Part shown: one piece after another, positions 1 through 64,000 of the stretch
Position numbering within the stretch: position 1 is the first letter of the stretch
Layout: each line of letters starts with the position of its first letter
Source: Aromatoleum toluolicum
Lineage (GTDB): Bacteria > Pseudomonadota > Gammaproteobacteria > Burkholderiales > Rhodocyclaceae
Direction: 5' to 3'
DNA: 64,000 bases
Assembly: GCF_012911005.2 (NCBI RefSeq)
Contig: NZ_WTVS01000007.1
Location: forward strand, 1 to 64,000
Program-made: the position numbers and the translations under genes
The notes under the pieces: generated by a model
What the model was told of the DNA's origin: nothing
What the model saw: the letters and a program-made list of their open reading frames with translations, nothing else
Databases searched by the model: none

Positions 1-221
1 CCCTTCTTCTGCCACCGGATAGCTCGTCGAGGATTCGAACATCACCATGGCCAGGCTCGCACACAGCGACTGCAAAGAGACTCGGCGCGGCTTGAGCACC
101 CGCCCCGACTGCTGTTCCGTTAGAAGCATGACACATACACAAGCACCAATCCATTCGACATATTCATATATAATAGTCGATTTTAACGACGTAGGCATTT
201 CCTTGCCCAACCCCCGGCACC
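1..221. other. Non-coding leader before the T6SS genes
   Basis: No convincing gene lies here. The stretch is clearly more AT-rich than what follows, and a perfect TATAAT hexamer sits at 169-174, about 48 bases before the GTG start of the first gene. I do not see a good -35 box at 16-18 bases upstream of it, so a promoter is only a possibility. The rest of the T6SS locus would be expected to the left of the window, or elsewhere. Confidence 0.3.
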
Positions 222-1079
222 GTGACTTCGCCAATATTGTTTGCCGCCCCGGCCGCATACTTCGCGCTCGTCTGCATCGGACTGGCGCTCATCCGCTATC
301 CGGCGCGGCGACGCACGTTTCTCACTGGCGGTGCTGCACGCACGCGTGAATTCGCCGCCGTACTGCGCAGCATGTTCCGCGACGCCACAAGGCGCGTATT
401 GGCAGGCTTTCGCCTTGTGCGGAACTGCGGCGCTGGCATTTCCACCCCGTTAATCGAAAACCGCCCGGTGGCAATTTCCGCCATCGCGCTCGCCGTCCTT
501 CCGCCCTTGGTCGTAATTACCCTGTCGCAACGCGCGATCTTCGAGTTCGCTCCGGACACCGCGCTCCCCGACCGCAAGATCGCAGCGCTTCTGAGCGGCG
601 AGCATCTCACGCCCCCGCCTCCGCTTCCGCCCGCCGTCTTTGCCACGACCGAAGTCGAAATGCTCAGACCATCGCTCGGGTCCGCCAGTCGCGAATGGAA
701 TCTGCTCGACGACCAGTTCCGGCAACGCCTGCTCACCGTGTTCGCACTGCTCGCCGAACAGCATGGCTACCAGGCGGTACTCCTCGAAGGCTATCGCAAC
801 CCGGAACGGCAGGCGGAACTGCTGCTGCGCGGCCCAGCCGTCACCCAGGCCGGCCCGAACATGAGTTATCACCAGCACGGCCTCGCCGCCGATGTCGCAT
901 TCCTGCGCGACGGCAGACTCGTCATTTCCGAACGCGACCCCTGGGCCATGCGTGGCTACGAACTCTATGGCGCCCTTGCGGAGGCAACCGGCCTGACCTG
1001 GGGCGGACGCTGGAAGATGATGGACCTGGGGCACGTAGAGCTGCGCCGGCGTGAAGCCCTTCCCGACGGGCGCTCCTGA
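222..1079 (+). CDS. M15-family peptidoglycan peptidase, TagX-like T6SS accessory protein
   Basis: This is a 285-residue membrane-anchored protein with hydrophobic segments near residues 4-24 and 82-103 and a periplasmic C-terminal domain. That domain has the M15 (VanY/endolysin) zinc-site pattern: SYHQHGLAADVAF around residue 215 and GHVELR around residue 270. M15 enzymes cut peptide bonds in peptidoglycan. In Acinetobacter a related protein, TagX, is an L,D-endopeptidase encoded in the T6SS cluster and needed for secretion, probably by opening the cell wall for the apparatus. The following PAAR, tssM and tagF genes support the same role here. The start is a GTG without a clear ribosome binding site, so the N-terminus is uncertain. 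It could instead be a cell-wall hydrolase effector, but the membrane anchor argues against that. Confidence 0.75.
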   Translation: MTSPILFAAPAAYFALVCIGLALIRYPARRRTFLTGGAARTREFAAVLRSMFRDATRRVLAGFRLVRNCGAGISTPLIENRPVAISAIALAVLPPLVVITLSQRAIFEFAPDTALPDRKIAALLSGEHLTPPPPLPPAVFATTEVEMLRPSLGSASREWNLLDDQFRQRLLTVFALLAEQHGYQAVLLEGYRNPERQAELLLRGPAVTQAGPNMSYHQHGLAADVAFLRDGRLVISERDPWAMRGYELYGALAEATGLTWGGRWKMMDLGHVELRRREALPDGRS

Positions 1080-1130
1080 AGCGCAGCCCCGTCAGCACAA
1101 CACACCAGCAACTACGAGGATCCATTCCGC

Positions 1131-1397
1131 ATGGCACGTCCGTTCATTGTCATCGGCGACCGGACCGATCACGGCGGCACCGTGATCGGCGCTTCACTCA
1201 GCAGCGACTGCAATGGGAAAGGCATTGCGCGCGTTGGGGATCAGGTGACCTGCCCGCGCAAAGGTCATGGCCGCGTTACTGTCATTGCGACGGGGGATCC
1301 GACCACCCTCATCGACGGGCGTCCGGCCGCGCGCCATGGCGACAAGACCGCCTGCGGCGCGACCCTGATCGCCTCGCAGGCGCTCACCGTCGACTGA
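1131..1397 (+). CDS. PAAR-domain T6SS spike tip protein
   Basis: This is an 88-residue stand-alone PAAR protein. The family folds into a small zinc-stabilised cone that sharpens the VgrG spike and can carry effectors. The sequence begins MARPFIVIGDRTDHGGTVI and contains the recurring Gly-Asp and Pro pattern of the family (VARVGDQV-like, CPRKGHG, DGRPAARHGDKTACGATL), with His and Cys residues suited to bind zinc. It has no C-terminal toxin extension, so it is a simple tip protein. It lies 51 bases after the M15 gene and 15 bases before the next gene, which suggests one transcript running to tssM. Confidence 0.9.
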   Translation: MARPFIVIGDRTDHGGTVIGASLSSDCNGKGIARVGDQVTCPRKGHGRVTVIATGDPTTLIDGRPAARHGDKTACGATLIASQALTVD

Positions 1398-1412
1398 GAA
1401 CGGGCCGCACCC

Positions 1413-2843
1413 ATGTTCACCTACGCACTGAGGCCCATCGTTCTCGTCCTTCTCGCGACAACACTGGTCTGGACGCTCGTCCTCGGCTGGTGGCGGGCCG
1501 CGGGATACGAACCCAGCACGATCGACGTCGCTACGCATCTGGTCCTCTTGCCGGCAACACTTCTTGGCGGCTTCTGGCTCCTGCGCACCTTCATCGAACA
1601 CCTTCGCCTTCCGCCCCGCACCGACGCGAACGGGTCCGCTCTCCTCGCAAAGGCAACGACCGCCCTCGCAGGGTCTGCAGCGTCCAGTGCGACGCAACGT
1701 CCGCATGCGCTCCTGATCGCCTTCGCACTGCAGTGCGCGCACGGCTCGGATCCGGCGCAAGTGCTCGATGCGGGCAAGGAAGGTTGCACGCCTCCGCTCG
1801 ACGACCGCCTCCACGACGCGCACGGCTTTCCCGTATTCGCCGCGCGGGTTGCCGATCTCGCGACTGAAGAACTCGACGAAACGCTGAACGATCATTCCGT
1901 CGACATGCGCCGGATGGCCCGTGATGAGGACAGGCGTGCGCTGGCAATGCTGCATACGACACTCCCCCGCGCCCTTGACGAAATCGCGGAATCCATCGCA
2001 CCCGATCCTGAAGCGATCCGGGCTGTGTTCTGGCTATCGGATCGGGACTGGCCGGACGAACACCGCGCAAACTTGGCCGCCTGGCTACGGCGCGAGCACC
2101 TCGCTCCGCGCGGAATCGCCCGGGCAGACGTTCGATTTCGCCACTTGCAGGACGACGCTCATGCCTTCGAGACCATCGACGAGTTGATCACGGAGCTGAA
2201 CCGTCAGGAATCCCCGGCAATCGTGCTCGTGATGGGCGCCGTGTCACATGTCGGCGAGGAGACGATCGCGACCTGGGAGGCCGGATCGCATTTGTTCACC
2301 GCGAACACGCAGGATGGCCGGATTCCCGGCGAGGTGGCCGCAGTGCTGTTGCTCGCGAACGCTGCTGGAGCCGCCCTTGCCGGGCGCCAGCCATTTCCCC
2401 GCCTATCGCACGCCGCATCGGGCAGAAGCGCGCGCGCTGGCGATGCCGGAGCAAGAACCGATAGTTCGCTCCTGGAACGCTTGATCGACACCATCCTGGC
2501 CGATACGCGCCTCGACGCGGCACAGATATCGAAAGTGCTAGCCGACGCAGACCATCGTGCCCCGGTGACAAAGGAGCTCCTTCGGACGCTATCGGAACGG
2601 TTCCCCGCGCTCGAGCCACTGTCGGACACACTCAGCCTCGGCCCCGCAACAGGCTTTGCCTCGCCGATCGGCGGACTTGTCACGCTGCTTTGTGCCACTG
2701 AGGCCGCCAACGCGGCCGATGGCGTCGCTCTGTGCCTGACCTGTCAATCCCCTAATGCACGCGCGGCCATGATCGTCGACGCCAGCCCGCTAGCTTCCAT
2801 GTCGCCCCCGCAAACGCCAGCCTCCGCTCCTGACGCCACCTGA
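1413..2843 (+). CDS. Unrecognised inner-membrane protein of the T6SS cluster
   Basis: I do not recognise this 476-residue protein. It has two N-terminal membrane segments (about residues 8-28 and 42-60), followed by a long soluble region without an obvious catalytic motif. The tail is Ser/Pro/Ala-rich. The topology places most of the protein on one side of the membrane. It is tightly packed between the PAAR gene (15-base gap) and tssM (3-base gap), so it is almost certainly co-translated with the secretion genes and probably serves the membrane complex or tip loading. Nothing in the sequence allows a firmer function. Confidence 0.6.
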   Translation: MFTYALRPIVLVLLATTLVWTLVLGWWRAAGYEPSTIDVATHLVLLPATLLGGFWLLRTFIEHLRLPPRTDANGSALLAKATTALAGSAASSATQRPHALLIAFALQCAHGSDPAQVLDAGKEGCTPPLDDRLHDAHGFPVFAARVADLATEELDETLNDHSVDMRRMARDEDRRALAMLHTTLPRALDEIAESIAPDPEAIRAVFWLSDRDWPDEHRANLAAWLRREHLAPRGIARADVRFRHLQDDAHAFETIDELITELNRQESPAIVLVMGAVSHVGEETIATWEAGSHLFTANTQDGRIPGEVAAVLLLANAAGAALAGRQPFPRLSHAASGRSARAGDAGARTDSSLLERLIDTILADTRLDAAQISKVLADADHRAPVTKELLRTLSERFPALEPLSDTLSLGPATGFASPIGGLVTLLCATEAANAADGVALCLTCQSPNARAAMIVDASPLASMSPPQTPASAPDAT

Positions 2844-2846
2844 CCG

Positions 2847-5800
2847 ATGTATTCAATCCGCACCTTTCTGACCGACTCGCGCACGCTCTCCTTTATCGGC
2901 GTCCTGGCCCTTGCGGCCTTCGTCATGCTGGGCGCCGAAACGCTGGAACTCGCATTGATATGGGCAGCGATCGCCTCGTGCGCCCTCCTCGCGATCTGGA
3001 TCGCGGTCTGGGCGTGGCGGCGACGCCGGGCCGCGCTCGCCGCTTCCGCGCTCGAACGGATGCTCGATCCGCGGACGGGCGATGGCGAAGGCCGGACGAA
3101 GGCAGAAATCGAAACCCTGCGGCGGCGCATGAAGGAAGCCATTCGCACGATCAAGACATCGAAGCTAGGACTGGTCTCCGGACGCGCCGCGCTGTATGAG
3201 CTGCCGTGGTACATCACGATCGGCAACCCTGCGGCTGGCAAGAGCACGGCCGTAGTCAATTCGGGGCTCACCTTCCCCCTCGGCGATGCCGCAGGCAGCG
3301 TCGTGCAGGGACTCGGTGGGACGCGCAACTGCGACTGGTTTTTCACCACGGAAGGGATCCTCCTCGACACGGCCGGCCGCTACTCCGTCCATGAAGAAGA
3401 CCGCGAGGAATGGCTGGGCTTTCTCGACCTGCTGAGAACAAATCGACCGCTCGCGCCGATCAACGGAATCATCGTCACGGCGAGCATCGGCGAGCTGCTC
3501 CGCAATCCCCCGGGCTTCGCAATCACGCTCGCCAAGAACCTGCGACAGCGCGTACAGGAACTCACCGAACATCTGGAAGTGTTCGCGCCGATCTACGTGA
3601 TGTTCTCGAAGGCCGATCTCATCGCGGGGTTCAACGAATTCTTTCAGGACGTCGACTGGAACGAGCGCGACCGCGTGTGGGGCGCCACGTTGCCCTACGA
3701 GACCAACGGAAGCAATGACGCCTTAGGGCTGTTCGACCGCTACTTCGATGAACTCTACGAAGGGCTGCGCGAGATGAGCGTTGCGCAGATGTCGATTGCG
3801 CGCGGCGAGCGCATGGCACCGGGACTGCTCACTTTTCCCCTCGAATTTGCGGCGATCAAGCCGGTCCTGCGCTCCTTCATCGCCACGCTGTTCGAGGAAA
3901 ATCCCTTCCAGTTCAAACCGATCTTCCGCGGCTTCTACATCACCTCGGCGATACAGAGCGGAGAGACGCCCAGCAGCTCCAGCGACCGCGTGGAAAAGCG
4001 CTTCGGGCTTTCGGGCGAAGGTCCGGCCGCAGCCCGGATCGCATCGAACAACGGCTTCTTCCTGAAGGACCTATTCTCCAAGGTGATCTTCGCCGACCGC
4101 AACCTGGTACGGCACTATGCCTGCAGGCGAAAGAAGCGCCTGCATCACGCCACCTCGCTGGCCGCGGCGGCACTGCTGGGCGTTGCGCTGGCAGGCTGGA
4201 GCTGGTCGTACGCGAACAATCGCAGCCTCGTCGAAAACGTCCGCGCCGACCTCGATCGGGCTGTCCGCCTTCAGGAAGAGCGCATCGACCTGCAGTCACG
4301 GCTCGAAGCGCTCGAACTCCTTCAGGATCGCATTGCGCAGCTTGAGCGTTTCGAAAGGGAGCCCTCCCGGTCGCTCGGGCTCGGTCTGTTCCAGGGCAAG
4401 GAGGTGAAATCCAGACTGCTCGAAGAGTATTACCGGGGCATCACCGAAATCATGCTCCGTCCGATCAGCGAGAGCATCGAAGGCTTCCTTGCCGCAGTCA
4501 ATCGCAACGCCGGCCATCTGCGACAGACCGACAGTGCCGACCGGGAGACAACCGCCAACGCGTCTCCGAACGGGCAACCTTACAAGGAAGCCACACCGAC
4601 CAGCGTCGAGGACGCCTACAACGCCCTGAAAACCTATCTGATGCTGGGCGACAAGTCTCACACCGAGGTCGGCCATTTCTCCGATCAGCTCAGCCGCTAC
4701 TGGCGCACCTGGCTGGATGCCAATCGCGGTTCCATGCCACGGGAAAAAATGATGCGCAGCGCAGAGCGAATCATCAGTTTCCACCTGCAGCATGCGAACG
4801 ATGCCAACTGGCCAACCATCGCGGGGAAGCTTTCCGTGATCGACGAAACACGCGGGACGCTGCGCCACGTGGTTCGCGGCATGCCTGCAATCGAACGCGT
4901 CTATGGGGACATCAAGGCGCGCGCGGCCACCCGCTTCCCCCCGGTAACGGTGGCAAACCTCGCTGGCGCGGATGACGCGGCTCTTGTCAGCGGAAGTCAC
5001 GTGATATCGGGTTCATTTACCGTCGAAGCCTGGCGAGGCTATGTCGACGCCGCCATCAAGGACGCTGCCACCGGAGAATTGCGCAGTACGGACTGGGTCC
5101 TGGACACCAGCGCGAAGGACGACCTGTCCCTCGCCGGCAGCCCGGAGCAGATCCAGAAGATGCTCGTGGCGATGTACAAGAAGGAGTACGCTCAGGAATG
5201 GCAGAAATTCGTCTCCGGCATCGGCGTCGCCGGGTTCGACGGTTTCCCCGCCGCCGTGGCAGCGATGAATCGCCTCGGCGACGCGACTGCCTCACCCTTG
5301 GGGAAACTGCTGCGCACCGTGTATGAACAGACCGCCTGGGACAATCCGGGGGTGACCCATGCCGTAGCCGAGCGCGCGCAGAAGGGCTTCATCGAGTGGT
5401 TCAAGCAGTCGATCCTGCGAATGTCGCCCGCTCCGGTCACGCTCGACGTGTCCTCGACCACGGCGACGACCGCCAGCCCGATGGGCGCCATCGGCCAGGA
5501 ATTCGTCGGCCTCAGTCGTCTGCTCGCGCGGCGGGACAGCGGGGAATCGATCCTGGACCTCTACCTGCGCCGGCTCTCCGGACTGCGGACCCGCCTCAAT
5601 CTCCTCGCCAATCAGGGCGACGCGGGTCCGGGCGCGGTCAAGCTGATGAGCGAAACGATCGAGGGCGGCAATTCGGAGCTCACAGACACGCTGCGGTTCG
5701 TGGACGAACAGATGCTGACGGGGATGCCCGACAACCAGCGCGAAGTGCTCCGCCCGCTGCTCGTGAGGCCCCTGCTGCAGACCTTCGCGGCGCTGATTGG

Positions 5801-6617
5801 CCCGGCCGAGCGCGAACTCGACAAGAGCTGGAATGCCAACGTGTATGAACCATTCGGACGACAACTTGCGGGGAAATATCCGTTCGACGCCACCTCGGGC
5901 ATAGAAGCTACGCCGGCCGAAATCGCGCAGATCTTCGGTCCGGAGGGCGCAATTTCGAAGTACGCCGCGACAAGCATCGGGACGCTGATGGTGCGGCGCG
6001 GCGACTATATCGAAGCACGGACCTGGGGCGAGCTCGGCATCCGCCTGCGGCCGGATTTCCTCGCCGCTTTCCCGGACTGGGTCGCGCCGCTGGACGGCAG
6101 CAGCACCACACACGCGGCGGCGGTTGCGCAGACGAGCTTCAGACTGCTGCCGCTGCCCTCGCCGGGCACGACCGAATACACAATCGAGATCGACGGACAA
6201 CGACTGCGCTACCGCAATGGGGCCGCCCAGTGGGCAACCTTCGTGTGGCCGAATCCGGCGGGGACCCCGGGCGCACGGGTCACCGCAACGACCTTCGAAG
6301 GGCAGGAACTCGAGGTCGCGAATTTCAGCGGGCGCTTCGGACTCGAAAAGCTGATCAACTCCGCCACCCAAACCCGCAATGCAGACGGCTCCTTCAACCT
6401 CATCTGGCAAATGGGCGAGGTCTCGGTACCGGTCACACTCAAGATCGTAAGCAGCCCGGACATGCAGACGGGCAAGACCACCAGCGCCAAGGGCAACCGC
6501 AATGCTCCCCTCCCCTCCAGCGTGGCGGGCGAGACAGTGAAGGCACAAGCCGGCGCCGAAGCCGGAAGCCCCACCAAACTCGCAGCCACGACTCAGGAAC
6601 GGGGGAGTCGGCCATGA
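2847..6617 (+). CDS. tssM: T6SS membrane complex protein TssM (IcmF)
   Basis: TssM spans the inner membrane and crosses the periplasm to the TssJ lipoprotein, forming with TssL the channel that docks the T6SS baseplate. At 1256 residues this is a usual family length. Two N-terminal membrane segments lie at about residues 13-33 and 36-56, and a third at about 433-455. The cytoplasmic loop carries a Walker A motif GNPAAGKST at residues 126-134 and the downstream LDTAGRY sequence typical of IcmF GTPase-like domains. The large C-terminal half is periplasmic and ends in the family's beta-rich domain. The gene starts 3 bases after its upstream neighbour and overlaps tagF by ATGA. No tssL is adjacent. 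Confidence 0.95.
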   Translation: MYSIRTFLTDSRTLSFIGVLALAAFVMLGAETLELALIWAAIASCALLAIWIAVWAWRRRRAALAASALERMLDPRTGDGEGRTKAEIETLRRRMKEAIRTIKTSKLGLVSGRAALYELPWYITIGNPAAGKSTAVVNSGLTFPLGDAAGSVVQGLGGTRNCDWFFTTEGILLDTAGRYSVHEEDREEWLGFLDLLRTNRPLAPINGIIVTASIGELLRNPPGFAITLAKNLRQRVQELTEHLEVFAPIYVMFSKADLIAGFNEFFQDVDWNERDRVWGATLPYETNGSNDALGLFDRYFDELYEGLREMSVAQMSIARGERMAPGLLTFPLEFAAIKPVLRSFIATLFEENPFQFKPIFRGFYITSAIQSGETPSSSSDRVEKRFGLSGEGPAAARIASNNGFFLKDLFSKVIFADRNLVRHYACRRKKRLHHATSLAAAALLGVALAGWSWSYANNRSLVENVRADLDRAVRLQEERIDLQSRLEALELLQDRIAQLERFEREPSRSLGLGLFQGKEVKSRLLEEYYRGITEIMLRPISESIEGFLAAVNRNAGHLRQTDSADRETTANASPNGQPYKEATPTSVEDAYNALKTYLMLGDKSHTEVGHFSDQLSRYWRTWLDANRGSMPREKMMRSAERIISFHLQHANDANWPTIAGKLSVIDETRGTLRHVVRGMPAIERVYGDIKARAATRFPPVTVANLAGADDAALVSGSHVISGSFTVEAWRGYVDAAIKDAATGELRSTDWVLDTSAKDDLSLAGSPEQIQKMLVAMYKKEYAQEWQKFVSGIGVAGFDGFPAAVAAMNRLGDATASPLGKLLRTVYEQTAWDNPGVTHAVAERAQKGFIEWFKQSILRMSPAPVTLDVSSTTATTASPMGAIGQEFVGLSRLLARRDSGESILDLYLRRLSGLRTRLNLLANQGDAGPGAVKLMSETIEGGNSELTDTLRFVDEQMLTGMPDNQREVLRPLLVRPLLQTFAALIGPAERELDKSWNANVYEPFGRQLAGKYPFDATSGIEATPAEIAQIFGPEGAISKYAATSIGTLMVRRGDYIEARTWGELGIRLRPDFLAAFPDWVAPLDGSSTTHAAAVAQTSFRLLPLPSPGTTEYTIEIDGQRLRYRNGAAQWATFVWPNPAGTPGARVTATTFEGQELEVANFSGRFGLEKLINSATQTRNADGSFNLIWQMGEVSVPVTLKIVSSPDMQTGKTTSAKGNRNAPLPSSVAGETVKAQAGAEAGSPTKLAATTQERGSRP

Positions 6618-7597
6618 AGGGCTCCACCATTCACGCCACTGGCTATTTCGGCAAGCTGCCGGCGCGCGGCGATTTTGTGAAGGGCGGGGGATCGGCACAA
6701 CTGATCGCGATGCTCGACCGCTGGATCTCGGAAAGCATGAACCTGCTGTCGGCCGATCCCCGTTGGCGGATTCCATACGACAACATGAGCCCCGTCCACT
6801 TCGCCTTTGTCGGGCCGCGCAGCCGCCTCTCGGTCGTCGGCCACCTTCAGTCGAGCCATGACGCGTCCTCGCGACGCTTTCCCTTCCTCGTCGCGTCGAC
6901 CATCGAGTCGGAGGCCGGGCATGTCCACCCCGGGCCCCTGGCCCTATCGTCGCTTTGGGAAAAGTTCGGGCACCTCGTCGGTCTTGCCCGATCGGCCGAC
7001 GAACCTGCCTCCATGCTGCACGCCCTCGCTCGCATCGACTGCGCACAGGAACTCGCGCACATGGCACAACCGTCCGGCACCGACGCGATGCCCGATTCAA
7101 TCACCATTGCGGATATCGACCGCCTGCTTGGACACGACGGCCACGCTGGAAGCACGCGCCGCATCATCCTGTCCCTCGGCGTGCTGCTGCGACCGCTGCT
7201 CGGCAGCGACAGGCCGACGATCGAACGCGGCCTGCGCTTGCCCTTGCCGAGCGAGATCAGGCTGCGTGACGCACTGGCACAGGTCTGGGTGAACCTCATC
7301 AGCGGCTTCCTCAGGAATACCCCTTGCGAACTCCAGCTGCTGCAGGCGCCGGTTGCCGGACGCAATACGCTCGTCGTCGGTTTCAACGGCGCGTCGCCAC
7401 TGCCGCTCGTCAGCCTGATCTCGCACGGGAGCGCGCCCGACGCCGTCGTGAGCCTCGAAGCCCCCGAATGGATAGACACGCATCCCGACCTGACCAGCGA
7501 CTACGGAATCGCCAAGCTGTCGAGCTATCTCGCGCAGCCCGGGACGACCCTCGCCACAGCGCTCTCCACCTTCAGGGAAGTATTTCTCGGAGAATGA
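6614..7597 (+). CDS. tagF: T6SS accessory protein TagF
   Basis: The protein has 327 residues. Its N-terminus contains GYFGKLPARGDFV, the hallmark of the TagF family. TagF is a cytoplasmic post-translational regulator; in Pseudomonas and Agrobacterium it represses T6SS assembly, acting with or in place of the PpkA/PppA/Fha pathway. The ATG at 6614 overlaps the tssM stop (ATGA) and matches the family N-terminus, so the longer reading frame upstream is not used. The stop again overlaps the next start by ATGA, showing tight translational coupling through tssM-tagF-ompA-like. No PppA phosphatase domain is fused to it. Confidence 0.93.
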   Translation: MKGSTIHATGYFGKLPARGDFVKGGGSAQLIAMLDRWISESMNLLSADPRWRIPYDNMSPVHFAFVGPRSRLSVVGHLQSSHDASSRRFPFLVASTIESEAGHVHPGPLALSSLWEKFGHLVGLARSADEPASMLHALARIDCAQELAHMAQPSGTDAMPDSITIADIDRLLGHDGHAGSTRRIILSLGVLLRPLLGSDRPTIERGLRLPLPSEIRLRDALAQVWVNLISGFLRNTPCELQLLQAPVAGRNTLVVGFNGASPLPLVSLISHGSAPDAVVSLEAPEWIDTHPDLTSDYGIAKLSSYLAQPGTTLATALSTFREVFLGE

Positions 7598-8376
7598 TCT
7601 TGAAGTTCAGTTCAGCACTCGCGGCCGGACTGCTCTATGCCACGGCAGGCATGAGCGCACAGCCCACGCAAACCCCCGCACCGGACGGAATGGTGTACGT
7701 CACCGGAACGGTACCCGACGAGAACGCACGCGTGGCAATCATTTCGCGCCTGCGCGACCTCTATGGAGCCGACAAGGTCATCGACCGCCTCGATTCGGGG
7801 GGGGTGGTCTCCCCACCCGACTGGACCGGCCACGTCGTGAAGACGCTTGGTAACAGCATCCGCAACGTGCGCCAGGGACAGCTGGAGGTCAACGGAACCC
7901 AGGTCACAATCAGCGGCAACGTCGCCAACGAATCGCGCCGGCAGCAAGTGGCCAGCGAGATTGCGACTGCGCTGAACCCGACCTACACGGTGAATAACGG
8001 CCTGCACGCGCCAGCCGGCGCCCAGGCGCTGCTCGATCAGACGCTCGCGGATCGTGTCGTCGAATTCGAAAGCGGATCCGCAATCCTGACGCCAACCGGC
8101 ATCGCCATTCTCGACGAAATGGCGGCAGCCATTGCCAGACTCGATCGCCCCCGCGTCGACATCATCGGGCATACGGACTCCACCGGAAACCGCATGACCA
8201 ACATCACGCTGAGCCTCGCCCGAGCCGACGCGGTCAAGACCTATCTTTCCGGCAAGGGTATCCCGCCGGCGGGCCTGAGCGCACTGGGTGCGGGACCCGA
8301 CCGGCCGGTGACGCCGAACGACACGCCGGAAGGCCGCGCGCGCAATCGCCGGATCGAATTCCGGCTCGCCGAATGA
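7594..8376 (+). CDS. OmpA-family peptidoglycan-binding T6SS accessory protein (TagN/TagL-like)
   Basis: This is a 260-residue exported protein. The first 22 or so residues form a signal peptide ending near SAQPTQ. A BON-like region follows (about residues 25-135), and the last 110 residues are an OmpA C-terminal domain. That domain has VEFESGSAIL, GHTDSTGN and LARADAVKTYL; the Asp and Arg of these motifs bind diaminopimelate in peptidoglycan. In T6SS clusters such proteins anchor the membrane complex to the wall. The arrangement tssM-tagF-ompA-like resembles Acinetobacter, where it is called tagN. The start overlaps the tagF stop by ATGA. Confidence 0.85.
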   Translation: MILKFSSALAAGLLYATAGMSAQPTQTPAPDGMVYVTGTVPDENARVAIISRLRDLYGADKVIDRLDSGGVVSPPDWTGHVVKTLGNSIRNVRQGQLEVNGTQVTISGNVANESRRQQVASEIATALNPTYTVNNGLHAPAGAQALLDQTLADRVVEFESGSAILTPTGIAILDEMAAAIARLDRPRVDIIGHTDSTGNRMTNITLSLARADAVKTYLSGKGIPPAGLSALGAGPDRPVTPNDTPEGRARNRRIEFRLAE

Positions 8377-8391
8377 GCCCTGCCGGGCCGT

Positions 8392-9456
8392 TCAGCGTCC
8401 CGGCGCTTCCTGGGTCACGAGCCCGAGCAACTCCTCGACATGGGAGAGCGCCCCGTCGTCCCTGACCACGGTCCGCAGCCACTCGTGCAGCGACATCTCG
8501 CCCCAGCGCGCCGCCTTGTCGGCTAGGTAGGCCACCGGACTGTGGGGCTCGGTGCGCCGGAAGAAATCCGCCACCTCCCGAAGCCGCGCTATCGCATCGG
8601 CACGCGTTGCAATCGGCCCGGGGCCTGCGTCGCCGGATGCAGGCTCGCCCCCCAGGTTCCACCCACTTTCTCCGGGCAATACAGCGCGCGACTGCGCGGT
8701 CGGGGCCGGGGCATCGCCGCCGAAGCGCCGCAGGGTGTCATGCACCTCGATCAGGGCCTGGCGCAGGTCGTCGAAACCTGGACCATCCAGACCGAGCCTG
8801 GCATCCACGACCCGTTCGAGCTCGTCCAGCGCCTGCCTTGCCGTTTCCGCCTCCCCCGCCAGACGGACGAAAAATTCGCGGGGCGTATCCTGGCGCGCCG
8901 CTTCAAACTGGTCGAGCGTCACCGGCGCCGCGCGCATGAGGAATTCCGCGTCCTGCGGGTTGCGCTCCAGGCTGGCCGCCAGATTGCGTGCGGATTCCAG
9001 GTCCGCCGTCGAGAACCGCCCGCGTATCGAATCGGTCACGGGCGTGTCGCGAATGATGCGGCGAGACTGGGTCACCAGCCAATCGAGATTGCCGGCACGC
9101 ATCTCCTGGTCACCATCGTCGGGAAGCGGATGGATCTCGTCCCAATACTTCTCGCACAGTCCGGCCACCAGCCGATAGCCGTCGGCAAGGCCGGCAAATC
9201 CGCGTGTCTTCGCCACGGCTTCGGTCAACCAGACGGCGACACGGAGATCTTTCGCGCGGCATGCCAGCGCGTCCTCACACAGACGCGCAACGCGCGGCCA
9301 GTCGGCCTCCTTCAGCGGTCTCACCCATTCGCCCTGGCTCACCGAAGGATCGTCGCAGCGGCGCGCCTCCTGGATCTCGTCGAAAAGCGCGGAGAAGGTG
9401 AGATCTTCGCCGCAGCGATTGCCGGCTAACGGTCGAAGCAGTGCATCGAAATCCAT
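8392..9456 (-). CDS. tssA: T6SS protein TssA (ImpA N-terminal domain)
   Basis: TssA proteins cap or prime the T6SS baseplate and tail during sheath polymerisation. The 354-residue product begins MDFDALLRPLAGNRCGEDL and contains the ImpA_N pattern (DPSVSQGEW, EADWPRVARLCEDAL, KDLRVAVWLTEA, KYWDEIHP). A Pro/Ala-rich linker leads to a C-terminal region with EPHSPVAYLADKAARW and SLHEWL, as in the TssA subclass with a short C-terminal domain. I chose the ATG at 9456 because it matches the family N-terminus; an ATG 30 bases upstream is possible. It is convergent with the OmpA-like gene, 15 bases apart, and is transcribed separately from the rest of the cluster. Confidence 0.9.
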   Translation of the reverse strand: MDFDALLRPLAGNRCGEDLTFSALFDEIQEARRCDDPSVSQGEWVRPLKEADWPRVARLCEDALACRAKDLRVAVWLTEAVAKTRGFAGLADGYRLVAGLCEKYWDEIHPLPDDGDQEMRAGNLDWLVTQSRRIIRDTPVTDSIRGRFSTADLESARNLAASLERNPQDAEFLMRAAPVTLDQFEAARQDTPREFFVRLAGEAETARQALDELERVVDARLGLDGPGFDDLRQALIEVHDTLRRFGGDAPAPTAQSRAVLPGESGWNLGGEPASGDAGPGPIATRADAIARLREVADFFRRTEPHSPVAYLADKAARWGEMSLHEWLRTVVRDDGALSHVEELLGLVTQEAPGR

Positions 9457-9499
9457 GGACGGTTCCGGTTGAGGGCAAACCGCCATTTTACATGACGAA

Positions 9500-9526
9500 G
9501 AAATAACCCCGGCAGCATGCCGGAGT
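9500..9526 (-). terminator. Intrinsic terminator after gloA
   Basis: Read on the minus strand, a stem CCGGCA / TGCCGG (9509-9514 with 9518-9523, three-base loop), extendable by two further pairs including a G-U, is followed by a T-rich run (TTATTTCTT). It lies 8 bases after the gloA stop and before tssA, so it would separate the two minus-strand genes. Confidence 0.55.
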
Positions 9527-9530
9527 GTTT

Positions 9531-9914
9531 TCAGCCGTGCTGGATGAGCTCGATCTTGTAGCCGTCCGGATCCTCGACGAAGGCGATGACCGTCGTGCCG
9601 TGCTTCATCGGACCTGCCTCGCGCACCACCTTCCCGCCGCGTGCCCGGATCTCATCGCAGGCACGGTACGCATCGGGTACCGCCAGCGCGATATGGCCGA
9701 AGGCATTGCCCATCTCGTAGGAATCAACGCCCCAGTTCCAGGTGAGTTCGATGACCGCCCCTTCGGACTCGTCCTGATAACCGACGAAGGCCAGGGTGAA
9801 CTTCCCCTCGGGGTAGTCATGGCGGCGCAGCAGCCGCATTCCGAGCACCTCGGTGTAGAACTTGATGGAACGATCGAGATCGCCGACACGCAGCATGGTG
9901 TGAAGCAGTTTCAT
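9531..9914 (-). CDS. gloA: Lactoylglutathione lyase (glyoxalase I)
   Basis: GloA isomerises the hemithioacetal of methylglyoxal and glutathione to S-lactoylglutathione in the cytoplasm. The 127-residue product has the four metal ligands of the E. coli enzyme at the same numbers: His5, Glu56, His74 and Glu122. The length and lack of an insertion fit the nickel-dependent bacterial class. The ATG at 9914 gives exactly the family N-terminus ([10 protein letters not shown]). It sits 14 bases after the stop of the metallohydrolase gene, so it is probably co-transcribed with the upstream genes on the minus strand. Confidence 0.96.
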
Positions 9915-9928
9915 TTCAGCAGTCCTCT

Positions 9929-10702
9929 TCAGTCTTCGGCAATGAGCGCCGCATCGGCGCCATCGATAACGGGCAACGCACGCCCGGCATCGCGTAGACG
10001 CACGCGCGCGGCCTTCCAGTCCGGATACAGCGCGTCGACCACGGCCCAGAACCGCGGCGAGTGGTTCATTTCCGCGAGATGTGCCACCTCGTGGGCGACG
10101 ACGTAGTCGATAAGCGTCGGCGAGAGATGGATCAGCCGCCAGTGCAGCCGGATACCGCTGCGGCTGCTGCAACTCCCCCAGCGCGTGCGGGCCGACGACA
10201 GACGCACCGCAGGCACCGCATGGCCGAGGCGGTAACAGAACTCCGCCACGCGCTCGCCAAACCAGGGCAGGGCGCGAGCCCGCAGGGCGCGGACAAGCGC
10301 CTGGCGTGCCCCCGGGCCGTCGGGTAACACAAGCTCTTCGACGCCGTCTGCACCGAGGCGCCAGCGCGCCGAGCGCCCCCCCTGCCCGAGGCGCATGCGG
10401 CACATCTCGCCCAGAAGCGGAAACAGGGCGCCATCCTCGACCATCATCACGGCCGGCGGAACCCGAACGGCGAGCTTCCCGAGCAGCCAATCATGGTGGC
10501 TGCGGATGAAACTGTCGATCTCCGCCTGCGTCGCGGGCCATGGCACGGCGACACGGACACCGCGGTGATCGACCTGCAGCGCGAAACTGCGTCGCGGAGA
10601 ACGCCGCAGCACGTATCCGAGATCCCGCTCACCCAGACGGATGCTGCGCGATTCCTCGCTCGCGGGGCGTGACTGGCGCAACAGGCCGGCCAGTCGGCTC
10701 AC
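9929..10702 (-). CDS. M48-type zinc metallohydrolase (YgjP/DUF45 family)
   Basis: This is a 257-residue member of the YgjP-like DUF45 family. The zinc motif HEVAHL (HExxH) is followed by HSPRFW, with a further conserved segment TRWGSCSS before it, which is the typical order. The biochemical substrate of the family is not established. I prefer the GTG start at 10702: it overlaps the upstream stop as GTGA and has AGGAG five bases before it. The ATG 15 bases upstream has no ribosome binding site. It probably forms an operon with the molybdopterin-domain gene and gloA. Confidence 0.85.
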
Positions 10703-11451
10703 GCCTTCTCCTGCCATGCGTATCCGCGCGCACCGACCTCTGCACGGATGCGCGCCATCGCCGTCGCCACGCTCGCGGCGGGGCCTTTCACGCCGAGCTC
10801 GATGGTCCGGACCTCTCCCGGCGCAGTCGGCACGCTCGGCAGACTGAACAACTCCAGATCGGGAAACTCCGTCGACACGTACTCCATCAGATCGACCAGT
10901 TTTCCTTCCACCGCGTCCAGGACCGTGATCGCCGCTTCGGTGTAGTCATCTGCATGGTGCAGGTGACGAAACTGCGTATCCAGCACCCATTCGACCATCG
11001 GCCAGGCCATCACGGGGAACCCGGGCACGAAGTGATGCCCGCGGATCGAAAAACCCGGTACCTGGTTGTACGGATTCGGGATGATCGCGCTGCCCTGCGG
11101 ATAGGTTCCGAGTTGCAGGCGATGCGGCGTAATCTCGGCGCCGAATTTCTCGCGCAGGATCGCCTCGGCCTCGGGATGCAGCGCGAGTTCCAGGCCCAGT
11201 GCGGTCGCCGCGCACTGACGCGTGCGGTCATCCGGCGTGGCACCGATGCCACCGAAGCTGAACACGACATCGCCGGTTGCGAAGCTTTCACGCAGCGCCG
11301 CGACGAGCCGCTGCGCGTCGTCGCCGACGTAACGCGCCCAGGCAAGCCGGAGTCCGCGCGCGCCGAGCATCTCGACGAGTTTTGCCAGATGCTTGTCGCT
11401 GCGCCTGCCGGACAGGATTTCGTCGCCGATGATGATTGCGCCGAACGCCAT
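10699..11451 (-). CDS. Molybdopterin-binding domain protein (CinA N-terminal/MoaB-like)
   Basis: The 250-residue protein has the MoCF_biosynth fold seen in MoaB, MogA and the N-terminal half of CinA. Visible signatures are AIIIGDEILSGRRSDKH at the start, FSFGGIGATPDDRTRQ (the GGxGxTxDD substrate loop) and IPNPYNQVPGF. It lacks the C-terminal deamidase domain of full CinA, so a role in nicotinamide-nucleotide deamidation is not supported. Related stand-alone proteins are annotated only as competence/damage-inducible domain proteins. It starts 3 bases after the EI24 gene stop and overlaps the metallohydrolase gene downstream. Confidence 0.85.
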   Translation of the reverse strand: MAFGAIIIGDEILSGRRSDKHLAKLVEMLGARGLRLAWARYVGDDAQRLVAALRESFATGDVVFSFGGIGATPDDRTRQCAATALGLELALHPEAEAILREKFGAEITPHRLQLGTYPQGSAIIPNPYNQVPGFSIRGHHFVPGFPVMAWPMVEWVLDTQFRHLHHADDYTEAAITVLDAVEGKLVDLMEYVSTEFPDLELFSLPSVPTAPGEVRTIELGVKGPAASVATAMARIRAEVGARGYAWQEKA

Positions 11452-11454
11452 CCC

Positions 11455-12225
11455 TTACTCCCGCGACTGCGGCACGGGCGGGGCATCGAGGACGGTTACG
11501 CCCCGTTCGATGCGCTCACGCCGCAACGCCTCGAGCATGAGATGGACAAATGCAAGGCCGCAGAACGCGGGCGCCACGAGATTGACGAAGGGCACATAGG
11601 CAAGCAGTGCGCAACCTCCTCCAAGCAGGAGCATGGACGTCCGCTGCACCCGCGGCAGCCGCTTGAGTTCCTCACGGTCGGCATGCAGCATCAGAGCGTC
11701 ATAACCGAACGCACGCTGGTTCAACCACGCGGTCAATACGACAGACGCGACAAGCCCCGCCCCGGGTATCAGCCACAGCGGCAACGAAACGACCATGCCG
11801 AGCAGGAACAGCAGCCCGGCGATGATTGCATTCCACGCACTGCCCAGGTTCGAGCCGCCGCGACGCAACTCCAGCTCGCCATAATCCTTCAACGCTACCC
11901 GCTCGAGCATCAGCGGCAGCGCGAACACCGCGACCAGAAGCGCCGCGGTGACGTAGATCAGCGGCAGGAACGCCAGCGCGAGGGCGATCTCGACGACGAT
12001 CAGCGTCGCAGTCGCACCGATCTCCGACGTCGCGATCCATTCGCCGACAAAGGCCCATCCCTGGATCCAGCTCACGATCGTATCGACCAGCGTCGACCAC
12101 GACAGGACGGCAATCGTCATCCACACGACCAGGGCAACCAGGCTGGGCCACACGAGGTGGATGAATACTCCCTTTCGCCCGAGACTGCGCAACGCCCGAC
12201 CGAACGCAAGCAGGATCTCGCGCAT
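11455..12225 (-). CDS. EI24-domain inner membrane protein
   Basis: The 256-residue protein has four to six membrane segments, at about residues 22-44, 70-105, 133-155 and 205-235. The sequence pattern matches the EI24 family, which includes the CysZ sulfate transporters and eukaryotic etoposide-induced 2.4 proteins. In betaproteobacteria this gene usually sits beside a CinA-domain gene, as here, and its substrate is unknown. It begins 13 bases downstream of ffh on the same strand, so read-through from ffh is likely. I do not call it CysZ because the sulfur genes are 14 kb away and the similarity is only at family level. Confidence 0.8.
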   Translation of the reverse strand: MREILLAFGRALRSLGRKGVFIHLVWPSLVALVVWMTIAVLSWSTLVDTIVSWIQGWAFVGEWIATSEIGATATLIVVEIALALAFLPLIYVTAALLVAVFALPLMLERVALKDYGELELRRGGSNLGSAWNAIIAGLLFLLGMVVSLPLWLIPGAGLVASVVLTAWLNQRAFGYDALMLHADREELKRLPRVQRTSMLLLGGGCALLAYVPFVNLVAPAFCGLAFVHLMLEALRRERIERGVTVLDAPPVPQSRE

Positions 12226-12238
12226 CGCCCTTCTCCGC

Positions 12239-13597
12239 TCAGCGCATCATGCCGGGCAGCATGCCCTTCATGCCGCGCATCATCTTCTGCATGCCGCCCT
12301 TGGAGAACTGCTTCATGACCTTCTGCGTCTGCTCGAACTGATTGAGCAGGCGATTGACTTCCTGCACGGTCACCCCTGCCCCGGCAGCAATGCGGCGCTT
12401 GCGGCTCGCCTTGAGGAGTTCCGGCTTGGCGCGCTCGAGTGGCGTCATCGAATTGATGATGCCCTCGATCCGCCCGATCGCCTTCTCCTCAACGCCGCCC
12501 TGAAGCTTTCCGGCCATCTGCGAGAACTGCGCGGGCAACTTGTCCATCATCGAAGCAAGGCCGCCCATCTTGCGCATCTGGCCGATCTGCTCCTTGAAGT
12601 CGTTGAGGTCGAAGCCCTTGCCGGTCTTGAGCTTCTCGGCGAAGGCACGCGCTTTCTCCTCATCGACCCCGCGCCGCGCGTCCTCCACCAGACCGAGGAT
12701 GTCGCCCATGCCGAGAATCCGGCTGGCCATGCGCTCAGGGTGGAATTCCTCCAGGCCGGTGAGCTTCTCGCCCACGCCGGCGAACTTCAGCGGCTTGCCG
12801 GTCACGTGGCGAACGGACAGCGCCGCACCGCCGCGCGCATCGCCGTCGAGCTTGGTCAGCACGACACCGGTGAGGGGCAAGGCCTCGTTGAACGCGCGCG
12901 CCGTATTCACGGCGTCCTGGCCGAGCATCGCGTCGACCACGAACAATGTTTCCACGGGATTGATCGCGGCATGGATCGCCTTGATCTCGTCCATCATCGC
13001 CTGATCGATCGCGAGCCGACCGGCCGTATCGAACAGCACTACGTCATAGTAGTGGCGACGCGCATGATCGATGACCGCGAGGGCGATATCGACGGGTTTC
13101 TGGTCGGGCGTCGTCGGATAGAAATCGATCCCGGCCTGCGCGGAGACCGCCTTCAGCTGCTCGATTGCGGCGGGTCGATAGACGTCGGCCGAGACTGCGA
13201 GGACCTTCTTCTTCATCCGCTCGTGCAGCAGCTTGCCGAGCTTGCCGGTGGTGGTCGTCTTGCCCGCGCCCTGCAGGCCCGCCATCAGGATCACGGCCGG
13301 CGGCTGCGTCGCGAGGTTCAGACCGACGTGGGAACCGCCCATCAGGGCCTTCAGTTCGTCGTGCACCACCCCCACAAGGGCCTGGCCGGGCGTCAGCGAC
13401 CCGACGACTTCCTGGCCGACGGCCTTCTCCTTCACCCGCGCGATGAAGTCCTTGACCACAGGCAGAGCCACGTCAGCCTCGAGGAGCGCAAGGCGCACCT
13501 CGCGCATTGCATCCTGGATATTGTCTTCGGTGAGGCGTGCCTGGCCACGCAGGGTCTTGACGACCTTGGAGAGGCGCTGAGTGAGATTGTCGAGCAT
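12239..13597 (-). CDS. ffh: Signal recognition particle protein Ffh
   Basis: Ffh is the GTPase that binds 4.5S RNA and signal anchors and delivers ribosomes to FtsY. The 452-residue product has the N-domain helical bundle (residues 1-90), a GTPase with the P-loop GLQGAGKTTT near residue 105, DTAGRL near 190 and TKLDGDARGG near 250, and a Met-rich M domain ending GMKGMLPGMM. The ATG at 13597 (MLDNLTQRLS) matches the family start; the longer frame upstream would run into the promoter region. It is divergent from the ypjD-type gene, as in E. coli. Confidence 0.98.
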   Translation of the reverse strand: MLDNLTQRLSKVVKTLRGQARLTEDNIQDAMREVRLALLEADVALPVVKDFIARVKEKAVGQEVVGSLTPGQALVGVVHDELKALMGGSHVGLNLATQPPAVILMAGLQGAGKTTTTGKLGKLLHERMKKKVLAVSADVYRPAAIEQLKAVSAQAGIDFYPTTPDQKPVDIALAVIDHARRHYYDVVLFDTAGRLAIDQAMMDEIKAIHAAINPVETLFVVDAMLGQDAVNTARAFNEALPLTGVVLTKLDGDARGGAALSVRHVTGKPLKFAGVGEKLTGLEEFHPERMASRILGMGDILGLVEDARRGVDEEKARAFAEKLKTGKGFDLNDFKEQIGQMRKMGGLASMMDKLPAQFSQMAGKLQGGVEEKAIGRIEGIINSMTPLERAKPELLKASRKRRIAAGAGVTVQEVNRLLNQFEQTQKVMKQFSKGGMQKMMRGMKGMLPGMMR

Positions 13598-13639
13598 ATT
13601 GGCTGGGGCCCTAGGCCTTGGAGTAAACTGCGGGGAACT

Positions 13640-14467
13640 ATGCAAACCATTCTACTTCATCTGTTCGCCGCGACGCTCTACGCGGTACTGGGTGCCCACT
13701 TCTGGCGAGTCACGGCACAGGCAGCGCCGAATCAGCCGAGGCGCAGCATGTCGACCGCGGAACGGCTCACGATGTTCGGCGCGATCCTTGCCCATGGCTG
13801 GGCACTGCAGGGAGAACTGTTCCCCGGCGAAGGCATGCGTTTCGGCTTCGGGTTCGCCGTATCGCTGGTCATCTGGCTGGCGGTGTGCTTTTACTGGATC
13901 GAGACTTTCTACGCCCGCCTCGACGGCCTCCACGGCGTCGTCGTCGCCGCTGGCGTGGCAGGCAGCCTGCTGCCCCTCGGCTTTCCGGGGCAGCATATCC
14001 TCGTGAATGCCGGCAGCCCCGGATTCCGCGCCCACTTCATCATGGCGATGCTCGCCTACAGCGTATTCACGCTGGCAGCCCTGCACGCGATGCTGATGGC
14101 CATCGCGGAGCGGCAGCTGCACAGCGGACGGCTCACCAGGACGTTCGCGAACCTGCCCCCGCTTCTGACGATGGAGACGCTCCTGTTCCGCCTGATCGGA
14201 ATCGCGTTCATCCTGCTGACGCTCACACTGAGCTCGGGGGTTGTGTTCTCGGAAGCACTATTCGGACAAGCCTTCCGCCTCGACCACAAGACGGTCTTCG
14301 CAATCGTTTCGTGGCTGCTTTTCGGAGCCCTGCTCGTCGGACGGCGCGTCTGGGGCTGGCGCGGACGCGTCGCGCTGCGCTGGACGCTGGCCGGCTTCAT
14401 TGCGCTGGTGCTTGCGTACGTCGGCAGCCGTTTCGTACTCGAGGTGCTTCTCGGACGCACCTCCTGA
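13640..14467 (+). CDS. ypjD: Cytochrome c assembly/HemX-type inner membrane protein (YpjD)
   Basis: This is a 275-residue polytopic protein with about eight membrane segments. It belongs to the CcmC/CcsA-like cytochrome c assembly family, of which YpjD/HemX is a divergent branch. Histidines on the periplasmic side (SPGFRAHF, RLDHKTVF) are of the kind used for haem binding in the family. The ATG at 13640 is 42 bases from the divergent ffh start, and GGGGAA precedes it. The neighbourhood ffh/ypjD is conserved in gammaproteobacteria and supports the assignment. The function of YpjD is not well defined; a role in divalent cation export or haem handling has been suggested. Confidence 0.85.
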   Translation: MQTILLHLFAATLYAVLGAHFWRVTAQAAPNQPRRSMSTAERLTMFGAILAHGWALQGELFPGEGMRFGFGFAVSLVIWLAVCFYWIETFYARLDGLHGVVVAAGVAGSLLPLGFPGQHILVNAGSPGFRAHFIMAMLAYSVFTLAALHAMLMAIAERQLHSGRLTRTFANLPPLLTMETLLFRLIGIAFILLTLTLSSGVVFSEALFGQAFRLDHKTVFAIVSWLLFGALLVGRRVWGWRGRVALRWTLAGFIALVLAYVGSRFVLEVLLGRTS

Positions 14468-14570
14468 TCCCGGACAGGCGGCCCGGACTGCCGCCAGACG
14501 TATCGACCGCGGCCTTTACAATTCATTACGCGGCGGGCAAGATCAAATGTCAGTTAGCTAAGACCGGGAC

Positions 14571-16286
14571 ATGGCAGCAAACCCCCAGACCGCCCTGAGC
14601 GGACTCGCGCGAGCACTGATCCAGCACGGCCGGCTCTCCGAAGCCGATGCGGTGGCGTGCACCAAGAGCGCGGCAGCCGTCCCGAACGGCTTCATCCTCG
14701 AACTTGCGCAGCGCAAGCTCCTGAACACCAAGGCCGTAGCCTGGTTCGCAGCCGAAACTTTCGGCTATCCGCTGCTCGATATCTCGTCGGTGGATCGCGC
14801 CAGCATCCCCCGCGACGCGATCGACCGCAAGCTGATGGCCAAGCATCAGGTCGTCGCGCTGGGCAAGCGCCAGAATCGCCTCACCGTTGCGACGGCCGAC
14901 CCGTCCAACATGCGCGCGCTCGACGAGATCCGCTTCCAGACCGGAATGCAGGTCGACCTCATCGTCGTCGAAGCCGACCGCCTGGCACGCCTCGCCGAAA
15001 CACTGTCCGAATCGACCGAAGACACGCTCAAGGATTTGACGGGCGAAGAATTCGACATGGACCTCCTGCAGGACCAGGAGACCGCGGAGCAGGCAAGCGA
15101 GGACGCCTCAGCGGAAGTCGATGACGCCCCGGTCGTCAAGTTCATCCAGAAGGTCCTGATCGACGCGATCAACGAAGGCGCATCCGACATCCACTTCGAG
15201 CCGTACGAGAAGTACTACCGGATCCGCGTCCGTACCGACGGCATCCTGCGGGAAATAGCGCAGCCGCCGCTGATCCTGAAGGAAAAGATCGCGGCACGCA
15301 TCAAGGTCATCTCGCGTCTGGACATCTCCGAGAAGCGCATCCCCCAGGACGGACGCATGAAGCTCGTCCTGTCCAAGAACAAGTCGATCGATTTCCGCGT
15401 GTCGTCGCTGCCGACCCTGCATGGCGAAAAGATCGTAATGCGTATTCTCGATGCATCCTCGGCGATGCTGGGGGTCGACGCGCTCGGTTACGAGCCGGAA
15501 CAGAAGAAAGTGCTGCTCGACGCGATCGAGCGTCCGTACGGGATGATTCTCGTGACCGGCCCAACCGGCTCGGGCAAGACCGTGTCGCTGTACACCTGCC
15601 TCAACATCCTGAACAAGCCGGGCGTTAACATCTCGACCGCCGAGGATCCCGCGGAAATCAACCTGGCCGGCATCAATCAGGTCAACGTGAACGACAAGGC
15701 CGGTCTGACCTTCGCCGCGTCGCTTCGCGCCTTTCTGCGTCAGGATCCGGACGTGATCATGGTCGGCGAAATCCGCGACCTCGAGACCGCCGAAATCTCG
15801 ATCAAGGCGGCGCAGACCGGCCACCTGGTGCTATCGACGCTGCACACCAACGACGCCCCGACCACGCTCGAGCGCCTGCGCAACATGGGCGTCGCGCCGT
15901 TCAACATCGCATCCTCCGTAATCCTGATCACCGCACAGCGCCTGGCGCGACGGCTGTGCACGTGCAAGCAGCCGGTGGACATCCCGGTCGAAGCCCTGCT
16001 CGAAGCGGGATTCAGCGGCGAAGACCTCGACGGCAGCTGGCGCCCGTATGGCCCTGTCGGGTGCGAGCGCTGCAAGGGCAGCGGCTACAAGGGGCGCCTG
16101 GGTATCTACCAGGTCATGCCCATTTCCGAAGAAATTGCCCATATCATCATGACTAACGGCAATTCGATGGACATCGCGGCTCAAGCTCAGCGCGAAGGCG
16201 TGCGCGACCTGCGCCAGTCCGGTCTGCTGAAAGTGAAACAGGGTGCGACCTCGCTCGAGGAAGTGCTCGCCACAACCAACGAATAG
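14571..16286 (+). CDS. pilB: Type IV pilus extension ATPase PilB
   Basis: PilB is the hexameric cytoplasmic ATPase that drives pilin polymerisation. The 571-residue product has the N-terminal MshEN domain (residues 20-150), then the GspE-type ATPase: Walker A GPTGSGKT near 329-336, the Asp box (EDPAEINLAG), Walker B DPDVIMVGEIRD near 391 and the His box (STLHTNDAPTTLERL). A tetracysteine zinc site is present (CTCK near 463 and CERCKGSG near 497). The order pilB-pilC-pilD with short gaps is the standard pilus assembly operon. A weak hairpin but no clear promoter is visible in the 103 bases before it. Confidence 0.97.
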   Translation: MAANPQTALSGLARALIQHGRLSEADAVACTKSAAAVPNGFILELAQRKLLNTKAVAWFAAETFGYPLLDISSVDRASIPRDAIDRKLMAKHQVVALGKRQNRLTVATADPSNMRALDEIRFQTGMQVDLIVVEADRLARLAETLSESTEDTLKDLTGEEFDMDLLQDQETAEQASEDASAEVDDAPVVKFIQKVLIDAINEGASDIHFEPYEKYYRIRVRTDGILREIAQPPLILKEKIAARIKVISRLDISEKRIPQDGRMKLVLSKNKSIDFRVSSLPTLHGEKIVMRILDASSAMLGVDALGYEPEQKKVLLDAIERPYGMILVTGPTGSGKTVSLYTCLNILNKPGVNISTAEDPAEINLAGINQVNVNDKAGLTFAASLRAFLRQDPDVIMVGEIRDLETAEISIKAAQTGHLVLSTLHTNDAPTTLERLRNMGVAPFNIASSVILITAQRLARRLCTCKQPVDIPVEALLEAGFSGEDLDGSWRPYGPVGCERCKGSGYKGRLGIYQVMPISEEIAHIIMTNGNSMDIAAQAQREGVRDLRQSGLLKVKQGATSLEEVLATTNE

Positions 16287-16302
16287 GGAACATCGAAAGC
16301 TC

Positions 16303-17535
16303 ATGGCGACCACCACCCGAGCCAGAGGCGCCGCCACCGGCCCCAAGGAAACCCTCTACACGTGGGAGGGCAAGGACAAGAACGGCAAGCAGGTGCGCGG
16401 CGAAATGCGCGCGAGCGGCGAATCGGTCGTTCAGGCCACGCTGCGCCGTCAGGGCGTGCAGGTCCTCAAGGTCAAGAAGGCCAAGATGTCCCGGGGCCAC
16501 AAGATCACCGACAAGGACATCGCGCTGTTTACGCGCCAGCTGGCGACGATGATGAAGTCCGGCGTCCCGCTGCTGCAGGCCTTCGACATCGGCATCAAGG
16601 GGTCCGGCAACCCCAGCCTGGCGCGACTGTTGAACGAGGTACGCAACGACGTCGAAACCGGTTCCAGCCTCTCCCAGGCCTTCAGCAGGCATCCCGTGTA
16701 TTTCGACAAGCTGTTCTGCAACCTCGTCGGAGCCGGCGAGCAGGCAGGTATTCTCGACGGACTTCTCGACCGCATCGCGACCTACAAGGAAAAAATCCTC
16801 GCGATCAAGGGCAAGATCAAGTCCGCGATGTTCTACCCGATGGCGGTCATTGTGGTCGCGGCGATCGTCGTGACCGTGATCATGCTGTTCGTAGTGCCCG
16901 AGTTCAAGAAGGTGTTCGCGAGCTTCGGCGCCGAACTGCCCGCCCCGACGATGATGGTGATCGGAATCTCCGACGCCTTCGTCGCGTACTGGTACATCAT
17001 ATTCGGCATCATTGCCGGGGTGATCACCGCGATCAGTTACACATACAAGCGCTCGACGGCGATGCAGATCGCACTCGACCGGATAATACTCAAGCTGCCC
17101 GTCGTCGGCGAGATCGTCCTGAAGGCAACGATCGCGCGCTGGACGCGCACGCTGTCGACGATGTTCGCGGCAGGCGTGCCGCTCGTCGAAGCCCTCGAGT
17201 CGGTCGGGGGAGCCGCGGGCAACTACGTGTACCTGACGGCAACCAAGCAGATCCAGACCGAGGTCAGCACCGGCACCAGCCTGACGGTAGCGATGCAGAA
17301 CTCCAACGTCTTTCCCAGCATGGTCGTGCAGATGGTCTCGATCGGCGAGGAGTCGGGCCAACTCGACGCGATGCTCGGCAAGGTTGCCGACTTCTTCGAA
17401 CAGGAAGTGGACGATGCGGTCGCCGGCCTGTCGACCCTGCTCGAGCCGCTCATCATGGTCTTCCTCGGCGTGGTCATCGGCGGCCTCGTCGTCGCGATGT
17501 ACCTGCCGATCTTCAAGCTCGGCCAGGTCGTCTGA
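16303..17535 (+). CDS. pilC: Type IV pilus inner membrane platform protein PilC
   Basis: PilC is the inner membrane platform on which PilB acts. The 410-residue product has two GspF domains (about residues 70-195 and 275-400) and three to four membrane helices, near 175-198, 222-246 and 380-402. The segment GVPLLQAFDIG and its repeat GVPLVEALESV mark the two copies. I chose the ATG at 16303 because AGGGAA lies 12 bases before it and the product starts MATTTRARG; a frame extending back into pilB is unlikely to be used. Confidence 0.96.
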   Translation: MATTTRARGAATGPKETLYTWEGKDKNGKQVRGEMRASGESVVQATLRRQGVQVLKVKKAKMSRGHKITDKDIALFTRQLATMMKSGVPLLQAFDIGIKGSGNPSLARLLNEVRNDVETGSSLSQAFSRHPVYFDKLFCNLVGAGEQAGILDGLLDRIATYKEKILAIKGKIKSAMFYPMAVIVVAAIVVTVIMLFVVPEFKKVFASFGAELPAPTMMVIGISDAFVAYWYIIFGIIAGVITAISYTYKRSTAMQIALDRIILKLPVVGEIVLKATIARWTRTLSTMFAAGVPLVEALESVGGAAGNYVYLTATKQIQTEVSTGTSLTVAMQNSNVFPSMVVQMVSIGEESGQLDAMLGKVADFFEQEVDDAVAGLSTLLEPLIMVFLGVVIGGLVVAMYLPIFKLGQVV

Positions 17536-17543
17536 CCCCTCCC

Positions 17544-17573
17544 TGCCGCCCGGCGCGCACATGCCGGGCGGCA
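17544..17573 (+). repeat. Strong inverted repeat between pilC and pilD
   Basis: An 11-bp perfect stem (17544-17554 with 17563-17573) around an 8-base loop fills most of the 54-base pilC-pilD gap. It is almost pure G+C and is not followed by a T-run, so it is not a classical terminator. It may act as an mRNA processing or stability element that sets pilD expression relative to pilBC. Confidence 0.6.
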
Positions 17574-17589
17574 CCACGCAAGCCCTCCC

Positions 17590-18441
17590 ATGCCAGACTT
17601 CCTCCGCGACCCGCTCCTGTTCACCTTCCTCGCAACGCTTCTCGGCCTTTTCGTCGGCAGTTTCCTGAACGTCGTGATCCATCGCCTGCCGCAGATGATG
17701 GAGCGCGAATGGCATGCACAGGCCGCGGAATTGCGCAACGAGCCCTCCCCGCAGCAGGACACGTTCAACCTCGCCACCCCACGCTCGCGCTGCCCGCACT
17801 GCGGGCACATGATCACGGCACTCGAGAACATCCCGGTCGTGAGCTACCTGATGCTGCGGGGGCGCTGCCGCCATTGCAGCGCGTCCATCAGCCGCCGCTA
17901 TCCCATCGTCGAGATGCTGACGGCCGTCCTGTCGGGCTACGCCGCCTGGCATTTCGGTTTCGGCCTTGCGGCACTTGGCGCCCTGGCCTTCGTCTGGACG
18001 ATGATCGCGCTCGCCTTCATCGACCTCGACACCCAGCTTCTACCCGACAGCCTGACGCTGCCCCTGCTCTGGCTGGGACTCGCGCTCAACCTCACCGGCA
18101 CCTATACGGACATTTCGGCGAGCGTGATCGGTGCGATGGCCGGCTACCTTGCGCTGTGGTCGGTGTACTGGCTGTTCAAGCTCGCGACCGGCAAGGAAGG
18201 CATGGGCTATGGCGACTTCAAGCTGCTTGCCGCGATCGGGGCGTGGCTGGGATGGCAGATGCTGCCACTGACGATCCTATTCTCGTCGCTGGTGGGTGCA
18301 GCGGTTGGCATCGGCCTGATCGTGTTCGCGCGCCACGGCCGCAACGTCCCCATCCCGTTCGGCCCCTATCTCGCTGCGGCGGGCGTGCTGGCGATGTTCT
18401 GGGGGCAGACCCTGACGGAGCTCTATCTCGGCAAGCTCTGA
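17590..18441 (+). CDS. pilD: Prepilin leader peptidase/N-methyltransferase PilD
   Basis: PilD cleaves type IV prepilin leaders and methylates the new N-terminal residue. The 283-residue polytopic protein has the N-terminal zinc site (Cys68, Cys71, Cys93, Cys96) and the two aspartate-protease motifs: Asp145 in AFIDLDTQLLPD and Asp209 in GYGDFKLL. It is bifunctional by sequence. The usual downstream partners coaE and yacG/zapD are not present; instead a 130-base gap leads to fmdB. Confidence 0.97.
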   Translation: MPDFLRDPLLFTFLATLLGLFVGSFLNVVIHRLPQMMEREWHAQAAELRNEPSPQQDTFNLATPRSRCPHCGHMITALENIPVVSYLMLRGRCRHCSASISRRYPIVEMLTAVLSGYAAWHFGFGLAALGALAFVWTMIALAFIDLDTQLLPDSLTLPLLWLGLALNLTGTYTDISASVIGAMAGYLALWSVYWLFKLATGKEGMGYGDFKLLAAIGAWLGWQMLPLTILFSSLVGAAVGIGLIVFARHGRNVPIPFGPYLAAAGVLAMFWGQTLTELYLGKL

Positions 18442-18571
18442 CACGGGCTTGAAGACCCGCCAGGTGCCCCCAAATGGGGCAAGAGCCGCCTTGCTCGCGC
18501 GCGACCGGTGGCTCCCTTCTCGCCAATGCTGCGTTGCGCTAGACTTAGACGCTTGATTTCCGGAGGTTGCC

Positions 18572-18832
18572 ATGCCCATTTATGAATATCGTTGCGACAG
18601 CTGCGGGTTCCAGAAAGAACATCTCCAGAAGATGAGCGACGAGCCGCTAACCGTCTGCCCGTCCTGCAACACGGGCAGCTATCAGAAGCTGCTCTCCGCA
18701 GCCGGCTTCCAGCTGAAGGGCACCGGCTGGTATGCGACGGATTTCAAGGGCGGCAGTTCCACCCCGGCGAAGGCCGAACCCGCCGCTGCGCCGGCTGGCT
18801 GCGGTGGCGCTTGCGCCTGCCACCCGGGTTGA
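18572..18832 (+). CDS. FmdB-family zinc ribbon protein
   Basis: The 86-residue protein starts with MPIYEYRCDSCGF, the signature of the FmdB/CxxC_CxxC_SSSS family. A zinc ribbon is formed by CDSC and CPSC, and a Gly/Cys-rich tail (GCGGACACHPG) follows. The original association was with formamidase regulation, but the general function is unknown. The start has GGAGGT seven bases upstream. It is followed after 15 bases by the DUF502 gene and then aspS, a common order in betaproteobacteria. Confidence 0.92.
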   Translation: MPIYEYRCDSCGFQKEHLQKMSDEPLTVCPSCNTGSYQKLLSAAGFQLKGTGWYATDFKGGSSTPAKAEPAAAPAGCGGACACHPG

Positions 18833-18847
18833 GGGCGACCGCGGCAC

Positions 18848-19474
18848 GTGAAAAAGTACTTCATCACCGGACTGCTGATCTGGATCCCGCTGTCGATCAC
18901 CTTCATGGTCCTGGCATGGATCGTCGGCACGCTCGACCAGATCATCGAATGGCTGCCTGACGGACTTCAGCCGCGGAACCTGCTCGGCTTCGACATTCCC
19001 GGCGCCGGCCTCGTGCTCGGCCTGGTCATTCTGCTGAGCACCGGCCTCGTTGCGGCCAACGTCATCGGGCAGAAGGTCGTCCGCTACTGGGAGGCGCTCC
19101 TTGCCCGCATCCCGGTGGTCAAATCGCTCTATTACGGGGTAAAGCAGGTTTCGGACACGCTGTTTTCGAGCTCCGGCCAGGCTTTCCGCAAGGCGCTGCT
19201 CGTCCAGTACCCGCGCCAGGGCTCGTGGACGATCGCCTTCCTCACCGGCAAGCCCGGCGGCGACGCAGCCACTCACCTCAAGGGTGAGCATGTCAGCGTC
19301 TATGTGCCGACGACACCGAACCCCACCTCGGGCTTCTTCCTGATGATGGCCAGGGAAGACGTGATCGAGCTCGACATGAGTGTCGATGAAGCCCTGAAGT
19401 ACATCATCTCGATGGGCGTGGTGGCACCTCCCGCGCACGTCGCTCCAGCGCGCTCGGCGCTCCTGAATGAGTAA
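18848..19474 (+). CDS. DUF502-family membrane protein
   Basis: The 208-residue protein belongs to DUF502. It has two membrane segments (about residues 3-26 and 55-80) followed by a soluble domain with VKSLYYGVKQVSDT and VYVPTTPNPTSGFF, the best conserved parts of the family. Function is unknown; a plant homologue, COV, affects vascular patterning. The start is GTG. The gene lies between fmdB and aspS with short gaps, so it is probably co-transcribed with them. Confidence 0.9.
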   Translation: MKKYFITGLLIWIPLSITFMVLAWIVGTLDQIIEWLPDGLQPRNLLGFDIPGAGLVLGLVILLSTGLVAANVIGQKVVRYWEALLARIPVVKSLYYGVKQVSDTLFSSSGQAFRKALLVQYPRQGSWTIAFLTGKPGGDAATHLKGEHVSVYVPTTPNPTSGFFLMMAREDVIELDMSVDEALKYIISMGVVAPPAHVAPARSALLNE

Positions 19475-19519
19475 CCTCGCGGCCCGCAGCGGCCGCGCCT
19501 TAGTTTCGGAACTGAACCC

Positions 19520-21319
19520 ATGCGAACCAAGTACTGCGGACAGGTAACCGCCGCCGACCTCGACCAGACCGTGACCCTGTGCGGCTGGGTACACCGTCGC
19601 CGCGACCACGGCGGGGTCATCTTCATCGATCTGCGCGACCGCGAGGGCCTCGTGCAGGTCGTGTGCGACCCCGACCGCGCCGAAACTTTCCGTACCGCGG
19701 AATCGATCCGCAACGAGTACGTGATCAATCTGACCGGCAAGGTGCGCCGCCGCCCGGCGGGCACCGAGAATGCAAACCTCGTGTCCGGCGAGATCGAGGT
19801 GCTGTGCCACACCATCGAGGTGCTCAACGCCTCGGCGACGCCGCCCTTCCAACTCGATGACGACAACCTGTCCGAGAACGTGCGGCTGGTGAACCGGGTG
19901 CTCGACCTGCGCCGTCCGCAGATGCAGAAGAACATGATGCTGCGCTACAAGGTTGCGATGGCTTTCCGCCGCTTCCTCGACGCACAGGGTTTCATCGACA
20001 TCGAAACGCCGATGCTCACGAAGAGCACGCCGGAAGGCGCCCGCGACTACCTCGTGCCGTCGCGCGTGCATCCGGGCCAGTTCTTCGCGCTGCCGCAGTC
20101 GCCGCAGCTCTTCAAGCAGCTGCTGATGGTTGCCGGCTTCGACCGCTACTACCAGATCACCAAGTGCTTCCGCGACGAGGATCTGCGTGCCGACCGCCAG
20201 CCGGAGTTCACCCAGGTCGATATCGAGACCTCGTTCCTGAACGAGACCGAAATCACCGCGATCATGGAGGACATGATCCGTTTCGTGTTCAAGGAAGCGC
20301 TCGCGGTCGACCTGCCGAATCCTTTCCCGCGCATGACCTACGCCGAGGCGATGCGCCGCTTCGGCTCGGACAAGCCGGACCTGCGCGTGACGCTGGAACT
20401 GACCGAAGTAACGGATGCCGTGCAGGACGTGGCCTTCAAGGTATTCAGCGGTCCGGCGACCAGCGGCGGCCGTGTCGCCGCGCTGCGTGTTCCCGGCGGC
20501 GCCGCCCTGACGCGCGGCGAGATCGACGAGTACACCAAGTTCGTCGGCATCTATGGCGCCAAGGGCCTCGCCTATATCAAGGTCAATGACGCCGCGCAGC
20601 CGAACGAGGCGGGCCTGCAGTCGCCCATCGTCAAGAACCTCCACGAGACCGCGCTGCGCACCATCCTCGAGCGCACCGGCGCGCAGTCCGGCGACCTGAT
20701 CTTCTTCGGCGCCGACAAGACCAAGGTCGTCAATGACGCCCTCGGCGCCCTGCGCATCAAGCTCGGCCACGAAAAGGGCTACGTCACCGGCGATGCCTGG
20801 TGCCCGCTGTGGGTGGTCGACTTCCCGATGTTCGAGTACGACGAGGACGACAAGCGCTGGGTCGCCTGCCACCATCCCTTCACGAGCCCGAAGGATGACC
20901 ATATCGAAATGCTCGAATCGAACCCGGGCGAGTGCCTGGCGAAAGCCTACGACCTGGCGCTGAACGGCTGGGAGATCGGTGGGGGCTCGGTCCGTATCCA
21001 TCGTGCCGAGGTTCAGTCACGCGTGTTCGAGGCGCTCAACATCGGCCCCGAGGAGCAGCAGCTCAAGTTCGGCTTCCTGCTCGACGCACTCAAGTTCGGC
21101 GCCCCGCCGCACGGCGGCCTCGCGTTCGGCCTCGACCGCGTCGTCACCCTGATGACCGGCGCCGAGTCGATCCGCGACGTGATCGCCTTCCCGAAGACCC
21201 AGCGTGCGCAGTGCCTGCTCACCGACGCGCCGAGCGCGGTCGACGAGAAGCAGTTGCGCGAACTGCATATCCGTCTGCGCCAGAAGGTCGAGACGCAGGT
21301 CGAAGTCGCCAAGGCCTGA
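19520..21319 (+). CDS. aspS: Aspartyl-tRNA synthetase, probably non-discriminating
   Basis: This is a 599-residue bacterial-type AspRS with the OB-fold anticodon-binding domain (1-110), the class II catalytic core ([20 protein letters not shown] is motif 2) and the GAD insertion near 300-420. Motif 3 is [11 protein letters not shown]. His30 in RRRDHGG corresponds to His31 of the Pseudomonas aeruginosa enzyme, where it is linked to relaxed tRNA choice. A Gly is also found near residue 81 in the second selectivity region. This suggests that the enzyme also charges tRNA-Asn for GatCAB conversion. That is an inference from two positions. A strong terminator follows the stop. Confidence 0.96.
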
Positions 21320-21343
21320 CGATCCACGTACACGGCATAACCG

Positions 21344-21378
21344 GAGGGCAGATGGGCGACCATCTGCCCTCTTTGTTT
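21344..21378 (+). terminator. Intrinsic terminator after aspS
   Basis: A perfect 12-bp stem (21344-21355 with 21360-21371) closes a GCGA tetraloop and is followed by a T-rich run (TTTGTTT). It lies 24 bases after the aspS stop and is the clearest intrinsic terminator in the window. Confidence 0.9.
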
Positions 21379-21496
21379 GGGCGCTGCACGCCATAGACCA
21401 CGGGATGCACGGAAAAGCTACAGAATTTCCCCGACATTGCCGTAAGCTTGGAAAACGCCCCGACATGGCGTCACCAGTACAGCCCGCAACGGAACC

Positions 21497-23119
21497 ATGG
21501 CAGACCTCGAACGCCTGAACCTCCTCATCGTCGAAAGCAACCAGAGCATGCGCAGCCAGTTGCGGTCGATGCTCAACAGCTTCGGGATTGCCAACGTCAA
21601 GTTCGCTCCCTCCGCAGGCGTGGCCATCAGCCGCCTGCGCGACCGCCGCTACGATGTCATCCTGAGCGAATACAGCCTCGGCGATGGCCAGGATGGCCAG
21701 CATCTGCTGGAAGACCTGCGCAACAACGAGATCATTCCGCTCGACACCCTGTTCATCATGATCACGGGCGAGCGCAACTACGAGCGCGTGATCAGCGCGG
21801 CCGAACTCGCGCCGAACGACTACATCCTGAAACCGCTCACCCCCGACATGCTGCACATGCGGCTGCTGCGGGCGCTGGAGAAGCGCGAGACATTCCTGCC
21901 TGTCTATCGGCTCATCGAAGCCGGCGAAACGCAGCGGGCCATCGAGGCCTGCACGGCCCGGGCGGATACGCACCCGCGCTATCGCATCGATTTCCTGCGC
22001 CTCGAAGCGGAGCTGCACGCCGCGCTCGGACATGCGGAGCAGGCGGAAACCATCTACCGCGAGATCCTGGCCGCGAAGGTAGTACCGTGGGCGCGGCTCG
22101 GCCTGGCCAAGATGTTGTTCGCAAAGAAGGACTACGCGGCCGCGGAGGAGATCCTGAGCGCATTGGTGGCTGAAAACAGCCGGTACGTCGATGCCTACGA
22201 CTGGCTCGCACGCACGCGGGAGGAGACGGGGCGCATCGAGGAGGCGCGCGACGTCCTGACCAGCGCGGTCGCCCTTTCGCCTCACCGTCTGGGGCGCCTG
22301 CGCCATCTCGGCAGCGTCCAGCTTGCCGCCGGAGACGCTCCCGCCGCCGAGCGGACCTTGGCGGAGGTCGTACGCAAGGGCAAGTACTCCGATTTCCGCA
22401 ATCCGGAGGACCACGTGACCCTGGTCCGGGCGCAACTCAGCCAGGGCCGTACCGAGGAAGCGCAGTCGACGATCCGCGACCTCGAGTCGAGCATGGGGGG
22501 GATGGCTGCGACGCCGGTTTGCGCCTCGCTGTCGAAGGCGCTTTATCACACCAGCACCGGCGCTGCCGATCTCGCGCAGGCTGCGCTCCAGAACGCGCTG
22601 CAGGCCGGCGCCGCCCTGTCGTCCCTGTCGACCGACATGAAGCAGGAATTGGTGAAGGCCTGCCTGGACAATCACATGGAGGCCGAAGGCAGTCAGCTGG
22701 TGATCGACATCCTGCGCAACGCCGCAGACGAACGCACGGTGGAGAAGACCCGCGCGATCCTCAAGGAGCGAGGGCACGGCGATCTGTCGAACGAGCTCGA
22801 GGAGCGCGTGCATGTCGAGGTGCGTGGGCTGATCAGCGCTGGCGCCGACATGGTCAAGGCGGGCGACTTTGACGGCGCAGTGCGGGAGATGATGGCCGCG
22901 GTGCAGAAGATGCCGGGAAATCCGCACGTGCTCTTCAACGCGGCGCTCGCCCTGTTGCGGCACATCGAGAACCGCGGCTGGAACGAGCGCCTCGCGGCCC
23001 AGGCTCGTGGCCTGATCGCGCGCACACGGCGGCTGGACCCCAGCAACCCGCGCCTCGATGCGCTGAGCGGCTTCATGCAGCAGCTGGTGCGGAAATACAA
23101 TCCGCGCCAGGACAGCTGA
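21497..23119 (+). CDS. Pseudo-receiver domain protein with TPR repeats
   Basis: The 540-residue protein has a response-regulator receiver fold at residues 7-128 followed by TPR repeats to about residue 500. The receiver is degenerate. In the first acidic pair (LIVESN) the second position is Ser14, and the phospho-acceptor position is Glu58 (SEYSLGDGQDG) instead of Asp. The switch Thr (IMITGE) and the Lys (ILKPLT) are kept. Related receiver-TPR proteins normally have Asp here. Glu often mimics the phosphorylated state, so this protein may be constitutively on and act as a scaffold. No DNA-binding or enzymatic domain is visible. It follows the aspS terminator, so it has its own promoter. Confidence 0.85.
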   Translation: MADLERLNLLIVESNQSMRSQLRSMLNSFGIANVKFAPSAGVAISRLRDRRYDVILSEYSLGDGQDGQHLLEDLRNNEIIPLDTLFIMITGERNYERVISAAELAPNDYILKPLTPDMLHMRLLRALEKRETFLPVYRLIEAGETQRAIEACTARADTHPRYRIDFLRLEAELHAALGHAEQAETIYREILAAKVVPWARLGLAKMLFAKKDYAAAEEILSALVAENSRYVDAYDWLARTREETGRIEEARDVLTSAVALSPHRLGRLRHLGSVQLAAGDAPAAERTLAEVVRKGKYSDFRNPEDHVTLVRAQLSQGRTEEAQSTIRDLESSMGGMAATPVCASLSKALYHTSTGAADLAQAALQNALQAGAALSSLSTDMKQELVKACLDNHMEAEGSQLVIDILRNAADERTVEKTRAILKERGHGDLSNELEERVHVEVRGLISAGADMVKAGDFDGAVREMMAAVQKMPGNPHVLFNAALALLRHIENRGWNERLAAQARGLIARTRRLDPSNPRLDALSGFMQQLVRKYNPRQDS

Positions 23120-23172
23120 CCTCGGGAAGGCACTTCCGGCCGACCTGGACCGAGCAGCCTCAGGGGATCCAT

Positions 23173-23538
23173 TTGCGGGCACTGATACTCAGATTCGCGC
23201 TGTTCGCTGCAACGGCGCTCGCGGCATTGCCGGGGTGCGGCCGCGGACCGGACAACTCGACGACAGCGGACGCACTCCCGCGGGAGGCGATGGCCACGCT
23301 GGTGCTGATCGACCGTGGCGGCCCCTTCCCGTACCGCAAGGACGGCACGGTGTTCCAGAATCGAGAACGCCTGCTTCCCGACAAGCCGCGCGGTTACTAC
23401 CGCGAGTACACGGTGCCGACACCGGGCGAGAATGACCGCGGCGCACGCCGGATTGTCACGGGAGGGAATCCTCCCGAGGTGTATTACTACACCGCCGACC
23501 ACTATCGCAGTTTCCGCCGGATAGATCCGCGGCGCTGA
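23173..23538 (+). CDS. Barnase-like secreted guanyl ribonuclease
   Basis: The 121-residue protein has an N-terminal signal sequence ending in LAALPGC (Cys22), possibly a lipobox although Pro at -2 is unusual. It continues as a barnase/N1-T1 type ribonuclease. The expected catalytic trio is visible: Glu in YYREYTVPTPG, Arg in GARRIVTGG and His in YYYTADHYRSF. The start is a TTG with AGGGGA before it. Such enzymes cleave single-stranded RNA after guanosine. The next gene, 14 bases downstream, encodes a barstar-like inhibitor, the usual partner that protects the cytoplasm. Confidence 0.85.
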   Translation: MRALILRFALFAATALAALPGCGRGPDNSTTADALPREAMATLVLIDRGGPFPYRKDGTVFQNRERLLPDKPRGYYREYTVPTPGENDRGARRIVTGGNPPEVYYYTADHYRSFRRIDPRR

Positions 23539-23552
23539 CGCGGGAGGAAGCG

Positions 23553-23996
23553 ATGGAAAACGAGAATCGACTCGCAGACCGGCTGCGCAAGGGCTCGGGC
23601 GCCGGGGTGTACCACCTGCCCGCCGATGGAGGGGTCGCCATCGCTGCGGCCGCCGCATCTGGCGGGCTAGGCGTGGCTCGTGCCGATCTGAACGGCTGTG
23701 AGGACAAGGCCGAGTTCCTGCGCCGCATCGCTGCGGCACTGCGCTTTCCCGCGTGGTTCGGACACAACTGGGACGCGCTCGCGGATTGCCTGAGCGACAT
23801 GAGCTGGTGGCCGGCTGCGGGCCACATCTTGATCCTCGAACACGCGGACCGGTTTCGCACCGCGGCGGAGGGGGACTTCCTGACCGCACTCGAGATTCTG
23901 GAAGAAGCCGCCCGCGACCACACCGCGGACGATGCGCCCTTGTGGACCTTCGTCGGGCTTGCGGCCGACGGCATTGTCCACCTGCGCAGCTTGTGA
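23553..23996 (+). CDS. Barstar-family ribonuclease inhibitor
   Basis: The 147-residue protein carries a barstar domain in its second half (about residues 45-140): LNGCEDKAEFLRRIAAAL, then FGHNWDALADCLSD, which corresponds to the barnase-binding helix and loop of barstar. An N-terminal extension of about 45 residues is longer than in the Bacillus protein. GGAGGAA lies before the ATG. It is the likely cytoplasmic antidote to the ribonuclease just upstream. Barstar-like genes are common in betaproteobacteria and sometimes have no partner, but here the pair is complete. Confidence 0.87.
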   Translation: MENENRLADRLRKGSGAGVYHLPADGGVAIAAAAASGGLGVARADLNGCEDKAEFLRRIAAALRFPAWFGHNWDALADCLSDMSWWPAAGHILILEHADRFRTAAEGDFLTALEILEEAARDHTADDAPLWTFVGLAADGIVHLRSL

Positions 23997-24004
23997 CAAA
24001 CGCA

Positions 24005-24460
24005 ATGACCTACAAGCTGCCGGTGTCGGTGCTGGTCGTGGTGCATACGGCGGCATTCGACATCCTGTTGCTGCAGAGGGTGTCACCGCCGGGATTCTGG
24101 CAGTCGGTCACGGGGAGCCTCGAGCCGGGCGAATCGCCCGCGGAGGCGGCGTTACGGGAGATTCGCGAGGAAACCGGGATCGGTGCCGGAACGGATTGTC
24201 TCGTCGACTGGCGCCACAGCAACCGTTTCGCGATCCGCGACGAATGGCGTCACCGTTATGCCCCGGACGTCTCGCATAATACGGAACACGTGTTCAGCTT
24301 GTGCGTGCCAGACGGTCAGCCGGTCACGCTCGCGCCCGACGAGCACGACGCAGCGCTGTGGCTGCCTTGGGAAGCGGCTGCAGCGAAGGTCTTCTCGTGG
24401 ACAAATCGCGACGCGATCCTTCAGCTGCCCGATCACTACCCGCAAGACGGCAGACGCTAG
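24005..24460 (+). CDS. nudB: Dihydroneopterin triphosphate diphosphatase (NudB)
   Basis: NudB removes pyrophosphate from dihydroneopterin triphosphate, an early step of folate synthesis. The 151-residue product is of family length and has a complete Nudix box between residues 38 and 60 (GSLEPGES, then REIREETGI). The ATG at 24005 gives the family start MTYKLPVSVLVVVH. The gene is 8 bases after barstar. Its place a few genes downstream of aspS is typical for beta- and gammaproteobacteria. Confidence 0.93.
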   Translation: MTYKLPVSVLVVVHTAAFDILLLQRVSPPGFWQSVTGSLEPGESPAEAALREIREETGIGAGTDCLVDWRHSNRFAIRDEWRHRYAPDVSHNTEHVFSLCVPDGQPVTLAPDEHDAALWLPWEAAAAKVFSWTNRDAILQLPDHYPQDGRR

Positions 24461-24482
24461 CGGCATCCGCCGTTCGATCCGT

Positions 24483-24692
24483 TCAGCCCCCGGAAGTCTC
24501 CAGCATCGCCTTCAGGCAGGCCGGGCAGTAGCAGCCTGCCCCTTCGTCGGGAACCGCGGAGAGGGGCGGCAAGACCGCACACCAGCACACCGGCTCACCC
24601 GCCTGCATTCCGCAGGTGAAGGCGGCCCCGCAGCGCGGACAGGTTGGTGCGACGCGCATTGCGTCGGCAGCAGGCGGGGGGGTTTCGGTCAT
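24483..24692 (-). CDS. Cysteine-rich CWC family protein
   Basis: The 69-residue protein has the Cys_rich_CWC pattern: CPRCGAAFTC, then CWCAVLPPL, then CYCPACL. The eight or so cysteines probably bind zinc. Function is unknown. The ATG at 24692 starts a product beginning MTETPPPAADAM; longer starts upstream lie in the promoter side of hsp20. It is convergent with nudB, with a 22-base gap, and divergent from hsp20. Confidence 0.85.
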   Translation of the reverse strand: MTETPPPAADAMRVAPTCPRCGAAFTCGMQAGEPVCWCAVLPPLSAVPDEGAGCYCPACLKAMLETSGG

Positions 24693-24811
24693 CGGGGATC
24701 CGCTCCAGTGAGCCGTTGATTGTACTCCCGCGCACTTCTTCGGTCTTGAAATGCTCCATTCCGAATCTATATTTGGGTTGGGAAGACCATGTTGCAAGAA
24801 AGGAGAAAGCC

Positions 24812-26250
<1,439 letters not shown>

Positions 26251-26270
26251 GCCGCAGCTGGCACAAGGAC

Positions 26271-26307
26271 GCCGGGGCTGCCCGCAACGCAGCTCCGGCT
26301 TTTTGTT
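26271..26307 (+). terminator. Intrinsic terminator after argB
   Basis: An 11-bp stem with one G-U pair (26271-26281 with 26289-26299) and a 7-base loop is followed by TTTTTGTT. It lies 20 bases after the argB stop and ahead of the convergent cysNC stop. Confidence 0.88.
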
Positions 26308-26320
26308 GTCCTCGCTCACC

Positions 26321-28228
26321 TCAGTCGCCCAGGCCGCCCCGGCGCTGCAGCTCCAGCACGAGGTAGGTGGCCGCCTCGTCGGCGCTCATCGTCACGGTGT
26401 TGATGCGCACATCGGGGGTTTCCGGCGCCTCGTAAGGAGAGTCGATCCCCGTAAAGTTCTTGAGCTCGCCGCGTCGCGCCTTCTTGTACAGCCCCTTGGC
26501 GTCGCGCCCCTCGGCGACCTCGAGCGGCGTGTCGATGAACACCTCGATGAACTCGTCTTCCGCCATCAGGCTGCGCGCCATCTGACGCTCGGCACGGAAC
26601 GGCGAAATGAAGGCGGTGATGACGATGAGGCCGGCATCGACCATCAGTTTCGCGACTTCGGCCACGCGGCGGATGTTTTCGACGCGGTCGGCCTCGGTGA
26701 AGCCGAGGTCCTTGTTGAGGCCGTGGCGCACGTTGTCGCCGTCGAGCAGGTAGGTGTGATAACCATGCGCGTGCAGCTTCTTCTCGACGAGGTTGGCGAT
26801 CGTCGACTTGCCTGCGCCCGACAGCCCGGTGAACCACAGCACGCACGGCTTCTGGTGCTTGAGTGCGGCGCGTGAAGCCTTGTCCACATCGACGTGCTGC
26901 ATGTGGATGTTCTGGCTGCGACGCAGCGCGAAATGGATCAGCCCCGCGCCGACGGTGTTGTTGCTCAGGCGGTCGATGAGGATGAAGCCGCCGGTGTCGC
27001 GGTTCTCGGCGTAGGGATCGAAGGCGATCGGACGGTCGAGACTGAGGTTGCACACGCCGATCGCGTTGAGCTCGAGCGTGCGCGCGGCCACATGCTCCAG
27101 CGTGTTCACGTTCACCTGGTACTTGATGTGGGTGACGGTCGCGGTCACGGTCTTCGCGCCGATCTTGAGCAGGTAGGGCCGGCCGGGCAGCAGCGGCTCG
27201 TCGTGCATCCACACCAGGGTCGTCTCGAACTGGTCGGCCGAGCCGGCGGGCGAGTCGGCGGTCGAAATGACGTCGCCACGCGAGATGTCGATCTCGTCGG
27301 CCAGCGTGAGCGTGACCGACTGCCCGGCGACGGCCTGCTCGAGGTCGCCGTCACGCGTGACGATGCGCGCGACCGTGCTTTCCTTGCCCGAGGGCTGGAC
27401 GCGGATGCGGTCGCCCGGCTTGACGATGCCTCCGGCAATGGAGCCGGCGAAGCCGCGGAAGTCGAGGTTGGGACGATTGACCCACTGCACGGGCAGGCGG
27501 AAGGGCTGCTTCTGCAGCCGTTCGTCGTCGACCTCGACGGTTTCGAGGTAGCCCATCAGCGTGGTGCCGTGGTACCAGGGCATATTGGCACTGGGCTCGA
27601 TGATGCTGTCGCCCTTGTAAGCGGACATCGGAATGAAGGTCACGCCATCGAGGCCGATCTGTTCGGCGAAGCTGCGGTAGTCGTCGCAGATGCGCCGGAA
27701 CACGGGCTCGGCGTAGTCGACGAGGTCCATCTTGTTGATCGCGACGACGATGCGGCGGATGCCGAGCAGCGACACGAGGTAGCTGTGGCGGCGCGTCTGC
27801 GTGAGCACGCCGCGGCGGGCATCGACCATCAGCACGGCGGCGTCGGCGGTCGAGGCGCCGGTCACCATGTTGCGGGTGTATTGCTCGTGGCCCGGGGTGT
27901 CGGCGACGATGAACTTGCGCTTGTCGGTGGAGAAGAAGCGATAGGCGACGTCGATCGTGATGCCCTGCTCGCGCTCGGCGGCGAGGCCGTCGACGAGCAG
28001 CGCGAAGTCGAGGTTCTCGCCCTGCGTGCCGTACTTCTTCGAGTCGGCCTCCATTGCGGCGAGTTGGTCCTCGAAGAGCATCTTCGATTCGTACAGCAGG
28101 CGCCCGATCAGCGTGCTCTTGCCGTCGTCGACGCTGCCACAGGTAATGAAGCGCAGCAGGCTCTTTTTCTCGTGCGCCTGCAGGTACTGCTCGATGTCGG
28201 TAGCGATCAGGTCGGAGATGTGTGCCAT
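26321..28228 (-). CDS. cysNC: Bifunctional sulfate adenylyltransferase subunit 1/APS kinase (CysN-CysC fusion)
   Basis: The 635-residue fusion makes PAPS from sulfate with CysD. The N-terminal CysN part is an EF-Tu-like GTPase: GSVDDGKST near residue 31, [12 protein letters not shown] near 110 and NKMDLVDY near 165. The C-terminal APS kinase has the P-loop GLSGAGKST near 467 and FISPFRAER near 545. The start is one base after the cysD stop, so translation is coupled. PAPS serves cysteine synthesis in bacteria that have PAPS reductase, and is also the donor for sulfotransferases. A sulfotransferase gene lies at 50.2 kb. Confidence 0.97.
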
Positions 28229-28229
28229 A

Positions 28230-29129
28230 TCAGAAATACCCTTCCTGCTTTTTCTTTTCCATGGACGCGGCGGAATCGTGGTCGATGACCCGCCCCTGGC
28301 GTTCGGACGTCTTGGTCAGCAGCATTTCCTGGATGATCGCCGGCAGCGTCTCGGCCTCGGACTCGACCGCGCCGGTGAGCGGGTAGCAGCCGAGCGTGCG
28401 GAAGCGCACCTTCTTCATCATCGGCACCTCGCCCGCATGCAGCGGCATGCGCTCGTCGTCGACCATGATCAGCGCGCCGTCACGTTCGACGACCGGGCGC
28501 ACGGCGGCGAAGTAGAGCGGCACGATGGGCACCTTCTCGAGGTAGATGTACTGCCAGATGTCGAGCTCGGTCCAGTTCGACAGCGGGAACACGCGCATCG
28601 ACTCGCCCTTGTGCTTGCGGGCGTTGTAGAGCTTCCACAGCTCGGGGCGCTGGCTCTTCGGGTCCCAGCGGTGTTGCGCGGTGCGGAAGGAGAAGATGCG
28701 CTCCTTGGCGCGCGACTTTTCCTCGTCGCGGCGGGCGCCGCCGAAAGCCGCATCGAAACCATACTGGTCGAGCGCCTGCTTGAGGCCCTCGGTCTTCATG
28801 ATGTCGGTGTGGATCGCCGAACCGTGGGTGAAGGGATTGATGTCCTTGGCGACACCCTCGGGGTTGATGTGCACGATCAGGTCGAGCCCGAGCTTGCTCA
28901 CCATCTCGTCGCGGAAGGTGTACATGTCGCGGAACTTCCAGCGCGTGTCGACGTGCAGCAGCGGGAACGGCGGGGGCGCCGGGTGGAAGGCCTTCATCGC
29001 GAGGTGCAGCATCACCGCGCTGTCCTTGCCAATGGAGTACAGCATCACCGGGTTTTCCGCTTCGGCGACCACCTCCCGCATGATATGGATGCTTTCGGCT
29101 TCGAGCCGCTGCAGGTGGGTAAGAGACAT
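28230..29129 (-). CDS. cysD: Sulfate adenylyltransferase subunit 2
   Basis: CysD is the catalytic ATP sulfurylase subunit that joins CysN. The 299-residue product shows the PP-loop-type motif [11 protein letters not shown] near residue 33 and family blocks [32 protein letters not shown] and [12 protein letters not shown]. The C-terminus ends in [10 protein letters not shown], as in most CysD proteins. The ATG at 29129 ([10 protein letters not shown]) matches the family. The promoter should lie in the 98-base gap to the divergent cysQ gene; a TATACT hexamer occurs on the minus strand but no clear -35. Confidence 0.97.
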
Positions 29130-29227
29130 CGAGGTCCTCGTGATGACGATGAATTGCACAGTCGGCCCGCGTGATCGGACCTACAATGCCGGGTCGCCAA
29201 GTATACCAACCGGCTGGAGTGGCACCT

Positions 29228-30021
<794 letters not shown>

Positions 30022-30025
<4 letters not shown>

Positions 30026-31749
30026 CGGCTTACGCAGTCCTGCTGTCCATTGTCGCGCTGCTGGCGCTCCTCATTCGCGGGCGCACCGCCCCCGCCATCC
30101 TGTTCACGGTATGGGCTGCGGCGTACTACCTGGCCGGATTCGTCAGCGAACGCGAGTGGCTCGCCGGCTACACGAATTCCGCGCTGATCACCCTGATCCT
30201 GCTGTTGCTGGTGTCGCTGGCGCTGGAGCGCTCGCCGCTATTGGACCGCTTCTCGGATCTCGTCCTGAAGGGCGGGCCGGCGCGCGCGATCCTGCGCCTG
30301 TCCGTCGTGACGACGATGTTTTCGGCTGTACTCAACAACACGGCCGTCGTCGGCGCCCTGCTAGGGGTGGTCTCCAAGCAGCGCCGCGTGGCACCGTCGA
30401 AGCTGCTGATTCCCCTTTCCTACGCCGCGATCCTGGGCGGCGTCACGACCCTGATCGGTACCTCGACGAACCTCGTCGTCAATTCCTTCGTGATCGATGC
30501 CGGGCTGCCGGCACTGGAGATGTTCCAGTTCAGCCTCGTCGGCATCCCGCTCGCACTCGCATGCATTGCGGTGATGGTGTTGTGCTCGCGCCTGCTGCCG
30601 GCGCACGAACCGGCCGAACGGGAAAACCGCCAGACCTACTTTCTCGAGGCGCAGATCACTCCCGATTCGCCGCTGGCCGGCCGCAGCATCGAGCAGAACC
30701 GGCTGCGCAACCTCGACGGCCTGTTCCTGCTGGAACTCGAACGCGAAGGACGGCTGATCTCCCCGGTGGGGCCGGACGAAGTCCTCGAAGAAGGCGACGT
30801 CCTCGTCTTCACCGGGCAAGTCGAAAAGATGCAGGCGCTGCAGCAGATTCCCGGCCTGCAGGTGTTCGGCACGCGCGCCGACGCGCTGCTGGGCTCCAAT
30901 CTCGTCGAGGTGGTGATCTCGAACGAGTCGATCCTGCCCAATCGCACACTGCGGGACGTGGATTTCCGCTCGCAGTTCGACGCCGGCGTCGTCGGCATCC
31001 GGCGTGGCGACAAGCGCCTGACCGGCCAGCTCGGACGGATCCCGCTGCGCGTCGGTGACGCGCTGCTGCTCGCCGTCGGCCCGGATTTCGCCCAGCACCG
31101 CAACATCGACCGCAACTTCCACCTGCTCGACTCGGGGGTGCTGCGACCGAAGCTGACGCCACGCCAGAGCACGCTCGCACTGACCGGCTTCGCGCTCGCC
31201 ATTGCGGTGTCCGCAGTCGGCGTGTGGCCGCTGCTGAACTGTCTGCTCGTGCTGCTCGCGATCCTGCTCGCGACGCGCATCCTGTCGGTGAGCGAAATGC
31301 GTCGGCGCTTCCCCTTCGACCTGCTGGTGACGATCGGCTCGGCGCTCGCGATCGCCAAGGCGCTGGAGTCGTCCGGTGCGGCGGAACTGGTCGCCGACGC
31401 GATGCGCAGCCTGTTCGACGGCCACGGTGTGGTCGGAGCCTTCGTCGGCGTATACCTGATCACCGTCGTGCTCACCGAAGTGATCACGAACAACGCCGCC
31501 GCGGCGCTTGCGTTTCCGATTGCGCTGTCGACCGCCCGCGCGTTCGACGTCGATCCGATGCCTTTCGTGATGGCAATCGCCTACGGCGCGAGCGCGGGTT
31601 TCCTGATTCCCTTCGGCTACCAGACCCACCTGATGGTGATGTCGCCGGGCCGATACCGCACGCTGGACTTCTTCCGCATAGGCCTGCCGGTCAGCCTGAC
31701 CTATTCGGCCGCGGTCCTGCTGCTGGTGCCGGTATTCTTCCCGTTCTGA
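30022..31749 (+). CDS. SLC13-family permease with RCK_C (TrkA-C) domains, probable sulfate transporter
   Basis: The 575-residue protein has N-terminal membrane helices (residues 1-190), two soluble RCK_C/TrkA-C domains (about 205-285 and 290-370) and a second membrane block (385-575). Signatures are LNNTAVVGALLG and GGVTTLIGTSTNLVVNSF in the first half and EVITNNAAAALAFPIA and PFGYQTHLMVMSPG in the second. This layout matches SLC13-type sulfate permeases found near sulfur-assimilation genes. The ATGA overlap with cysQ makes sulfate the likely substrate, but this is inferred from context; related proteins move other anions. Confidence 0.88.
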
Positions 31750-31751
31750 GA

Positions 31752-31773
31752 CGTCTCAGCGGGCGCTGAGACG
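31752..31773. terminator. Inverted repeat between convergent permease and ACP genes
   Basis: A perfect 10-bp inverted repeat (31752-31761 with 31764-31773) lies just after the permease stop and overlaps the last codons of the ACP gene. It could stop transcription from both sides, but there is no T-run, so this is tentative. Confidence 0.45.
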
Positions 31774-32007
31774 GGTGACGAAATCGACGACGGTACCGAC
31801 GGTCGCAAAGGAGCTGCCGTCGATCTCGTCGTCCGGCACCTCGATGCCGAAACGCTCCTCGATCGCGTGGATGACCGCGAGCACGGCCATCGAGTCGAGC
31901 TCGGGCACGCTGCCGAGCAGCGCCGTATCGGCATCGAATTGCAACCCGCGGCCGTTGAGGCTCAACACTTCGTCGAGCAGGGCCAAGACCTGTTCCTGGA
32001 TGTTCAA
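31756..32007 (-). CDS. Acyl carrier protein of the exosortase A-type locus
   Basis: The 83-residue protein is an ACP: the phosphopantetheine attachment Ser lies in PELDSMAVLAV, followed by the acidic helix EERFGIEVPDDEID. The start is a TTG with GAGGT eight bases upstream; no nearby in-frame ATG fits the family length. In XrtA/PEP-CTERM exopolysaccharide loci an ACP of this type stands beside an acyl-CoA ligase and a PLP-dependent decarboxylase, exactly as here, in divergent orientation. It probably receives an acyl or aminoacyl group from the ligase. The product is unknown. Confidence 0.88.
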   Translation of the reverse strand: MNIQEQVLALLDEVLSLNGRGLQFDADTALLGSVPELDSMAVLAVIHAIEERFGIEVPDDEIDGSSFATVGTVVDFVTRLSAR

Positions 32008-32160
32008 AGCAAAAACCTCACAGCACCTACCAACACACTTTACGATCACAACCGTCCGCACGCTGCGGGCCCGGAGTCGCGCATTATACTTCCGGTCTGC
32101 ACTCGCCCGCCTCGCTTCCCCACGATAAAGAATGCGCAACGCCGAGCCAAGACCACCGCA
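32008..32160. promoter_or_regulatory. Divergent promoter region of ACP and acyl-CoA ligase
   Basis: This 153-base gap separates two divergent genes and must hold promoters for both. A TATAAT hexamer reads on the minus strand at 32088-32083, which could serve the ACP gene. I do not see a convincing -35 element or a sigma-54 GG-N10-GC site. Confidence 0.4.
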
Positions 32161-33762
32161 ATGATGCCGATCGCCCTGCTCCACGACCTGATCCGCGCCG
32201 CCGTCGCACGCAATCCCGCGCAGGCGGCGCTGAGCCGCAGTGCACAAACCATATCCTACGCGGAACTCGAAACGCAATGCGATGCATTCGCGGCGGGACT
32301 GCTCGGACTGGGCCTCGCACGGGGCGAACGGGTCGCGATCTACCTCGAAAAACGCTTCGAGTTCGTCGCCGCCGCGTTCGGGACGAGCACCGCCGGTGGC
32401 GTCTTCGTGCCGGTCAATCCGCTGCTGAAGGGCGAGCAGGTCGGACATATCCTGCGCGACTGCAACGTCCGTGTGCTGGTCACGAGCGCCGAGCGCCTCC
32501 CGCTGTTGCAATCGGTGCTCGCACAGTGCCACGACCTGCGCCAGATCGTGCTGGTCGGCACACCGGCGGAGTTGCCGACTGTGGAAGGCGCGACCGTGCA
32601 TCGCTGGAGCGATCTTGCGGCCGCCCCTGCGCGCAGTGGCCACCGCGTGATCGACACCGACATGGCGGCGATCCTGTACACCTCGGGCAGCACCGGGCGC
32701 CCCAAGGGCGTGGTGCTGTCCCACCGCAACCTCGTCACCGGCGCGCGCAGCGTTGCACAGTACCTCGAGAACCATGCCGGCGACACTCTGCTCGCGGCGC
32801 TGCCGCTGTCCTTCGATGCCGGCTTCTCGCAACTCACGACGGCCTTCCACGCCGGCGCGCGCGCGGTGCTGATCGACTACCTGCTGCCGCGCGACGTGCT
32901 CAATGCGGTCGTGCGCGAGCGGGTCACCGGGCTCACCGCGGTCCCGCCGCTATGGATCCAACTCGCGGGACTCGAATGGCCGGAATCGGTCGCCGGGCAC
33001 CTGCGCTACATCGCCAACACCGGCGGACGCATGCCCTTCGAAACGCTGAAGACGCTGCGCACGAAACTGCCGCGCACCCGCCCCTTCCTGATGTACGGGC
33101 TGACTGAAGCCTTTCGCGCCACCTACCTGCCGCCCGAGGAGGTCGACCGCCGCCCCGACTCGATCGGCAAGGCGATCCCGAACGCCGAGGTGCTGGTGCT
33201 GCGCGAGGATGGCAGCGAATGCGCGCCGAACGAACCCGGCGAACTGGTGCAGCGCGGCGCACTGGTCGGCATGGGCTACTGGAACGACGCGGAAAAGACT
33301 GCCGAGCGCTACAAGCCGCTGCCCGCCGGCGTCGGCGGACGTGATGCCGGACTGATGATCCCCGAGATCGCCGTGTTTTCGGGAGACACCGTGCGTCGCG
33401 ACGAGGAAGGTTTCCTGTACTTCATCGGCCGGCGCGACGAGATGATGAAGACCTCCGGCTACCGCGTGAGCCCCACGGAGGTCGAGGAGATCGTCTATGG
33501 CACGGGCCGTGTCGGCGAATGCGTCGCTTTCGGGCTGCCGCATCCGGCGCTCGGACAGGCGATCTGCATCGTCGCCACGCCCGCCCCAGGCACGACGCTG
33601 GACACGACGGCCCTGCTCGCCGACTGCCGCAGCCGCATGCCGGCGTACATGGTGCCGGCGCGCGTTGAGGTCCGCAGCGGACCGCTGCCGCGCAACCCCA
33701 ACGGCAAGATCGACCGCAAGCTGCTTGCCTCCGAATACCTGCAACAGGAATCCGCGCAGTGA
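32161..33762 (+). CDS. AMP-forming acyl-CoA/ACP ligase, exosortase A system-associated
   Basis: The 533-residue enzyme belongs to the adenylate-forming (ANL) superfamily. Motifs are ILYTSGSTGRPKGVVLSH near 170 (P-loop A3), MYGLTEAF near 310 (A5), SGDTVRRDEEGFLYFIGRRDE near 405 (A7-A8) and NPNGKIDRK near 515 with the catalytic Lys (A10). It would activate a carboxylic acid as an adenylate and pass it to the ACP encoded divergently. Together with the following decarboxylase it matches the TIGR03098/TIGR03099 pair found in XrtA loci. The stop overlaps the next start as GTGA. Confidence 0.9.
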   Translation: MMPIALLHDLIRAAVARNPAQAALSRSAQTISYAELETQCDAFAAGLLGLGLARGERVAIYLEKRFEFVAAAFGTSTAGGVFVPVNPLLKGEQVGHILRDCNVRVLVTSAERLPLLQSVLAQCHDLRQIVLVGTPAELPTVEGATVHRWSDLAAAPARSGHRVIDTDMAAILYTSGSTGRPKGVVLSHRNLVTGARSVAQYLENHAGDTLLAALPLSFDAGFSQLTTAFHAGARAVLIDYLLPRDVLNAVVRERVTGLTAVPPLWIQLAGLEWPESVAGHLRYIANTGGRMPFETLKTLRTKLPRTRPFLMYGLTEAFRATYLPPEEVDRRPDSIGKAIPNAEVLVLREDGSECAPNEPGELVQRGALVGMGYWNDAEKTAERYKPLPAGVGGRDAGLMIPEIAVFSGDTVRRDEEGFLYFIGRRDEMMKTSGYRVSPTEVEEIVYGTGRVGECVAFGLPHPALGQAICIVATPAPGTTLDTTALLADCRSRMPAYMVPARVEVRSGPLPRNPNGKIDRKLLASEYLQQESAQ

Positions 33763-35003
33763 ACACCGCCGCCAAACCCGCCCCCGTTCACGCACCGATG
33801 TCGCAATTCCCGATCCGCAACGGCGAACTGATCGTCGGCGGCGTGCCGCTCACGCGCCTGGCCGCGCGCGTCGGACAGACGCCGTTCTACGCCTACGACC
33901 GGCGCCTGCTGGGCACACGCGTGGGCGAACTGCGCGAAGCGCTGCCCGATGCGATCGACCTCCACTATGCTGTGAAGGCAAACCCGATGCCCGCGCTGGT
34001 CGGGTTCATGGCCGAACTCGTCGACGGCCTCGACGTGGCGTCCGCAGGCGAGTTGCGCGTGGCGCTCGACGCCGGCTGCCCGCCCGCCGACATCAGCTTC
34101 GCCGGCCCCGGCAAGCGCGACACCGAGCTCGAGCAGGCGGTCGCTGCCGGCGTGCTGCTGAACGTCGAATCGGCGGGCGAGCTGCGGCGGCTCGCGGACA
34201 TCTCCGCCCGCCTCGGCTGGCCGGCGCGAGTCGCCCTGCGCGTGAATCCGGACTTCGAACTCAAGAGCTCGGGCATGAAGATGGGCGGCGGCCCCAAGCC
34301 CTTCGGTGTCGATGCCGAAGCGGCGCCGGAGCTCCTCGCCGAGCTCGGACGGCTCGGCCTCGCCTTCGAGGGCTTCCACCTCTTCGCGGGTTCGCAGAAC
34401 CTGCGCGCGGAGGCGATCGTCGAGGCGCAACAGAAGAGCTTCGAGCTCGCGCAGCGCCTCGCCGACGCAGCGCCCGCGCCGGTGCGCGTGCTGAACCTCG
34501 GCGGGGGCTTTGGCATCCCCTACTTTCCCGGCGAGACACGCCTCGATCTCGCCCCGATCGGTGCGAATCTTGCGGAGATCGCGCACGCAGCGGAACGCCG
34601 GATGCCGGATGCGACGCTCGTCATCGAGCTGGGGCGCTATCTCGTCGGCGAGGCGGGGGCCTACGTCAGCCGCGTCGTCGACCGCAAGGTGTCGCGCGGG
34701 CAGGTCTTCCTCGTGTGCGACGGCGGCCTGCACCACCACCTCTCGGCCTCGGGCAACTTCGGCCAGGTCATCCGCAAGAACTATCCGACGGCGATCGGCA
34801 ACCGCGCGGACGCGCCCGCCTCCACGGTGGCGACGGCGGTCGGCCCGCTGTGCACCCCGCTCGATCTCCTGGCGGAACGCATGCCCCTGCCGGAAGCGCA
34901 GGTCGGCGATTTGGTCGTGATCTTCCAGTCCGGCGCCTATGGCGCGAGCGCCAGCCCGCAGGCCTTCCTCGGGCATCCGCCGGTGGTCGAGGTACTGGTC
35001 TAG
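33759..35003 (+). CDS. PLP-dependent decarboxylase, exosortase A system-associated
   Basis: The 414-residue protein is a fold-III PLP enzyme of the DAP/ornithine decarboxylase family. LHYAVKANP near residue 68 contains the PLP-binding Lys, LNLGGGFGIPY near 245 binds the phosphate, and VCDGGLHHHL and FQSGAYGAS follow in the C-terminal beta domain. It matches the XrtA-locus decarboxylase (TIGR03099). The true substrate is unknown; it may supply an amine or modified amino acid for the exported glycan or its anchor. The start is GTG, overlapping the ligase stop. Its stop TAG shares the palindrome CTAG with the stop of the convergent gene. Confidence 0.9.
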   Translation: MNTAAKPAPVHAPMSQFPIRNGELIVGGVPLTRLAARVGQTPFYAYDRRLLGTRVGELREALPDAIDLHYAVKANPMPALVGFMAELVDGLDVASAGELRVALDAGCPPADISFAGPGKRDTELEQAVAAGVLLNVESAGELRRLADISARLGWPARVALRVNPDFELKSSGMKMGGGPKPFGVDAEAAPELLAELGRLGLAFEGFHLFAGSQNLRAEAIVEAQQKSFELAQRLADAAPAPVRVLNLGGGFGIPYFPGETRLDLAPIGANLAEIAHAAERRMPDATLVIELGRYLVGEAGAYVSRVVDRKVSRGQVFLVCDGGLHHHLSASGNFGQVIRKNYPTAIGNRADAPASTVATAVGPLCTPLDLLAERMPLPEAQVGDLVVIFQSGAYGASASPQAFLGHPPVVEVLV

Positions 35004-35413
35004 CAGGGCCCCTGGCCTGGGCGGAGGGTAACGACGAGATCCTCCGTCCCACTGCACAGGCTGTAGCTGGCGTCCTGGACGATCGTGTGCACCTTGTACG
35101 TGTAATTCTGGCCCCGACCGTAGTCGTAGCGCACCTGGGTGCCAGGGCCGTTGCCCGTCACCGTCCAGGTACCCACCTGCTTGGTCGGATCGACCTTGTC
35201 GTTCGGCCCCATCTTGTAGTCGATCAGGGCGCCCCCCGCCTGGTGATATTCCTGCCATCGGTCGGTCCCGCGCAATGCGCAGAGTGTCTTGCCCTGCAGA
35301 AGCGTCGTCAACGTGGTGGCACCGGTGACCTGGGAAGCCGCCGTACACGCAGCGCCGGCGGTAGTGGGCAATAACGCAAACGACAGGACGGCAGAGGCTA
35401 GCAGGCACTTCAT
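35000..35413 (-). CDS. Small secreted protein of unknown function
   Basis: I do not recognise this 137-residue protein. It has a clear signal peptide (MKCLLASAVLSFALLPTTAGA, cleaved before ACTAAS). The mature part contains four cysteines spread over the chain and ends GQGPC, so two disulfides are possible. The pattern KTLCALRG, WQEYHQAGGALIDYKMG and YTYKVHTIVQDASYSLC suggests a compact extracellular beta-rich domain. GGAGG lies 6 bases before the ATG. It is convergent with the decarboxylase, overlapping in four bases. No PEP-CTERM sorting motif is present. Confidence 0.75.
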   Translation of the reverse strand: MKCLLASAVLSFALLPTTAGAACTAASQVTGATTLTTLLQGKTLCALRGTDRWQEYHQAGGALIDYKMGPNDKVDPTKQVGTWTVTGNGPGTQVRYDYGRGQNYTYKVHTIVQDASYSLCSGTEDLVVTLRPGQGPC

Positions 35414-35636
35414 GACGATCCTCCGGAAACGAATGCGGCCCGATCGGCGGGTCGCGGCAGGGAAAGAACGAAATCAGTCTAGACCCGCATCTCGTGCCGC
35501 GCTTGCGTGATATCCAACACGCGTGCATTCAGTCACATCGATTGTTCGCGTCGGCCCTGCATCCCATAATAGGACACTGCCTTGACGCGGCGACAGTGGC
35601 GCCCGCCCCTGCGCCCGCCTTCCGCCGGAGCACGCC

Positions 35637-38600
35637 TTGCCAGCTTCCGCCCCTGTCGTCGCGCGAAATCCCTATGCCGCAGCGACGCTCGCATGGGCGG
35701 TCTTCATCGTCTACGGGAGCCTCGTCCCGCTCGACTTCCGTCCCCGTCCGGACGCCTGGCAGGCCTTTCTCGCCACACCCTACCTCGCGCTCGGCGTCGG
35801 TTCGCGCGCCGACTGGGTCGCGAACATTTTGCTGTATCTCGTGCTGGCGTACTGCGCGACGGGTGCAATCCAGGGGGACCAACGGAGCCCGCGAATCTTC
35901 CGACTTGCGGGTACGCTGGGGGCGTGTCTCGCACTTGCGCTGGGGATCGAGTTTCTGCAGCTCTACTTTCCGCCGCGCACCGTTTCACTCAATGACCTCA
36001 TTGCCGAATTCCTCGGCACCGGACTGGGTTGTGCGCTGTGGTTCGCGTCGGGGCGTCGATTCGCCGCGATGTGGGCACGCTTCGTCGGCGGCGGCGCCCA
36101 CAGCGTTCGCGCCCTGCTCGCGCTCTACGCCAGCGGCTACCTCGCGTTCAGCCTCTTTCCCTACGACTTTCTCGTTTCCGCTACCGAACTCACCGCCAAG
36201 CTGACCAACGCCGAAGCCATCGCCTTCGCCCCCACCGCCAGTTGCGGCGCGGGCCTGAGCTGCGCAACCAAGCTGTTCGCCGAGGCCGTGCTGGTGATGC
36301 CGTTCGGTGCGCTGTTGGTGGTCGGGGCAGGTACGCAGCAAGCGAGGCGAGCAGGCGCATTCGCGGGTCTTGCCTTGGGGATGTGTCTCGGCCTGGCGAT
36401 CGAACTCGTGCAGATTCTGCTCGCATCGGGTACGACTCAAGGGATATCGGTGCTCACGCGCGGACTCGGCGCGGCGTGGGGTGCAGCCCTTGCGCGCAGT
36501 GCCGTCGAGGGCGGGCTACGGATCGAACCCGGCGCCGCCCGGCGCGCGGTATTGCTCGCCACACCTCTTTACCTGCTCCTGACGCTCGCCCTGAACGAAG
36601 TACTGCCCCTGCGTCTCCAGCCGCTCTGGGCTGCGACTGAAAAGCTCGCTGAACTGCGCTTCCTGCCCTTCTACTATCACTACTACACGTCCGAAACCGC
36701 CGCGGTGCGCAGCGTACTCGCGATTGCTGGGAGCTACGCGCCCATCGGCCTGGCGGCCGCGCTCGCTTTTCCGGGCCGGCGGCGCGCAGCCTGGGCTGCA
36801 ATCCTGCTCGGGGCCGCCCTGTGCCTCGGCATCGAAGTCTTGAAGCTCTTTACCGCCGCAAAGCACCCCGACCCGACCAATCTCCTGATCGCGGGGGCGA
36901 GCGTATGGCTCACCGACGCACTGGCGAGCCGGGCGCTGCGCCGCACGCAAGAAACAAGCCCGACAACAGTGCAATCATCCCCCCGCAGACCAGCCCCCCT
37001 GTGGCGGCTCCCCCTCGGTGTCGCGCTCCCAGTCGCCGCGCTTGGCGCCGTCGTCGCTGCAACCCGCCCTCCTGCGTCCTGGTCGCCCGCCGACAACGGC
37101 GCGCACACCACCTTCCCTCCCCCCGAAGCCGCGCCGGCGGTGTCGCTGCCCGGCTTCCGCGACGCCCATCCGCGGCTTCCGCACCCATCGGCGGCCGATC
37201 TGGCGCAACTCGCGGCACGCAATCCGGGCTACCTTGCGGCACGGCGCAATGCTGCGGGCGGGGGCAAGGGGCCGGTCGATGCCGTCGCCTTCACTGCCCT
37301 GGCCGCACCCGGCAGCCAGGATCTCGGCCTGCTGCACCGCCGCCTGATGGAAATGCGCTTCACCGATCGCGGCGACGACCAGGTCAAAGCGCTCGCGCTT
37401 GCCTACGACTGGCTGCACGCACAGTGGAGCTACGCCGAGCGCATCGCCCTCCACGACAAGCTCGGCGAGGGCTGCCAGTACGTCATCGACTTCATCCGCC
37501 GCGAACGCCTCTCGCCGTACAACGCCATCCTCTACAACAGCCCGCTGCAGGCGCTGATGGCGTGCTCAATTGCCCTGTACCGCGAACACCCGCGCGGCGA
37601 CGCCCTCATGGCCTTCACTCACGACCTGTGGACACGGCGCGTGCTGCCGGTGTGGCGCCAGGTGTTCGGCACCCACGGCGGCTGGCACGAAGGCGGCGAA
37701 TACGTCGCGGTCGGCATCGGCCAGGCGGTCTACACGGTCCCCGCGATGTGGCTCGCCGCGACCGGCGAGAACCTCTTCGAGTCCGAGGTCGGGCTACGCG
37801 GCTTCCTCGACTTCCTCGTCTACCGCACACGCCCCGACGGCACCCAGATCCGCTGGGGCGACGCCAGCAACCTGCAGCGGCACCCGCCCGACGCCGCGCC
37901 ACTCGCCCTGCACTACCGCCACGCAGCAGCCTACGGTCTTGCCGCCGCGCCCGCGGCCCCGACGCCCACCGGTTGGCCCTGGGGTCCGCTGTCCGAAGCC
38001 ACACTTACCGATCCGGGCTCCGTCGCAACGCGCCCCCTCTCGCGGCACTTCGACGGCATCGGCCTGGTCGTCGCCCGCAACGACTGGACACCCGACGCCA
38101 CCTACGTCACGTTCAAGGCCGGCGACAACTTCTGGTCCCACAGCCATCTCGACCAGGGCGCCTTCACGATCGACAAGGGCGGCCCGCTCGCGGTCGACAG
38201 CGGCATCTACGGCCCGCGCTACGGCTCGGACCACCACATGAACTACGCCTACCAGACCGTGGCTCACAACGCCCTCACCGTCACCGATCCGGCCGACGAC
38301 GCCCCCCTCCCGACCCCGGAGGGCCCGCGGCCCATCGCGAACGACGGCGGACAGCGGCGCGTCGGCTCCGGCTGGCATGTCGCCCCGGCGCCCATCGACC
38401 GCGACGAATGGGAGCGAGCGCGCGAGCTCTACCACACCGGCCGGATCGCCCGCCTTCTAGACGAGGATGCGCTCACCGTCGCGGTCGCCGACCTCACCCC
38501 CGCCTACACGAACGCCCACTCCGCGCGTGGCGAAGCTTCGCACCGCAGCCGCCGCGTCGAACGCGCGTGGCGGGTGTTTGGCTACGACCGGATCGACGAC

Positions 38601-39218
38601 GTCGTCGTGATCTACGACGACGTCCGCGCCACCGACCCCGCCTTCCGCAAACGCTGGCTCCTGCACGCCAATTCGGCACCGGAGGTCAGCAACGAGGGCT
38701 TCGTCGTCGCCGCACCGCCGCGCGGAGCGGCGCGGTCGGGCGGCCGACTCGAAGCCCGCGTGCTGCTTCCGCAGGAACGCCGCCTGCTGACCACAGGCGG
38801 GCGCGGTTTCGAGTTCTTCGTCGATGGCCGCAATCACGACGACGACGGCAAGCTCGTCGAGGCGATGCGTCGCCCGCCTCCGGCGCCGGAGGCCGGTGGC
38901 TGGAGGGTAGAACTTATGCCCGCGCACGACGCCCTCGAAGACCGCTTCCTCGTGGTATTGCTGCCCACCAGCGCGGACACGCGCCCCGCCCATCGCGTGC
39001 GCCTGCTGCGACAGGGCGAGGAACTGGGCTGCGAAATCGCCGGACCCCAGCGCACGACGCGCTGGTGGTTCACACCCGGTCAGCTCGGCGTGCGCATCGA
39101 GATCGGCGAGGCGCCATCGGTCAAGATCCACGGACTACGCAGCGACAACGTCACCCCCGCCTCGCTCGAACACCACTGGACAGCGTGGCTGCGCTCGGCG
39201 CTACGACTCGATCGCTGA
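35637..39218 (+). CDS. VanZ-like membrane module fused to a heparinase II/III-family lyase
   Basis: The 1193-residue protein has two parts. Residues 1-460 are polytopic and contain about three VanZ-like units; the pattern GIEFLQLYFP, AIELVQILLASG and GIEVLKLF recurs near residues 105, 260 and 400. Residues about 480-1190 are a heparinase II/III-like lyase with HGGWHEGGEYVAVG near 680 and WSHSHLDQGAFTIDKGG at 833-849 (His835, His837, Asp839), then AHNALTVTD. Heparinase II/III-type lyases cleave uronic-acid glycans by beta-elimination. The membrane part probably tethers the enzyme to the inner membrane facing the periplasm. The start is a TTG preceded by GGAG at six bases. It begins 634 bases after the decarboxylase stop. 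Confidence 0.85.
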   Translation: MPASAPVVARNPYAAATLAWAVFIVYGSLVPLDFRPRPDAWQAFLATPYLALGVGSRADWVANILLYLVLAYCATGAIQGDQRSPRIFRLAGTLGACLALALGIEFLQLYFPPRTVSLNDLIAEFLGTGLGCALWFASGRRFAAMWARFVGGGAHSVRALLALYASGYLAFSLFPYDFLVSATELTAKLTNAEAIAFAPTASCGAGLSCATKLFAEAVLVMPFGALLVVGAGTQQARRAGAFAGLALGMCLGLAIELVQILLASGTTQGISVLTRGLGAAWGAALARSAVEGGLRIEPGAARRAVLLATPLYLLLTLALNEVLPLRLQPLWAATEKLAELRFLPFYYHYYTSETAAVRSVLAIAGSYAPIGLAAALAFPGRRRAAWAAILLGAALCLGIEVLKLFTAAKHPDPTNLLIAGASVWLTDALASRALRRTQETSPTTVQSSPRRPAPLWRLPLGVALPVAALGAVVAATRPPASWSPADNGAHTTFPPPEAAPAVSLPGFRDAHPRLPHPSAADLAQLAARNPGYLAARRNAAGGGKGPVDAVAFTALAAPGSQDLGLLHRRLMEMRFTDRGDDQVKALALAYDWLHAQWSYAERIALHDKLGEGCQYVIDFIRRERLSPYNAILYNSPLQALMACSIALYREHPRGDALMAFTHDLWTRRVLPVWRQVFGTHGGWHEGGEYVAVGIGQAVYTVPAMWLAATGENLFESEVGLRGFLDFLVYRTRPDGTQIRWGDASNLQRHPPDAAPLALHYRHAAAYGLAAAPAAPTPTGWPWGPLSEATLTDPGSVATRPLSRHFDGIGLVVARNDWTPDATYVTFKAGDNFWSHSHLDQGAFTIDKGGPLAVDSGIYGPRYGSDHHMNYAYQTVAHNALTVTDPADDAPLPTPEGPRPIANDGGQRRVGSGWHVAPAPIDRDEWERARELYHTGRIARLLDEDALTVAVADLTPAYTNAHSARGEASHRSRRVERAWRVFGYDRIDDVVVIYDDVRATDPAFRKRWLLHANSAPEVSNEGFVVAAPPRGAARSGGRLEARVLLPQERRLLTTGGRGFEFFVDGRNHDDDGKLVEAMRRPPPAPEAGGWRVELMPAHDALEDRFLVVLLPTSADTRPAHRVRLLRQGEELGCEIAGPQRTTRWWFTPGQLGVRIEIGEAPSVKIHGLRSDNVTPASLEHHWTAWLRSALRLDR

Positions 39219-39853
39219 ACCACCGCGAGGCCGTAGCGAAGGAAAGACAACATAACCGACTTTCGCCGATCATCGCCGAAAATCAGCCAAACAATGAATG
39301 ACCCACGCCCACCGGACCGTTGTTGGCGACAACCCCAAGGGGTGGGACAGTCGGTACTTAGCACGCCAGTCGCCACAGCCGCTGCCATTCTGCGTTCAGC
39401 AGGCATCTGCGAATGTCCAGCGCTTCGATATCGACGCCCCTTCCAATGACGGACGGCTTCATGGCCCCCGCGACTCCCCCGACGAGACATCTGTCACGAC
39501 CGAAGCCGACCGAATCGCGCTTACGCCCCATCACCCGTCCTACTACGACACTCTTGTACCGCGCCGCAGGACAGGCTACCGCAGCACGAGCAAGCGATAC
39601 GCGCACCAAGAGGTGACTGATAATTCACGGCGTCGTCGTCCGATCAGTGCCAACATTATAATTATATGTCGCGGACCTAACTCGAACACACGCTTTACCG
39701 AGCACCAAGCGTGCCAGGACAGAAACCAGCCCAACTAAGCTGGCTTTGGAAGGCGAATTGCCTACACAAGGAACAGCGGCTTTCGCGACCGACCAATCTT
39801 CGCAGCAACGCTCGTCGGCCCAGTACACTGCTATCGAACCGAGAACCCTAACA
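39219..39853. other. Gene-free gap at the start of the lower-GC stretch
   Basis: I see no convincing gene in these 635 bases. Short open frames on both strands have no recognisable product and no ribosome binding site. The base composition falls sharply here, from about 70-78% G+C in the preceding gene. A TATAAT hexamer at 39657-39662 lies in an AT-rich patch and could be a -10 box for the following methyltransferase operon, about 190 bases before its start, but without a good -35. Confidence 0.4.
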
Positions 39854-40831
39854 ATGGTTGCTTGCAGAATCTGTGCGAACGAGAGTGAGAATAACGAGAT
39901 CGTCGCGCGCGAAATGATGTTTGGCTTTCGCGATGAATTCACATACATCATATGTGGCCGGTGCGGCTGCCTTCAGATTGCACACCCCCCTGAGGACCTT
40001 TCCAAGTATTACCCGAAGAATTATTGGGACTTCCAGCTGCCGCGCATGAACAAGGTCGCAGAAGGACCCGTTTCAAGCTGGCTTCGCAGGCAGCGTGCCG
40101 AATATTGGCTCACTACAGATCTACACATAGTCGGAAAGATCGCTGCAATGCAGCATGTGCAACCGCGTCACTTTGGATGGTTGCGGCGCGGCGGCGTACG
40201 TGATTTCAGTGCCGCGATCCTAGATGTCGGGTGTGGTCTAGGCGACCGACTGCTCACCCTGCGTCGGGAGGGCTTTACTAATCTGGTCGGAATCGATCCG
40301 TTCATCGGCAATGATATTCATTACCAGAACGGCGTGCGTGTACTAAAGCTCTCGGTTCATGAGATGGACGGCGCCTTCGATTTCATTACACTACACCACT
40401 CGTTCGAGCATATGCCGGATCCGCTGCCGACGCTGCAAAGCCTGTTCCGCCTCGTCAAACCGGGTCATGCCGTGCTGATCCGCATCCCGGTCTGCGGCAC
40501 GAATGCGTGGCGAACGTATGGACATAACTGGGTCCAGCTAGACGCCCCTCGGCACCTTTTCCTACACAGCATCATGAGCATGCAGGTGCTGGCCAAGCAA
40601 GCAGGCTTCCGCCTTGGGGATATCGTTTTCGACTCTGAACCTCTGCAATTCTGGGGCAGCGAACAATACGTCCGCGATATACCGTTACTGGACCCACGCT
40701 CCTACGAAGTAAATCCAGAAAGCTCCATATTCACCCGCGAGCAGATTCAACAATACCGGCAGCGTGCAGCACAGCTTAATCTTGCCGGCGATGGCGATCA
40801 GGCGTGTTTCTATCTCGTTCGCGACCACTAA
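39854..40831 (+). CDS. SAM-dependent methyltransferase with N-terminal zinc finger
   Basis: The 325-residue protein starts with a Cys4 knuckle (CRIC ... CGRCG, residues 4-40), as in the sugar-modifying C-methyltransferase relatives of polysaccharide loci. It continues as a class I methyltransferase: LDVGCGLGDRLLTLRREGF near 122 (SAM loop), GIDPF, and FDFITLHHSFEHMPDP near 180. It probably methylates a sugar nucleotide or glycan residue. The ATG at 39854 gives the zinc knuckle directly at the N-terminus; a TTG 108 bases upstream is possible. It is the first gene of a run of closely spaced plus-strand genes. Confidence 0.8.
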   Translation: MVACRICANESENNEIVAREMMFGFRDEFTYIICGRCGCLQIAHPPEDLSKYYPKNYWDFQLPRMNKVAEGPVSSWLRRQRAEYWLTTDLHIVGKIAAMQHVQPRHFGWLRRGGVRDFSAAILDVGCGLGDRLLTLRREGFTNLVGIDPFIGNDIHYQNGVRVLKLSVHEMDGAFDFITLHHSFEHMPDPLPTLQSLFRLVKPGHAVLIRIPVCGTNAWRTYGHNWVQLDAPRHLFLHSIMSMQVLAKQAGFRLGDIVFDSEPLQFWGSEQYVRDIPLLDPRSYEVNPESSIFTREQIQQYRQRAAQLNLAGDGDQACFYLVRDH

Positions 40832-40878
40832 CAGCGGCAATCGCCTCCTTGCATCAGCCCACCGACAAGAATACTTGC

Positions 40879-42345
40879 ATGCCCCTCCGTCAGTCTATTC
40901 GAAGCAGTTCAACATGGCTCGTCGGAAACAACATCGTCGGCCAAGTGCTGCAATTCGGATTCGGAGTGATACTGGCGCGTCTGCTGGTCCCCGCAGATTT
41001 CGGCATGATTGTGACGATCCAGATCTTTACTGGACTCGTCGGGCTTATCGCTTCCGGGGGTATGGGTCAAGCGCTGATTCGCGCAAAGGACGTGACACAG
41101 GCGGATTTTCACGTCGTCTTCAGTCTCCAGCTCGCCATCGGCGGAATCATATATACGACGTTCTTCGGCCTGGCGCCATTCCTTGCCTCGTGGTTTCAAG
41201 ACTCCCGCTACGAAGACCTGGTTCGAGTATCGACATTGAGCTTCCTGCTGCGCCCCTTCATCAATCTCCATGGGATTTGGCTGCAACGCGAGATGCGATT
41301 CAAGGAATCATCGATCGGAAATCTTATAGCAAATATCATTAGCAGTCTTTTCAGCATTGGGCTGGCCGTGACCGGCCATGGCGTTTGGAGTCTTGTCCTT
41401 GGCGGCTTGGCCGGAAGCATGATCAACCTGGCGCTATTCCAACGCCTCACACCGCTGCGCCCCCGCGTGGTATTCGACCGTGAACTTGCATACCGCCATA
41501 GCGGCTTTGGCATCAAGATTTCGCTTAATGACCTGATTAGCTATCTTCGCCATCAGACAAGCAACTTCATCATCACTACGGTTGGAGGGGCCACGATGGT
41601 CGGCTTGTTCAATAAGGGGGACAGCCTTGCAAAACTTCCATTCAACACAATAAGCGGACCGATTTATCAGCCGGTGTTTCGTGCCATGTCCGAGGAGCAG
41701 GACAACCAAGACAAACTCAAGTACCTCTTCTACAAGATGATCTCGTTGCTCACCGTGTACACGCTGCCTTTCTACATAGGCCTCTGGTGGCTGGCGGAGC
41801 CTTTCGTGGTCGTTGTGTATGGAAAGCAGTGGTTGGACGCGGCGATACCGCTCCAGATACTCGCGCCACTCGGTGCACTCTACTGCATCGGCCATCCGTG
41901 CGGCGCGCTGCTAGCTGCGTCGAACCGCCTGGGGCGCGAAATGGTACTTCAGGCAATCACCCTCGTACTCGTGGCAGGCGGCTGCTATATGGGTCTGAAC
42001 TGGGGACTTGCGGGCGTCGCCTTCGGCATCGTCGTCAGTCAGATCTACGCAACCACACATTTCTACGTACTGGCAAGAAAGTGCATCGATACGCGACTCT
42101 CTGATCTCTTCGTAGCCGTGACGCCCGGCATGTTGCTCAATACAGCATTGCTCGCCACGCTCGCCTTGCTCGATCTTGTCTTGCCACCCAACATGCCTCG
42201 GGATTCTGCCCCCGTCTATCTTCTGATCTGCACATTAACCGGAGCATTCGTCTATTCCATCATCTTCCTATATTGCCCACCTACCGCGCTTATCGATGAA
42301 TCGCAACGCTGGAAGCTTCGCTTACGTCTAGCGCGTCAGGATTAG
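40879..42345 (+). CDS. Wzx-type lipopolysaccharide/polysaccharide flippase
   Basis: The 488-residue MOP-superfamily protein has about 12-14 membrane helices and resembles WzxC/oligosaccharide flippases. Typical elements are VGQVLQFGFGVILARLLVPADFGMIV at the N-terminus (residues about 20-45), ASGGMGQALIR and the short basic loops between helices. It would move lipid-linked repeat units across the inner membrane. The ATG at 40879 fits the family; a GTG 75 bases upstream, inside the previous gene, is less likely. Codon use is more AT-rich than in the flanking genes: one 60-base line inside the gene counts to 40% G+C. Confidence 0.88.
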   Translation: MPLRQSIRSSSTWLVGNNIVGQVLQFGFGVILARLLVPADFGMIVTIQIFTGLVGLIASGGMGQALIRAKDVTQADFHVVFSLQLAIGGIIYTTFFGLAPFLASWFQDSRYEDLVRVSTLSFLLRPFINLHGIWLQREMRFKESSIGNLIANIISSLFSIGLAVTGHGVWSLVLGGLAGSMINLALFQRLTPLRPRVVFDRELAYRHSGFGIKISLNDLISYLRHQTSNFIITTVGGATMVGLFNKGDSLAKLPFNTISGPIYQPVFRAMSEEQDNQDKLKYLFYKMISLLTVYTLPFYIGLWWLAEPFVVVVYGKQWLDAAIPLQILAPLGALYCIGHPCGALLAASNRLGREMVLQAITLVLVAGGCYMGLNWGLAGVAFGIVVSQIYATTHFYVLARKCIDTRLSDLFVAVTPGMLLNTALLATLALLDLVLPPNMPRDSAPVYLLICTLTGAFVYSIIFLYCPPTALIDESQRWKLRLRLARQD

Positions 42346-42371
42346 GCAATCCATCCAAGACCGCGACCTTC

Positions 42372-44351
42372 ATGAGCAGCACACAACGCTACTTTCTCGA
42401 GGACCTCTTCGCTCCGCCGCCTGAGTCGGGAGATGCGTCGAGGCACATGGTCCGACGAGTCTCTCTTTCGGACGGCACGCGCGGCGCAATCCATCGCATC
42501 GAATGGAGTTTGACGGACGGCACGTCTTGCGTGCTCGACAATGTTGGCGGCGCTGCATGCTTGTTTCTGCGTACCACAGGCACGGAAACGCGATCGATCG
42601 AAGTGGCACTAAGGGGAGGCTACCGACTCCAATCAGTCGCTGCCGGTGGCTGGTTGCTGGTCTCGTCGATCGAAGGCAGCCCGCTGTACTGGATTCCTCG
42701 CCCCCCTATGCTGCGCTCACTTGATGGGCATGGGCATATCACACACGAGTCTCCGGCTACATTGACCGGCATGACGGCATCCGATGCTCTGCTCTTCGCG
42801 CAGTTTTCCAGCCCGGCCATGGGGTTTCATATTGACTTCGTCTTGTGGAAACTACCGCCCGACTTAGCTGATTGGCGCGATGAAACTGACTGCCTTGCGA
42901 CGATTGAGACCCAGCCGTACTTCGTCTACGGATCTCACTCCAGTTACCGGCGCCCCGCGGACGTCTATGCGCATCTGGTGCATGGACACGTATACGAGAC
43001 GCAATTCGCCTGGCCTCGCAACTGGAAGATCGCTGATGAACTCGATGCATATGCCCTGTTTCTCGTTCTGACGGGTCTCGAACTCGCTAGTGGAAAGCGT
43101 CTGTACGGGCTCTTGAAACAGCAGGTGGTGGTATCAGTCATTGCTCGCCAGCGCGACGATGGCGCCTGGTATCACGGCGAGTGGACGGATGACATGGAGT
43201 GCCACGTACGGCTGCATGTCGGTGGCATGCATTTGCTCGCCACGGCACTGGAGGAAGACAGCCACCCAGCCGTCAGGACGGCACTCGCGAAGGCCGCCGC
43301 ATTCGTAACGGAGCTGGCCGATCAAACGGAGAAAGGCGCCTGGTTTCTGCACGACACCCTCGAATTGTCGGCGGCAGGCATGGACAAGTGCCCATTCGCG
43401 TGGCAAGGCAGCCGAACATGGCAAAAGTCGGAAACGAACATGCTGGTTCTCAACACCCATCTCGACAGTCTGATTGCGCTAGATCGCTATCGAGCGCTGA
43501 CAGGTGAGACGAAGTTCGACGCCCTGATAGCCTCAGGACAGGCCGCTACGAGGGCACTTCTAGCATGCCGCCCTGCCGAGAAGCTCTATGCACTTCTATT
43601 TCGAGTGATAGAACTCACGTGGTTGCCCGCGAACTCGGCGGCTCGGCTACCAATGCCCCTACGTGCCCTGAAGCGTCTTGGCTGGAAATATCTGGTTCCG
43701 CGAATGCACCGTATACGCATTCGCTGGCCACGTCTTGTCATGCCCAACGGCTACATTGACCGGGCAATAAACCTTGCCGGCGTCAGTCATGCGTACCACA
43801 CGGTCAACGTTTGGGACTTGCTCCGTTACCAGCACCGCTTCAGCGAGGAAGACCTCCGCGACGTCATCGAGCCAGCTCTGGCCTACACGCGCAATGGTCC
43901 CTTGCTGGAGTATTGGGGCAGCCTCGGGGAAAGGGGGCACGCGCTTGTTTTTTGGGTGGACGCGCTGTGGCACTTGTGCATGACGAGCGGTAACGCCGCG
44001 CATAGAATCTGGCTGGCCGAAGCCATGCTGCAGTGCGCAAGAGCCGGCTTCGGGCTACCTCCTGCGCTCCTTGGCACGAACACCGAGGTCGTTCCCGTGT
44101 CAGAACGAAGGGCATGTCCGTCACCGGTCGATTCGCAACTACGCATTGCAAATCTCGGGCGAAGCTACAGGGACGAAATCCTCATCATCAACCCTACGAC
44201 GCGGGACATTCCCCTAGCCTGGCGGAAAGAACCAGACACAACGCTCCGATGGGTCTCATCCGATGGAGCGGGAAGTTCCACATCGGTGCCAGCGCATGGC
44301 TGGCTGTGGGGGCATCACTATTCTCCGCCGAATCCACCTGACACCGCATGA
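42372..44351 (+). CDS. Unrecognised 659-residue protein, possible alpha/alpha-toroid glycan enzyme
   Basis: I do not recognise this protein. It has no signal peptide or membrane segment. The first 190 residues look beta-rich. Residues about 200-590 are helical and resemble alpha/alpha-toroid enzymes, with aromatic and acidic repeats (WYHGEWTDDMECHVRLHVGG near 275, EKGAWFLHD, WQKSETNMLVLNTHLDSL, HAYHTVNVWDLLRYQ, LLEYWGSLGERGHALVFW). A short beta-rich C-terminus follows. The fold is used by polysaccharide lyases, C5-epimerases and some hydrolases. The setting between a flippase and a WbsX-like gene supports a glycan substrate. Catalytic residues cannot be assigned. Confidence 0.55.
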   Translation: MSSTQRYFLEDLFAPPPESGDASRHMVRRVSLSDGTRGAIHRIEWSLTDGTSCVLDNVGGAACLFLRTTGTETRSIEVALRGGYRLQSVAAGGWLLVSSIEGSPLYWIPRPPMLRSLDGHGHITHESPATLTGMTASDALLFAQFSSPAMGFHIDFVLWKLPPDLADWRDETDCLATIETQPYFVYGSHSSYRRPADVYAHLVHGHVYETQFAWPRNWKIADELDAYALFLVLTGLELASGKRLYGLLKQQVVVSVIARQRDDGAWYHGEWTDDMECHVRLHVGGMHLLATALEEDSHPAVRTALAKAAAFVTELADQTEKGAWFLHDTLELSAAGMDKCPFAWQGSRTWQKSETNMLVLNTHLDSLIALDRYRALTGETKFDALIASGQAATRALLACRPAEKLYALLFRVIELTWLPANSAARLPMPLRALKRLGWKYLVPRMHRIRIRWPRLVMPNGYIDRAINLAGVSHAYHTVNVWDLLRYQHRFSEEDLRDVIEPALAYTRNGPLLEYWGSLGERGHALVFWVDALWHLCMTSGNAAHRIWLAEAMLQCARAGFGLPPALLGTNTEVVPVSERRACPSPVDSQLRIANLGRSYRDEILIINPTTRDIPLAWRKEPDTTLRWVSSDGAGSSTSVPAHGWLWGHHYSPPNPPDTA

Positions 44352-44405
44352 AGTGCGCCTGAATCTTCAAGGGCAATGTGTTTCGTATGTCAAACCTGTG
44401 ATGCC

Positions 44406-45482
44406 ATGCCAATGAACCGACGAGCTCGCCTGATTGCTTTTCACCTGCCGCAGTTTCATCCAACACCTGAGAATGACGCGTGGTGGGGCAAGGGATTTAC
44501 CGAGTGGACCAATGTTGCCAAGGCGCGGCCTCTGTTCCCAGGCCATTACCAGCCTCACATACCTGCCGACTTGGGCTTCTACGATCTTCGTCTGCCCGAG
44601 GCCCGTCATGCGCAGGCGAACCTGGCGCAGGACTACGGTGTTGAGGGATTCTGCTATTACCACTACTGGTTCGGGGGAAGGCGTATCCTCGAGCGACCGG
44701 TCAACGAGATTCTGCTCTCGTCCGAGCCCGATTTCCCGTTTTGCCTTTGCTGGGCGAACCACAGTTGGAGCACGGCATGGCAAGGAACGAACCGACCGCT
44801 GATCGAGCAGGTCTACCTTGGGATGGACGATCACGCCGCTCATTTCAATTGGTTGTTGCAGGCCTTCACCGACCGGCGCTACCTGACGGTCGATGGTAAG
44901 CCGATCTTCGTGATCTATCGACCGGATGACATTCCCGATGTAGTGAGGGTGACCGATTTCTGGCGCGAGCGAGCGCTTCAGGCAGGTTTGCCGGGTCTTT
45001 ATCTCATTGGCGTATCCCACAGAAGCGAGGGATGGGATCCGAGACCGCGCGGCCTGGACGCATCTACAATGCAGGCTTTGCCACGACACGACGGGCGAAT
45101 TCCGCGCCGTTATCTTACGACGAAGCTGAAACTTGCGTTGCGGGGCAACACGCATGAATTGACCATCTGGGATTACGAGGAAGTAAGGTCGATTCTCCTA
45201 CGGAGTACACCGGTGGAATGGCCCGACTATCCACTGGCGCTTCCCAACTGGGACAACACGCCGAGGGCGGGAATGCGCGGACTGGTATTCCACAATGCGA
45301 CGCCAGAACTTTTCCGCGGTCATCTGCGTGAAGCCATCGGTCGCGTATCCAATCGAGAAGCAGAGCAGAGAATTGTATTCTTGAAGGCATGGAACGAATG
45401 GGCGGAAGGCAATTACGTCGAGCCTGACCAGAAATGGGGCCGGGCGTGGCTGGAGGTAATCCGCGAGGAGATCCTCGAATGA
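44406..45482 (+). CDS. WbsX/GH99-like glycan protein
   Basis: The 358-residue protein matches the WbsX (glycosyl hydrolase 99-like) family of polysaccharide loci: AFHLPQFHPTPENDAWWGKGFTEWTNV at the N-terminus (residues about 8-34), then CYYHYWFGGRRILERPVNEIL, FCLCWANHSWS and, at the end, FLKAWNEWAEGNYVEPD. These are the signature blocks. The family is usually encoded among O-antigen and capsule genes and may process endo-mannosidic or related linkages; catalytic action is not proven. ATG codons at 44406 and 44412 are both possible. It starts about 50 bases after the previous stop. Confidence 0.88.
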   Translation: MPMNRRARLIAFHLPQFHPTPENDAWWGKGFTEWTNVAKARPLFPGHYQPHIPADLGFYDLRLPEARHAQANLAQDYGVEGFCYYHYWFGGRRILERPVNEILLSSEPDFPFCLCWANHSWSTAWQGTNRPLIEQVYLGMDDHAAHFNWLLQAFTDRRYLTVDGKPIFVIYRPDDIPDVVRVTDFWRERALQAGLPGLYLIGVSHRSEGWDPRPRGLDASTMQALPRHDGRIPRRYLTTKLKLALRGNTHELTIWDYEEVRSILLRSTPVEWPDYPLALPNWDNTPRAGMRGLVFHNATPELFRGHLREAIGRVSNREAEQRIVFLKAWNEWAEGNYVEPDQKWGRAWLEVIREEILE

Positions 45483-45631
45483 GGATCGTCTACGCGCGCT
45501 CCTTCCGTACAACGAAATCAGGCCCCCAACGCTACACGAATGACGCCTAGTTAGCACGGCACGACAAGATTCGCGTCGTTTGCATGGCGACATGGCAGCG
45601 TGCGCGGCCGACCGAGGCGGAGTTTAACCTG

Positions 45632-46423
45632 ATGAAACCTGATCCCATCTCCGTTCTTCTGCATCGAAACGCGGGCGAACACGGTCCCGTGATGCTGGCA
45701 TACCATTCGGTGCAGTCCGGAAAGGAATCGCCGATGTGGCCTTGGGCGGTATCGTTGCACCGTTTTGTCGAGCAGGTGGATTTCCTGGTTGCGCAAGGGT
45801 ACCGGGTCATCACGATGGCGGACTTGGCAATGGGAAAGTTCGATCATGGAGAACGGACGGTTGCGATTACGTTCGATGACGGCTATGTCGATAACTTGCA
45901 GGCTTATCAAGCGCTCCTTGAACGAGGATTGCGCGCCACATGGCTGGTCGTCACGGGTGCGTTTGGTGCGACGCCAAACTGGCCAGGCGATGGCCGCCCT
46001 GCCGGGCGTTTGCTCAGCGTCGCCGAACTGCGTGACATGCATGCAGCCGGCATGGAGATAGGCTCACACACGGTGCATCACGCGCGACTACCTGCCCTGG
46101 ACGACAACGCGCTTGCGCTTGAACTGCAAGACTCGCGGGCGGCACTCGAGGATGCCCTCGGCCTTGCGGTGACAAGCTTTGCGTATCCATACGGAGCATG
46201 GGACATGCGCTGTGCGGGTGCGGTCCGCGCGGCAGGGTATCTCGCCGCGTGCACTACACGTACCGGTTGGGCCCTGCGCGACGGCAATCCATTCACGCTA
46301 CGCAGGCTCACAATCTTCAACCACGACACGGCAGGCACCCTAGCCCGCAAGCTGTATTTCGGTAGTCACGAGGTCGGTTGGAGCGACATCGCCCGTTATG
46401 CGCTGCGGCGCTTGCGAGGCTGA
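45632..46423 (+). CDS. Polysaccharide deacetylase (NodB/CE4 family)
   Basis: The 263-residue protein has the CE4 motifs: TFDDGYVDN near residue 79 (metal Asp pair) and SHTVHH near 145 (two His ligands), plus SFAYPYGAWD further on. It would remove N- or O-acetyl groups from a glycan. No signal peptide is seen, so it may act in the cytoplasm or be attached to the membrane complex. I chose the ATG at 45632 because GGCGGAG lies 9 bases before it; an ATG 48 bases upstream has no such site. It starts the run deacetylase-GT2-GT2. Confidence 0.87.
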   Translation: MKPDPISVLLHRNAGEHGPVMLAYHSVQSGKESPMWPWAVSLHRFVEQVDFLVAQGYRVITMADLAMGKFDHGERTVAITFDDGYVDNLQAYQALLERGLRATWLVVTGAFGATPNWPGDGRPAGRLLSVAELRDMHAAGMEIGSHTVHHARLPALDDNALALELQDSRAALEDALGLAVTSFAYPYGAWDMRCAGAVRAAGYLAACTTRTGWALRDGNPFTLRRLTIFNHDTAGTLARKLYFGSHEVGWSDIARYALRRLRG

Positions 46424-46426
46424 ACG

Positions 46427-47413
46427 ATGTCCGGCCAAAAGTATTCCCCCACCGTCTCGATCGTGATGCCCTGTTTCAATGCCGCAAGCCACCTGCAGAT
46501 GAGCGTGGGAAGCGTGCTAGCCCAGACGAGTGGAGATTGGGAGCTCATCATCGTTGATGACGGCTCACAGGACGCGTCATGGACCGAGCTTCAGCGACTG
46601 GCGCAAGACGAATCGCGGATTCGCATATTTCGGCAGAGGAACGCGGGAGCTGCGGCAGCGCGCAACCACGCGCTGCGTGAAGCACGCGGTTTCTACATCG
46701 CCTTTCTCGATGCCGACGACACTTGGCATCCCGAGTTCCTCGAGGTAATGGAGCAGGCGCTGCGGAATGCAGGCGCTCATGGCTTGACCTACTGCGGCTG
46801 GCAGAATATTACCGACAACGGCTCGCACACAGCACCACCATTTGTGCCGCCGGACTACGAACATGGTGGCAAGATCGAAGCACTTCTTCAGGGCTGTCGC
46901 TGGCCGATCCACGCTGCGCTTGTGAGCGCAGAAGCGATTCGCGAAAGCGGGGGCTTCGACGAGAGCCTGAGTTCTTGCATGGACTATGACCTTTGGTTAC
47001 GCTTGGGCGCGACGCTACCTCTTGTCCGCGTACCGCGCGTTCTGGCCAACTATCATCACCATCAGGGCGATCAGATTACGAAGAACCGCGCGAGGATCGC
47101 GCTCAATCACCGGCGAGTTCAGGAGAAGTTCCTGATCGCAAACCCTGGTGTGCGCGAACGGCTCGGCACGAATCGCGTGCGCGAACTAACTGCGGGAGAA
47201 CTCCTGAAACGCGGCTATGAGAGTTACTGGAAGCGCGACCTCCTCGCTGCGCGCGCAATCTTTCGCGCCGTGATGAAAGAGGGCTATGGCGGGCTGCGCG
47301 ACTGGAAATACTTGATCACGGCGCTTCTTCCCTTGGGTCTGCATCAGGCACTGCTAGGGGCACTGTCGAATGACTCTGCCGATGACGCGCGGCAGCGCCA
47401 GGACGAGCGATGA
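46427..47413 (+). CDS. Family 2 glycosyltransferase
   Basis: The 328-residue enzyme has a GT-A fold: SIVMPCFNAASHL at the start, SVLAQTSGDWELIIVDDGSQD near 35 and FLDADDTW near 90 (the DxD nucleotide-sugar site). The C-terminal third is basic and lacks membrane helices, so it would act at the cytoplasmic face on a lipid-linked acceptor. It begins 3 bases after the deacetylase stop and overlaps the next gene by ATGA. The sugar it transfers cannot be told from sequence. Confidence 0.92.
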   Translation: MSGQKYSPTVSIVMPCFNAASHLQMSVGSVLAQTSGDWELIIVDDGSQDASWTELQRLAQDESRIRIFRQRNAGAAAARNHALREARGFYIAFLDADDTWHPEFLEVMEQALRNAGAHGLTYCGWQNITDNGSHTAPPFVPPDYEHGGKIEALLQGCRWPIHAALVSAEAIRESGGFDESLSSCMDYDLWLRLGATLPLVRVPRVLANYHHHQGDQITKNRARIALNHRRVQEKFLIANPGVRERLGTNRVRELTAGELLKRGYESYWKRDLLAARAIFRAVMKEGYGGLRDWKYLITALLPLGLHQALLGALSNDSADDARQRQDER

Positions 47414-48333
47414 TGCTGACATTCGCGTTCTGTACCTTCAATCGGGCGAGTCGAATCTCCAGACTTGTCGAATCAATGCGGGCCCAGGACTGCCCCGTAC
47501 CGTTCGAGATCCTGGCTATCAACAACAACAGCACCGACAACACAGTCGAAGTGCTAACGGCCCAGGCGGCACAACCCGGCGCACCACTGCGATTCGTCAC
47601 CGAGACACAGCAGGGCATCGTTCCGGCCCGCAACCGTGCGATCGAGGAAGCCATCGGCAGCGACGTCCTTGTTTTCATCGACGACGACGAGCTTCCGGTG
47701 GCAGGCCTTCTGAGGGCGGCACACTCCGCGATTGCCACGGAAGGGGCGCAATGTGCAGGAGGCAGGATCACGATCGACCTGGGTGAGAACGAGCGCCCCA
47801 CGTGGCTCGATGACGAGGTCGCTGGTTTTCTCGGCGAACTAGATCACGGCGCGAGCCCGTTCTGGATCGAAGATGCCTCGAGGCCCGTTTGGTGCGGAAA
47901 CATCGCATACAACATGCGACTCTTTAGAGAGAATCCGCAACTGCGTTTCGATCTACGTTACAACCGGGCCGGCGAGGGCATAGGCGGCGGCGAGGACGCG
48001 ATGATGTTCCGCACCCTACTCGCCCAGGGCGCACGGATCCGATACCGGCCCGACATGGGGGTGCTGCATGCGGTGGATGACTGGAAACTGAAGCGGAGCT
48101 ACTTTCTTCGTTTGCACTATCTGGCAGGAGTGCGGCAGGGACGATACCGCTTGCCCAGCTATGATCGCACGCTCTTTGATGTACCACCGTTCCTGGTTGT
48201 GCAGTTTCTCCGTCAAGCAATGAGGTCGATCGGCATGCAGATCACGCAAAGGCCTGGCTCACTGCGACAGGCCATGAACGCAATTAACACGTTCGGCTGC
48301 CTCGTTGGCTATCGGCAACGCACACGGCCATAG
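47410..48333 (+). CDS. Family 2 glycosyltransferase
   Basis: This 307-residue GT2 enzyme has FAFCTFNRASRISRLVESM at the N-terminus, EILAINNNSTDNTVEVL near 37 and FIDDDELPV near 95 (DDD motif). The later segment NRAGEGIGGGEDAMMFRTLL near 185 is a typical acceptor-site loop of this subfamily. It overlaps the previous GT2 by ATGA, so the two are coupled. It is the last gene of the lower-GC run; a 688-base gap without recognisable genes follows. Confidence 0.92.
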   Translation: MMLTFAFCTFNRASRISRLVESMRAQDCPVPFEILAINNNSTDNTVEVLTAQAAQPGAPLRFVTETQQGIVPARNRAIEEAIGSDVLVFIDDDELPVAGLLRAAHSAIATEGAQCAGGRITIDLGENERPTWLDDEVAGFLGELDHGASPFWIEDASRPVWCGNIAYNMRLFRENPQLRFDLRYNRAGEGIGGGEDAMMFRTLLAQGARIRYRPDMGVLHAVDDWKLKRSYFLRLHYLAGVRQGRYRLPSYDRTLFDVPPFLVVQFLRQAMRSIGMQITQRPGSLRQAMNAINTFGCLVGYRQRTRP

Positions 48334-49021
48334 GCCACAGCGCTACGGTTCATGCGAGATTGTCGAACCCGGATCGGGGGCTCGCGACACTATTAAGAAA
48401 GTATGGCTGCAGGATCGGAAGGTAGGCACTCCCGAGGGTAGGACGCAGTCACGATCGAGTCTGCTGCGTGATGCACGTCCTCGACGGCTGTAACGTGGCG
48501 CGAATAAGGTGAGCCGATGCGATAGTCGCGCTACGGGCACTGGCTCGCGGGAAAGACGTCATGCGGAAAGGCACGTCGGTCGGTGGACACCCTGACATCC
48601 GGGAACGAAACATTCGTACGCTCGCGCTATGGAACAAGGATCCTGTACGCTCCACTTGATCATCACGTTTCCTTGGTCGAACCCGCATCGCCACGCTGGC
48701 CGCGCCCATCGTCGACGGCAAGGTGTCGGCCGGCACCGACGCCGGTGTGCACCTGCCGGCATCAGGAAGATGGTGGATATGTGATCGAGGCACCGTAGCA
48801 GATGGAGATTCGCCCACTCGACGGGGATAAGAATCGGCTCACCAGGCAGTACGCCGGCGATCACCATGCGACAGCCGGCCGAGGCCCGGGCACATGCTGC
48901 ATCGATCCGCATCAAGGCGATTGCTCTCGAGAGTGGCATATCTCAGCTCCGCCATGACGACGCGTCCGATCTTTCGAGACGCACCCCGCAACGGCCGGCT
49001 ATCAGATGGCGAGAATTCACG
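48334..49021. other. Gene-free gap, possibly decayed sequence
   Basis: No credible gene was found in these 688 bases on either strand. Several short frames exist, but none has a start with a ribosome binding site or a recognisable product. Base composition is intermediate, about what a decayed coding stretch would leave. It lies exactly where the lower-GC gene block meets the high-GC block, which makes a recombination or deletion scar plausible. The promoter of the following GT4-sulfotransferase operon should be in its right end. Confidence 0.45.
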
Positions 49022-50164
49022 ATGACGGCGAGAGTTTGCTACTACCTGGGGACATTCGAGGACTGGGGCGGTGCAAGCCGGGCCTTGCTGAATTTCGTCG
49101 TGCGCATCGACCGGCGAAAATTCGAACCACTGGTCGTCGTCACGCAAAGCGGCAAGCTGGTCAACACCCTTGCCGCGAAGGGAATCGAAAGCGCCATACG
49201 CCCAAAGCATGACTGGGACGGCAATCCATTCCGGTACGCCCTGAACGTTGCACGCAGCGCAGCATTTCTGTTGCGCCGCAGGGTTGACCTTGTCCACATG
49301 AACATCGGCTCGCTGGGCTGGAAACCACCGGAGGTACTGGCAGCCCGGCTACTGCGAATTCCCGTGGTCATGCACTTTCACATGGTAGATCCAGAACCGA
49401 CGCCCTTCATCAAGTATGCGAAACAGATCGTCGCGGTGTCGCAGTACGTGGCCAGACACTCAGGATTCGGGACGCGCCACGTGGCGGCCATTCACAATAT
49501 CTCCGACCTCGAGCGCTTCACCCGTGGACGATCGATTCGCGACGAACTCGGCTTGGCGTGCGGTGATCTCGTCGTCGGATTTCTGGGACATGTGAAGCGA
49601 CTCAAAGGCATAGAACTCTTTCTGCGCCTCACCGAGGAACTCGACCGGCCCGACGTGAAGTTTCTGATTGCGGGCGAGATCATGGAAACGGATCCGGCGT
49701 TTTCGGCGCGCTTCAGGGAAATTACCACGTGCAACCCGAGAGTCCGCTATCTGGGCTACCGGACCGATCCCGAGAACATCTATGCGACAGCGGACGTGTT
49801 GATCATGCCGACCCAATGTGAGGAAGCCTGCGCGATGGTGCTGTTCGAAACGGCGGCCGCCAAGAAGCCGATCATTGCGTCGCGCACGGGCGGCACACCG
49901 GAGATCATTCAGGATGGCATGAATGGTCTCCTGTTCGACCGAGAGGATTTCGATACGCTGAAGCGCCATACCTGCTGGCTCCTGGATCACCCAGAGGAAC
50001 GCCTCAGGCTCGGGAACAAGGCGTTTGAGATCGTTCGCAACAGATTCACGGATCAGCCGGTGCGTGAGCTTGAGCGCATCTACATGGAAGCGCTGAACGG
50101 GAACGGCAGTCCAGCCGAGGGTGACGAGGAGCTCACACGGCTTTCGGGCGCCGACTTCAAGTAG
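49022..50164 (+). CDS. Family 4 glycosyltransferase
   Basis: The 380-residue enzyme has a GT-B fold. The N-terminal half begins VCYYLGTFEDWGGASRAL (donor-side Gly loop). The C-terminal half has GFLGHVKRLKGIELFLRL near 190, YLGYRTDPENIYATADVLIMPTQ near 240 and the EX7E motif region EACAMVLFETAAAKKPIIAS near 275. It transfers a sugar from a nucleotide donor with retention. The ATG at 49022 gives the family N-terminus. It is 8 bases ahead of the sulfotransferase gene, so both are probably expressed together. Confidence 0.93.
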   Translation: MTARVCYYLGTFEDWGGASRALLNFVVRIDRRKFEPLVVVTQSGKLVNTLAAKGIESAIRPKHDWDGNPFRYALNVARSAAFLLRRRVDLVHMNIGSLGWKPPEVLAARLLRIPVVMHFHMVDPEPTPFIKYAKQIVAVSQYVARHSGFGTRHVAAIHNISDLERFTRGRSIRDELGLACGDLVVGFLGHVKRLKGIELFLRLTEELDRPDVKFLIAGEIMETDPAFSARFREITTCNPRVRYLGYRTDPENIYATADVLIMPTQCEEACAMVLFETAAAKKPIIASRTGGTPEIIQDGMNGLLFDREDFDTLKRHTCWLLDHPEERLRLGNKAFEIVRNRFTDQPVRELERIYMEALNGNGSPAEGDEELTRLSGADFK

Positions 50165-50172
50165 AGGAAACG

Positions 50173-51135
50173 ATGTCGCTAACGGTCCTCGCCAAGCTGC
50201 CGAAACTGCTCGATCCCGAGATTCGCGACAAGAACCTGCGCGCGCTGGGGTGGCGGGCGAAGGAGGCGCTCTGGTCGATCACGCGGCCTGCAACGCCCGA
50301 TCCGGTGTTCGTGATCGGTTGCTCGCGCTCGGGGACGACGGTGACCTTCGAGACGATCGCGGCATCGGGGCATTTCCTGCACTTCGATTACGAGATTCCA
50401 CAACTCTGGAACGCACTGCACGGCCCGCTGAACAACGGCTGGGACTCGGAGGCCGCCACCGCGGACGATGCACGGCCGGAGCACCGCGACCGCGTGCTAG
50501 CGTACTTCTACGCACGGCTCGGCGCGGGGCCGGTGCTCGACAAGACCTGCATCAACACGCTGCGCGTGTCTTACCTGCATGCCCTGTTCCCGCAGGCGCG
50601 CTTCGTGTTCATCCAGCGCGACGGCCGCGACAACGTCAGCTCGATGATGGACGGCTGGCGCCTGGGGCGTACCGACGGGGGCTTCGGACTGACGCAATTT
50701 TTCGGTCTTCCGCCCGAGCCGGTTGCGATAAGCGGCGGGGAGTTCCGCGAATGGCACTTCTTCCTGCCGCCGGGATGGCGCGAGTTAAACCACGCAAGCC
50801 TCGAGGAGGTGTGCGCCTTCCAGTGGATCACGGCGAACCGCCTCGCGCTCGACGCTGCCCGCGCCATTCCCCCGCAACAGTGGATCGGCCTGCATTACGA
50901 GGACATCTTCGAGCGCCCCGTCGACATGTTCCGCGAGGCGTTCGAGCGCCTGGAGGTGCCGTTCGATGCGCAGACCGCGCAGCGGTGCGCGAATCTGGTG
51001 TCGCGACCGACGAGCATCGTGAAGGGGGCACCGCAGAAGCAGAAGTGGAAGGAACACAATCCGGCAGCGGTCGAGCGGATCCTGCCGATGATTGCTCCGC
51101 TGATGCGCGAAATGGGGTACGACCCGGATGACTGA
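50173..51135 (+). CDS. PAPS-dependent sulfotransferase
   Basis: The 320-residue cytoplasmic protein has both PAPS-binding motifs: the 5'-phosphosulfate loop FVIGCSRSGTT near residue 45 and the 3'-phosphate site FVFIQRDGRDNVSS near 145. It would transfer sulfate from PAPS to a hydroxyl or amino group of a sugar or lipid-linked glycan. AGAGGA lies six bases before the ATG. It sits between two glycosyltransferases, so a polysaccharide repeat unit is the likely acceptor. The cysD-cysNC-cysQ block at 26-30 kb could supply PAPS and remove PAP. The acceptor cannot be named. Confidence 0.9.
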   Translation: MSLTVLAKLPKLLDPEIRDKNLRALGWRAKEALWSITRPATPDPVFVIGCSRSGTTVTFETIAASGHFLHFDYEIPQLWNALHGPLNNGWDSEAATADDARPEHRDRVLAYFYARLGAGPVLDKTCINTLRVSYLHALFPQARFVFIQRDGRDNVSSMMDGWRLGRTDGGFGLTQFFGLPPEPVAISGGEFREWHFFLPPGWRELNHASLEEVCAFQWITANRLALDAARAIPPQQWIGLHYEDIFERPVDMFREAFERLEVPFDAQTAQRCANLVSRPTSIVKGAPQKQKWKEHNPAAVERILPMIAPLMREMGYDPDD

Positions 51136-52024
51136 GGCGCCGACGGTCAGCGTCGTCATCCCCGCCTACAACGCGGCCTGGTGCATCGAGCGGGCCGTGC
51201 GCAGCGTGCTCGCCCAGACGTATCGCGAGGTCGAGCTGATCGTGGTCGATGACGGCAGCACCGACGGGACGGCCGAGGTGCTGGCAGGCTGCGCGCCGGG
51301 ATCGCGCGTGCTCGCGAAGCCGAATGGCGGCCTGAGCAGCGCGCGCAACGCGGGGATCGCCGCGGCGCGGGGGGCCTATGTGGCGTTCCTGGACGCGGAC
51401 GACTGGTGGGAGGCCGACAAGCTCGCGCGCCAGGTGGCGCTGATGGAGGATCGGCCGGAGCTCGCATTCTGCTCGACGGCGGCGCGCATCGCCGATCCGG
51501 AGGGGCGCCACCTGGGCGACTGGCCCTGCGGCTGCAGCGGGCAACCCGTGCTCGACGCCATCTTCGCGGCAAACGGCTCGATCGCCGGCAGCGGCTCGGC
51601 GGTGATGGCCCGGGCGGACGCGCTTGCGAAGGCGGGCCCGTTCGACGAGAGCCTGCGCAGCCTCGAGGACGTCGACATGTGGATGCGCCTGGCGGCCGTC
51701 GGCGGCTATGCGTGCGTCGCGGAACCGCTCGTCGTCATCACCAAACGCCCGGACAGCATGAGCCGCAACCTGGACGTGATGCGCGACGCGGCGCGGCGCG
51801 TGATGCGCAAGAACCGCCACCTGCTGCCACCCGACAAGCGCGGCGCGTTCTGGCGTCACGCCTATGCGGGAATGCTGTCGGACTACGCAAAGTGGGCGTG
51901 GCGTTCGCAGCGGCGCGGGCAGGCGCTGCGCGACCTGCTGACCGGCCTGTGCATCGCGCCCATCAGCCGCGGCCGGTTGATGGCGGGCCTGCTGCTGGCG
52001 ATGCTGAGCAACCGGACGGTGTAG
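51128..52024 (+). CDS. Family 2 glycosyltransferase
   Basis: The 298-residue GT2 enzyme has SVVIPAYNAAWCIERAVRSVLAQ at the N-terminus, LIVVDDGSTDGT near 38 and AFLDADDWW near 90 (DxD). It has no membrane helix. The start overlaps the sulfotransferase stop by 8 bases, and the stop is 2 bases before the next gene, so sulfotransferase, GT2 and the GT2-phosphatase fusion are one translational unit. That suggests the sugar it adds is part of the same repeat unit that is sulfated. Confidence 0.93.
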   Translation: MTEAPTVSVVIPAYNAAWCIERAVRSVLAQTYREVELIVVDDGSTDGTAEVLAGCAPGSRVLAKPNGGLSSARNAGIAAARGAYVAFLDADDWWEADKLARQVALMEDRPELAFCSTAARIADPEGRHLGDWPCGCSGQPVLDAIFAANGSIAGSGSAVMARADALAKAGPFDESLRSLEDVDMWMRLAAVGGYACVAEPLVVITKRPDSMSRNLDVMRDAARRVMRKNRHLLPPDKRGAFWRHAYAGMLSDYAKWAWRSQRRGQALRDLLTGLCIAPISRGRLMAGLLLAMLSNRTV

Positions 52025-52026
52025 CC

Positions 52027-55000
52027 ATGCCGGGCGAACCGCTGCGCATCACGGTCCTGATCTGTACGTATAACCGTGCCGAACTGCTCGCACGTGTCAT
52101 CGAGTCGCTGAACGTCGCACAGAGGCCGGAAAATGCACAGGTCCGCCTCTTCGTCGTGGCGAATGCATGCACGGACGGCACGCATGCGCTGCTCGACGCA
52201 TACGGCGCTACGGCGGGACGCTTGCCGCTGGAGTGGATCAACGAGCCGACCCCGGGAAAGTCGCACGCGCTCAACCGTGCGCTGCCGATGCTCGGAGACC
52301 CGGTCGTGGCCTTCGTCGACGACGATCACCGCGTGGACGCCGGCTATCTGTGCGGCATCGCGCATGCGGCGCGGACTTGGCCGCAGGCGGGCCTGATCTG
52401 CGGGCGCATCCTGCCTGACTGGGATGGCACCGAACCGGACTGGGTGCACGATGACGGCCCCTATCGCATCTATCCGCTGCCCGTGCCCCGCTACGATCAG
52501 GGCGACACGCCAATGCGCGTCGATCTGGATGGCAACATCCCGGGCGGCGGCAATCTTGTTGCGCGCCTCGAGGTCTTGCGCACCACCGGCCCCTTCCTCA
52601 CCGAACTCGGCCCGACCGGCCATAACCTGGGGGGCGCCGAGGATCTGGAGTGGGTTCGCCGCGCGATGCGCACGGGCGCCGTCCTGCAATACGCGCCGGA
52701 AATCGTCCAGTATCACTACGTCGACGGCGAGCGCCTTACGCTGTGGTACCTGATGCGCAAGGGCTTCCAGCGCTCGAAGTCGGTGATGCGCTTCCGTCGA
52801 ACGGAGAGCGGTGTGCCGTTGTACATGTGGCGCAAGGTCGCCGCCTATGCGGGCGGCTGCACGCTGGCGCTGCGCTCGCAGGTTCGGCGCTTCTATCTCG
52901 TGCGGCTCGCGTCGGCCTTCGGCGAGATGAGCGGCATGCGCGAAGCCGCGCGGCACCGGCGCCGGCGTGCTCGCCTGCCCTGGCTGCCGGTGCAGACCAG
53001 CCTTGCGTTGGCCGGCACACTCGGGTTTGCCGGCTTCGGACTTGCCGCCCAACTTGCGTGGTCGAGGATTCCCGATGTGCTGCTGCCGGCGTTGGTGGTC
53101 GCCACGCTGGTGACGCTCGCGCTGGTAGTCAAATCGGTCATCGACTTCTCGCAGACCGGGCCGCAACTGCGCGAGGAAATCGTGCGCCGTTACCGCGCGT
53201 ACTTTCCCTTCGCGATGGCTCGATTGGGCGTGTGGTCGCTGATCATAGGCCTGTTCTGTACGCTGCCGGGCGCCGTGGTTGCGGCAGCCGGGGCCGATGT
53301 GCTCGGGGTTCCGCACGAGCCGTGGCGCGCGGCTGCCGGAGGCCTGCTGTCGCTGGGACTCATCGGCACGTATGTCACCTGCCGAACCCTGGTGCACAAC
53401 CCCGGGCTCATCGTCGCCTCCTGGCAGTATCGCACCGACCGCCTCCAGCGCCTGTGGAACCGCCTTTCCGCACGAGGGCTGCGGCAGGCCGCCATCGCAG
53501 GCGCCGTGGTGACCGCGAGCCTGTTCACGGGACTGGTGATCGCGCTGACGCTGACCGGGCACGGAGCGTCGGCTGCAGCCCTCGCCAGCCTGGGCGTCGG
53601 CTACTGGGGGGTTCTGGTGTTCGCGCTGTGGGAGCCCGAGGGCGAGATTGCCGCACCGCAGCCGTCGGGGCGTCCGAACCTGATCCTGATCGGCTCCGAC
53701 ACGCTGCGCGCCGACCGCGTCGGCACCCGGCGCAAGGGGCAGGCGCTGACGCCGCACATCGACGCCCTCGCGCGCCGCGGGGTGCACTTCGAGAACTGCT
53801 ACGTCCCCTGCGCGAGAACGGCGCCCAGCCTGATTTCGCTGTTCACGGGCACCTGGCCGCACACGCACGGCATCCGCGACAACTTCGTCGCGACCGACGA
53901 AACGCAGCTGGAAGTCCAGGCCTTGCCGACGATCCTGCGCGCCCTCGGCTACCGAACGGCGGCCGTATCGGACTGGTGCGGCGGCGATCTGGGCAAGTTC
54001 TCGCTGGGCTTCGACGTGCTGGATCTGCCCGAGGACCAGTGGAACCTGAAGTTCCTCATCCGCCAAGGCCCGAAGGACATCCGCCTGTTCCTGTCGCTCT
54101 TCCTGCACAACCGCGTCGGCCGCCTGTTGCTGCCTGAAGTGCACTATCTGAGCGGCGCACCGCAGACGACCCAGCTCGGCCAGCGCACCCGCAGGCTGAT
54201 TTCCAGGCTCGCGAGCACGTCTGAGCCCTTCCTGCTCAACGTCTTCTATTCCACGACGCATCCGCCCTTCGCGTCCGAGTACCCGTACTACCTGCGCCAT
54301 GCGGATCCGGACTATTCGGGGGCATCGAAGTTCGCGATGGCGCGGCTGACCGACCCCTTCGAGATCATCCGCCGCCAGGGCGAGCCGCGCGAGGAGTTCG
54401 ACCTCGATCAGATCCTCGCGCTATACGACGGCTGCGTGTCGCAATTCGACGACGAAGTCGGCAAACTCATGAACCATCTGGCCGCAACGGGACTTGCCGA
54501 CAACACCGTCGTCGTGCTGTACAGCGACCACGGCATGGAGTTCTTCGAGCACGATACGTGGGGGCAGGGCAATTCGGCGGTGGGCGATTTCAGTGCGCGG
54601 GTGCCGCTGGTGATCGCGGACCCGAGAATGAATGAACCGGTGCGGGTCGGTCAGGTCGTGCGCTCGATCGACGTGCTGCCCACCCTCCTCGACCTGCTCG
54701 CCGCCCCCTCGGTGCGCTGTGACGGCGTGTCGCTCACGGCAACGATGCAGGATCCACCGCGCGAGCTGAATCTGAAAGGCTTCAACGAGACCGGCATCTG
54801 GATCGCGAGAGTGCCCGGCCTGCCGAGCGACCACCTCAACTACCCCGAACTGCTGGAACTCTTGGACATACCGAATGAGGCCAGCGGCTCGCTGTCGATC
54901 AAGCACGAGTACAAGGAACGAGTTGTGGTCGCCAAAGACCGTATGTTGCGCGACGGCCGTTGGAAACTCGTCTATCAACCGTTGGAAAACGGCATGAAGC

Positions 55001-55185
55001 TCACCCTCTTCGACCTCGAAACCGACGCAAACTGCACTCGCGACCTCTCAGCCGAAAATCCGGAACTCGTAAATCGGCTGTGGCAGGACTTGCGCGACTG
55101 GATCGAACGCGATCCGGTTGTGCGCCGTCACCTCTTGAGCGCACCGTCCGCAACGCCGGCTATTCCGGCTTCTTCTCTTGGTTAG
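52027..55185 (+). CDS. GT2 glycosyltransferase fused to an alkaline phosphatase/sulfatase-fold domain
   Basis: The 1052-residue protein combines three parts. Residues 6-230 are a GT2 domain (VLICTYNRAELLARVI, FVDDDHRVD near 98, GAEDLEWVRRAM near 203). Residues about 320-540 hold some six membrane helices. Residues 548-1040 are an alkaline-phosphatase-superfamily domain: LILIGSDTLRADRVG (metal Asp558), TAPSLISLFTG at 598-608, and SDHGMEFFEHD (Asp834, His835). At the nucleophile position the sulfatase signature CxPSR is replaced by Thr598-Ala-Pro-Ser-Leu, so an FGly sulfatase is unlikely; a Thr nucleophile fits phospho- or phosphoglycerol/ethanolamine transferases and some hydrolases. It starts 2 bases after the previous GT2. 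Confidence 0.85.
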   Translation: MPGEPLRITVLICTYNRAELLARVIESLNVAQRPENAQVRLFVVANACTDGTHALLDAYGATAGRLPLEWINEPTPGKSHALNRALPMLGDPVVAFVDDDHRVDAGYLCGIAHAARTWPQAGLICGRILPDWDGTEPDWVHDDGPYRIYPLPVPRYDQGDTPMRVDLDGNIPGGGNLVARLEVLRTTGPFLTELGPTGHNLGGAEDLEWVRRAMRTGAVLQYAPEIVQYHYVDGERLTLWYLMRKGFQRSKSVMRFRRTESGVPLYMWRKVAAYAGGCTLALRSQVRRFYLVRLASAFGEMSGMREAARHRRRRARLPWLPVQTSLALAGTLGFAGFGLAAQLAWSRIPDVLLPALVVATLVTLALVVKSVIDFSQTGPQLREEIVRRYRAYFPFAMARLGVWSLIIGLFCTLPGAVVAAAGADVLGVPHEPWRAAAGGLLSLGLIGTYVTCRTLVHNPGLIVASWQYRTDRLQRLWNRLSARGLRQAAIAGAVVTASLFTGLVIALTLTGHGASAAALASLGVGYWGVLVFALWEPEGEIAAPQPSGRPNLILIGSDTLRADRVGTRRKGQALTPHIDALARRGVHFENCYVPCARTAPSLISLFTGTWPHTHGIRDNFVATDETQLEVQALPTILRALGYRTAAVSDWCGGDLGKFSLGFDVLDLPEDQWNLKFLIRQGPKDIRLFLSLFLHNRVGRLLLPEVHYLSGAPQTTQLGQRTRRLISRLASTSEPFLLNVFYSTTHPPFASEYPYYLRHADPDYSGASKFAMARLTDPFEIIRRQGEPREEFDLDQILALYDGCVSQFDDEVGKLMNHLAATGLADNTVVVLYSDHGMEFFEHDTWGQGNSAVGDFSARVPLVIADPRMNEPVRVGQVVRSIDVLPTLLDLLAAPSVRCDGVSLTATMQDPPRELNLKGFNETGIWIARVPGLPSDHLNYPELLELLDIPNEASGSLSIKHEYKERVVVAKDRMLRDGRWKLVYQPLENGMKLTLFDLETDANCTRDLSAENPELVNRLWQDLRDWIERDPVVRRHLLSAPSATPAIPASSLG

Positions 55186-56020
55186 TCTTGAACGACTCGA
55201 TCCAACGCCGCTGAATTTCCTCCGGTGGGCAGAAGCGACAAGAGCGACCGCTCCCTACGTCAGCGGGTTTGCCAGCTTCCGTCGATAGCCCATCGTTTTG
55301 CACGGTCGGTTCGACCGGAGCCTCCACTGCAAGGACCGGATCCTGAAGCTCGAGCTCGAGGGTATCGGACGGCGGCGCCTCTGTGGGCCTGTCGGCGGGA
55401 GCGGGGAGAGGAGCTATTCGCGCGATCGGTTCGGGAAACGGCTCCTTCCCACCTAATTCGAGATAACGCTTCTGCAGCATTTGCGAATCGGGATTATGCT
55501 GTAAACCACGTGTGACCGTTTCACGGGCCTCTCCTTCTTGACCTTGCTCCTCTTGAATCAGTGATAGCTCGCTGTACGCACTAATCTCCATAGGGTCAAG
55601 GGAAATTGCTCGCTGGAATGCAAGAACGGCTGCCCCTGTATCACCCCGCAGCTTCAGCGCACGCCCCCTGTCGACATGGACCTTCGGCAACATCCGGAAC
55701 CCGGGTTTTGCGGCACGAATCACGTAGTCGCAGCCGCCAATTGCTTCATTGAGATTGTGCGAGAACGTAGCCTTGTCCCCAAGAGCCTTGATCGCCCGAT
55801 AGCGTAAACGGACGCAGTCGCACCAGTGATGTGTATGTTCCCACCCCACATCTGGCTCGGTTTTCATGTGGTAGCGCTTGTCCTTCCCACCAAAGACGAG
55901 CGCAGAACAGAGGGCCGTTTCCTGAGGCGTTGCGCCGAATGGTTCGAGCGCTATGCCTGCACTACTCACCAGGAGGCCAACAATTCCGACCACAAGCGGC
56001 GCGATCCTGTGACATGACAT
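55160..56020 (-). CDS. Exported TPR-repeat protein
   Basis: The 286-residue protein has a signal peptide (residues 1-25) followed by TPR-like helices (about 100-195: VDRGRALKLRGDTGAAVLAFQRAIS, then AYSELSLIQEEQGQEGEARETV). A Pro/Glu-rich linker and a short tail with CRFCPPEEIQRRWIESFKTN follow. It probably works in the periplasm as a scaffold. It is the last gene of the six-gene minus-strand run and overlaps the convergent plus-strand fusion gene by 26 bases at its 3' end. No family name is recognisable. Confidence 0.75.
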   Translation of the reverse strand: MSCHRIAPLVVGIVGLLVSSAGIALEPFGATPQETALCSALVFGGKDKRYHMKTEPDVGWEHTHHWCDCVRLRYRAIKALGDKATFSHNLNEAIGGCDYVIRAAKPGFRMLPKVHVDRGRALKLRGDTGAAVLAFQRAISLDPMEISAYSELSLIQEEQGQEGEARETVTRGLQHNPDSQMLQKRYLELGGKEPFPEPIARIAPLPAPADRPTEAPPSDTLELELQDPVLAVEAPVEPTVQNDGLSTEAGKPADVGSGRSCRFCPPEEIQRRWIESFKTNQEKKPE

Positions 56021-56032
56021 CGATGCTCTCCC

Positions 56033-57079
56033 TCAAGAATCCATCTGCTGCGCGGGCATCCGATCCTTTGCCTGATCCCTGCTCCGCATCGAGTCGACCA
56101 CCTCGCCCGCAGCAGGACGACACGCGGTATCACCGCCCGGCCAGGCACCGGAGTACCTCTCAACAAAGAACTGCGGCCGACGTTTGGTCTCCATGTAGAT
56201 CTTCGCCAGATACTCGCCGATGATGCCGATACACAGCAGCTGAACACCGCCCAGCAGGTACATCGGAACCACCGTCGACGCCCAGCCAGGTACGGCGCTG
56301 TCGGAGAAGAGGCGGATCCATACTGCCCAGATCGTCACGGCGAAGCTCGCGAGCGAGATGAGCACGCCGAGCCCTGTGATCATCCGCAGCGGCGCTGCCG
56401 AAAACGATGTAACCCCCTGCCACGCGAATGCGAGCATCTTCCCGAGCGGGTACTTGGATTCGCCAGCGAAACGCTCGGCGCGATCGTAATAGACGATGGC
56501 CGAGGGAAAACCAAGCTGAGGAATGATGCCCCGCAGGAAAAGATTGCTCTCGCCGAACTGGCGCAAAGCCTCGAGAGCCCGCCTGCCGAGCAATCGGTAG
56601 TCGGCATGATTGAAGATGATCTCGACCCCCATGCGCGCCACCATTCGATAGTAGGCTTCGGCGGTGAAGCGTTTGAACAGGGTATCGGTGCTGCGATGCT
56701 TGCGCACGCCGTACACGACTTCTGCACCGTGCGCATGAGCAACCAGCATTTCAACGATCGCGCCGAGATCATCCTGGAGGTCGGCATCCACGGTAACGAC
56801 TGCATCGCCCTCTGCAGCGAAAAGTCCGGCCAGAAGTGCGTTCTGGTGCCCCCGATTGCGAGACAACTTGAGCCCGCGGACACAGGAATGCAGGCTCGAC
56901 AACTCCTCGATGAGAGGCCAAGTCCGGTCGCGACTACCGTCATCGACAAAGATGACATGGCTGCCCGAGGCGATTCGCCCATCACCGACTAGTTCATTGA
57001 GCAAGGCCAGAAGGCGCCGGGCAGTTTCCGGGAGCACCGCCTCCTCGTTGTAGCAGGGCACGACGACGGACAGGATCAT
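56033..57079 (-). CDS. GtrB/DPM1-like polyprenyl-phosphate glycosyltransferase
   Basis: The 348-residue protein has a GT2 domain (VVPCYNEEAVLPETARRL, FVDDGSRDRTW near 48, VVTVDADLQDDL near 93) and two C-terminal membrane helices (about 235-258 and 268-292). This is the GtrB/ArnC/dolichol-phosphate-mannose synthase layout, which makes polyprenyl-phosphate sugars. The GtrA-like flippase gene lies directly upstream (ATGA overlap), and a GT39-like membrane transferase before that. This is the arrangement of gtr operons that decorate O-antigens. Confidence 0.92.
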   Translation of the reverse strand: MILSVVVPCYNEEAVLPETARRLLALLNELVGDGRIASGSHVIFVDDGSRDRTWPLIEELSSLHSCVRGLKLSRNRGHQNALLAGLFAAEGDAVVTVDADLQDDLGAIVEMLVAHAHGAEVVYGVRKHRSTDTLFKRFTAEAYYRMVARMGVEIIFNHADYRLLGRRALEALRQFGESNLFLRGIIPQLGFPSAIVYYDRAERFAGESKYPLGKMLAFAWQGVTSFSAAPLRMITGLGVLISLASFAVTIWAVWIRLFSDSAVPGWASTVVPMYLLGGVQLLCIGIIGEYLAKIYMETKRRPQFFVERYSGAWPGGDTACRPAAGEVVDSMRSRDQAKDRMPAQQMDS

Positions 57080-57492
57080 GATTCGGGCTCCTTGACCTGC
57101 GGGACGGGAAGCACGGTGGCCGCGAAGGTCCAGCTCCGGTTCAGAGCGAAGTTCCAGATCAGCGTGCCCGACGTCGCTACGACCTGAGCAGGCACGTAGT
57201 GGATGCCGAAAACGCCTTGCATCAGATAAAGCAACAGCGCATTCAGGCCGAGCGCGCTCGTGGCAACGACGGCGAAGCGCGGCAGCGCCCGCGCGTGAGG
57301 ACTATCGGATTCGAAGGTGTAGTGCCGGTTGAGGGCGTAGTTGAGCAACGCACTCAGCCCGAAGCCGACACTGCTGGCAGGGACGGGCGGTAGCATGCTG
57401 CTCTGCACCAGAGCGATGAGGACAACGAAGTGCAGCGCGGTCGCGAATCCCCCTATCAGCAGGAAAGGCAGGAACTGGTTTCTAAGCTGCAT
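57076..57492 (-). CDS. GtrA-family flippase
   Basis: The 138-residue protein has four membrane helices and the GtrA family layout: FLLIGGFATALHFVVLIALVQ at the N-terminus, VGFGLSALLNYALNRHYTF in the middle and GTLIWNFALNRSWTF near the end. GtrA proteins are thought to flip polyprenyl-phosphate sugars to the periplasm. The ATG at 57492 fits the family N-terminus (MQLRNQFLPF) and overlaps the GT39-like stop; the longer frame is not needed. The stop overlaps the GtrB start as ATGA. Confidence 0.9.
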   Translation of the reverse strand: MQLRNQFLPFLLIGGFATALHFVVLIALVQSSMLPPVPASSVGFGLSALLNYALNRHYTFESDSPHARALPRFAVVATSALGLNALLLYLMQGVFGIHYVPAQVVATSGTLIWNFALNRSWTFAATVLPVPQVKEPES

Positions 57493-59002
57493 GATCTTCG
57501 AGCTCATGCAGGCGCGCGGCATAGCCGGCAAGGAGCACGATCAGGACCCACAGGACCGGCACATGATATTTTCCCGCGCTCTCGAATACGGCATGCAGGA
57601 TCAGGAGATACAGCCAGAGCCACAGTGGCGTGCGGACGATCGGCGCCACGGATGCCCCACGCCGGATCAGGCTGAGGACGACTGCGACGAGCAGTATCCA
57701 CGCGACGAGCCAGTACAGGTTCGCAACGAGCTTGAGCGCGGCGTAGACAGATCCCCCCTCTCTGCCGTCCCGGCCGACCTTGAGCGTGTTGTAGACACCG
57801 ACCGCATCATCGCCCATGAAACGCACCAGCTTTTCGGCGCCGAGCGTAGCGAAGTCGTCAGGATGGGCGCGGATCCAGGCGAGCGCCAGGACTTTTCCGC
57901 GCAGATCGCGCTCGCTCTCGCTGAATGAGGACAGGTCAACCTCGCCGACGGGCGTGTAGCCGCCGGTCGCGAGCGGGTTGTTTGCACGGTAGAAATTCTC
58001 GCCGCCGTTCGTGGACACCAGCACGAAGCGGTCGAACACTAGGTGATTGCGCAGGCTCCAGGGCGCGACGGCAACTGTCGCGGCAACCAATATGAGCAGT
58101 GCATGCGAGAGCGCGCGCAGGCGCTCGCGATACAGCGCGATCAGGAAGACGGCCGCTAGCAGAGGAAGGAACTGCAGGGAAGGCTGCACGAGGATGCACA
58201 AGCCCAACAGCAGCCCGCCGCGCAAGGCGGCCCACCGGCCGCCGGCGCCCTTGAGAAGCGTCACGACCGCGAGGAAGGCCCACGGCAGAAGGGTGACGAT
58301 CAGCATCTCCTTCTCGGCCGTTGCGGTGTTGGCGACGAGGTTCGGCCAGCACGCGAAGAGCAGCGCCGCAAGGCTGGCGGCGCGAGGCCCGGCCAGCACG
58401 CCCGCGAGGCGCGAGATGCCGACAGCGGCGACGATGTACTGGAACAGATTGGCCGCCAGCAGCGCTACCCGCCCCTCTCCCAACATGCCCACCCAGAGAG
58501 ACAGGAAGAGTGGGTAACCGACTGGCCAGTACGCGCGGGTACCAGCAACTTCATAGGTGTGGTCTGTCGCCAGGCGGCTCGCGAGCCCCATGTACACGGC
58601 GCCATCGGACCCCGACTCGGCGGGAAAGACGGTCACCCAGAGCCCTCTCAGGACAGCCCCGGCCAGCACGATCTGCCACACCGGAATGCGACCGGCGATG
58701 TCCGCAAGGCGAAGTGCGAAAGCCGCTGCCAACGCACCGCCCCGGGCGAGCGCCGGTGCAAGAAAGATCAGCGCAAGAATTCCGGCAATGCTCCACGACA
58801 GCGGGCCTTCCATGCCGCCGACGGTGCGCAGAGTAAGGAGGCAGGTGGCGAAGCAGGCGAGCAACGCAAGGGCCACCATGACCCAATCGAGCCAGGCGCC
58901 AGCAAGTAGATTCGCGACGACATCCCCATGCGCAGGCCGAGCATTCGACGCCGAATCGCGAGTCAGGATGGGTTGCGCAGCGTAGCCGGCACGATCGCTC
59001 AT
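57482..59002 (-). CDS. GT39-type (ArnT/PMT-like) membrane glycosyltransferase
   Basis: The 506-residue protein has about 11-12 membrane helices from residue 35 on and the ArnT/PMT-like pattern, including the periplasmic loop with FPAESGSDGAVYMGLASRL (acidic catalytic region) and ARPYWPVGYPLFLSLW-like following segment (AYWPVGYPLFL). Such enzymes use polyprenyl-phosphate sugars in the periplasm. A strong ribosome binding site (AGGAGGAA) precedes the ATG at 59002, which decides the start. Together with GtrA and GtrB it forms a three-gene module that could add a side branch to the exported glycan. Confidence 0.87.
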   Translation of the reverse strand: MSDRAGYAAQPILTRDSASNARPAHGDVVANLLAGAWLDWVMVALALLACFATCLLTLRTVGGMEGPLSWSIAGILALIFLAPALARGGALAAAFALRLADIAGRIPVWQIVLAGAVLRGLWVTVFPAESGSDGAVYMGLASRLATDHTYEVAGTRAYWPVGYPLFLSLWVGMLGEGRVALLAANLFQYIVAAVGISRLAGVLAGPRAASLAALLFACWPNLVANTATAEKEMLIVTLLPWAFLAVVTLLKGAGGRWAALRGGLLLGLCILVQPSLQFLPLLAAVFLIALYRERLRALSHALLILVAATVAVAPWSLRNHLVFDRFVLVSTNGGENFYRANNPLATGGYTPVGEVDLSSFSESERDLRGKVLALAWIRAHPDDFATLGAEKLVRFMGDDAVGVYNTLKVGRDGREGGSVYAALKLVANLYWLVAWILLVAVVLSLIRRGASVAPIVRTPLWLWLYLLILHAVFESAGKYHVPVLWVLIVLLAGYAARLHELEDHAA

Positions 59003-59027
59003 TTTCCTCCTGCCTCCGCTCAGCGGC

Positions 59028-60167
59028 CTATACGATGCTGCCGGTGCGGCGTGCCACGGCATCCCAGTTGAGGTCTCGACGCGCGCGCGCCTGCGCGTTC
59101 GCAGCGAGCGATTCGATCAGTTGCGCGTCGCCCAACAGGCGGTCGATCACGGCGACGACCGCTTTGTCGTCGCAGCCATCAACTCGCAGGCCGGTGACGC
59201 CGTCCAGCACGGCCGCGCCGGTACCGCCGGCGGTTCCCGCGACAGAGACCTTGCCGCAAGCCGCCGCCTCGAGGAACACTAGGCCGAAGCCTTCCGTGTC
59301 ACCGTCGATGTCGCGATTCACGAGCACGAAGAGGTCGCAGGCGTTGTACCAGCGCGGCAGGTCGTCCATCGGGACGTGCCCGAGAAGATGCACGCGCTCG
59401 GCCACACCCGTCTCGCGCGCGAGCGTTTCAAGATAGGCGCGATCTTCGCCGATGCCGACGATGGCGTAATGGACGTCATGCCCCGCGGCGCACAGGTCGG
59501 GCAGACAGCGGATCACCGTATCGAAACCCTTGCGCCGGTTCAGCCGGCCGACCGACAGCAACAGCCGGGCGCCGGGCCGCAGTTGCAGGCTGTCACGCAG
59601 GTCCTGGCACGGCAGTCCAGGGCTGAAACGTGCAACATCGACACCGGGATTGATGATGACGATGCGGTCGCGCGGGACTCCCATGCCGACCAGCACCTCG
59701 AACGTGAAGTCGCTGTTGGCGATGACATGGTCGGCATGACGGAGCACGAAGCGCATCACCCGGTATTTGTTCCCGCGCCCCCAGCCGGTGAGCTCCTCGC
59801 CGTGCGCATACACCGTCACGGAGCGGCCGATGAGGCGCGCAATAATCCATGCGACGAGCCCTTCGGGCAGTGCGCGCCCGGCATGGACCGCGCCGAATGA
59901 CTGGCCGAGCGACAGCACGACCGACTTCGCGAGCAGCCTCAGGTACATGGTCAGCGACTCGGGACGCAGCCACGGGACACGGCGCAGGTTGACGCGATGG
60001 ACAGAATTCGGATGACCGGCGTCGTGTACGTCGCCACCCGGCACCGCGGCCGTGACGATCGCGATCTCCTTGCCGCCCAGGCGGCGATAGACTTCGTCGA
60101 ACCACACGGCGGTTCCGCCCTTGGTCGGCAGGAAGAGTTCGGTGATGACGAGGTAACCCTGCTTCAT
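59028..60167 (-). CDS. Family 4 glycosyltransferase
   Basis: The 379-residue GT-B enzyme has VITELFLPTKGGTAVWFDEV at the start, SVGRLNRRKGFDTVIRCL near 205 and EGFGLVFLEAAACGKVSVAG near 290, with the EX7E-type acidic pair. VYAHGEELTGWG near 120 is typical of a GT4 subfamily in exopolysaccharide loci. It lies 25 bases upstream of the GT39-like gene and 34 bases after the deacetylase-like gene, so it shares their transcript. Confidence 0.93.
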   Translation of the reverse strand: MKQGYLVITELFLPTKGGTAVWFDEVYRRLGGKEIAIVTAAVPGGDVHDAGHPNSVHRVNLRRVPWLRPESLTMYLRLLAKSVVLSLGQSFGAVHAGRALPEGLVAWIIARLIGRSVTVYAHGEELTGWGRGNKYRVMRFVLRHADHVIANSDFTFEVLVGMGVPRDRIVIINPGVDVARFSPGLPCQDLRDSLQLRPGARLLLSVGRLNRRKGFDTVIRCLPDLCAAGHDVHYAIVGIGEDRAYLETLARETGVAERVHLLGHVPMDDLPRWYNACDLFVLVNRDIDGDTEGFGLVFLEAAACGKVSVAGTAGGTGAAVLDGVTGLRVDGCDDKAVVAVIDRLLGDAQLIESLAANAQARARRDLNWDAVARRTGSIV

Positions 60168-60201
60168 CAGTCTTCACATCCAGGCGGAATCACGGGAAAG
60201 T

Positions 60202-61461
60202 CTAGCAACGGCCTGCATCGGGCGAGCGTCGGTATGTCACGTCGCCAAGCAAATACCTTGCTGCGCCGAGCAGGGCGCCCAGACCGCTGTATTTGAGGAG
60301 CCTGGCCACGCCCGGCTCATTGCAGACTCTGGCGCACCACGCGGCAAGCCGCGGCGTCCACCGCCGCTCGCGGAGCGGCGACGCAGCGTCGCGCAGGGCC
60401 TGCGCCAGTTCGGCGGTGGTCGTGAAACATAGATCCGGCCGGACAGACTGCGCCATGCGCAGCGCGCGGCCGAGCTCGGCGACTGCCGCGACGCGTGCTG
60501 GCGGCGGGCCGATGAAGCTCTCGCGGTGCGTTTCGAGCAGCAAGGGCCGGCCCTCGCCGCACTTGCGCGCTAGAGCGGCGGTCACATCTTCGGCACGGTG
60601 CCCGCGCACCGGTTCGAAATAGGCGTCGCGCACGACGTAGGTGACGCCGCCTCGCCCGATTTCTCCATTGCGGATGCGGCGCGCGGGCGGCAGCAGCCGG
60701 CCGGCGGCGTCTCGCCCTTCGTAGCGCCAACCCGGCGTGACCACCACCCGCACGCCGTGTGCGGCCCAAGCTTGCTCGACGCCATCGTCCCACACGAATG
60801 TGTTCGGCACTGCGACCTCGGGGGCACCTCCAAACACGCGTTGCAGCAGGTCGGTCTCTTCGTGCACCGCCTGCGCGACCGCAACGGGATCGAGCGGAGC
60901 GCTGGGCAGGCAGGTGCAATCGACCCACCGGCTTTGCAGCGGTGACGGGAGCGCTTCGCTGCGCAGCCCCCCTTCGTCTAACCAGCGCAATATCCCCTCG
61001 GAATTGCACCCGTCGGCCACACGCAGCCGCGCCATTAAGGAGGCGGGCCAGAAGTGCTCCAGACCGTGCCGTTGGAGCGCGAAGACGCCTGCGCGACACC
61101 CATCGCACATCGCAGCGACGATCGGCGCGAAATCCGGCTCAAGAAGCGAACGACGGGCATAGAGGGAGAAGCCGGAGGCACGGATTGCGGCGGCGTCGGG
61201 CACACCGCCTACGACGCCGAGGGTCATCACTGCGGACCGCCCACCGCGGTCGCGCACCGCCCCCAGTGTCGCGGCAATCTCGCGCAGGGCCGCAGCGTCT
61301 TCCTCCGGCCCCGGCCCCCAGTCGTCACTTTCAACGATCAGGACGGGCCGAGCGAGTACGGGCTCGCGCCACACGGCCGCGAGGGCGCGCCGGTGCAGCA
61401 CCGCCAGCGCAATAACCGCAAAGCCGAACCACGCGAGGATCAGGATCAGTGCATAACCCAT
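60202..61461 (-). CDS. Membrane-anchored polysaccharide deacetylase-like protein
   Basis: The 419-residue protein has one N-terminal membrane helix (residues 2-25) and a domain resembling the NodB/beta-alpha-barrel deacetylases: LIVESDDWGPGPEEDAAAL near 50 with a paired Asp. The His ligand motif is not obvious; candidates are QRHGLEHFWP and LETHRESFIG. The second is the kind of late His seen in divergent deacetylases. The ATG at 61461 (MGYALILILAWFG) puts the helix at the start. It is the first gene of the minus-strand run and divergent from the amidotransferase gene. Activity is uncertain. Confidence 0.6.
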   Translation of the reverse strand: MGYALILILAWFGFAVIALAVLHRRALAAVWREPVLARPVLIVESDDWGPGPEEDAAALREIAATLGAVRDRGGRSAVMTLGVVGGVPDAAAIRASGFSLYARRSLLEPDFAPIVAAMCDGCRAGVFALQRHGLEHFWPASLMARLRVADGCNSEGILRWLDEGGLRSEALPSPLQSRWVDCTCLPSAPLDPVAVAQAVHEETDLLQRVFGGAPEVAVPNTFVWDDGVEQAWAAHGVRVVVTPGWRYEGRDAAGRLLPPARRIRNGEIGRGGVTYVVRDAYFEPVRGHRAEDVTAALARKCGEGRPLLLETHRESFIGPPPARVAAVAELGRALRMAQSVRPDLCFTTTAELAQALRDAASPLRERRWTPRLAAWCARVCNEPGVARLLKYSGLGALLGAARYLLGDVTYRRSPDAGRC

Positions 61462-61519
61462 CGAAAATCCGGGGGCTGCGGGTGGACGACGAAACCACGG
61501 GAGCCGCACGAGGCAGGGT

Positions 61520-61559
61520 GTCGAATGCACGCACGAGCGTGACCTGTGCTGCATTCGAC
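61520..61559. promoter_or_regulatory. Nested inverted repeat in a divergent promoter region
   Basis: In the 155-base gap between the divergent deacetylase-like and amidotransferase genes, a perfect 10-bp inverted repeat (61520-61529 with 61550-61559) flanks a 20-base centre that itself contains a 5-bp inverted repeat (61528-61532 with 61537-61541). This could be an operator for a dimeric regulator controlling both operons. No regulator gene is in the window. Confidence 0.5.
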
Positions 61560-61616
61560 GGGGCCGCCATCCGATAACATGGCCGCTGCCCCGATCAAGT
61601 GGACGACGGCGAACTC

Positions 61617-63476
61617 ATGAACATGCGACGAATCCTTTGCGGCTGGGTGAACCTTGCGGGCGGAGGCGGCACAACTTCGGACACGCTCGATGCGATGTTT
61701 GCCGCGGACGGGGCGCCCCCGGCGGAGCATCGTCTGGAACTGGGCGGCGCGGGTTGCGTCGGAACGGGACCGACCGGGAGCTCCGTCGCGCAGGACGCCG
61801 ACGCGGGACGCGCCGCCATCCTGCTTGGCCGGCCGCGCTGGCACCATGCCGAGGTTGCCGCCGACGGCCGCGACCACGGGCACGCGGCTGCCGCGCTGCG
61901 CCGTTACGCGGCGGTCGGCGAGCGCATTCTCGAGGAGTTGCAGGGCAGCTTTGCGCTCGTGCTGATCGACCTGCGCGCGGGCACCGCGCTGCTCGCCGTG
62001 GACCGCACCGGCATCGAACGACTGTGTTTCGCCCGTGTCGGCCCCCTGCTCGTTTTCTCGACGAGTGCCCGCGCAGTCGCGGCACATCCCGGTGTTCGCG
62101 CAGGATTGAGCCGCCAAGCGCTGTTCGAGTACCTGTACTGCCACATGGTGCCGAGCCCGGACACGGTGTTCGAGGGGATCGAGAAGTTGCTGCCAGCTCA
62201 GCGGCTGGTCGCCACCGCCGACAGGGCGGCACGCGAGTTCTACTGGTCCTTGCAGTTCGCGTCGGACACACGGGCAGACGAGCAGGATCAGGAACGAACC
62301 TTCCGCCAGCTCTTGCGTCAGTCCGTTGAGCGGCAACTCGACCATGTGCCGGCCGGAGCATTCCTGTCCGGGGGGACAGACAGCTCGACCGTCACTGGCA
62401 TGCTCGGCGAAATCAGCGGACAGGCTCCACGCACCTTCTCGATCGGCTTTGACGCCGAAGGCTTCGACGAACTTGATTATGCCCGCATCACCGCACGCCA
62501 CTTCGGCGCGGACGCGACCGAATTCTACGTCACGCCGGAACACGTCGCTGAGGCGCTGCCGCTCATTGCGAGCGCCTACGACGAGCCCTTCGGCAACGCT
62601 TCGGCAGTGCCGACCTACTTCTGTGCTCGCATCGCCCGCGAGCATGGCATCACCGCGATGCTGGCCGGGGACGGCGGCGATGAATTCTTCGGCGGAAATG
62701 TGCGCTACGCGAAACAGGGCATATTCGAGCACTACCAGGCCGTCCCGTACACGTTGCGTCGGGTGCTCGAACCGCTGGTGTTCGGATTTCCGTTCGGTTC
62801 GGCACTGTTGCCGGTGCGCAAGGCACAAAGCTATATCCGCCAAGCCACAGTCCCCCTGCCCGATCGCCTGGAAACGTACAATTTCCTGTCCCGCGACGCA
62901 CTCGCGGACATCTTCGAACCGGAGTTCATTGCCGGAATCGACACGGAACGGCCACTCGCGCTGATGCGCGAGGCCTACTTCCGCGCCGGCTCGCACAAAC
63001 CGGTCGACCGCATGATGCGTCTCGACCACAAGGTCACGCTGGCCGACAACGATCTGCGCAAGGTGTCGCGCATGTGCGAAGCCGCAGGCGTCGAAGTCCG
63101 CTTTCCGTTCCTCGACGAGGATCTGATCGCCTTCTCGGGCACGCTTTCCGTGCGCCAGAAAGTGAGTGGCGCCCGCCTGCGTGTATTTTTCAAACAGGCG
63201 CTGCGCGATTTCCTGCCGGGCGAGACGATCACCAAATCCAAGCATGGTTTCGGTCTGCCGTTCGGCCTGTGGCTGGCCGCGGACGGCCCACTGCGTTCGC
63301 AGGCGGTCGCCGCACTGGACAGCCTCGCCCGTCGCGGGATCATTCGTCCGGACTATCTGCGGAAGCTGTGGCGGGAACATTCGTCGGGCCATGCGAGCTA
63401 TTACGGAGTCATGATCTGGGTACTGACCCAGCTGGAACTCTGGCTGCAGCGGAATGGCGGTCCGGCCGATCATTAA
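61617..63476 (+). CDS. Asparagine synthase-like amidotransferase
   Basis: The 619-residue protein has a glutaminase-like N-terminal domain (to about 205) and an asparagine-synthase C-terminal domain with the ATP loop GAFLSGGTDSS near 248 and the GDGGDEFFGGN block near 355. The free N-terminal Cys of active class II glutaminases is missing: the Cys of the usual MCGI start is at residue 8 (RRILCGWVN), so it may use ammonia or need processing. Such proteins are common in exopolysaccharide loci and may amidate uronic acids. Starts at GTG 61599, ATG 61617 or ATG 61623 are possible. It overlaps the next gene by 68 bases at the 3' end. Confidence 0.85.
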   Translation: MNMRRILCGWVNLAGGGGTTSDTLDAMFAADGAPPAEHRLELGGAGCVGTGPTGSSVAQDADAGRAAILLGRPRWHHAEVAADGRDHGHAAAALRRYAAVGERILEELQGSFALVLIDLRAGTALLAVDRTGIERLCFARVGPLLVFSTSARAVAAHPGVRAGLSRQALFEYLYCHMVPSPDTVFEGIEKLLPAQRLVATADRAAREFYWSLQFASDTRADEQDQERTFRQLLRQSVERQLDHVPAGAFLSGGTDSSTVTGMLGEISGQAPRTFSIGFDAEGFDELDYARITARHFGADATEFYVTPEHVAEALPLIASAYDEPFGNASAVPTYFCARIAREHGITAMLAGDGGDEFFGGNVRYAKQGIFEHYQAVPYTLRRVLEPLVFGFPFGSALLPVRKAQSYIRQATVPLPDRLETYNFLSRDALADIFEPEFIAGIDTERPLALMREAYFRAGSHKPVDRMMRLDHKVTLADNDLRKVSRMCEAAGVEVRFPFLDEDLIAFSGTLSVRQKVSGARLRVFFKQALRDFLPGETITKSKHGFGLPFGLWLAADGPLRSQAVAALDSLARRGIIRPDYLRKLWREHSSGHASYYGVMIWVLTQLELWLQRNGGPADH

Positions 63477-63999
63477 CCGGCACGGCCTCGCACACACGGG
63501 GTGATCCCACCCCAGGAGCGGCAACACCGGCAGCACGCTTCTCGACGGATTCAGCCTCGCGCACCAATACCCTAGCGACCACCACGATCAGCACGAGGTT
63601 GTAGTAGTAGTCGAAGTACGCCATCCCGAGGAAGGCGCCTGCGGCGAGGTAGGCCACGAGGCTGACCTGCACCATCGCCATGAGCTCGCCCATCCAAGCG
63701 AGCGTGTCATGGTCCTTGAGTGCTCGCCGTATGACGGCGGCGGAACGCCAAGTGAATATTGCGAGCAGCAGGAACAGGAAAAGTCCGACGAAGCCATGCT
63801 CGCCCAGCACCTCGAAATAGATACTGTGGACGTCGCGAGCGTCTGTCGGGTCGGGGGCGTAAAGGTAAAACATCTCGTAACGAAAAGTCTCGAAACCCCC
63901 ACCCAACAGCCTGTCAGACGCGAGATTGAAGGCCATCCACCATGCGTTGATTCGTCCCATCGCGGACGTGTCTTCCTGATAGGTATTGATCGTCGCCAT
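63409..63999 (-). CDS. O-antigen ligase-like protein, exosortase A-associated (partial)
   Basis: Only the C-terminal 196 codons are visible; the gene runs past the right edge. The segment SAMGRINAWWMAFNLASDRLLGGGFETF and the following HSIYFEVLGEHGFVGLFLF (with its membrane helices) match the putative O-glycosylation ligase associated with exosortase A loci (TIGR03097), a Wzy/WaaL-family protein. The acidic or His-bearing periplasmic loop before the GEHGF motif is the catalytic region of the family. A low-complexity Ala/Pro/Arg tail follows. It is convergent with the amidotransferase gene and overlaps it by 68 bases. Confidence 0.85.
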   Translation of the reverse strand: MATINTYQEDTSAMGRINAWWMAFNLASDRLLGGGFETFRYEMFYLYAPDPTDARDVHSIYFEVLGEHGFVGLFLFLLLAIFTWRSAAVIRRALKDHDTLAWMGELMAMVQVSLVAYLAAGAFLGMAYFDYYYNLVLIVVVARVLVREAESVEKRAAGVAAPGVGSPRVCEAVPVNDRPDRHSAAARVPAGSVPRS

Positions 64000-64000
64000 G

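Follow-up and report, generated by a model that had tools for sequence, protein, structure and literature searches.

Membrane headgroup transferases of the alkaline phosphatase (AP) superfamily, such as EptA, LtaS, BcsG, and OpgB, combine a Thr nucleophile with N-terminal helices. EptA/LtaS-type transferases have five helices and a catalytic domain in the periplasm, and we know of no cytoplasm-facing headgroup transferase in this superfamily. In FGly sulfatases, sulfate is bound by the Lys and His of a GKWH motif and by a downstream Lys. PMC12421950 describes an FGly, Mn-dependent sulfatase. In floc and biofilm exopolysaccharide (EPS) clusters, Thauera MZ1T mz1t_3253 and Rubrivivax RGS1_10427 are labeled "sulfatase (wbbL)" in PMC4784049 and PMC3684757; a search of open-access PMC for the two locus tags brought up PMC3684757 alone. 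PMC4784049, citing earlier work, mentions possible esterified non-sugar substituents of MZ1T EPS.

The window, a 64,000-nucleotide stretch of Aromatoleum toluolicum DNA, carries a gene in which a GT2 glycosyltransferase is fused to a membrane part and an AP-superfamily domain (Table 1). A sequence-only reading had described a GT2, about six membrane helices, and a sulfatase-fold domain in one 1052-residue chain, and the reading frame, Pfam matches, and hydropathy confirm this. The N-terminal part is a GT2 glycosyltransferase by Pfam match (PF00535 at residues 9–143, 49 bits, cutoff 23.3; PF13641 at 8–231) and by its DxD and catalytic acid motifs (DDD98–100 and ED205–206), which are invariant in 13/13 aligned fusions. 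No Pfam family exceeds its cutoff in residues 325–545, and the hydropathy average of 56 homologues has six peaks, near residues 334, 358, 412, 442, 496, and 524. Sulfatase domain PF00884 covers residues 550–891 (146 bits, cutoff 25), and PF01663 (nucleotide pyrophosphatase) likewise exceeds its cutoff (62.6 bits, cutoff 23). SGSH_C (PF16347) is marginally above cutoff in each of the four homologues scanned and has no match at E 0.001 in the window protein (P0001).

Table 1. Coordinates of the fused gene, its parts, and neighboring genes in the window
Feature	Position	Strand	Remarks
Fused gene: GT2, six-helix membrane part, AP-superfamily (sulfatase-like) domain	52027..55185	+	1052 aa; ATG at 52027, stop ends at 55185, no internal stops
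GT2 glycosyltransferase domain	52027..52971	+	Residues 1–315; Pfam and invariant columns
Membrane part	52975..53628	+	About residues 317–534; six predicted helices
AP-superfamily domain with sulfatase-type C-terminal stretch	53659..55131	+	Residues 545–1035
Asp558, predicted metal ligand	53698..53700	+	Invariant 84/84; role by analogy
Thr598, predicted nucleophile	53818..53820	+	Invariant 84/84 AP domains
Asp834-His835, predicted metal ligands	54526..54531	+	Invariant 84/84; roles by analogy
GT2 gene (GT2d)	51128..52024	+	Adjoins fusion upstream
Sulfotransferase-like gene (PF13469)	50173..51135	+	
GT4 glycosyltransferase gene	48866..50164	+	
GT2 gene	47410..48333	+	HpsE is its top NCBIfam match; shares about 29% identity with the fusion's GT2 part
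GT2 gene	46427..47413	+	
Polysaccharide deacetylase gene (PF01522)	45584..46423	+	
Wzx/MOP-type flippase gene	40804..42345	+	

The fusion is genuine. Both parts lie in one open frame at 65 of 80 named loci, four of which reach a contig end and one of which (L106) has its GT2 start in a different frame. Another GT2 is joined to the same membrane-AP part at five of the 80; elsewhere the parts are separate genes, in some cases within one locus. One-frame fusion, alternative-GT fusion, and separate genes within one locus point to a functional link of glycosyltransferase and membrane-AP part. Near-full-length matches (53–93% identity) come from 8/16 other genomes of the genus, from another genus within the family (G070), and from three further families within the order (G104, G117, G139); those in G014 and G104 cross a stop at the C-terminal end. 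The proposed search for the same architecture recovered the fusion in 12 other genomes of a first search and at the 65 loci, and two merged genes or an assembly error was rejected on these grounds. In a phage collection, nine records matched weakly. None of 600 plasmid records had a match reaching 80% query coverage; a Leptospira protein (30%) was the top match listed. Among the titles and abstract openings listed in searches of open-access PMC, none dealt with a fusion of a GT to a sulfatase, with the locus that carries it, or with a headgroup transferase in the cytoplasm. The fused enzyme is a conserved yet unstudied member of EPS gene clusters.

Homologues were aligned as 60 loci plus P0001 (A3). 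The loci come from 61 references, chosen without near-copies >93% identical, truncated loci, and the five alternative-GT loci; of these 61, L118, with a longer frame, was dropped as well. A second alignment (A4) holds the AP domains of 38 of the 60 A3 loci and the window's own.

The sulfatase signature CxPSR had been read as Thr598-Ala-Pro-Ser-Leu, making an FGly sulfatase unlikely, and this was upheld. In HMMER alignments to solved structures (2vqr, 6hhm, 6pt6), the catalytic position of CxPxR is Thr598 and its Arg is Leu602; Ala and Ser presumably replace the native Cys in 2vqr and 6pt6. The 6pt6 alignment puts Asp649 and Cys651 at the GKWH Lys and His, and Gln847 at the later Lys. Thr598 is identical in 13/13 aligned fusions and in 84/84 AP domains; D558, R561, D563, R597, H745, D834, H835, E841, Q847, N849, and K980 are also invariant in the 84, where residue 602 is always Leu, Ile, or Met and residue 651 Cys, Ala, or Ser. 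The AP domain thus has PF00884 and lacks both the Cys/Ser of C/S-x-P/A-x-R and the GKWH Lys/His with its downstream Lys. FGly-sulfatase chemistry is unlikely because Thr stands for Cys and four further hallmark residues are replaced, and an FGly sulfatase was rejected on this motif. A pseudo-enzyme is also thought unlikely, since the active-site residues are invariant.

An FGly-independent sulfatase could trim sulfate added by the adjacent sulfotransferase. The PF13469 gene and a CysQ in the window fit such an enzyme, but the residues at the five hallmark positions do not, and a sulfotransferase homologue of at least 60% identity occurs in only 15/80 loci, with 35–39% paralogues as the only matches in 42 more and none in 23/80 as fetched; we consider it highly improbable. 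Oxidized Thr would give a ketone instead of FGly, as far as the authors of PMC5066984 know.

The sequence-only reading had pointed out that Thr nucleophiles occur in phosphoethanolamine and glycerol-phosphate transferases of the superfamily; kinship with the LtaS/YejM group was not borne out. The AP domain matches arylsulfatase and choline-sulfatase models with E values of 5e-36 and 4e-32, vs 4e-6 and 1e-5 for LtaS and YejM. The LtaS and YejM models score 25.8 bits (970 needed) and 24.1 bits (825 needed), far short of a family match; the 14 models listed include neither EptA nor OpgB. The best 60 of the 152 matches of the AP-domain profile to PDB bear the names of sulfatases or phosphonate monoester hydrolases. 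By sequence comparison, the domain groups with sulfatases and phosphonate monoesterases, not with LtaS/YejM. The Thr nucleophile and Asp/His metal site of headgroup transferases are nevertheless present (D558, T598, D834, and H835 in 84/84); we take D558, D834, and H835 to be metal ligands by superfamily analogy. EptA and LtaS have Glu where the fusion has D558. A cytoplasmic phosphodiesterase or phosphatase, acting beside the GT2 to dephosphorylate an intermediate that is either lipid-linked or a nucleotide, would suit the nearest solved relatives, which are hydrolases by name, and the PF01663 match above cutoff. A fixed membrane tether beside the GT2 would suit modification of a lipid-linked product no less, and such a hydrolase seems fairly unlikely.

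Composition and topology rules suggest that both enzyme parts, unexpectedly, face the cell inside. Sugar addition inside and a phospho-group outside, as the sequence-only reading had it, is not favored by the predicted helix count, loop charges, cysteine content, or a PF04464 fusion. Topology was predicted using a home-made model with hand-set parameters, which narrowly placed controls L002 and L005 on the wrong side. P0001 was given six helices and an inside C-terminus. Inside had the higher likelihood in 51/59 GTN fusions and 4/4 alternative-GT fusions, with small log-likelihood differences (mean 2.1 in GTN fusions). Viterbi paths of the 59 GTN fusions had six helices in 32, four in 19, three in 2, seven in 1, and none in 5, and ended inside in 56, the five helix-less ones included. 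For 18 standalone forms, 13 paths were inside and 5 outside, with no helix in four of the 13 (L130, L133, L151, L153), and likelihood favored inside in only 9/18. Near-copies >95% identical are absent from the topology counts and tree, as are six loci that were duplicated or truncated and the majority of those from the genome search; L051 is on the tree and absent from the topology counts, and L006 is among the topology controls and absent from the Cys controls.

AP-side loops are more positive in 78/83 members; these basic loops, always AP-side, may be positive for function rather than topology. Cys per AP domain averages 7.95 in the 78 and 1.2 in the five with inverted charges, while neighboring, presumably cytosolic enzymes have 1.31 vs 1.33 Cys per 100 aa in the two sets (n=605, n=18). 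L153 has only 2 Cys and inside-type loop charges. The window AP domain has 6 Cys, vs 0 in three membrane-anchored homologues of its own genome and in LapC, and 3 in BcsG. The L118 fusion ends in a C-terminal PF04464 domain (CDP-glycerol-glycerophosphotransferase-type, 45.3 bits, cutoff 22.1), a type that would need a cytosolic donor. In L117, PF04464 lies in a gene of its own, some 500 nt downstream; the domain occurs in 2/95 loci.

The AP domain could instead be periplasmic and add phosphoethanolamine or phosphoglycerol to exported glycan, like EptA or BcsG, with the GT2 inside. The Thr nucleophile with its D/D/H metal motif, the three fusions called outside (L019, L089, L117), and a five-member standalone clade whose loop charges and cysteine content look periplasmic fit this arrangement. 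The first helix of P0001 is also among the two least hydrophobic (peak 1.31; fourth 1.27; the rest 1.86–2.45), and if it did not span, there would be five helices and the AP domain would lie outside. The family average, however, has six peaks with a clear first one, and loop charges, the L118 fusion, and the Cys content argue for the inside, although BcsG has some Cys; a periplasmic AP domain is unlikely.

The five standalone relatives with inverted loop charges have 1–2 Cys and an unchanged invariant active site. Because all five group in a single clade (SH-aLRT 91, quick tree), their difference in charge and Cys represents a single event. Standalone L147 was called outside by the model and has inside-type loop charges. 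Further searches for periplasm-type members gave no new one among those read: L167 (G219, truncated), L169, and L170 have 4–6 Cys and loops that are inside-type by eye. Possibly, though this is doubtful, a membrane family of the AP superfamily flipped its orientation during evolution while keeping the same active site, most members seen facing the cytoplasm, often GT-fused, and one clade facing the periplasm. A shared substrate would then need to be accessible in both leaflets, as a phospholipid headgroup and lipid-linked glycan would be. The fused form would then be, to our knowledge, the first known cytoplasm-facing headgroup transferase of the superfamily, coupling glycosylation and phospho-decoration within one chain, and an inversion, if real, would be nature's own experiment on how enzymes switch their working side of the membrane.

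By predicted gene content, the fusion sits in a recurring EPS locus with a deacetylase, GT2s, and a flippase. The window deacetylase lies near the fusion, as mz1t_3249 does in Thauera MZ1T; it is a counterpart by position only, since its identity to the T. aminoaromatica S2 (L081) deacetylase is just 33%. Of the exosortase-A-associated genes that mark XrtA/PEP-CTERM EPS loci, an acyl-CoA ligase (TIGR03098) is at 31867–33762 (803 bits, cutoff 592), and asparagine synthase TIGR03108 reaches 281 of the 817 bits required. In Thauera and Rubrivivax, the EPS clusters that contain this gene, as matched by gene order, are linked to flocculation and biofilm.

Sequence comparison shows a conserved fusion with a Thr/metal motif and lost sulfatase hallmarks in an EPS locus. 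Our working model, held tentatively and with somewhat less than even confidence, is a bifunctional inner-membrane EPS-assembly enzyme with both catalytic parts at the cytoplasmic face. The GT2 part would add a sugar onto a lipid-linked oligosaccharide. The AP part, held by six helices, would bind a phospho-substituent covalently as phospho-Thr by means of Thr598 and the D558/D834/H835 metal site, most likely from a membrane phospholipid giving phosphoethanolamine or phosphoglycerol. It would then transfer this group to the repeat unit that received the sugar, ahead of flippase export. Transferase rather than hydrolase activity, the phospholipid donor, and the lipid-linked acceptor are proposed by analogy. 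A substituent added before export would help set floc polymer charge and link sugar addition to decoration.

FGly-dependent sulfatases and phosphonate monoester hydrolases (SulfAtlas S1-like; PDB 6hhm, 6hr5, 2vqr) are the closest solved relatives by sequence and have the core and the sulfatase-type C-terminal stretch in common with the fusion. The fusion differs in having Thr at the FGly position, in replacing the signature Arg, Lys, His, and Lys, and in an AP domain held by six helices and joined to a GT2. With EptA, LtaS, BcsG, and OpgB it shares the Thr nucleophile and N-terminal helices, but it has six helices, a predicted cytoplasmic domain, a sulfatase-type C-terminal stretch, and a GT2, and it matches the LtaS and YejM models very weakly. 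HpsE-like GT2s are the best NCBIfam glycosyltransferase match of its GT2 part (86 bits), yet below the model cutoff of 300, and the fusion additionally carries the membrane-AP part. The genes mz1t_3253 and RGS1_10427, known here by their label, correspond to the fusion by gene order; T. aminoaromatica S2 has the fused form in that same gene order.

Translation of the fusion gene gave a 1,052-residue product (P0001) with no internal stops. Pfam placed a GT2 glycosyltransferase at the N-terminus and PF00884, a sulfatase-like domain of the alkaline phosphatase (AP) superfamily, at residues 550–891. Hydropathy averaged over 56 homologs peaks six times across residues 317–535. The open frame, Pfam and the hydropathy average bear out the single chain of GT2, about six helices and sulfatase-fold domain described in a sequence-only reading. 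Alignment by HMMER with sulfatases and phosphonate monoester hydrolases (PMHs) of known structure placed Thr598 at the catalytic position of CxPxR, the nucleophile position to which it had been assigned, and Leu602 at that of the Arg. Aligned to 6pt6, the Lys and His of GKWH correspond to Asp649 and Cys651, and a later Lys to Gln847. With these five residues at hallmark positions, an FGly sulfatase is unlikely, as had been proposed. Thr598 is kept in 84/84 AP domains, as are D558, R561, D563, R597, H745, D834, H835, E841, Q847, N849, and K980.

Among NCBIfam models, arylsulfatase (5e-36) and choline sulfatase (4e-32) matched the AP domain much better than LtaS (4e-6) and YejM (1e-5), all under their cutoffs. 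A profile of 39 AP domains matched 152 PDB sequences at E ≤ 0.01, and the best 60 of these were all sulfatases or PMHs by name. By this ranking and these names, the AP domain is derived from the sulfatase/PMH branch, without its FGly motif. In the portion consulted, the SulfAtlas paper states that oxidizing a Thr would yield a ketone; by the same account, TXNXE-type Thr proteins need experimental proof before they can count as functional sulfatases (PMC5066984). That motif differs from the TAPSL found here.

A protein search over 150 genomes, including the source genome, found near-full-length matches with 53–93% identity. Eight of the 16 remaining genomes of the genus have one, as do G070 from elsewhere in the family and, from the wider order, G104, G117, and G139. 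A contig scan matched 130 stretches, 125 of them coding for a relative; the retained set is 80 loci, with taxa that include Aromatoleum, Thauera, Thiobacillus, Nitrotoga, Sulfuriferula, Sulfuricella, Hydrogenophilales, Methylophilaceae, Chromatiaceae, and others. The architecture proposed for a search is present in these genomes, with GT2 and AP in a single frame in 65/80 loci, including four that reach a contig end and L106, whose GT2 starts in another frame. Judged from these frames, the fusion is a real, single-gene architecture.

Five loci (L116, L120, L121, L123, and L129; Pfam run on L129 only) join a different GT2 to the same membrane-AP part. Four of these were placed on the tree, scattered among ordinary fusions. 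The membrane-AP part stands alone in six loci (L108, L111, L127, L128, L130, and L133), and contig ends cut four. In G070 contig C77, L127, and L128, GT2 and membrane-AP are encoded by separate genes, in the order GT2–sulfotransferase–GT2–membrane-AP. Mapped on a quick tree built from 84 AP domains, the four labels (usual GT2, different GT2, standalone, and cut) require 13 changes, which indicates repeated fusion and fission. At E ≤ 1e-60, the AP family was found in 21/369 genomes of a class-wide sample, the source genome included, and in the source genome only among 398 genomes of a phylum sample.

Genes around the fusion in the window include a WbsX gene, GT2s, and the polysaccharide deacetylase, flippase, TPR, GT4, asparagine-synthase-like, and sulfotransferase genes of the table, with counts from the 80 loci as fetched (≤8 kb each side). 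Deacetylases are of two types, with ≥50% identity to the window gene in 31 loci and <50% in 22; the latter type is also found in Thauera and Aromatoleum (L055, L058, and L081 among the relevant loci). The pairing of CysQ with a sulfotransferase-like gene in the window suggests PAPS-dependent sulfation of the polysaccharide.

Features of the window and of two related loci, with matches among the 80 loci
Feature	Coordinates	Strand	Matches or remarks
GT2-AP fusion (P0001)	52027-55185	+	
Deacetylase	45584-46423		53/80
Flippase			23/80
TPR protein			65/80
GT4			64/80
Asparagine-synthase-like gene			43/80
Sulfotransferase	50173-51135		57/80 (≥60% identity in 15, 35–39% in 42)
450-residue protein	60202-61554	-	53/80 exopolysaccharide (EPS) loci, 39–75% identity; no Pfam or NCBIfam match (E 0.001)
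CysQ (PAP phosphatase)	29171-30025		TIGR01331, 280 bits
Putative frame, 659 aa	42372-44351	+	EPS region; no Pfam/NCBIfam match at thresholds used
Putative frame, 826 aa	36821-39301	+	EPS region; no Pfam/NCBIfam match at thresholds used
Putative frame, 625 aa	33497-35374	+	EPS region; no Pfam/NCBIfam match at thresholds used
Second AP-domain copy, broken and partial (G117)	L050:13198-13659		~1.3 kb downstream of intact fusion gene
Homolog in Nitrotoga sp. 1052	L118:8907-13268		Third, C-terminal CDP-glycerol glycerophosphotransferase-type domain, same frame

GT2 enzymes draw on cytosolic nucleotide sugars, so the N-terminus should lie inside, and six helices would return the AP domain to the inside. 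A home-made topology model assigned six helices to P0001, with the C-terminus inside. Its likelihood favored inside in 51/59 fusions with the usual GT2, 4/4 with the alternative GT2, 2/2 cut rows, and 9/18 standalone forms. Best paths ended inside in 56/59, 4/4, 2/2, and 13/18, respectively, with no helix in five of those fusions and four of those standalone forms; six helices were found in 32/59 fusions. This evidence is rule-based and the model weak: the expected side was returned for BcsG, YejM, BcsA, Tsr, and L003, but L002 and L005 were narrowly wrong, no helix was detected in the control L006, helices were under-counted in several, and BcsG and BcsA were given an unlikely side for the N-terminus.

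In the 59 fusions, loops 2-3 and 4-5 carry on average 4.9 and 6.1 Lys+Arg, and loops 3-4 and 5-6 carry 0.3 and 1.1. Net charge is higher in the AP-side loops of 78/83 proteins and lower in five, L148, L149, L151, L152, and L154, all standalone and in a single clade (SH-aLRT 91, quick tree). AP domains have 1–2 Cys in these five and a mean of 7.95 (range 2–10) in the other 78; this contrast in charge and Cys is a single event in evolutionary terms. The AP domain of P0001 has six Cys. Presumed-cytosolic neighbor enzymes have equal Cys density in the set of 78 and the set of five (1.31 per 100 aa, n=605, and 1.33, n=18); with hand-set boundaries, C-terminal domains have none in LapC and the membrane-anchored AP-superfamily proteins L002, L003, and L005 of the source genome, and three in BcsG. 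Best paths place four of the five outside, with no helix in L151; the path for L147 says outside, opposite to its loop charges. N-terminal tails, read automatically with guessed start codons in 12/18 standalone forms, have zero or negative net charge in 8/9 inside-type proteins (exception L153) and positive charge in 3/3 of the inverted clade. If L108 starts at an earlier Met, it gains a sixth helix and its tail becomes basic. The L118 chain runs on into a PF04464 domain (45.3 bits, cutoff 22.1, 138/367 profile positions) with weak NCBIfam matches and no PDB match found; in L117 a separate gene a short way downstream is 55% identical.

Helix count, model, loop charges, Cys, tails, and the L118 domain favor the cytoplasm as the location of the fusion's AP domain and tell against the earlier proposal of a sugar added inside and a phospho-group outside. 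Most of the weight lies on the hydropathy average, the loop charges, Cys content, and the PF04464 domain of L118. The same signals suggest that the clade of five is oppositely oriented. The GT2 part would put a sugar on a lipid-linked repeat unit. On the same membrane face, the AP domain would form a phospho-Thr598 intermediate and hand the phospho-substituent to the repeat unit ahead of the flippase. This mechanism is the likeliest reading, and hydrolysis rather than transfer by the AP domain is possible. For transfer, the favored donor would be a phospholipid headgroup, since it would be reachable from either leaflet, as needed if family members sit on both sides.

In Thauera aminoaromatica S2 (L081), the fusion is preceded by GT2, deacetylase, GT2, sulfotransferase, and GT2 genes, in that order; the L081 deacetylase is only 33% identical to that of the window. 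In the parts consulted of PMC4784049, mz1t_3248 to mz1t_3253 of strain MZ1T have the same gene order, with 3253 labeled "sulfatase [wbbL]" and 3251 hypothetical protein (Fig. 5 legend). Judged by gene order and label, the fusion gene would correspond to mz1t_3253. The same parts report that deacetylase 3249 restored MZ1T flocculation, and that its EPS contains rhamnose, galacturonic acid, GlcNAc, and N-acetylfucosamine, with esterified non-sugar substituents possible. The Rubrivivax gelatinosus counterpart is RGS1_10427; within the portion of the table consulted, transposon hits are marked in its neighbors and none in RGS1_10427 (PMC3684757).
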